A DNA stretch of 22,636 nucleotides from a virus, in the IMG/VR virus record IMGVR_UViG_3300003702_000042, positions 1 through 22,636 of that record; one strand, 5' to 3'. Position numbers and translations under genes: made by a program. Shown here piece after piece: positions 1 through 22,636 of the stretch (positions within the stretch are counted from its first letter, which is position 1; each line of letters starts with the position of its first letter). The notes beneath the pieces are model-generated. The model made no database searches. It saw only the letters and a program-made list of their open reading frames with translations, and was not told where the DNA came from.

Positions 1-1136
1 TGAAATTGGGCATAAGCTTGTCCAGTATTGCTCGACCAAATACTTACGGTCGCCAAAGTCCCTGTTTCTATACCGTCAAAATTTCTTCCGTAAAAGTCTC
101 CCCATCTTTTGCTAGTTGCGATTCTTCCAAGCTCGTTCTTTTGACCAGAAATTGGATATAGAGCCACGCCATCATCCACTACGATGCCCGATGTTAAACT
201 GTTGCTAGTTTCCCATTTTGCATAACGACCAGCTTTACCATGACCTGTCGGAAAAACACCTGTCTCATGATCTCCGACAAATTGACCGGTCATGTCCTGA
301 TCGACAAGATTTCCGGTCATGTTTATGTCAACGAAATCTCCCGTTTCGTTTTCTCCCACGAAAACTCCCGAATTGAAATATTCCAAAGCGTCTTCAGCTG
401 TATTGACTCTGAGAATATTCCCAACGTTGCCCTTATCATTCGGCGTATCTGTTAATCCGATAAAAGTTCCCGTATCTGATTTTAATTGATAAAGACCAGT
501 TAGAATTTCCTTTCCGCTCTGATATATTTTTCCGCTTACATCAATGCCCGGATCAAATACGGTTTGCCAGCCAGAAATTAAAAAGTTTCCGTCAGTTCCC
601 CCTTTTGGAATAAGTTGTATAGTTTGTTTAATATCGGCTTCAGATTGTCCATCTGCAAACCATAAAGCTGTATGTTCTTTATTTGATCCGTAATTGTAAA
701 ACATAACCCCAGAGTGAGAGCTTATTCTTACTCTTCTAGCTCCTTTTATATCCAGAGTTTCTCCCGCGCTGGGGCCAACAACGTTTATCATATTGGCACT
801 GCTTTCGCCAAATATTAAATTCCGCGGCGCAGAAATCGTAACGTCGCCACTAATGATTCCGCCGTATCTTTTGTCTAGAAAATATCCCGTACCTAAATTA
901 AGATCATCTGAAAAAACTAAAGCTGTTCCGTCGCTATTCCCCACCACAAACATATTACCGCTTATTCCGCCGGGAGTATCAGTCAAACCGACAAAAGTGC
1001 TTGTGGAAGCCTGAATGGCGTTTGCTACGTCTCTAACATAAGCGTTTCGACTTACCCCCGAATTAGCTATAATCATCAGAGCTCCAGTCGGTACTGGAGA
1101 TATGCCTGAAAGTTGAGATATTTTTTTATTTGGCAT
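1..1136 (-). CDS. Tail fibre / structural protein, 3' end beyond window
   Basis: Open frame with no stop, running off the left edge. It starts at ATG 1136 and gives at least 378 codons, beginning MPNKKISQLSGISPVPTG. A Shine-Dalgarno-like AAAGGA sits 7 bases before the ATG, and a GTGTATATAT promoter-like motif lies further upstream. The protein has two copies of the phage-tail repeat with core GLTDTP followed by a VNxAxxALxF-like strand, near residues 47-80 and 222-255. The same repeat occurs in the 1233-aa fibre at 12269. Residues about 254-301 form a 9-residue repeat, TGxFVxxxx. The rest is Gly/Ser/Thr-rich and beta-like, typical of a trimeric fibre shaft. It follows the 483-aa structural gene after a 28-base gap. 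A fibre or fibre-attachment role is inferred from composition and repeats; the host target is unknown and the C-terminal tip is not visible. Confidence 0.8.
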   Translation of the reverse strand, partial: MPNKKISQLSGISPVPTGALMIIANSGVSRNAYVRDVANAIQASTSTFVGLTDTPGGISGNMFVVGNSDGTALVFSDDLNLGTGYFLDKRYGGIISGDVTISAPRNLIFGESSANMINVVGPSAGETLDIKGARRVRISSHSGVMFYNYGSNKEHTALWFADGQSEADIKQTIQLIPKGGTDGNFLISGWQTVFDPGIDVSGKIYQSGKEILTGLYQLKSDTGTFIGLTDTPNDKGNVGNILRVNTAEDALEYFNSGVFVGENETGDFVDINMTGNLVDQDMTGQFVGDHETGVFPTGHGKAGRYAKWETSNSLTSGIVVDDGVALYPISGQKNELGRIATSKRWGDFYGRNFDGIETGTLATVSIWSSNTGQAYAQF

Positions 1137-1151
1137 TCCTTATTCCTTTAA

Positions 1152-1163
1152 ATATATACACTT
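1152..1163 (-). promoter_or_regulatory. Phage promoter-like motif P1
   Basis: On the minus strand this reads AAGTGTATATAT, in the short gap before the fibre gene starting at 1136. It is a variant (GTGTAT) of the GTGTAA motif found before eight other genes. Its first G is 25 bases from the ATG, the longest spacing in the set, and this is the one case with an evident Shine-Dalgarno sequence between motif and ATG. Confidence 0.5.
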
Positions 1164-1164
1164 T

Positions 1165-2616
1165 TTAATAGAGGGGCATGTAATTCGTTACTACCAACCC
1201 GCTTGATTGCTCCAACTCTAAATAAAATCTTTCAAAATCTCCTGTACCTCCGTCCATTAGTCCTGTAGTTTCCAAAAGATGAAAGTCTTCCAGTTCTCTA
1301 TCTGATAAAAACCCACTCATAAAAAGCCCTTTGGATAAATCGTCGGGATCTATTTCTGTGCTAAAATTCGCCGAAAATTGCTTATTCTCCCCTATTGCAG
1401 TCGTATAAGAAAATTGATCCAATTTTGCCCTGTTGAAGAAATACTTAATTAGCGGTTCGGTTCTGGTTTCGAAAGGAACTGTTCCCGCTTGAATCGGTTC
1501 TCCCGTTTGGGGAGTATCGCACGTTTGAGGCATGTCTAAAGTCACAGTGAAATTGTAATCTTGATTTAAATTGATCAAATCAATTAAAGATCCTGAATTC
1601 ATCCCTGAAACTATTCCGTTTATATTCAAGCTGACCGGTGCGGTGAAATTGACTTTTCTAGTTAGCGGAAATTTGTAACCCAAATTGTTTTCTGTTCCCC
1701 TAGGTATGTCGAAAGAGATTGAATAAGATTCCAAATGTAAAGAATCAAAATCTATTCCCAATCCAGAAAAAGAGTCTACGGTAAAATTAATATCTCCCGG
1801 TCTGACTACGGATACCGGATTTCTTTCTACCCTTCTCGGTATCGAACAGTGCATATCTTCGTATTGATTTCCGCTTTTCGGATCTATCATCGGACTTGAG
1901 AAGTTGTCTCCGCTTGTTTCGAACATTACGTTTTCCGCGACGTAAGAAACTTCTACTTTCGGAATCCTAGCGACCGCAGCTTCTGTTTGGTAAGATGTCA
2001 TGTAACATCTACCAAAAGAGATAACATTATATCCCGTAGCGTTAGGATCTATAGTTTCCTGAGGATCTCTTTCTGTTAATATTTCCGGTTTGGCCCCAGT
2101 ATAAAGATCGCTGCCATCTCCCCTGACTACCAAGTAAAAATTTTTCCTGTCTCGATATGTTCTCGCTGGGAAAAACGGATCATAAGTTCCCGCCTCGTAA
2201 TAATAATTTTTATGTTCTTCTTCGTCTACGAAACCAGAAAGAATTGTATGTCCTGTATTGTTAGAAAAGAACGGAGCGCCAGAGAATGGTTCTTCGAATT
2301 GAGGATAATTGACGTACAAACCCATCTTAGATTCATTAGATAGATCAGCTACAAAATAATTAAATGAAAAATTAACCTGAGGAGGGTTTATTATAGGTCT
2401 CCCCAGAACAGACCTAGTGTTTAATTGATTGATCTGCGTGTGAGGTATGGATATATCGTACGCTAGAGACTGAACTCTATCTATTTGTTTTATTAAGTTG
2501 TGGGTTAATAATGGATTTGAATAATCATCGTGAGGATTTTCACCAATATAACTTAAAAAATTATTTCCAGATGGCCCTATGAAAAGTCCCTCTACATTGT
2601 ATATTACTCTTGACAT
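1165..2616 (-). CDS. Tail-tube-like phage structural protein
   Basis: 483 aa. Its ATG overlaps the portal stop by one base (TAATG), so the two are probably translationally coupled. Residues about 47-105 contain RVQSLAYDISIPHTQINQL, then PIINPPQVNFSFNYFVAD and NESKMGLYVNYP. This order (short beta strand, proline-rich segment, then a long beta strand before a conserved Gly-Leu) resembles tail-tube or major tail proteins of tailed phages as I remember them. The remainder is beta-rich with few Cys and no signal peptide. Its place directly after TerL and portal supports a virion role. It could instead be another baseplate or tail protein. Structural role is likely; tail-tube identity is only moderate. 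Confidence 0.55.
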   Translation of the reverse strand: MSRVIYNVEGLFIGPSGNNFLSYIGENPHDDYSNPLLTHNLIKQIDRVQSLAYDISIPHTQINQLNTRSVLGRPIINPPQVNFSFNYFVADLSNESKMGLYVNYPQFEEPFSGAPFFSNNTGHTILSGFVDEEEHKNYYYEAGTYDPFFPARTYRDRKNFYLVVRGDGSDLYTGAKPEILTERDPQETIDPNATGYNVISFGRCYMTSYQTEAAVARIPKVEVSYVAENVMFETSGDNFSSPMIDPKSGNQYEDMHCSIPRRVERNPVSVVRPGDINFTVDSFSGLGIDFDSLHLESYSISFDIPRGTENNLGYKFPLTRKVNFTAPVSLNINGIVSGMNSGSLIDLINLNQDYNFTVTLDMPQTCDTPQTGEPIQAGTVPFETRTEPLIKYFFNRAKLDQFSYTTAIGENKQFSANFSTEIDPDDLSKGLFMSGFLSDRELEDFHLLETTGLMDGGTGDFERFYLELEQSSGLVVTNYMPLY

Positions 2617-4541
2617 TATTCAGCATCATATTTGCTACAATGTAAAATACCTGCTAGAAAATCATCTACTTGATGTTCGTAAGCTATAGACTGTATCTCT
2701 TTCACTCTCTCCTCGTTTCTATCAATTGGTTCCGCAGCATAACGTCCCGCTTTAGCTAACCAGTTTTCCGGATCTTCGTTTTGTATAACTATGTTGGAAA
2801 TTTGTTGAGCTATTTCCTTTTGATGTTTATTTAAGCGTTTCCTGCTGTGCAGGTGTCTTAATGCCGCTTCCACTTCCGTGTTCAACTTGTCCGCCAAGTT
2901 AAGGTTATCTTTAATTTTAGTTAAACTAAATTTTATTTCGGATGAAGCTTTGAGTCCTATTGGTTTTTTTGTATCAGTCTCTTTGGGTCTTCCCGTACCC
3001 TCTGGTCTCCCGGCCTGTTTGGGTACTGGCTTTTTGGCTGGTGTTCCTACTTGGGCGGGCTCCTTTTTGCCCATTATCGGTTCGTAAAAACCCTTGTCTT
3101 TAAGTTGTTTAAATTTCTCCTGAGATAATACAGACTCCTCTTCCGTCGGCATCCTGCCAGATTCGATTGCGTCGATTCCTTCCTTGGGAGTGAGAACGCC
3201 CAGTTCAATCAGCCTACTATAAACTCTAGCGTAAACTGAAGTGTCTTTCAAATCTAAATCTTCAAAATGAGGAGTCGGATAATTTTTAAAGCCCATAACT
3301 TTCGAAATTCTTTTCATTTCGGGAACAAGAAAATCATTTATAAATATCTTTCTTCCTTCGTTTAGTCTTTCCATGAAGACTTGAACTTTAACGCTGGAGT
3401 TCGAAAATTTTTCGTCACTAAGAAGGATGTTGTTTAACCCCATTTGTATGTCGTGATTTACGACTTCGTATTTTTTCGGATCTAAAATTCCAGCTATATC
3501 AGGGACCACGAATTTGGCTTGGGTTGTGTAATCAGAAATTAAAACTCTTCCCACAGATTCGTTCTCAAAAAGTTTCTGCATAGCGACAAGATTTTTTTGG
3601 TTTACTCCTCCTTTCTCCGGGTCTGTTCCCATCGTAACTAACAGAATGGCTTGGTTCGTGGTTCTGGTCAAAGCCATGTCCATTTTCTTCATCTCCTGCT
3701 TCCAGTTTATGTCTTCCAGAACTGGATAGCCCATGGGGACAGAAAAAGGTTCATAATCTTGTTTTTTATAGAATACTGCTGTTATTTTTTCGGCCGGAAG
3801 AGGTATCGTAACTGAATTAAGATGAAGTTTTCCTTTATCTCCTTTGATTTTTTTTCGGGTTTCCGGATCTAGATTTTCAAGCACCTGAATATCCTCTTCT
3901 GTTCTGGGGTTCCGAAGCCTTTCCAGTTCGTAATCGGTTAGTACTTTTTGGAACTGACCGGAAGAGAAAGTTATATTTCCGGATATTTGAATATCAGCAG
4001 GGTTGAGAATTATATATTTTACCGGAAGAGAAAAAGACGCATCGTTTTGGATTCCAAATGTCTGGGTCATTCTGCCAATATCTTTTTTGGATAGGCTGGC
4101 GTCAAACCGATGAATAAAAACATTACCGGATCTATAGTATTCCCTGAAGAATCTGCTTTGAAGGCTATTTATATTAATTTTAGAAAATAAAGCTTCGAAA
4201 AAATCTCTAGATTTTGAGCTCCCTCCAGTCAGGTACATGTCGGTCATGGAGAATTCGGTCATTAAATCTATAGTATTTCTGAAGACGGAGAAATTATAAT
4301 AAGCTTTCTGACAAAGGATAATGGTATCCCTTACGTCCAGACTGGAATTATTCGCCATCCCTTGGGAATATTTAAATGGAATGATACCATCATCGATGTT
4401 TTTATAACGGTCTGTCCTTTCAATAGAGCCCGATCTATTACGTCTCGATCTAGTTGATGCGAAAGATTCCTCAGGGGCGATACCAGCCATTAAAGGCTCC
4501 TTAAGGGAATTTTCCAGCTTAGGTTTTCTACTTACAGCCAT
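2616..4541 (-). CDS. Portal protein
   Basis: 641 aa, ATG at 4541. It lies 22 bases after the TerL stop, and the gap carries a GTGTAAAATT promoter-like motif. Size, position directly after TerL, and the N-terminal half fit a phage portal: residues about 70-100 read RDTIILCQKAYYNFSVFRN, like the portal region where a helix precedes the clip domain, and YYRSGNVFIHRFDAS follows. Portals form the dodecameric ring at the capsid vertex through which TerL pumps DNA and to which the tail attaches. Residues about 490-535 form a Lys/Pro/Gly-rich low-complexity linker (EPAQVGTPAKKPVPKQAGRP), followed by a charged helical C-terminal segment ending in YDAE. That tail is unusual for a portal and might bind capsid or scaffold proteins. 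No Shine-Dalgarno sequence is visible. Confidence 0.75.
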   Translation of the reverse strand: MAVSRKPKLENSLKEPLMAGIAPEESFASTRSRRNRSGSIERTDRYKNIDDGIIPFKYSQGMANNSSLDVRDTIILCQKAYYNFSVFRNTIDLMTEFSMTDMYLTGGSSKSRDFFEALFSKININSLQSRFFREYYRSGNVFIHRFDASLSKKDIGRMTQTFGIQNDASFSLPVKYIILNPADIQISGNITFSSGQFQKVLTDYELERLRNPRTEEDIQVLENLDPETRKKIKGDKGKLHLNSVTIPLPAEKITAVFYKKQDYEPFSVPMGYPVLEDINWKQEMKKMDMALTRTTNQAILLVTMGTDPEKGGVNQKNLVAMQKLFENESVGRVLISDYTTQAKFVVPDIAGILDPKKYEVVNHDIQMGLNNILLSDEKFSNSSVKVQVFMERLNEGRKIFINDFLVPEMKRISKVMGFKNYPTPHFEDLDLKDTSVYARVYSRLIELGVLTPKEGIDAIESGRMPTEEESVLSQEKFKQLKDKGFYEPIMGKKEPAQVGTPAKKPVPKQAGRPEGTGRPKETDTKKPIGLKASSEIKFSLTKIKDNLNLADKLNTEVEAALRHLHSRKRLNKHQKEIAQQISNIVIQNEDPENWLAKAGRYAAEPIDRNEERVKEIQSIAYEHQVDDFLAGILHCSKYDAE

Positions 4542-4550
4542 AATTACTTT

Positions 4551-4562
4551 AATTTTACACTT
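4551..4562 (-). promoter_or_regulatory. Phage promoter-like motif P2
   Basis: Minus strand AAGTGTAAAATT, between the TerL stop and the portal ATG. The first G is 19 bases from the ATG, with no Shine-Dalgarno sequence between. It would allow portal and downstream virion genes to be expressed separately from the packaging genes upstream. Confidence 0.6.
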
Positions 4563-4563
4563 G

Positions 4564-6384
4564 TTATACCATTCTTGGAATAAAAGTTGAATTAACTTCC
4601 TCTACTTTTAAATTTTTCATGTCATTATAAGCTTTGACTGCCCAATTAGCTAACATTAATGAAGTATAATTGTCTTTTCTGGCTCTGTTTGCCGAAGTAC
4701 TTCTTTTGAGATGCTGGGGAAGATCGAAAGTTTGGGTTCCCTTCGGGGTAGTTTTGACCTCTATTAGGGCACATTGTCTTTTCGTTTGATATATGAGATC
4801 GTCTTGAGCTTCAATCAATTCTCCCATATCTTTAAACTGGGTTAGCTTTAAGGGTACTCTCACCGAGGAAGCTGTGGAGAAAAAGCTTCCGCAAGCCGCT
4901 GTTCTCGAAGCGAAAAATATTCTTTTATGGTCTATACAGGACTGAAGATATTCGTTTCCATTTCTGATAAAGTCAGAGCTGAACACTTGCTTAAAACAAA
5001 TAACATGATTTTTTAGATTATATTCTCTTTTGACTCTCTTTAATTCCAGTTCGTAATCTACACCTAATTTTTCAGTATTAAAATCAAAAAACTTAATTTC
5101 AATACCAGCCCCTCTAAAAAGTTCCGATTCATTTGCCCCATCTATAAATTGATACCCGGCGTTGTCAATAATTATCATTTTTATATTAAAATGTTTATAA
5201 AGATAAAAAAGATATTTTATGTGATCTTTCAAATCTCCTCCAGCAACAGCATAAGCGTGAACTAAGGTGTAAGAATCTTCATTTAATTCCATAACCGACA
5301 TCGCAAAATAATCCGAACTCGGACTGTTACTGAAACTTGGGTCAATAGCTAAAATATATTCCTTGTCAGAGCTTCCTGCTATTTTTGTATGTGGAGCTTC
5401 GCCATCAAGAACAGTACATTCGTGCATTTTTTTAGCGCTAAAGTAACTATCGCTGCCATCTGTAAATTGAGCGCAATATTCTCTTTGAAAAGAAGAATGA
5501 GATTCTCCTCCAGATCTAGCTTCTTCTATAATAGTTTCATCAATCATGTCTTCGGGAAGAGAGCGGTATCCCATTTGGGATACAAAGTAATTGGACTGAA
5601 GAATGTCATCAGAATAAATATTACCCATCCACTCTTTATAAGTTTTATAGAGGTTTTCAAAACTGTAACTAGCAGAGGACAATGCAATCATTTTTGAATT
5701 ATTTTCAAAAACCATTCTATCCTTCTCTTTCATTTTCCCCTCTGTGATCAAATTGTCTTCGATTTCTCTTATTTTGATTCTTTCCGCAATATCTTGAGGA
5801 GCTACTAAAAATGGCATAAGCACCGTTCTTATTGTGTCTTCTGGTAAAAGCATAAACTCATCCAAAACAAGGATATTAGCACGAAAACCACGAATCTTTT
5901 CTCCGCTCAGAGGGATTGCTGTAATTGTCCCTCCGTTTATTCTCCATTCATGTTGATCGTTACGTTTAGATTTCGCACCAAAAGCGTGAGCTAACATTTG
6001 AGCTTCTTTTGATTCAACTATTTTTTCTATATTATTGAAAATAAATCTAGCTGTACGAAAAGTCGGACCCGCAATCAATATCTTCGTGCGAGGTTCGAAG
6101 ATGCACTGGAGAAAACAATAAATGGCCGCAATAAAAGTTTTACCACATCCACGTCCCCAAATGCACATATTAAAGTTTCTATTGAAGAACGCCTTAAGTG
6201 TTATTTCCTGATAAGCGGCCAACTTAACTCCGGAAACTAATTCCGTAGTGAAACCTAAGTTAGCCCTCAAAAACCTAGCTAAAGAAATTTTAGCTTGTTT
6301 ATCTTCCAGCGACCCTTTCAGCTGGAGGAATTGTTCATTTACGTTTTCTAATTTTCGGGAATATTTTTCCGGCTCATACCACAT
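4564..6384 (-). CDS. terL: Terminase large subunit (TerL), packaging ATPase-nuclease
   Basis: 606 aa. The N-terminal ATPase has a Walker A motif at residues 76-83 (WGRGCGKT), the arginine-containing form typical of TerL. Walker B is at 171-176 (ILVLDE, catalytic Glu176), and coupling motif ALSSAS is at 234-239. The C-terminal RNase H-like nuclease shows Asp348 in LAIDPS, Asp407 in IIIDNAG, and acidic residues near the end in AQDDLIYQ. The protein drives ATP-powered DNA packaging into the prohead and cuts the concatemer at start and finish. The gene follows the ERCC4 nuclease by 15 bases and precedes the portal. The ATG at 6384 is the first start that fits; no strong Shine-Dalgarno sequence is seen. 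Key residues look intact, so it should be active. Confidence 0.95.
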   Translation of the reverse strand: MWYEPEKYSRKLENVNEQFLQLKGSLEDKQAKISLARFLRANLGFTTELVSGVKLAAYQEITLKAFFNRNFNMCIWGRGCGKTFIAAIYCFLQCIFEPRTKILIAGPTFRTARFIFNNIEKIVESKEAQMLAHAFGAKSKRNDQHEWRINGGTITAIPLSGEKIRGFRANILVLDEFMLLPEDTIRTVLMPFLVAPQDIAERIKIREIEDNLITEGKMKEKDRMVFENNSKMIALSSASYSFENLYKTYKEWMGNIYSDDILQSNYFVSQMGYRSLPEDMIDETIIEEARSGGESHSSFQREYCAQFTDGSDSYFSAKKMHECTVLDGEAPHTKIAGSSDKEYILAIDPSFSNSPSSDYFAMSVMELNEDSYTLVHAYAVAGGDLKDHIKYLFYLYKHFNIKMIIIDNAGYQFIDGANESELFRGAGIEIKFFDFNTEKLGVDYELELKRVKREYNLKNHVICFKQVFSSDFIRNGNEYLQSCIDHKRIFFASRTAACGSFFSTASSVRVPLKLTQFKDMGELIEAQDDLIYQTKRQCALIEVKTTPKGTQTFDLPQHLKRSTSANRARKDNYTSLMLANWAVKAYNDMKNLKVEEVNSTFIPRMV

Positions 6385-6399
6385 GTTAATCTAAATCAT

Positions 6400-7338
6400 T
6401 CATAAGGTTTTCGAATCATAGGCTAATTGTAAATCTATATCTTTATATTCGCAATTACTAAAGAATATTCTTTTCATTACTCTAACTGATTCAATACGAT
6501 CTTTTACGAAAAGAAACTGAATGTTCGGGTATTCTTGAATAACTGATCTTATATTATGAAAAATATGTTTGGGGTTAGTCCTAACTCCCTTTTTGTAGGT
6601 TCTTTTTAACTTGTTAAAGACGAGACTGGAGGAGAGATCGTTTTCTACTAAAATAATCAAATTGGCTCCTTCCTCTTCGGACCTTTCTATTTCGTTGCAA
6701 AAACGTTCGTACCCCCCACTTAACGTGCCTATTAGATCTTGAATAGATTTTCTTTCTATATAACAATTACATGTCAACTCTTTATTACTTAAACAATAGT
6801 CTCCATATTTTAAGCCCTTAACTTCTGTTGGGTAGTCCGGTATTTCTAGGGGCTGATGTTCTCTTGTGTCTATATATATTTTATATTTCTTTTCATCGTC
6901 GGGAATATAACTCATGGGGCTGTTAATTTTTTTATATTTAGGTTCAAGCCCTATGCTTCGGCAGAGCTCTTCATAATCGCCGAAAAGTTTTTCGTAATAA
7001 CCCACCGATGGAGACATAAGGGATCTTAATTCAACTTGGCTCGGAGCAAATTCTAGATCCTTCTTTTTTTTTCTTTCCACAAGAAACTCTTTAAAATAAC
7101 TTTTCGCAATGCTGGGATTTACCGAGCTAAGCCATTTTTTTAGATTGTTTTTATTATTGAAATCGGAAGAAAAATAATTTTCTTTATTTATGAAATTAAT
7201 CAATTGATCATCATACCTGTCTCTTCTTGGGAAATATTTATGATAATAGTCCTTGATTTTTAATTTGTGAACTTTAAGGTGGGAATGCAAATTTCTTTCG
7301 CCCACAAAATTTTTGCTACACTCTTTGCATTTAACCAT
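6400..7338 (-). CDS. C2H2 zinc finger + ERCC4-type nuclease
   Basis: 312 aa. Residues 4-24 form a classical zinc finger, C4-x2-C7-x12-H20-x3-H24, followed by the KDYYHKYFP segment that often follows such fingers in phage DNA-binding proteins. Residues about 152-290 are an ERCC4 (XPF/MUS81-type) nuclease domain. DTRE is at 157-160, GDY at 179-181, and the metal-binding ERKSIQD at 195-201, matching the family ERKxxxD signature. It probably cleaves branched or flap DNA, for example to resolve replication or recombination intermediates before packaging; this is inference from domain and neighbour (TerL 15 bases downstream). The start overlaps the previous gene by 8 bases and has a strong Shine-Dalgarno sequence. 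Sequence between finger and nuclease is Lys-rich with no recognised domain. Confidence 0.87.
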   Translation of the reverse strand: MVKCKECSKNFVGERNLHSHLKVHKLKIKDYYHKYFPRRDRYDDQLINFINKENYFSSDFNNKNNLKKWLSSVNPSIAKSYFKEFLVERKKKKDLEFAPSQVELRSLMSPSVGYYEKLFGDYEELCRSIGLEPKYKKINSPMSYIPDDEKKYKIYIDTREHQPLEIPDYPTEVKGLKYGDYCLSNKELTCNCYIERKSIQDLIGTLSGGYERFCNEIERSEEEGANLIILVENDLSSSLVFNKLKRTYKKGVRTNPKHIFHNIRSVIQEYPNIQFLFVKDRIESVRVMKRIFFSNCEYKDIDLQLAYDSKTL

Positions 7339-8428
7339 TTAAAACCTCCTCTTCGGTTATTCCCATGATGCGGCATTTTATTTCGTCCATAGAAGAAAGA
7401 TTTTCGATTTCTTTTTTTAAGGTTTTTTTTCTTAAATCGGCGAGTTTTATCATTTTAACTCTAGTTTCCTCTTCTTTCCAAAGCTCCACTAAATTCAATA
7501 TAGAAGCGTTCTCTTTGATTTGTTTGCTCAGTCTATGACTTCTTTTTTCCTTGAGCTCATTGAGAAGTTTGGTTTGTCGGTTAACGCATTGGTTGTATTC
7601 TGTTTGGGCTGTGCTAATAGATTCCACAAGGCTCATGGCCAATCTTTTTCCCTCTGTCTCTTCAGCGGCTTGATCCAATAGCTCCTGAAGACGTTCAACT
7701 CTTATTTGAATATTAGAAGCTATGACAACTTCGGCAGAAAGTACAATGTATTGATCTACTTCTTCTTGAGTCAAATCAGGCTTATCGTTCGTGTATCTCA
7801 CGAAACTGCTTTCGAAAAGTTCTCTTTTTTTTAGAGAGTTGTAATTTGATATTTGATGCAAAAAACGATAAGTATGCATGTAGCCAATTAATTTAGAAAT
7901 ATTTTTCCTATCCGAAGCCCTGAGATTGTTTTTGTCTATACTCTCGTGGACGTATTTATTGATTCTGGCGATAGCTTTCAGCTCGCTTTTAGGGGGAGTA
8001 TAATCAGAAGGGGAAACTTCTTTAATTATTTCGGAAAGAACCACTTTGTCATCAATAGTTTTTAAATAATCGCTTACCGCCCTGTATCTGCAATCTAGAG
8101 GAGCTATGCTTTCATCAAAAAGTTCTCTAGCCATGTCTAGAGCTTTCATGGTGGAACAGTTATTGTAGATATACTCTCTCTCCTCTTCTCCTAATTCATA
8201 TTCTTTTTTGATATGAATAGATGTTACTGAAGCTTTTTTACCCTTCGAAGCCAAATATTTTCTTATCGCTTTTCCGTAAATGCTCCTACCGTCTCTGAAT
8301 GTTTCATCAACGAAAGGAAAGAGTTTATCAACCAAATCTTTTATCATCGGTGGCGTTTTGGAGTCCCACAAATTATCAATTTGAGTTTTTTGATTTTCTT
8401 CTAGTTTTATCTCCTGTTTCTTTTTCAC
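7331..8428 (-). CDS. Unknown helical protein, possible small terminase
   Basis: 365 aa with a GTG start at 8428 that overlaps the sigma-factor stop (GTGA), indicating translational coupling. I do not recognise a family with certainty. Residues about 20-130 look like a compact helical DNA-binding segment: SIYGKAIRKYLASKGKK resembles a helix-turn-helix, and a second helical unit contains EREYIYNNCSTMKALDMARE. Residues about 215-345 are strongly helical and charged, with long coiled-coil character (VERLQELLDQAAEETEGKRL through KEIENLSSMDE). DNA-binding N-terminus plus oligomerising helices, two genes upstream of TerL, would suit a small terminase subunit. That is inference from layout and composition; a transcription or replication accessory role is equally open. 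Confidence 0.6.
   Translation of the reverse strand: MKKKQEIKLEENQKTQIDNLWDSKTPPMIKDLVDKLFPFVDETFRDGRSIYGKAIRKYLASKGKKASVTSIHIKKEYELGEEEREYIYNNCSTMKALDMARELFDESIAPLDCRYRAVSDYLKTIDDKVVLSEIIKEVSPSDYTPPKSELKAIARINKYVHESIDKNNLRASDRKNISKLIGYMHTYRFLHQISNYNSLKKRELFESSFVRYTNDKPDLTQEEVDQYIVLSAEVVIASNIQIRVERLQELLDQAAEETEGKRLAMSLVESISTAQTEYNQCVNRQTKLLNELKEKRSHRLSKQIKENASILNLVELWKEEETRVKMIKLADLRKKTLKKEIENLSSMDEIKCRIMGITEEEVLNG
7345..7350 (-). promoter_or_regulatory. Strong Shine-Dalgarno for the ERCC4 nuclease gene
   Basis: AGGAGG on the minus strand, 6 bases before the ATG at 7338 and lying inside the end of the upstream gene. It is the best ribosome-binding site in the window and supports this start. 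It shows the phage uses Shine-Dalgarno initiation inside operons, unlike most motif-led genes. Confidence 0.75.
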
Positions 8429-9114
8429 AAATTTAAATCTCCCTCTGATATTAATTCTTTTGCTTTTTGTATTATTATTTTTTTTAAATTTTTTATCTGC
8501 TTGTATCCCGGGCTTCTATTTTTTTCGGAAGTTTTGTATCCCAACATTTTGGCTACTTCTTGTTCTGTTTTGCTTTTAAGATATAAATTTTCGTAAACGA
8601 TCCATTCGTTTATTTTGAGTTTAATCTTTAATTGCGTATTAAGTTTGCTAAAAAGCAAATCGAATTCAAAATCTTGAAGGGGAACATCGAGCATTTTTGG
8701 GGATGTGGTTTCCAGAGAGGCTGGCAGTTTGGTTTCATAGGCTACTTTTTTAGTTTTCTCCCATTGAGCATATAGGGGACAAGCTGGACCTTGAGAGCCG
8801 TATATGTAACATAAAGTGTCTGATTCTGCAGCGGCGCACTTAAGGCATGGGCGGCAATAATTTCCATAGTTATTCCTTATCAGATTTTTTATCTGGTTGG
8901 ATATTATTCGGTTAACCCAAGGAGCCAGAGGTTTCGATTGATCGTAAAGATGCCATTTTTTGAAAACGTGGATTCTTATTATTTGAGACACATCATCAAA
9001 ATCCATCCAAGCAAGAGCAGTAAGGTTCCACCTTTTTTTTCTTTTTTTGATTTCTAGGTCTATTTTTTTAGAACAATCTTCAAACTTTAGCTTTTTTTTT
9101 CTTTTTTTTGGCAT
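8425..9114 (-). CDS. Phage-encoded RNA polymerase sigma factor with Cys cluster
   Basis: 229 aa. Residues about 30-82 match sigma-70 region 2: acidic DFDDVSQIIRIHVFKKW, then APWVNRIISNQIKNLIRN, the pattern that binds core polymerase and melts the -10 element. Residues about 165-215 look like a region 4 helix-turn-helix (SKTEQEVAKMLGYKT). Between them lies an unusual cysteine group, Cys87, 90, 93, 102 and 112, possibly a zinc or iron-sulfur site. The first 30 residues are extremely Lys-rich and are encoded by A8, A9 and similar homopolymer runs. The gene starts 2 bases after the zinc-ribbon gene. Role inferred: redirecting host RNA polymerase to phage promoters, plausibly the GTGTAA-type motifs found here. 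Region 2 assignment is good; promoter pairing is hypothesis. Confidence 0.8.
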   Translation of the reverse strand: MPKKRKKKLKFEDCSKKIDLEIKKRKKRWNLTALAWMDFDDVSQIIRIHVFKKWHLYDQSKPLAPWVNRIISNQIKNLIRNNYGNYCRPCLKCAAAESDTLCYIYGSQGPACPLYAQWEKTKKVAYETKLPASLETTSPKMLDVPLQDFEFDLLFSKLNTQLKIKLKINEWIVYENLYLKSKTEQEVAKMLGYKTSEKNRSPGYKQIKNLKKIIIQKAKELISEGDLNL

Positions 9115-9116
9115 CC

Positions 9117-9452
9117 TTAGGACTTCTTTATGCTCCCGGCGTCCTTTAAGAAGTCCTCTTCAATGGTACCTTTAGAATAACTCGAGTCTTTTTCTCGAAC
9201 GAATGCGTTTTCTCCTTCTGCCGCACTGCCTATTATATCTTCCAGCTTGTCTTCATGTCCTTTATTGACATTTAATTCGAATTCCAGAGAAGATATACTG
9301 GTGGTGAAACCTTCCTCTTCGTCTTCCTCTTCGTCTCTGTCTATTGTGTACGCGGTTGTCTTTGCATATAATTTTCCACAACTACCGCAGAACTTAGGCT
9401 TATTAAGCACATAGGAGTATCCTGATCCGCAACTTTGGCAATATACCTTCAT
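9117..9452 (-). CDS. Small zinc-ribbon acidic protein
   Basis: 111 aa. The N-terminus carries a zinc ribbon, C5-x2-C8-x13-C22-x2-C25 (CQSC...CGSC). A very acidic stretch, DRDEEEDEEEG, lies near residues 38-48, and the C-terminal part is charged. Zinc ribbons of this kind often bind nucleic acid or RNA polymerase. It is the first gene of the minus-strand unit and sits 2 bases before the sigma factor, so a transcription co-factor role is attractive but unproven. The start at ATG 9452 is 15 bases after the G of a GTGTAAATCA motif, with no Shine-Dalgarno sequence. Confidence 0.75.
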   Translation of the reverse strand: MKVYCQSCGSGYSYVLNKPKFCGSCGKLYAKTTAYTIDRDEEEDEEEGFTTSISSLEFELNVNKGHEDKLEDIIGSAAEGENAFVREKDSSYSKGTIEEDFLKDAGSIKKS

Positions 9453-9457
9453 ATTAG

Positions 9458-9469
9458 TGATTTACACTA
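9458..9469 (-). promoter_or_regulatory. Phage promoter-like motif P3
   Basis: Minus strand TAGTGTAAATCA, preceded by an AT-only stretch (TATAAAATATA). It lies 15 bases before the ATG of the zinc-ribbon gene and would head the zinc-ribbon/sigma/unknown/nuclease/TerL unit. It faces P4 across about 40 bases, so this gap is a divergent promoter region. Confidence 0.6.
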
Positions 9470-9504
9470 TATATTTTATAAAGAAATTTTTTTTTAACCA
9501 AAAA

Positions 9505-9516
9505 AAGTGTAAAATA
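9505..9516 (+). promoter_or_regulatory. Phage promoter-like motif P4
   Basis: Plus strand AAGTGTAAAATA, 19 bases from first G to the ATG at 9526. It supports this ATG over an in-frame GTG at 9457, which lies upstream of the motif and inside the divergent promoter region. Confidence 0.6.
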
Positions 9517-9525
9517 ATAAAAGCC

Positions 9526-9795
9526 ATGGAAAAGATTAAGTTTAAAAATTCGGACGGAATAGAGTATGAGCTAATATGGAGAAGGCCCCATTACAAATAC
9601 AACGCTGATGGTTTATGCTATTCTCCTGAACTTGATAACCCAAAAATCCTAGTTGACCCCAAATTAAAAAAAAGAAGGAAACTGAGTACTCTTATAGAAG
9701 AAGTGACCCACGCTTTTTTCTGGGAAAAGAACGAAAAAGAAGTGGGAAAGTTTTCTTCAGTTTTGGCGGGTTTAATTAATAAACAGATCAAATAG
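9526..9795 (+). CDS. Small putative metallopeptidase-like protein (EExxH variant)
   Basis: 89 aa from ATG 9526. The layout GLCYSPELDNPKILVDPKLK, then LSTLIEEVTHAFFW, then KEVGKFSSVLAGLI matches small phage proteins I recall in which the middle segment is a zinc-peptidase HExxH helix (LDTLIHExxHAxxxD). Here the helix reads E58-E59-V60-T61-H62, so the first zinc-ligand His is replaced by Glu. It may be a catalytically dead or altered-metal relative. The 3' end overlaps the convergent PhoH-like gene by 8 bases. No signal peptide or membrane segment is seen. Family assignment rests on pattern memory, so moderate confidence in function but good confidence in the gene. Confidence 0.7.
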   Translation: MEKIKFKNSDGIEYELIWRRPHYKYNADGLCYSPELDNPKILVDPKLKKRRKLSTLIEEVTHAFFWEKNEKEVGKFSSVLAGLINKQIK

Positions 9796-10549
9796 TTTCC
9801 CATAGCGCCACTTTGCTGACAATAAACTTGGTCAACTCTGACCGAACGATATCTTCCGTTGCAAACTCAAAAGTTTCGATTCCCATTTTTTTACTCTCTT
9901 CGTTATCAAAAATATGAAAAATTTTTTCAAACCCCCCTCTTTGACCATTTTTAAGGTCGCTTTGCATAGGATCAGCCAATATAAAGGCTCGAGAGAATTT
10001 TCCTATCCTTGTTAAAACAGTGACTATCTCCCTTATGGAACTGTTTTGGGCTTCATCCAACACCACCGCTTTAGAATTCCAACTCATACCTCGGGCAAAG
10101 TTTACGGGGTGAATGGAGACCCTTTTTTCTTTTTGGAGTTTTTTGACTGTTGTCTCGTGTAAAAGCTCATCCAATTTGTCCATAAAGGGTAAATTATAAT
10201 AATGAAGTTTTTCGTCTGCGTCCCCCGGTAAAAACCCCAATCGCGAGTCAGAGCTTTCTACTGCTGATCGCATGTATATAATGTCTGAAACTTTACTGAG
10301 GTTAAGTAGATTCAGTGCGGAATAAACCGCGATAAGGGTTTTGGAACTTCCCGCTGGACCCTTGCATAAAATTACCCTAGTGCTTTTTTTAAGAGATATA
10401 TCAATGAATTTTTTTTGTTTCTCTGTCCAGTTGAGTTCATCTATATAGAAAGTGTCTTTCGGTTTCAGAGTTTCCCTTTGGTGAACCCTCACTTTCCCGT
10501 CCAAAATTTCAAGGGCCTGAAAATCCCTTGTGCTCTTTACTTTCGGCAT
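9788..10549 (-). CDS. phoH: PhoH-family P-loop ATPase
   Basis: 253 aa from ATG 10549; a TTG three bases upstream could add one residue but is less likely. Walker A is at residues 64-71 (GPAGSSKT) and Walker B at 162-169 (VVLDEAQN). The later ADPMQSD segment (192-198) corresponds to the GDPxQ motif of PhoH and related superfamily 1-type ATPases, with Ala in place of Gly. RSAVESSDSRLGFLPGD is also characteristic of PhoH. PhoH proteins are very common in marine phages; their role there is unsettled, with RNA or nucleotide metabolism suggested. The gene is single, divergent from the MscS-like gene and convergent with the small peptidase-like gene. ATP-binding residues are intact. Confidence 0.92.
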   Translation of the reverse strand: MPKVKSTRDFQALEILDGKVRVHQRETLKPKDTFYIDELNWTEKQKKFIDISLKKSTRVILCKGPAGSSKTLIAVYSALNLLNLSKVSDIIYMRSAVESSDSRLGFLPGDADEKLHYYNLPFMDKLDELLHETTVKKLQKEKRVSIHPVNFARGMSWNSKAVVLDEAQNSSIREIVTVLTRIGKFSRAFILADPMQSDLKNGQRGGFEKIFHIFDNEESKKMGIETFEFATEDIVRSELTKFIVSKVALWETI

Positions 10550-10555
10550 CAATTG

Positions 10556-10567
10556 TATTTTACACTA
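10556..10567 (-). promoter_or_regulatory. Phage promoter-like motif P5
   Basis: Minus strand TAGTGTAAAATA, 16 bases before the PhoH ATG at 10549. It matches P4 at eleven of twelve positions. No Shine-Dalgarno sequence lies between motif and start. Confidence 0.6.
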
Positions 10568-10578
10568 AATCAGTGTAA
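10560..10578. repeat. Perfect inverted repeat joining two divergent promoter motifs
   Basis: TTACACT-AAATC-AGTGTAA: two 7-base arms with a 5-base spacer. Each arm is the GTGTAA motif of one of the divergent genes (PhoH to the left, MscS-like to the right). The symmetry may simply be two promoters back to back, or a site for a dimeric regulator. Confidence 0.85.
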
Positions 10579-10582
10579 TTGT
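10571..10582 (+). promoter_or_regulatory. Phage promoter-like motif P6
   Basis: Plus strand CAGTGTAATTGT, 22 bases before ATG 10595. It supports starting the MscS-like gene at 10595 rather than at an upstream in-frame start inside the opposite-strand phoH gene. Confidence 0.55.
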
Positions 10583-10594
10583 TTAAGAAAAGTT

Positions 10595-11086
10595 ATGAAT
10601 GAGATTACCAATGTTATTTCTCAAGTGGGAGGCTTAATGGAGAAAGGGGGAATAACCACCGAACAAACCGAAAAAATCGCTCAAGACTTAATCGGAGAAT
10701 ACGGGTGGTTAGTGCTGGTTGGACTTCTTGCTATATTAGCGAAAGATACGATGATAAACTTTGTACAAGCTATAATGGTATTCGCCGGAAGTTCATTCAA
10801 TAATGATGATATAATTTATATTTCGGGCCGTCAGGCTAGAATAGTAAGGGTTGGCGTGAGAAGTACTACCTTTTATATGACCGACAGAAAAACCAAAATG
10901 GTCGTTCCGAACGAACAGTTAAAACAATTAACCATTGAAAAAACCCTTTGCCAAAACGGATCGGTGCCTTACCTTATGAAGGGCGGGGACGAAGGTTTTA
11001 TTGGATTCAGAGAAGTTCCCGTTCCACCCTCTCCGCTGGAGGTAAGGGTTGTTGATGAAGAAAAACCTCCCTCTAGGAGAAAATAA
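10595..11086 (+). CDS. MscS-like mechanosensitive-channel domain protein
   Basis: 163 aa from ATG 10595. An N-terminal soluble helix (1-33) is followed by one hydrophobic segment (about 36-50, GWLVLVGLLAILA). Residues about 54-116 align by eye with MscS TM3b plus the beta domain: INFVQAIMVFAGSSFNNDD for NFxxGxxxxxxxPFxxGD, then YISGRQARIVRVGVRSTTF, then KTKMVVPNEQL with the conserved Pro-Asn (105-106). The C-terminal 45 residues are Pro-rich and charged. It lacks the full TM1-TM2 sensor paddle, so it would be a minimal form. It probably inserts in the host inner membrane; osmotic, lysis-timing or exclusion roles are all speculation. It is the first gene of the plus-strand accessory set. Confidence 0.7.
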   Translation: MNEITNVISQVGGLMEKGGITTEQTEKIAQDLIGEYGWLVLVGLLAILAKDTMINFVQAIMVFAGSSFNNDDIIYISGRQARIVRVGVRSTTFYMTDRKTKMVVPNEQLKQLTIEKTLCQNGSVPYLMKGGDEGFIGFREVPVPPSPLEVRVVDEEKPPSRRK

Positions 11087-11098
11087 TATGTTATGATT

Positions 11099-11110
11099 AT
11101 GTGTAAGCAA
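11099..11110 (+). promoter_or_regulatory. Phage promoter-like motif P7
   Basis: ATGTGTAAGCAA, 19 bases before ATG 11120. The motif falls inside the longest reading of the next gene (from 11093), which argues that 11120 is the real start. Confidence 0.45.
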
Positions 11111-11119
11111 ATATTAGAT

Positions 11120-11308
11120 ATGAAAGAATCGAGAATTACATACAACGATCTTTGGGAAGACTTGAAGAAAGAGGAAGCTCTTGCAGACGAAAAAGCTGGC
11201 TATCCTCCAAAGTGCAATCCGGGATACGAAGCGACCAAAGACGGAAAAAAGTGCGTTAAGGTGACCAAAGCTTTACATAAGAGCGGAATACCTAAAAAGA
11301 GTTATTAA
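11120..11308 (+). CDS. Small protein of unknown function with a Cys pair
   Basis: 62 aa from ATG 11120; a longer reading from 11093 adds nine residues but would start upstream of the promoter-like motif. The first half is a charged helix (NDLWEDLKKEEALADEKAG). It is followed by PPKCNPGYEATKDGKKCVKV, with two cysteines 13 residues apart that could form a disulphide loop or half of a metal site. The C-terminus is basic. No signal peptide or membrane segment. I do not recognise the family. Confidence 0.6.
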   Translation: MKESRITYNDLWEDLKKEEALADEKAGYPPKCNPGYEATKDGKKCVKVTKALHKSGIPKKSY

Positions 11309-11327
11309 GTTATTTCTCTTATAAAAA

Positions 11328-11339
11328 AAGTGTAAATAC
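11328..11339 (+). promoter_or_regulatory. Phage promoter-like motif P8
   Basis: AAGTGTAAATAC following a poly-A run, 16 bases before ATG 11346, with no Shine-Dalgarno sequence in between. Confidence 0.6.
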
Positions 11340-11345
11340 ATCTGT

Positions 11346-11585
11346 ATGAAAAAGTACGTGATGTTAGCTTTGCTAAGCTCTCTAATAGCTTGCACAAATA
11401 AAGAAGCTACGCCGAAAGCTTCTGGAGATACTAACGTAGTCGAAGAAAAATCCTTCGGTCAGAAGTTAAAGGAAAAAGTAGTCAAGCAAGCCACAGAAAC
11501 TGTTGTAGACAAAACAGTAGACAAAGTAGCGGAGAAGGCTAAAGACGAAGCCAAAGATAAATTACTAAAGGTTTTACTTCCTTAA
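11346..11585 (+). CDS. Small phage lipoprotein
   Basis: 79 aa. The N-terminus MKKYVMLALLSSLIAC is a signal peptide with a good lipobox (L13-I14-A15-C16), so Cys16 should be lipidated and the protein anchored to a membrane. Position +2 is Thr, not Asp, which in typical Gram-negative hosts favours the outer membrane. The mature part is a short linker followed by a highly charged amphipathic helix of about 40 residues (VVKQATETVVDKTVDKVAEK). Phage lipoproteins of this size are known as outer spanin subunits and superinfection-exclusion proteins. Nothing here decides between them, and no partner inner spanin was recognised nearby. Confidence 0.75.
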   Translation: MKKYVMLALLSSLIACTNKEATPKASGDTNVVEEKSFGQKLKEKVVKQATETVVDKTVDKVAEKAKDEAKDKLLKVLLP

Positions 11586-11594
11586 TGTAAAATA
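11583..11594 (+). promoter_or_regulatory. Promoter-like motif before a gene-free 98-base gap
   Basis: TAATGTAAAATA overlaps the stop of the lipoprotein gene and differs from the shared motif at the first G. It is followed not by a gene but by two hairpins, the second being a terminator. It may start a small RNA. Confidence 0.35.
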
Positions 11595-11599
11595 TATCA

Positions 11600-11660
11600 A
11601 ACTTCAGTCCCTGAAAAGCGACTGCCAGCCCTGATTCAAATAGATCAGGGCTTTTGGTAT
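11600..11660 (+). ncRNA. Candidate small RNA ending at a terminator
   Basis: Between the promoter-like motif at 11583-11594 and the terminator lies about 30 bases with a short hairpin, CAGTC (11605-11609) pairing with GACTG (11620-11624). There is no start codon with a sensible frame. A transcript starting near 11600 would be about 60 nt and hairpin-rich. The alternative is that this is only the 3' end of the lipoprotein mRNA. Confidence 0.3.
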
Positions 11661-11666
11661 CTTTTT
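11627..11666 (+). terminator. Rho-independent terminator
   Basis: A perfect 9-bp stem, AGCCCTGAT (11627-11635) with ATCAGGGCT (11644-11652), an 8-base loop, then a T-rich tail (TTTGGTATCTTTTT). It lies between the lipoprotein gene and the promoter-like motif of the fibre operon, separating the accessory genes from the fibre genes. Confidence 0.8.
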
Positions 11667-11678
11667 ATGTGTAATTTA
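11667..11678 (+). promoter_or_regulatory. Phage promoter-like motif P9
   Basis: ATGTGTAATTTA directly after the terminator and 15 bases before ATG 11684. No later motif of this type precedes a plus-strand gene, so it probably drives the whole fibre operon to the right edge. Confidence 0.55.
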
Positions 11679-11683
11679 ACCTA

Positions 11684-12037
11684 ATGGCGTACAGGACGGC
11701 AAATTTATTATTGGATCAGGGTTCAACGTTTTCCACTACTATTACGGGATACGATGTTGATGGAAATTTGTTAAATTTAACAGGATACAGCGTCAGAGCA
11801 AAAATCAAAGCGAACTATAGCACAGGAACTTCCCTTGTCGATATCACAACTTCAATTCAATCTGGAACTGCCGGGGACGGATATGTAAGTGGTAAAATCG
11901 ATTTATCCCTCACTGCGACCCAAACATCTGACTTAATGGCGAATGATTGGAGATACGACGTTGAGGTTTATAGCGGAATCAACGTCATAAGGGTACAGCA
12001 GGGGTTAGTGAGAATCAACCCGGAGATAACAAGATAA
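11684..12037 (+). CDS. BppU-like N-terminal domain / baseplate-associated protein
   Basis: 117 aa of beta-rich sequence: QGSTFSTTITGYDVDGNLL, NLTGYSVRAKIKANYSTG, then IDLSLTATQTSDL, DWRYDVEVYSG and VQQGLVRINPEITR. The strand pattern and the WRYDVEV...G.V.I.P ending match the immunoglobulin-like domain found at the N-terminus of baseplate upper proteins (BppU) and as free-standing small proteins beside tail-fibre genes. It probably helps attach fibres to the tail or baseplate. Its stop overlaps the next ATG (TAATG), so translation is likely coupled to the lipoprotein gene and then to the large fibre. Confidence 0.65.
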   Translation: MAYRTANLLLDQGSTFSTTITGYDVDGNLLNLTGYSVRAKIKANYSTGTSLVDITTSIQSGTAGDGYVSGKIDLSLTATQTSDLMANDWRYDVEVYSGINVIRVQQGLVRINPEITR

Positions 12038-12267
12038 TGCTTAAATGGTTAATTATTATATTGATGCTCCTGTGTAGCGCAGGATGTAAATCACCGTTAA
12101 AGGAGATAGATTTTTCCATCACTGGCCTTGAAGTGGAATTTTACGAACCGGAGGAGTCGAAGAAGAAAGAAGGTTTCCAGTCCTCGGGCGAGTGGAAGTT
12201 TTGGAATAAGAAAAAAGACGAAAAGCCTGAGCTCATGAACAGAGACGGGACATTCGGGCCTAAATGA
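12037..12267 (+). CDS. Small putative lipoprotein in the fibre operon
   Basis: 76 aa. A hydrophobic signal (MLKWLIIILMLLCSAGC) ends in a lipobox-like SAGC with Cys17; Ser rather than Leu at -3 makes it less typical than the lipoprotein at 11346. The mature part is charged and Lys-rich (EESKKKEGF, WNKKKDEKPE) with no recognised domain. It is fused into the operon by a one-base overlap upstream and a one-base gap to the 1233-aa fibre. A small lipoprotein between virion genes is unexpected; it could be an exclusion or spanin-like factor, or it may be retained in the virion. Confidence 0.65.
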   Translation: MLKWLIIILMLLCSAGCKSPLKEIDFSITGLEVEFYEPEESKKKEGFQSSGEWKFWNKKKDEKPELMNRDGTFGPK

Positions 12268-12268
12268 T

Positions 12269-15200
12269 ATGAAAGATATCAATTCGGCATCAGACAATAA
12301 GTTCTGGTTTGATATGCCAGCTAGTCCAACTGGCCAAAGACCCTCCTCCCCCATTGCGGGACAAATAAAGTACGATACAACCGAGGATGTTTTAGAATAT
12401 TATAACTCCTCCACTACCGGTTGGATAGCGGTTACTGGAGGTGGAGGCGGCGGAAGTTCTACTTATACTGGTTTAACGGATACCCCGGGAAGTTTGGGGA
12501 CGGCTGGGCAGGCGGCTGTGGTGAATGCCGCTGGCAATGCTTTAATTTTTTCTGGAGTAAGTGGCACGATAGGTCCCCAAGGCCCGAGCGGTGCGACAGG
12601 GCCTCAAGGAGCGGCTGGAAACGACGGATCCGATGGATCCGATGGATCCGATGGATCCGATGGAGCGGCTGGCGCTACAGGCCCGAGCGGTGCAGTAGGC
12701 CCAAGTGGCGTAGCAGGCTCAAGCGGTGCAACAGGCCCAAGTGGTGCGACAGGTGCGGCAGGATCAACTAATTTCACAGGACTGACAGATACTCCGGGAA
12801 GCTTTGGAACTGAAGGCCAGTCAGTTGTCGTAAATACCGCTGGTAATGCCCTGATTTTTTCAGGAGTTAGTGGGGGCGGCGGCGGCGGAGGAAGTTCTAC
12901 ATTTGTTGGTCTTAGTGATACTCCGGGATCATTTACAGCTGATAAATATATTAGAGTAAATTCTGCAGGGGATGCTTTGGTGTTCGTAGATGGAGGTACT
13001 GGTGACGGGGTCGCATTTAGTCAGATTTATACTGGAGATGGAACCACAACGAATTTTGTTCTCACAAATTCCGTAAGCCATGTAAAAGATCTGCTGGTTT
13101 CGGTGGAGGGTTTAATTCAAATTCCTGTTGTCGATTATACTTTAACGGGAACAACCGGAATTTCGTTTACCGCAGGAGTAATTAGTGGAAATTTAATTGA
13201 CATCCGCCATTTAGCTTTACCAAGCGGCGCGGCGGGTGCGGATGGATCAGTAGGACAAGGAATTGCATTTAATCAAACTTTCACGGGAGACGGAACCGGA
13301 ACTCAATTTACTTTGAGTAGCGCAATTCCAAACGATTATGATTTATTAGTTGATATTGACGGCTTAACTCAAGTTCCCACAATTGATTATACAGTAAGTA
13401 GCACTACGTTAACTTTTACTACTGGCGTATTAAGTGGAGATTTAGTAAATGCAAGATATCTTTCTTCAGGGCCAAGCGGGGCTGACGGAGCCGACGGAGC
13501 AGCGGGGGCTACAGGCCCAAGCGGCACAGCAGGCCCGAGCGGCGCAACAGGCCCGCAAGGATCTCAAGGAGCGGCCGGAAACGACGGGTCTGATGGAAGC
13601 GACGGAGCAGCTGGCGCTACAGGCCCGAGCGGCGCTACTGGGCCACAAGGCGCAACAGGACCAAGTGGCGCAACGGGTGCGGCAGGATCAGCTAGCTTCA
13701 CAGGACTAACAGACACTCCGGGAAGTTTTGGAACCGAAGGTCAGTCAGTCGTAGTAAATACCGCTGGCAACGCCTTGATTTTTTCTGGAGTTAGCGGAGG
13801 AGGGGGAGGCGGCGGAAGTTCCACTTTCCTCGGTTTAACTGATACGCCGGGAAGCTTTACTGCAAATAAATATCTGACTGTTAATTCTGCGGGGAGCGCA
13901 GTCCAATTTACATCTGCTAGCCCAACAGGGGGAGTTAAGTTTCATCAAACTTATACAGGGGACGGATCAACAACTAATTATCTTTTAGATGCTGAAGTTA
14001 ACAATTCTCAAGAAATGTTGGTTTCGGTTGAAGGGCTTATTCAAACTCCAGTTGTAGATTACACAATGGCCGGGTCTACTGGAATATCGTTTACAACGGG
14101 GGTCACAAGTGGGGACGAAATTAGTTTTCGGCATTTGGGGGGTTTAACGGGTTCTCCGGGAGCTGCTGGATCCGTTGGAGCAGATGGGACGGTAGGATCG
14201 GGTTGGACCACAACTGATCAAGGATACTTCACGGGTTTTGATCTTACCGGTTCAGCAGTTGGGATTGTGCAAAACGCCAGTGGTTCTATAGCGGGACTCG
14301 ATCTGGCTGACAACAAATGGGATGTCTCGATTATTGAAGAAACAGATTCTCAAGTAGTAACTGGTGACGCAAATTGGACTGATGTTGAATTACAGCTGCC
14401 GTTTGAGGGATCACATGGCGCGACAACAACGAGTGATGAAAGTGACGATAATAGAACCATAACATTAAACAGTAATGTCAGTATATCTACCGCTCAATAT
14501 AAAATAGGAGCTAGTAGCTTGTATGTTGCCACAAGCAGTAGCGCGGCTGAAATAGGAGGGAACTTTAGTTTTACAGGTGATTTTACTATTGAATTTTGGG
14601 AGTATATTAGTACCAGAAAAAACGATCATTCATCTATCGCTTTTAACGCTACAAGCGTCAACGCTGCTTATCACAGCATTATGTATGGTTATTGGAATGG
14701 CGGAAGTACAGTCAGGCTTTATTCATCTTCCAATGGAAGCTCTTGGACCATGGCTAACAATCTGGTGGTAGGTGATAAACTAGACAATCAATGGGTGCAT
14801 AGAGCTTTGGTGAGAAGTGGTACCACTTGGTATTCTTATCAGAATGGGACTCTATACTGGACTTCATCTTTGGGGTCTAACGCTTTAGCTACAACAAACC
14901 AATATCATTGGATAGGCCGGGGGTATGCTTCAACTTCAAATAGAACAAGTGACGCCTATTACGATGGCATAAGAGTCACTCCCGGAGTGGCAAGATATAC
15001 GGCTAATTTTACGCCCTCGACATCACCTTATTATACTAGTGATACTATTAATATCGTAGATACCAAATACATTGGCCAAATCGGCGGTTGGGACGATACA
15101 GACGTCGACTACGGTATCAAGAAGATTTCCAATTCAGAACTTTCCGTCAAGAAGATGGGAGCTGATGTTAGTGATCGTCCGATAGATAGGTTATATGTCA

Positions 15201-15970
15201 ATGTTCAAAAACTGGGAGCCGTTGGACAGGGGGTTGCGTTCAATCAACTTTATACAGGAGACGGAACGACCACTAACTATCTTCTTACTGATTACTATCT
15301 TCTTACTGATTCAGTTCCTAATACACAGGATTTGCTGGTCTCTGTGCAGGGTCTTATTCAAACGCCGAATATTGACTATACCATGGCTGCCAACACGGGG
15401 GTTTCATTTACTACGGGAGTTGCGAATGGAAAAGAAATCAGTCTGCGCTATCTGGCTTTGGGGCCAAGCGGTGCGACTGGACCGACAGGACCAAATGGTA
15501 CTGGGGTTGGGGTTTCCTTTAGTAATATATTTACAGGAGACGGTCTTACTTCTGGTTTCGCTGTGGAAAGTTCTGTTCCGGAAGCTAAAGATCTTTTGGT
15601 TACTCTTAATGGTATTATTCAGCGTCCCACGGCCGATTATACTTTGGTTGGTAATACTGGGGTGTATTTTGATTCAGCGTTAACGAGTGGGTTCAATCTT
15701 GAAGCGCGATATTTGTCAATGGGTGGAACTGGTGCACCGGGACCAGCAGGTTCGGCGGCTTCATTTGCGAAAGATGTATTTACTGGAGATGGGGTTGTTT
15801 CTGGATTTACCATGGGAAGATCCGTTTCGAACATATTGGAGACCACTGTCTTTCTTAATGGGTTGGCGCAATTCCCCGATGATAATTATTTTGTAAATGG
15901 AACAAGTCTGACTTTCGCTTCTGGAGATATAGCGAGTGGAGATTTGATAATGGTAAGGCATGTATATTAA
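12269..15970 (+). CDS. Large collagen-like tail fibre with LamG domain
   Basis: 1233 aa. It starts with a phage-fibre-type N-terminus (RPSSPIAGQIKYDTTEDVLE). Five GLTDTP-type repeats (a 33-residue unit) lie near residues 65-100, 167-200, 210-245, 474-508 and 518-550, joined by Gly-rich linkers. Two collagen-like Gly-X-Y tracts fall at about 102-166 and 401-475, likely forming triple helices. Six repeats of about 65-70 residues (pattern TGDGxTxxFxL...LLVxxxGLxQxPxxDYT...RxL) begin near 13007, 13259, 13931, 15230, 15509 and 15758. A LamG-like lectin domain occupies residues about 708-925. It has no signal peptide. It is probably the main fibre shaft; the LamG domain may contact host surface glycans. 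It leads directly into the LamG gene array, whose members share that domain. Confidence 0.85.
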   Translation: MKDINSASDNKFWFDMPASPTGQRPSSPIAGQIKYDTTEDVLEYYNSSTTGWIAVTGGGGGGSSTYTGLTDTPGSLGTAGQAAVVNAAGNALIFSGVSGTIGPQGPSGATGPQGAAGNDGSDGSDGSDGSDGAAGATGPSGAVGPSGVAGSSGATGPSGATGAAGSTNFTGLTDTPGSFGTEGQSVVVNTAGNALIFSGVSGGGGGGGSSTFVGLSDTPGSFTADKYIRVNSAGDALVFVDGGTGDGVAFSQIYTGDGTTTNFVLTNSVSHVKDLLVSVEGLIQIPVVDYTLTGTTGISFTAGVISGNLIDIRHLALPSGAAGADGSVGQGIAFNQTFTGDGTGTQFTLSSAIPNDYDLLVDIDGLTQVPTIDYTVSSTTLTFTTGVLSGDLVNARYLSSGPSGADGADGAAGATGPSGTAGPSGATGPQGSQGAAGNDGSDGSDGAAGATGPSGATGPQGATGPSGATGAAGSASFTGLTDTPGSFGTEGQSVVVNTAGNALIFSGVSGGGGGGGSSTFLGLTDTPGSFTANKYLTVNSAGSAVQFTSASPTGGVKFHQTYTGDGSTTNYLLDAEVNNSQEMLVSVEGLIQTPVVDYTMAGSTGISFTTGVTSGDEISFRHLGGLTGSPGAAGSVGADGTVGSGWTTTDQGYFTGFDLTGSAVGIVQNASGSIAGLDLADNKWDVSIIEETDSQVVTGDANWTDVELQLPFEGSHGATTTSDESDDNRTITLNSNVSISTAQYKIGASSLYVATSSSAAEIGGNFSFTGDFTIEFWEYISTRKNDHSSIAFNATSVNAAYHSIMYGYWNGGSTVRLYSSSNGSSWTMANNLVVGDKLDNQWVHRALVRSGTTWYSYQNGTLYWTSSLGSNALATTNQYHWIGRGYASTSNRTSDAYYDGIRVTPGVARYTANFTPSTSPYYTSDTINIVDTKYIGQIGGWDDTDVDYGIKKISNSELSVKKMGADVSDRPIDRLYVNVQKLGAVGQGVAFNQLYTGDGTTTNYLLTDYYLLTDSVPNTQDLLVSVQGLIQTPNIDYTMAANTGVSFTTGVANGKEISLRYLALGPSGATGPTGPNGTGVGVSFSNIFTGDGLTSGFAVESSVPEAKDLLVTLNGIIQRPTADYTLVGNTGVYFDSALTSGFNLEARYLSMGGTGAPGPAGSAASFAKDVFTGDGVVSGFTMGRSVSNILETTVFLNGLAQFPDDNYFVNGTSLTFASGDIASGDLIMVRHVY
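12572..12766 (+). repeat. First collagen-like Gly-X-Y tract
   Basis: Codes for about 65 residues of Gly-X-Y, rich in GPQ, GPS, GAT and GSD triplets. Contains the exact 9-base repeat at 12626-12661. A second such tract lies at 13469-13690. Confidence 0.9.
12626..12661 (+). repeat. Four exact 9-base tandem repeats (GGATCCGAT)
   Basis: Four identical head-to-tail copies encode Gly-Ser-Asp four times within the collagen-like tract. The copies show no synonymous differences, suggesting recent slippage. Each copy adds one in-frame Gly-X-Y triplet, so copy changes would only alter shaft length. Confidence 0.95.
13469..13690 (+). repeat. Second collagen-like Gly-X-Y tract
   Basis: Residues about 401-475 of the large fibre, similar in content to the first tract and followed, like it, by a GLTDTP repeat pair and a Gly-rich linker. 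The two blocks are an internal duplication with many synonymous base changes. Confidence 0.9.
15277..15312 (+). repeat. 18-base tandem duplication in the fibre
   Basis: Two adjacent 18-base copies (15277-15294 and 15295-15312) differ at one base and encode YLLTDYYLLTDS. The other five members of this repeat family lack the extra six residues, so this is a recent in-frame slippage in the fourth repeat. Confidence 0.9.
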
Positions 15971-15972
15971 AA

Positions 15973-17088
15973 ATGAGTTTAACAAAACCAACATTAGATA
16001 ATTTAAGAGCGGCCGGAGCAACGGTGGGGGATGTTTATTTCCCGCTGACGAAACTGTTGCTGCCGTTTGATGGATCGAACGGAGCGACGACAACGAGCGA
16101 CTTAAGTAATTCTAACCATACCGCGACTTTTGTTGGGAACGCTCAAATTTCCACAGCGCAAAGCAAGTTTGGGGGGAGCAGTTTATATTTAGATGGAAGC
16201 GGGGATGAAATAGACCTAGGATCAAGTTCCGATTGGAATTGGCCAACACCATCAGGCGCATCTGGCGATTTCACCATAGAATTTTGGCATCGTAGGACAG
16301 CAACGGTTGCGTGGGCTAGCTTTTTTAGCACATATGCCACAATTGGTGCGGCTGGTTTTATTTTTGGGTATCAAGATTCTACTGATAAGTTGGGATGGTA
16401 CAACGGCACTTGGTATTACGCCAGCGGTAGCGGTAATACTGCGGTGGCTGTTGATACTTGGTATCATATAGTTGCGGTAAGGTATGGTAGTACCACCAAG
16501 CTTTATCTGAATGGCGTAGAGGAGCTTAGTTTTACCGATAGTGGTTCTTACGGTACTGCCAAGCTGTGGCTCGGTAGCCGAGGGACGTCGGCCTATGTCC
16601 AAGGATACATGGATGATGTTCGTATCACGAAAGGTTTTGCTCGTTACACTTCCGCTTTCACTCCTCCAACTTCTGCTCATTTGACTTCTGCCGGTGACGT
16701 CAACAAACAGATTTTAATCAATTCAACCGCCGATGGAGTCGCGATAGGAACCGGCGGCATAAACCAAGCACGAATTGCGAAAGCGTGGGTTAATTTTAAT
16801 GGAACAGGAACAGTAGCGATAAGGGGAAGTTATAACGTAAGTAGTTTAACGGATGATGGAACCGGTAAATATAAAGTTAATTTTTCAACAGTAATGTCAG
16901 ACATTAATTATTCTGCGGTTGTAGATGGAAAGTATTCGGAAAGTGATGATGCCCTATATAACACATTCGGTTCTCTTAGAAGAATAGCGACGGCCACTTC
17001 ATACGTCGCTGTTAGGGGTGTTGGGGGGAACACGACGAGTACTTTCAGTGATATTACAACGTGCACTGTAATAGTTTTCGGGAATTAA
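15973..17088 (+). CDS. LamG-domain receptor-binding/fibre protein, copy 1
   Basis: 371 aa, starting 2 bases after the large fibre stop. Head type A (MSLTKPTLDNLRAAG). Residues about 26-232 are a LamG/concanavalin-like jelly roll: LLLPFDG, DFTIEFWHRR (99-108), DTWYHIVAVR (151-160), KLYLNG, then GYMDDVRITKGFARYT (211-226). A conserved linker, GDVNKQILINSTADGVAIGT, leads to the phage fibre tip module ARIAKAWVNFNGTGTVAIRG, common at the C-terminus of fibres in aquatic phages as I recall. Its last 60 residues are tip type X (AVVDGK, SLRRIA, YVAVR), shared with copy 6. Likely binds host surface sugars; the ligand is unknown. Confidence 0.82.
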   Translation: MSLTKPTLDNLRAAGATVGDVYFPLTKLLLPFDGSNGATTTSDLSNSNHTATFVGNAQISTAQSKFGGSSLYLDGSGDEIDLGSSSDWNWPTPSGASGDFTIEFWHRRTATVAWASFFSTYATIGAAGFIFGYQDSTDKLGWYNGTWYYASGSGNTAVAVDTWYHIVAVRYGSTTKLYLNGVEELSFTDSGSYGTAKLWLGSRGTSAYVQGYMDDVRITKGFARYTSAFTPPTSAHLTSAGDVNKQILINSTADGVAIGTGGINQARIAKAWVNFNGTGTVAIRGSYNVSSLTDDGTGKYKVNFSTVMSDINYSAVVDGKYSESDDALYNTFGSLRRIATATSYVAVRGVGGNTTSTFSDITTCTVIVFGN

Positions 17089-17091
17089 AAA

Positions 17092-18225
17092 ATGAAAGAA
17101 TTTTTATTAAATGAAATTAAAGCAACCGGGACGACAACGGGCGACGTTTACTTTCCGCAGACAAAACTTTTGCTGCCGTTCGATGGAACGAACGGGGTGC
17201 AGACAACGAATGACTTAAGTAATTTAAACAACGCTATAACTTTCGGTAATCAAGCATCAATCTCGACGGCTCAAAGCAAATTTGGTGGATCGAGTTGTCA
17301 TTTCGACGGTACTGGGGATTATGTTGATGTCGGTGGGTCTTATTGGCAGGACGCCATTAACAGTGGAGATTTTACCCTTGAATTTTGGTTATATGTAGAT
17401 GCTCATGGAGGAACCAGCCAGTCTTGGATTAACAGTTACGGAAATAATGCTGCAGGATGGGGACTTTATTGTGGTCCAAATAGGAACTTGTATTGGTGGC
17501 ATTATATAGGTGGATGGGGATATATAAATTATGCTCAAGGAAGTCGAACAGTTTTATCTCTAGATACGTGGCATCACTGCGCTGTTACAAGGTCAGGAAG
17601 TACTTGGCGAATGTTTTTGAATGGAACGCAGGAAGATTCCATAACAAACAGCGGTACTATAGGTACACAAAACGGTGCCATTCAGAGTGGAATACGTCTC
17701 GGAACAATAAATGTAGGTCATGATTATCCTGTTAATGGTTATATGGATGATCTTCGCATCACCAAGGGAGTCGCTCGTTATACGTCTAATTTTACTGCAC
17801 CAACAATCGCTTTACCTACTGTCGCCGGTGACATCAATAAACAAATTCTTATTAACGAAACTGCTGACGGAGTGGCAATAGGAACCGGTGGCATAAACCA
17901 AGCGCGGATTGCAAAGGCGTGGGTAAACTGGAATGGTACGGGGACTGTCGCAATTAGAGACTCCTACAATGTTAGTTCTGTGTCGGATAGAGCTACTGGT
18001 AAATATACAGTTAACTTTTCAACAGCAATGAGCGATACAAATTATTCAGGAGCCGGTAACGCAGGATTCAATACTACAAACGGCGGGGCTGACAATTTTA
18101 ATAGATGTCTACATTTTATTCCTTATACAACTTCCGCTGCTTACGCTAATAGTTTTATAGGAGATGCATCGAGCCCCTCACTTAGTGATTGTCACGTATG
18201 TACTTTGTTAGTTTTCGGGAATTAA
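17092..18225 (+). CDS. LamG-domain receptor-binding/fibre protein, copy 2
   Basis: 377 aa, ATG 3 bases after copy 1. Head type B (MKEFLLNEIKATGTTTGD). The LamG core is residues about 25-234, with DFTLEFWLYVD (93-103), DTWHHCAVTR (158-167) and GYMDDLRITKGVARYT. Its surface loops are unusually Trp/Tyr-rich (LYWWHYIGGWGYINYAQG), as often seen at sugar-binding sites. The linker and AKAWVN module are conserved. The C-terminal end is tip type Y (NRCLHFIPYTT, YANSF, and a CHVC pair), matching copy 4 rather than its immediate neighbours. Confidence 0.82.
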   Translation: MKEFLLNEIKATGTTTGDVYFPQTKLLLPFDGTNGVQTTNDLSNLNNAITFGNQASISTAQSKFGGSSCHFDGTGDYVDVGGSYWQDAINSGDFTLEFWLYVDAHGGTSQSWINSYGNNAAGWGLYCGPNRNLYWWHYIGGWGYINYAQGSRTVLSLDTWHHCAVTRSGSTWRMFLNGTQEDSITNSGTIGTQNGAIQSGIRLGTINVGHDYPVNGYMDDLRITKGVARYTSNFTAPTIALPTVAGDINKQILINETADGVAIGTGGINQARIAKAWVNWNGTGTVAIRDSYNVSSVSDRATGKYTVNFSTAMSDTNYSGAGNAGFNTTNGGADNFNRCLHFIPYTTSAAYANSFIGDASSPSLSDCHVCTLLVFGN

Positions 18226-18229
18226 AAAA

Positions 18230-19342
18230 ATGCCATTTAATAAACCAGATATATCTCAGTTAAGCGCCTTGGGAAGCTCCTTGGGGGATGTTTACTTTCC
18301 ACAGACGAAACTGTTGCTGCCGTTTGACGGAACAAATGGCGCAACGGCAACTAGTGATTTGAGTAATTCAAATCATACAATAACTTTTGTCGGCAACGCT
18401 CAAATTTCCACAGCGCAAAGTAAGTTCGGAGGGAGTAGTCTTTTATTGGATGGCACGGGGGATTATTTATCAGGAACTTTGAATTCCTCGTTAGGAGCTG
18501 GTAATTGGACTATTGATTGTTGGGTATTTTTACCAAATGTAACGCCAGATGATTGTTGGAAGGCTATCATCAGCATTGGAAACGGGCATAGTACCGCAGG
18601 TAGTATTTCTTTATATGCTCCCAGACATAATAGTACTGTAGGCTCAGCGGTAGTTATCCTTAATCAAGTTAATCCCGCCCTAGAGGGCACCACTAATATT
18701 AACGATAGTGCGTGGCATCACCTTGCGCTAGTTAAGAATGGTTCAACAACGAGCCTGTATGTAGACGGTACTTCTGAAGATTCATATTCTGATAGTCACA
18801 CTTATTCTCAAACGAGCCTATATGTCGGAACTACTCCTAATTGTACGAGTGGTGGGGATTTTGAGGGTTATATTGATGATCTAAGAATCTCCCAAGGTGT
18901 TGTCCGTTATACGTCAAATTTTACTCCGCCAACAATTGGAAATCTGACTTCTGCCGGTGACGTCAACAAACAGATCCTTATCAACTCGACCGCTGACGGA
19001 GTTGCAATAGGAACGGCGGGGATAAACCAAGCGCGAATCGCAAAGGCGTGGTGCAGGTTTGATGGAACTGCAGCCGCTGCAAGTATGATAGACGATTCTT
19101 ATAATGTGAGCAGCATGACTGATAATGGTACAGGAGATTATTCAATAAATTTTTCAACGGCTATGGTTAGCGCAAACTATACAGCATTTGGATCTGTGGG
19201 ATCAGGATCTGTTGATACTTATGTTGGAACACTAATGCGACCTCAAACTTACAGTACAACTTCTTTTCGATTCAAGATGGGGTATACACATAGTACACCT
19301 TATGATTATGCGCAAAATTCGGTACTAATTTTCGGGAATTAA
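18230..19342 (+). CDS. LamG-domain receptor-binding/fibre protein, copy 3
   Basis: 370 aa, starting 4 bases after copy 2. It has head type A (MPFNKPDISQLSALG), like copy 1, with which it also shares the NAQISTAQSKFGGSSL block. The LamG core spans residues about 26-234 (NWTIDCWVFLPN, AWHHLALVKN, GYIDDLRISQGVVRYT). The tip module is altered: AWCRFDGTAAAASMIDDSYN replaces the usual GTGTVAIR. The end is tip type Z (YTAFGSVGSGS, TYSTTSFRF), as in copy 5. Several cysteines (residues 97, 109, 204) are not shared by the other copies. Confidence 0.82.
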   Translation: MPFNKPDISQLSALGSSLGDVYFPQTKLLLPFDGTNGATATSDLSNSNHTITFVGNAQISTAQSKFGGSSLLLDGTGDYLSGTLNSSLGAGNWTIDCWVFLPNVTPDDCWKAIISIGNGHSTAGSISLYAPRHNSTVGSAVVILNQVNPALEGTTNINDSAWHHLALVKNGSTTSLYVDGTSEDSYSDSHTYSQTSLYVGTTPNCTSGGDFEGYIDDLRISQGVVRYTSNFTPPTIGNLTSAGDVNKQILINSTADGVAIGTAGINQARIAKAWCRFDGTAAAASMIDDSYNVSSMTDNGTGDYSINFSTAMVSANYTAFGSVGSGSVDTYVGTLMRPQTYSTTSFRFKMGYTHSTPYDYAQNSVLIFGN

Positions 19343-19345
19343 AAA

Positions 19346-20473
19346 ATGAGAGAATTTTTATTAAATAAAATCAAAGCGACCGGGACTACGGCGGGAGATG
19401 ATTCTTTTACGAAAGTAAAGCTTTTGTTGCCGTTGGATGGAGCAGACGCTGCAACTTCTACGGCTGATTCAAGCGATTTGGGACATACAATTACTCTCAA
19501 TGGTACCGCCCAGTTGGATACGGCTCAAAAGAAATTTGGGACAGCTAGTCTTTTACTCGATGGTAATAGTGATTATTTAAGTGTAGCTGATCACACAGGA
19601 TTTGACTTTGGTGCCGCCGATTTCACTATTGAATGTTGGATAAGATTTAATAACTTATTTAGAAATACTATATTCAGTCATTTTGCAAATAGCACATCAG
19701 CCTCTCAATCTCTTTATCTAACTCATTTTGACAGCAGTAATACTTTAAGGTTGGGATACCATTTAGAGGGGGGAAGCAACACTGACACAAGTTACTCTTG
19801 GTCTCCTTCTACGGGGACTTGGTATCATATCGCAGTAGAAAGAAGCGGCACAAACATTAAGGTCTATATTGACGGCACCGCGGTTATAACTTTAGCAGTT
19901 TCTACTACCGCTCTTCAGGCTTCGGAAGACCCATTTAGAATTGGTGTGTTTAATGACAACACTACTGGGAGTCCTACTTTGGATTGGTATTTTAATGGGT
20001 GGATAGATGATTTCAGAATCACCAATGGTCTTGCCCGTTACGCCGGTAACTTTACACCTCATACAACGGCTCATCTTATTGGGAGTGGAGATAATTCGAA
20101 ACATATCGTAATGAACTCTTCAGCGGATGGAGTTGCGACGGGAACCCTAAAAGAGGACAATAATAGGATTGCTAAAGCATGGTGCAATTTTAACGGAACG
20201 GGGACCGTGGCAATTAGGACGAGTTATAATATAAGTAGCCTTGTGGATAGGGGCACCGGCCTTTACTCCTTAAACCTTTCAACCGCCCTAAGCGAAGCTG
20301 ACTGCGCAGGTGCAGCGTCTGCGCTTGATCAAGATGCAGGAACTAACTCAACCCAGCGTAATAGAATGGTGAACGTTATACCAGAATCAACTACACTGGT
20401 GTATGTAAACACTTTTCATTTTACTAACGCAGATGATTGCGAGATAGTTTCTGCGATAATTTTCGGGAATTAA
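19346..20473 (+). CDS. LamG-domain receptor-binding/fibre protein, copy 4 (divergent)
   Basis: 375 aa, head type B (MREFLLNKIKATGTTAGD). It is the most diverged member. SFTKVKLLLPLDGADAATST replaces VYFPQTKLLLPFDGTNGATT, and KEDNNRIAKAW replaces GGINQARIAKAW, although the first 15 residues and the FGN end match. The LamG core contains DFTIECWIRFNN, TWYHIAVERSG, IKVYIDG and GWIDDFRITNGLARYA. The end is tip type Y (NRMVNVIPEST, YVNTF), as in copy 2. It may be an older or imported member whose ends have been kept uniform by conversion. Confidence 0.8.
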   Translation: MREFLLNKIKATGTTAGDDSFTKVKLLLPLDGADAATSTADSSDLGHTITLNGTAQLDTAQKKFGTASLLLDGNSDYLSVADHTGFDFGAADFTIECWIRFNNLFRNTIFSHFANSTSASQSLYLTHFDSSNTLRLGYHLEGGSNTDTSYSWSPSTGTWYHIAVERSGTNIKVYIDGTAVITLAVSTTALQASEDPFRIGVFNDNTTGSPTLDWYFNGWIDDFRITNGLARYAGNFTPHTTAHLIGSGDNSKHIVMNSSADGVATGTLKEDNNRIAKAWCNFNGTGTVAIRTSYNISSLVDRGTGLYSLNLSTALSEADCAGAASALDQDAGTNSTQRNRMVNVIPESTTLVYVNTFHFTNADDCEIVSAIIFGN

Positions 20474-20476
20474 AAA

Positions 20477-21592
20477 ATGAAAGAATTTTTACTTAACAAA
20501 ATCAAAGCGACCGGGACGACAACGGGCGACGTTTACTTTCCGCAGACGAAACTGTTGCTGCCGTTTGACGGATCGAACGGAGCGACAACCACTACCGACG
20601 AAAGTAACACTAATGGAACTGCGACTTTTTATAACGGGGCTCAAATCTCAACAGCGCAAAGTAAATTTGGAGAAAGTAGTTTATATCTTGACGGAAGCAA
20701 TGATTACATAGACCTTGCTGCAAATTCAAAATATGTCATAGCCGCAAACGCTGATTTTACATTTGAGTGCTGGATAAAGACATCTGTTAGTAGTAAGGAT
20801 AATACTTTATATAGGCGTATATTTATGCTAGACGGACCGACTGGATCCGCAACTGGAAACTTACAAATTGCAATGTATAGTTCGGCAACTGGGATAGCAA
20901 TAATAACAGGCTCAGGTTCATGGAACTTTACTGGAGGGTCAGATGTTGACGATGACAATTGGCATCATATTGCAATAGTTCGCTACTCTGGAACGGTAAC
21001 TGTTTATATTGATGGGAGTATAGAGGGTAGTTTTGCTAGTACGGTCTCTATAACGGCAAACAGTGGTTCTCCTCGTCCTAGGATAGGTGCTTACAACAGT
21101 ACTGCAGGAGTATTTAATGGTTATATTGATGATTTGAGGTGGACTAATTTTGCTAGATATACGTCAGCTTTTACTCCACCAACAACCGGGCATTTAACTT
21201 CTGAAGGAGACGTTAACAAACAGATCCTTATCAACTCGACCGCCGATGGTGTTGCGATAGGAACCGGAGGCATCAACCAAGCGCGAATTGCAAAGGCATG
21301 GGTGCATTTTGACGGGTCAGGAACAGTTGCTATTGATGATTCGTATAATACTAGTAGTATAACCGATAGGGGGACAGGATTATATAAAGTTAATTTCTCC
21401 ACAGCTATGAGTAATACAAGTTATACGGCTTCAGGAACAGTTAGTACAGGATCAGACCAAGTGACCCCTTATGTCATAAGAGCCACTACATATGCGACCG
21501 ACGGTTTTTCTTTCGCTGCAAATTGGTCAGGAACAAGTAGCACAGGGTATCAAGACGCTGATGATGCGACAGTAACGGTTTTCGGGAATTAA
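20477..21592 (+). CDS. LamG-domain receptor-binding/fibre protein, copy 5
   Basis: 371 aa, head type B. Its start region is nearly identical in DNA to copies 2 and 6, yet the bases just after (TCGAACGGAGCGAC) match copy 1. The LamG core includes DFTFECWIKTSV, NWHHIAIVRYSG, VTVYIDG and GYIDDLRWTNFARYTSAF. The 29-base linker tract is identical to copy 3. The end is tip type Z (YTASGTVSTGS, TYATDGFSF), also as in copy 3. Copy 5 is therefore a patchwork of segments seen in at least three other members. Confidence 0.82.
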   Translation: MKEFLLNKIKATGTTTGDVYFPQTKLLLPFDGSNGATTTTDESNTNGTATFYNGAQISTAQSKFGESSLYLDGSNDYIDLAANSKYVIAANADFTFECWIKTSVSSKDNTLYRRIFMLDGPTGSATGNLQIAMYSSATGIAIITGSGSWNFTGGSDVDDDNWHHIAIVRYSGTVTVYIDGSIEGSFASTVSITANSGSPRPRIGAYNSTAGVFNGYIDDLRWTNFARYTSAFTPPTTGHLTSEGDVNKQILINSTADGVAIGTGGINQARIAKAWVHFDGSGTVAIDDSYNTSSITDRGTGLYKVNFSTAMSNTSYTASGTVSTGSDQVTPYVIRATTYATDGFSFAANWSGTSSTGYQDADDATVTVFGN

Positions 21593-21595
21593 AAA

Positions 21596-22636
21596 ATGAG
21601 AAAAGTTAAATTAAATAAACTTCAAGCAACTGGGACGACAACGGGCGACGTTTACTTTCCGCAGACAAAACTTTTGCTGCCGTTTGACGGAACAAATGGC
21701 GCGACGACAACGAGCGATTTAAGTAATAGCAATATTTCGGTAACCTTTGCAGGAAACGCAGCTATTTCCACAGCGCAAAGCAAGTTTGGAGGGAGCAGCT
21801 TACATATTCCTAGCTCCAACGTTGATACTTTAGATTTCGGAAGTATAAGTAGTTTATATTTTCCTAATGATTTTACAATAGAATTCTGGTTTTTATCTAT
21901 TTCAGGAGCAGACTCCTCAGCGTTCATATTAAATTCGGGAAGCTCTTACCTTGCTATAAATTATGATTATGGAAATAGTAGAATTAATTTGTATTTAAAT
22001 TCCGCTGGCCCAACGGCTATTAATAGTCAAGTTTTAACTTCTTGGTCTCACATAGCTTTGTCAAGATCGGGATCGGCCTTGAAATTATACGTTAATGGAA
22101 CGTCTGTGTATTCAGCTACAAATTCTAGCGCATTAGGCTGGACATCCCCAACTTTGCATCGAATAGGGGGAGGCTCTGCGGCGGCGTTTTATATTGATGA
22201 TTTTAGAGTCACCGTTGGACAAGCTCGTTATACGTCAAACTTTACCCCACCAACAACCGGGCATTTAACTTCCGCCGGAGATGTAAACAAACAGATTATA
22301 GTTAACTCCACGGCTGATGGAGTAGCAATAGGAACCGGCGGGATAAACCAAGCGCGGATTGCTAAGTCTTGGTGCAAGTTTGACGGGACTGGAACAATAG
22401 CTATAACTAATTCTTATAATGTTAGCAGCTTAACCGACGATGGGCTAGGTAGATGGAAAGTTAATTTTTCGACAGCAATGGCCAACGCAGATTACGTAGC
22501 GGTAGTTGATGGAAAATTCAATACGTCAGATAGTAGCGGAAGGGTTACGCCGTCTCTGAGAAGAATAGCCGGGAACGTAGCATATGTTGGAGTGAGAGCG
22601 GAAGGCGCTAACGATACTTGGTACGATTCTGATGAA
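21596..22636 (+). CDS. LamG-domain receptor-binding/fibre protein, copy 6 (cut by window edge)
   Basis: 347 codons visible from ATG 21596, with no stop before the right edge. By comparison with its paralogues about 20-25 residues are missing. The head is a type B variant (MRKVKLNKLQATGTTTGD). The LamG core includes DFTIEFWFLSIS, SWSHIALSRSGS, LKLYVNG and FYIDDFRVTVGQARYTSNF. Linker and tip module are conserved (AKSWCKFDGTGTIAITNSYN). The end is tip type X (YVAVVDGKF, SLRRIA, YVGVR), as in copy 1 at the other end of the array. Confidence 0.82.
   Translation, partial: MRKVKLNKLQATGTTTGDVYFPQTKLLLPFDGTNGATTTSDLSNSNISVTFAGNAAISTAQSKFGGSSLHIPSSNVDTLDFGSISSLYFPNDFTIEFWFLSISGADSSAFILNSGSSYLAINYDYGNSRINLYLNSAGPTAINSQVLTSWSHIALSRSGSALKLYVNGTSVYSATNSSALGWTSPTLHRIGGGSAAAFYIDDFRVTVGQARYTSNFTPPTTGHLTSAGDVNKQIIVNSTADGVAIGTGGINQARIAKSWCKFDGTGTIAITNSYNVSSLTDDGLGRWKVNFSTAMANADYVAVVDGKFNTSDSSGRVTPSLRRIAGNVAYVGVRAEGANDTWYDSDE

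Follow-up and report, generated by a model that had tools for sequence, protein, structure and literature searches.

A probable −35-less late promoter, (A)GTGTAAT, and its likely ECF-like sigma factor in a group of uncultured, mostly marine phages

Closest described systems

The functionally nearest system to the one analysed here is that of phage phiEco32, in which early promoters of the sigma70 type are used first, while the middle and late promoters recognized by gp36, tAATGTAtA, lack a −35 element and initiate transcription 6–8 bp downstream (PMC8948821). There a phage sigma factor redirects the host RNA polymerase (RNAP) to a single −10-type element, as is proposed here with a start deduced from sequence, and the phiEco32 promoter is close to AGTGTATA/AGTGTAAT of the present motif. 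However, gp36 has no region 4 (PMC8948821), which is present in the sigma factor described below, and the phage groups differ. Exact phiEco32 consensus sites lie roughly 35–60 nt from annotated starts, not on the ATG. Full-length homology to gp36 (phrog_1740) is not supported (hhalign probability 0.1); the match between the two is weak (E 0.0018) and confined to region 2.

Next in proximity is gp55 of T4, whose late promoters likewise lack a −35 element and have an 8-bp box of the −10 type, situated about one turn before the transcription start (PMC2988020). Packaging and tail genes lie downstream there too, and a clamp loader is encoded in a relative of the present phage. However, the T4 box is GTGTAATA-like and differs from the present motif, and the present sigma factor holds region 4 and a four-cysteine module; with region 4 present and a different box, assignment as a gp55-type late sigma factor was discarded. 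An earlier note on this DNA had described the motif as matching neither TATAAT nor the T4 late sequence; the difference from the T4 box stands, but the motif is not wholly unlike the 8-bp T4 TATA box or the phiEco32 tAATGTAtA.

A late sigma factor that does contain region 4 is gp47 of phage 7-11, which works with the host core RNAP after early promoters served by host sigma70 (PMC8948821), although its promoters are bipartite, GTAAtg-(16)-aCTA, unlike the single element found here. A −10 element placed beside the start codon, as proposed here, is known from Deinococcus-Thermus, in leaderless genes of the "−10 next to ORF" kind (PMC12340547), and the late promoters of Thermus phage P23-45 are likewise −35-independent (PMC7403470). 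Both of these are read by the host primary sigma factor, whereas here a phage sigma factor is the likely reader; phage and habitat differ as well.

Motif sites in the window

The stretch analysed (the window) comprises 22,636 nt of an IMG/VR virus record and is organized in a minus-strand and a plus-strand block. The former encodes PhoH, a Zn-ribbon protein, the sigma factor, an unassigned gene, an ERCC4 nuclease, TerL, a probable portal and further virion-like genes, and the last genes of the latter encode collagen-like and LamG-like proteins of the tail-fibre type, where the portal, collagen-like and LamG-like labels are our own reading. Gene starts throughout were called mechanically, with ATG only, and the contigs are fragments. 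The start at 11120 is preferred over a longer ORF from 11093, as relatives begin at the same MKE.

Table 1. Motif sites and associated genes in the window (d, nt counted from the first base of GTGTAW to the A of the start codon)
Feature	Coordinates	Strand	Gene start	d	Remarks
GTGTAT	1156..1161	-	1136	25	
GTGTAA	4555..4560	-	4541	19	
GTGTAA	9462..9467	-	9452	15	Head of Zn-ribbon/sigma/ERCC4/TerL operon
GTGTAA	9507..9512	+	9526	19	
GTGTAA	10560..10565	-	10549	16	
GTGTAA	10573..10578	+	10595	22	Divergent pair with 10560..10565
GTGTAA	11101..11106	+	11120	19	
GTGTAA	11330..11335	+	11346	16	
GTGTAA	11669..11674	+	11684	15	
Gene		-	4541		Probable portal; 641 aa, directly after TerL
Gene		-	10549		PhoH-like
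Gene		+	11684		First of tail-fibre/LamG operon
ECF-like sigma	8425..9114	-			Region 2 ~11-82; C90-C93-C102-C112; region 4 ~150-225; proposed motif reader
Small Zn-ribbon protein	9117..9452	-			Heads sigma operon; acidic middle; weak Pfam Zn-ribbon matches

The nine sites that the earlier note had placed 15–25 nt before gene starts on both strands are all present (Table 1). The strict form given there, RGTGTAAAWW, fits only four of the nine, and the looser GTGTAW fits them all. Of the ten genes that have 12 nt or more of free DNA before them, nine are preceded by a site, the exception being TerL (start 6384, gap 15); of the 12 abutting or overlapping genes, none is (Fisher p 2e-5), in agreement with the reported absence before overlapped operon-internal genes. 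When the sequence was rotated against the gene coordinates, a mean of 0.27 genes had a site at most 32 nt upstream, and not one of 2000 rotations reached nine. Counted over the window without regard to position, the hexamer is not significantly enriched (14 against 9.3 expected, reached in 7 of 100 shuffles), so that the signal of the motif is carried by its position.

Conservation of the motif in relatives

With the sigma and TerL proteins as queries, about 150 loci were collected from IMG/VR; they belong to a group of phages that is uncultured and mostly marine. Hexamer counts upstream of genes, covering hundreds of IMG/VR relatives, gave GTGTAA as the top hexamer in the sigma-clade set (144 of 328 regions, 8.6 expected) and as by far the most enriched one in non-redundant upstream regions (128 against 7.0 expected). 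Upstream of genes it is strand-biased, and it is nearly missing from their first 60 nt. The family consensus reads (A)GTGTA(A>T)(T)(A)(T), preceded by A/T, and remains constant across contigs of 27–45% GC. Individual sites are also conserved: the one before the 1136 gene has an orthologous counterpart (TAAAAAGTGTATAATA/ATAT, d=25) in three relatives (G001, G002 and G013), where the position equivalent to the 4541 site is occupied too.

Placement in relatives follows that in the window. The motif is found at 68 of 99 divergent operon heads but at only 4 of 184 abutting co-directional genes (p 8e-36), and in clade C, one of the three sigma clades (A, B and C), at 53/92 and 14/285, respectively (p 1e-26); among the divergent heads of clade B it occurs in just 3 of 11. 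A gap of 10–49 nt favours the motif as well, with copies frequent there and rare before abutting genes. About a third of the divergent gaps have no motif; some of these carry sigma70-like promoters, and some may flank false ORFs.

A −35 partner was not found in the motif-anchored information profile, which stays at or below 0.13 bit at all positions more than 6 nt upstream and displays a slight A/T preference 4–5 nt upstream together with a T preference at position 6; TTGAC sites have no fixed offset to the motif. Its strand specificity, its presence at operon heads and absence inside operons, and a hard lower limit of 14 nt to the ATG bear out the promoter assignment made earlier. In almost all late operons of this phage family (A)GTGTAAT lies just ahead of the leading gene, and it very probably acts as their late promoter.

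The sigma factor and its association with the motif

By its domains, the protein encoded at 8425–9114 belongs to the sigma-70 family and is probably ECF-like, with regions 2 and 4 both present. Region 2 matches Pfam PF04542 (Sigma70_r2) with E 2.7e-6 and 27.5 bits (cut-off 24), and residues 32–196 match NCBIfam TIGR02937, the sigma70-ECF superfamily, with E 5.7e-9 and 35.8 bits, below the cut-off of 42.9. Region 4 has no Pfam match in this protein and was recognized in the model, in which residues 147–229 align to region 4 of SigD, SigE and SigL (rmsd 1.7–2.9 Å over 62–73 residues). AlphaFold (AF2) models of the sigma factor, with mean pLDDT of 69 and 78, contain region-2 and region-4 domains. 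The Foldseek matches listed comprise, for the PDB, sigma factors or entries of the RNA polymerase/sigma type and, for the viral library, mainly phage sigma factors. All have a whole-chain E above 0.001, because it is uncertain how the two domains are placed relative to each other. A module between regions 2 and 4 has four cysteines, C90, C93, C102 and C112, which are invariant in all 88 diverse homologues. A tblastn search with the sigma factor against 50,697 GenBank phage records gave no match, and a sequence search of the PDB with its profile gave nothing meaningful. Region 4 is retained in this sigma factor, although no −35 signal was seen.

The earlier note had named this protein as the natural reader of the motif. 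We likewise take it as the reader because the motif recurs in each sigma clade examined and contigs picked by the motif are enriched in the sigma gene, a strong correlation rather than proof. The motif accompanies the sigma family down to ~37% identity in three clades, including distant contigs at 37–47% sigma identity, one of which (G014) has the GTGTAT form. Among the matches listed, the sigma gene is present in 9 of 80 records picked by the pattern AAAGTGTAATAT(3-9)ATG and in 1 of 70 picked by a scrambled pattern, a comparison across the collection of the composition of these matches and not of their totals. The one sigma-positive control (L370, 85.7 kb) is also one of the only two controls that have two or more motif sites. 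Several motif-dense fragments have no sigma gene, and most of them hold homologues of the group's proteins.

A separate promoter class in these phages, TTGACA-N16/17-TATAAT, lacks the GTG. In many relatives the sigma operon is headed by a promoter of this kind: L031/L041 have TTGACA-N16-TATAAT and no motif, other relatives combine a TTGAAA-N16-TAAAAT-like promoter with GTGTAAT, and several clade B and C loci have TATAAT-like sequences but not the motif. The window has a weak version, a sigma70-like TTGGTT-N17-TAAAAT that overlaps the site at 9462..9467. This arrangement points to a cascade from host sigma70 through the phage sigma factor to the late genes, and in the window's clade it suggests positive feedback.

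The existence of this class bears on the strongest alternative, namely that the host primary sigma factor reads the motif as an extended −10 promoter (GTG + TAATAT), perhaps aided by a phage protein. Such a reading has a precedent in P23-45, where the sigmaA holoenzyme reads middle and late promoters of the extended −10 class (PMC7403470), and TAATAT after the GTG agrees with TATAAT at four of six positions. However, the two promoter classes coexist in the same phages, the motif goes unchanged across the GC range given above and between contigs whose bins belong to different bacterial groups, and it is associated with the sigma gene, which makes recognition by the host factor improbable and favours the co-encoded sigma factor. 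The bins carry the names Flavobacteriales, Flavobacteriaceae and Halobacteriovorax, but the presence of a viral contig in a bin is weak evidence of its host.

A division of the motif between early and late regions is seen in a 55.8 kb relative (G002), where the motif precedes none of the 53 genes of the early/replication half (the first 25 kb, with small genes and the clamp loader) and 14 of the 33 genes of the packaging/tail half (p 1.8e-7). A 68 kb relative follows the same tendency, and a clade C contig of 122 kb has no clean early/late split, its sites being scattered along much of its length. The description of the promoter as phage-specific agrees with its distinctness from the TTGAC/TATAAT promoters of the same phages, and its absence from the early half of G002 argues for late use.

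Predicted transcription start and leaders

The distance between the G of the motif and the ATG is concentrated at 14–19 nt and has a sharp lower wall at 14 nt. Distances of 6–13 versus 14–21 nt number 12 versus 129, 1 versus 42 and 5 versus 138 in clades A, B and C, and those of 13 versus 14 nt alone number 3 versus 31, 0 versus 17 and 1 versus 60 in the three sigma clades. A start codon never lies upstream of the transcription start, and the wall therefore places +1 near position 14, where it is expected from the spacing to a −10 element; counted from the 8-bp box, the predicted start would lie about 6–7 nt downstream. Where the ATG is further off, leaving a leader, a T followed by a purine is found at positions 13/14–15, resembling an initiator.

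Shine-Dalgarno (SD) sequences are present in 7, 6 and 2% of the motif genes of clades A, B and C, compared to 31, 16 and 20% of the operon-internal genes. Based on the wall and this SD depletion, mRNAs made from these sites probably have no leader or almost none, a refinement that the earlier note had not noticed. Predicted leaders in the window measure 1–11 nt; before the 1136 gene, the predicted start site at ~1147 would leave a leader of ~11 nt with an SD-like AAGGA. In clade C, TTGACW lies 35 nt from the ATG in 25 of the 53 regions that hold one, so that transcription from either class of promoter seems to begin at the ATG or close to it.

The narrow and close spacing to the ATG, together with SD depletion in the same genes, could also be expected of an element acting in translation, such as a non-SD ribosome or protein binding site on the mRNA. 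This is very unlikely, since operon-internal genes need translation as well and the motif is nearly absent there (the 4/184 above), while the lower wall and the T/purine at 13–15 fit a start site and the canonical TTGACW class makes starts near the ATG look normal in these phages. Least probable is an operator or other DNA-binding site, which the face-to-face pair at 10560–10578, like some other divergent pairs (TTACACTaaatcAGTGTAA), and the enrichment of TTACAC upstream in relatives might suggest, but which fits poorly with the oriented copies common before co-directional genes (72/130 in clade A) and the different spacing of the pairs at the two divergent gaps of the window, 7 and 39 nt.

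Proposed mechanism and significance

The promoter reading can be assembled as follows. The sigma operon would first be transcribed from a host-sigma70-type promoter, to which the window's clade adds the late motif. The phage ECF-like sigma factor would then direct the host core RNAP to (A)GTGTA(A/T)WW, the −10-type element of a late promoter without a −35, and initiation ~14 nt past the first G, on or just before the start codon, would yield mRNAs that are leaderless or have a very short leader. Packaging, portal and tail-fibre genes would be switched on afterwards as a late module. The sequences themselves show the motif, its position and strand, its placement at operon heads, its co-occurrence with the sigma gene, its absence from an early region and the 14-nt wall. 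From these patterns we infer actual transcription, contact between sigma factor and motif, leaderless translation and timing, and the explanation as a whole, a −35-less promoter read by an ECF-like sigma factor with leaderless or short-leader starts, appears highly likely to be correct. A more specific version is tentative and rather doubtful: an undescribed ECF-like sigma family whose zinc-type Cys4 module takes the place of region 3.0 at the GTG of an extended −10 element (GTG+TAWWW) with no −35, in phages where both early and late +1 fall on the start codon and expression is largely leaderless. Searches of a library of open-access papers yielded nothing about this motif, or about any sigma factor containing a zinc module, an absence that proves little.

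These phages, uncultured and mostly marine, form a large group without a close relative among GenBank phages, for which the results would supply a programme of transcription, a promoter code that can be tested and the likely reader of that code. The code can be used from sequence alone for calling late operons and correcting gene starts, and structural and translational questions arise from the predicted leaderless arrangement, from the Cys4 module inserted into the sigma factor and from the convergence with phiEco32 on a GTGTA/ATGTA −10 element. As in the window, the sigma gene is preceded by a small gene in many relatives, and the small Zn-ribbon protein might, speculatively, be a co-factor of the sigma factor.

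Proposed Regulatory Proteins and Promoters

The ECF-like sigma factor, the proposed reader of the GTGTAA-like late motif, holds four cysteine residues between regions 2 and 4 (C90, C93, C102, and C112) that are invariant in 88/88 homologues. The stretch is probably a zinc module, of a kind not known to occur in other sigma factors. Many relatives hold a small gene ahead of that of the sigma factor, and the Zn-ribbon protein is a possible co-regulator.

Among the upstream regions of sigma clade C (L510-L589), 53 hold a TTGACW box, which in 25 of them lies 35 nt 5' of the ATG; at this spacing the early promoters of this clade, like the late ones, look leaderless. At 10557-10580, the late motifs of the divergent PhoH and MscS-like genes face each other, together making TTACACTaaatcAGTGTAA, so that two polymerases would be predicted to compete there.

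LamG-like Paralogues

A 1233-aa collagen-like protein is encoded before the LamG-like paralogues, most of which are preceded by a nearly identical junction, TTTTCGGGAATTAAAAA; they perhaps represent a tail-fibre diversification array.

Table. Features of the window
Feature	Position	Strand	Context or evidence
Sigma factor with four-Cys module	8425-9114	-	Cys conservation among homologues
Small CxxC..CxxC Zn-ribbon protein, acidic stretch	9117-9452	-	Head of sigma operon
MscS beta-domain-like protein, phage-encoded	10595-11086	+	Pfam MS_channel_2nd, E 2e-5
Six tandem LamG-like paralogues, ~370 aa each	15973-22636	+

Follow-up and report, generated by a model that had tools for sequence, protein, structure and literature searches.

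A six-gene array downstream of a long tail fiber

The window, by which we mean the whole stretch of DNA that was analyzed, is an entire linear viral record of 22.6 kb from an uncultured phage of probably marine origin. Its right part holds a long tail fiber gene (12269-15970, + strand) and, immediately 3' of it, six tandem genes. The region is anchored by a gene for a small protein (11684..12037, +), immediately 5' of the long fiber and the array, which matches phrog_1084 and, more weakly, an L-shaped tail fiber assembly protein. The long fiber itself (1233 aa) combines collagen repeats, a T7-type tail fiber domain and an internal LamG domain (Pfam Collagen, Phage_T7_tail and Laminin_G_3), and this LamG, at 14312-15040, is a seventh of the array kind. 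In a close relative (L164:3478-8280) the long fiber reaches 1600 aa and has two such internal LamG domains to the one in the window, and both fibers carry collagen-like repeats and repeated “TFxGLTDTPGSF” units. Elsewhere in the window, a reading frame at 8425-9114 (-) matches sigma-70 region 2 (PF04542) above the cut-off and may encode a phage sigma factor, and the terminase (4564-6384, -) finds its best deposited phages at <30% identity across about half of the protein, and isolates of the lineage therefore seem to be lacking.

The initial annotation described a tandem array of six LamG fiber genes, and six adjacent open reading frames of about 370 codons each are indeed found on one strand at 15973-22636. 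Copy 6 runs off the contig end, so that six is a minimum. Neighboring genes are separated by only 3-4 nt from the stop to the next ATG, and in all complete copies the final residues are FGN, after which the DNA reads TAAAAA(A)ATG. In each copy a LamG domain stands between a head of ~18 aa and a beta tip of ~100 aa; the LamG domain exceeds the Pfam cut-off in six of six copies (PF13385, E 1e-14 to 1e-20) and the tip of all six matches phrog_11355, annotated as “tail fiber protein”. Copy 1 (15973..17088; all six are on the + strand) joins a head of the MSLTKP family, which is also the first-place head in gene R1 of the closest relative, R, to a LamG and a tip of type X. Copy 2 (17092..18225) has an MKEFLL head, a LamG in common with gene R3 of the same relative and a type Y tip, and copy 3 (18230..19342) has an MPFNKP head, a LamG and a type Z tip. 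An MKEFLL head recurs in copy 4 (19346..20473), with a type Y tip and a LamG in common with genes S3, B2, C4 and A4 of other relatives, and in copy 5 (20477..21592), with a LamG and a type Z tip. Copy 6 (21596..>22636), cut by the contig end, has a head of the MRKVK family, the same as that of gene R2, together with a LamG and a type X tip. Promoter- and terminator-like sites within the array are fewer than in shuffled sequences, and internal promoters or terminators serving alternate expression were rejected on these counts. Because the genes are tightly packed and such sites are few, it is plausible that the array is expressed as one set.

Heads, tips and DNA similarity of the six copies

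The two head types recognized at first do not hold, as four head families are found once the relatives are included. The heads of copies 2, 4, and 5 are of one kind (81-94% aa), the heads of copies 1 and 3 are just 33% identical, and that of copy 6 is 56-62% identical to the shared head of copies 2, 4, and 5; the heads of copies 1, 3, and 6 each have their own counterpart in R. For the three tip types the outcome is mixed. In a tip tree of 42 genes the clades X and Y are supported at 0.95 and 0.97 and Z more weakly at 0.87, and identity within a type is just 33% aa for X (copies 1 and 6), 27% for Y (2 and 4) and 34% for Z (3 and 5), compared with 10-30% aa for the other copy pairs. Judging from these alignments, the types are real but old.

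The near-identical DNA blocks described on either side of the variable LamG loops were overstated overall, and only short exact runs at the junctions stand, up to 53 nt in length. Measured over stretches of 30 codons, the heads of the copies are 46-90% identical in DNA and the linkers after LamG 52-84%, and third-position identity per gene pair among the six copies is 0.33-0.45. The longest exact junction runs are those between copies 2 and 6 (53 nt), 2 and 5 (38 nt), 5 and 6 (35 nt), and 1 and 3 (31 nt). Taken alone, the six copies provide modest evidence for reassortment. Indeed, tips that share only 27-34% aa within a type and heads of ~18 aa would also fit a set of ancient paralogues that have diverged by vertical descent and never recombined, the apparent reassortment being noise in short divergent segments.

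Module exchange among related viruses

The closest relative, R (IMGVR_UViG_2788500387_000005, 43 kb), is colinear with the window in its core DNA (87.7% nt across 10 kb; terminase 94% aa), and this colinearity is lost in the long fiber and the array. The array of R consists of R1 to R3 plus the beginning of a fourth gene, with R3 at the contig end. A fixed, unrecombined set in relatives had been named beforehand as the outcome speaking against shuffling; what is found is that R3 is a three-parent mosaic whose head matches that of copy 3 (89% nt), whose LamG matches that of copy 2 (58-98% nt), and whose tip matches that of copy 5 (80-100% nt). The R3 and copy 5 tips are mostly ≥93% identical in nucleotides, including a run of 152 identical bases, and they average 95% nt (97% aa). 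This is above the identity of the core genome, so either the exchange was recent or the tip is strongly conserved.

Two scans of viral contigs and one of genome contigs gave a set of 43 genes from ten viral genomes. The number of copies per genome, which contig ends limit in some cases, is at least six in the window, at least four in R, four in S and in C, seven plus two in B, five plus two in N, two in E and in H, and one in F, and A has four together with a head-tip gene lacking LamG. All three modules are present in 42 of the genes. When a pair is called discordant if either LamG or tip is ≥65% aa identical and the other <40%, 25 pairs are discordant compared with three that share both modules. 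Specifically, B1 and N1 have head and LamG in common (96% nt) but not the tip (45%), B6 and E1 have LamG in common (91% nt) but neither head nor tip, and A3 and Bx1 have the tip in common (92% nt) but not LamG (38%). The same tree for all segments was the other outcome named beforehand against shuffling, and the LamG and tip trees (FastTree) share 1 of 39 splits, with each alignment rejecting the tree of the other in the AU test (p<1e-70 both ways). Module similarity correlates only weakly, with Mantel r values of 0.20 for head and LamG, 0.10 for LamG and tip, and 0.05 for head and tip. Incongruent module histories together with breakpoints in shared blocks are the mark of a recombining repertoire, and both are seen here.

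Ancient paralogues that never recombined are thereby rendered extremely improbable, since modules at 65-97% identity are joined to unrelated partners (in the 25 pairs versus 3), the LamG and tip trees reject each other, and R3 with the discordant pairs refutes this explanation unless all are assembly errors. Assembly error is in turn disfavored because the arrays of B and S each have a counterpart in a separate record that is 100% identical in nucleotides. As a general explanation, chimeric assembly was rejected on account of these identical arrays in separate records and because most mosaics join modules at 65-90% identity. Recent tandem duplication within an array was also rejected, as the nearest neighbor of a module is in the same phage in only 2-4 of 42 cases compared with ~4.6 expected. 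The strong support for the shuffling by recombination that the initial annotation proposed comes from the relatives and not from the six copies by themselves. The comparisons strongly support an independent swapping of head, LamG and tip both between gene copies and between viruses, and each virus thus has its own mix of probable cell-binding proteins.

Genomic setting and LamG-free arrays

Phages with a ~80% identical terminase retain PhoH and the phrog_1084 gene, and the phrog_1084 protein is 72-76% identical (aa) in relatives that have no long fiber or array behind it. In four such phages one or two LamG domains are present near PhoH in a single tip-less gene, another has two small tip-only genes ahead of phrog_1084, and no long fiber or array is found beyond phrog_1084 in the three that were read there. 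In a contig binned with Flavobacteriales and in a 144-kb relative (G035), the arrays are ~30-40 kb from PhoH. Because it is absent after phrog_1084 in relatives and located elsewhere in the binned contig and G035, the array is, on this gene-order evidence, an accessory part of these genomes that resides at different loci. The binned contig, a 77-kb phage contig of the lineage (L267/L268; NZWA01000041.1) with a two-gene and a five-gene array, was placed in a Flavobacteriales MAG, which is possibly that of the host or else a contaminant, binning of viral contigs being weak evidence.

Other viral contigs (L169, L170, L115, and L123) carry tandem genes of 130-150 aa with a head and a tip and no LamG. 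L169 and L170 have six heads of matching kinds in one order with the tips replaced; the heads that were compared are 83-99% identical (nt) and carry unrelated tips (42-48%). A single tip, 95% identical (nt) between the two contigs, is joined to head 2 in L169 but to head 3 in L170. From this pattern, the LamG-free arrays are seen as a simpler form of the same head/tip-swapping design. In L196 (6862-7212), an array-type head (MSLTKLTLDNLRAAG) is fused directly to a tip without LamG, and this gene is likely a deletion product or an ancestral form that bridges the LamG and LamG-free kinds. Small proteins with a GLVCxSCxIG motif are encoded near fiber loci (L196:7883-8194 (-), L178:18064-18375, and the G009 contig); they have a probable signal peptide and the motif resembles heavy-metal-binding (MerP-type) domains. 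At low identity the tip is also found in cultured phages, namely HMO-2011 and Octadecabacter, Rhizobium, and Vibrio phages, with a tail fiber annotation in several. None of 50,697 deposited phage genomes contains an array gene covered to ≥80% in one place, and the arrangement is therefore largely invisible in cultured collections.

Predicted fold and function

An AlphaFold2 model of copy 5 based on 43 homologues (pLDDT 78, compared with 59 for a 13-sequence model) contains a confident LamG jelly-roll at residues ~20-237, a low-confidence linker at 245-269, and a separate beta tip at ~271-371, and the head is also of low confidence. Both the profile match and the modeled jelly-roll place the domain in the LamG/ConA-like superfamily. 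In the structure search, whose list for this model is taken up by LamG domain matches, the modeled LamG (~20-237) resembles the domain 4 jelly-roll of AbnA (Z 20-21, rmsd 2.6, ~196 residues) and the tailspike of cyanopodophage Pan3 (Z 17.9, rmsd 5.8, 222 residues). Matches to clostridial neurotoxins were set aside as the shared lectin jelly-roll of their binding domain, at <20% identity over LamG, with no bearing on toxin function. The tip gives no Pfam match and no convincing sequence match in the PDB.

Every copy has the phrog_11355 tip and the array is directly 3' of the T7-type/collagen long fiber. Based on the likeness to jelly-rolls and a tailspike, the matches to a tail fiber family, and the adjacent long fiber, we infer receptor binding as the best candidate function of the array proteins. 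LamG domains are found in varied phage virion proteins, including head and packaging PHROGs, and the products might instead be virion-surface lectins that decorate the capsid or provide general glycan stickiness rather than tail-borne receptor-binding proteins. We consider this improbable, since a long fiber precedes the array in each genome whose upstream flank was inspected (window, R, S, A, B, and H), the tip hits a PHROG annotated as tail fiber, and LamG resembles the solved Pan3 tailspike.

We would tentatively entertain the possibility of a combinatorial adhesin kit whose heads are particle addresses, such that many different lectin-tip fibers (up to nine per genome) are present together on one virion and the cargo modules move from slot to slot and from phage to phage. 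The constant head order of L169 and L170, with exchanged tips and one tip in different slots, is a hint in this direction. With the window excluded, a choice made after the data were seen, head pairs of ≥70% identity within one array number zero compared with 4.15 expected (P=0.006). That copies 2, 4, and 5 share one head argues against a strict version of the address model.

Junction blocks and a proposed mechanism of exchange

Single-breakpoint scans locate the head/LamG breakpoint at residues 14-18, just ahead of GDVxFP, and the LamG/tip breakpoint mostly at residues 267-284, around RIAKAWV, with some of the latter falling earlier, in the conserved LamG end and the block after LamG. These positions match the domain borders of the AlphaFold2 model. 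In copy 5, junction block 1 (GDVYFPQTKLLLPFDG; 20525..20575, +) comprises the first LamG strand and the head/LamG swap point, and junction block 2 (the linker to GINQARIAKAWV; 21200..21310, +) comprises the LamG/tip swap point; both blocks have counterparts in all copies. We compared the 4-fold sites of identical residues within and between phages by label permutation. Identity is higher within than between phages for the head (0.62 versus 0.46), junction 1 (0.54 versus 0.36) and the linker (0.46 versus 0.40; P<0.001 for each), and in junction block 1 it reaches 0.71 among the six window copies compared with 0.36 between phages. There is no such excess in LamG (0.34 versus 0.34) or in the tip, and these two modules serve as internal controls for codon usage. 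Hence, synonymous homogenization is confined to the head and the junctions, which is the signature expected of recombination or conversion through the junctions.

Module exchange at domain borders is common in phages, different phages have conserved amino acids at the junctions, and the exact shared runs are short, all of which would suit illegitimate recombination with selection for intact domains, junction conservation then being a protein-level constraint only. The usual lower length limits for efficient homologous recombination are near the 53-nt exact runs seen here, and runs this short (≤53 nt) keep illegitimate exchange within the range of possible routes. Nevertheless, we think it unlikely, because the synonymous sites of the head and junctions are closer within than between phages (P<0.001) and those of LamG and the tip are not.

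Variable cassettes between conserved blocks also bear a superficial likeness to the products of dedicated machinery, that is, a diversity-generating retroelement or site-specific inversion of the shufflon type. A diversity-generating retroelement was rejected, as no RVT_1 (reverse transcriptase) match is found in eight related records (mostly fragments, none certified complete), and an inversion system (Gin/Hin or shufflon) was rejected, as six related records searched with the Resolvase family alone give no match, and suitable inverted repeats are lacking. Long inverted repeats are absent, there being just scattered, imperfect inverted pairs of 16-17 nt. Moreover, the array genes are all in one direction and all intact, and identical arrays are found in separate records. 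Dedicated machinery is for these reasons very unlikely. As neither a reverse transcriptase nor a resolvase nor a usable inverted repeat was found, and with the B and S arrays identical in separate records, ordinary recombination rather than a switch would be the simplest engine, and we infer that general rather than dedicated recombination is used.

We now put forward a hypothetical scheme, which we regard as likely, in which the array is a receptor-binding repertoire of accessory lectin-tipped fiber proteins diversified by homologous recombination or gene conversion at the two junction blocks. The head would function in docking or assembly, the LamG jelly-roll would bind glycans, and the C-terminal beta tip would contact the receptor or form a trimer end. 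Diversity would arise as gene copies recombine with or convert one another, and exchange would also take place between co-infecting related phages. Exchange would be located at the two conserved junction blocks, which coincide with the domain borders, and would thereby allow the three modules to reassort independently.

Comparison with known systems

Tetart, Desplats, and Krisch reportedly described the shuffling of the distal tail fiber adhesin of T-even phages in 1998, where, as here, conserved motifs lie on both sides of variable segments and recombination between these motifs exchanges the specificity. The T-even phages have single fiber/adhesin genes, however, whereas the array consists of tandem three-module paralogues in which LamG reassorts independently of the tip. 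In the branched tailspike complex of the Ackermannviridae, XD (Gp10-like) domains connect as many as four tailspikes, which are encoded by clustered genes and have N-terminal assembly domains and C-terminal receptor-binding parts, the latter exchanged by recombination (PMC11414711). The two systems are alike in having several receptor-binding protein genes per cluster and recombination between copies, but in place of at most four XD-linked tailspikes there are up to nine LamG proteins with ~18-aa heads and no recognizable XD, a general Pfam scan of the copies giving no match to XD/Gp10-like domains. Tail fiber domain shuffling is ongoing across distant phages according to a survey whose main text makes no mention of LamG (Smug et al., 2023; PMC10684548). 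Domain shuffling is common to both, and the tandem setting and synonymous homogenization of the junctions are particular to the array. Metaviromic islands, found through under-recruitment of reads, contain host-recognition genes (tail fiber, lectin-like and C1q-like) that vary in otherwise conserved marine phages, although the account of these islands is not known to include a tandem modular array or breakpoints (PMC3909814). In the broad-host-range phages of Schizotequatrovirus, recombination has its hotspots at the receptor-binding loci (PMC12028318); that system involves other proteins and allelic exchange of receptor-binding proteins rather than a tandem array of lectin cassettes. The array is apparently an extreme, undescribed variant of known phage adhesin mosaicism.

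The array offers a clean and quantifiable case of natural combinatorial adhesin assembly in which one can see the modules and their borders, the parents and the breakpoints. Its modules form a catalogue for tying lectin and tip types to hosts in metagenomes. The presence of many paralogous lectin fibers on one genome bears on how a broad or shifting host range may be attained without a dedicated diversity generator.
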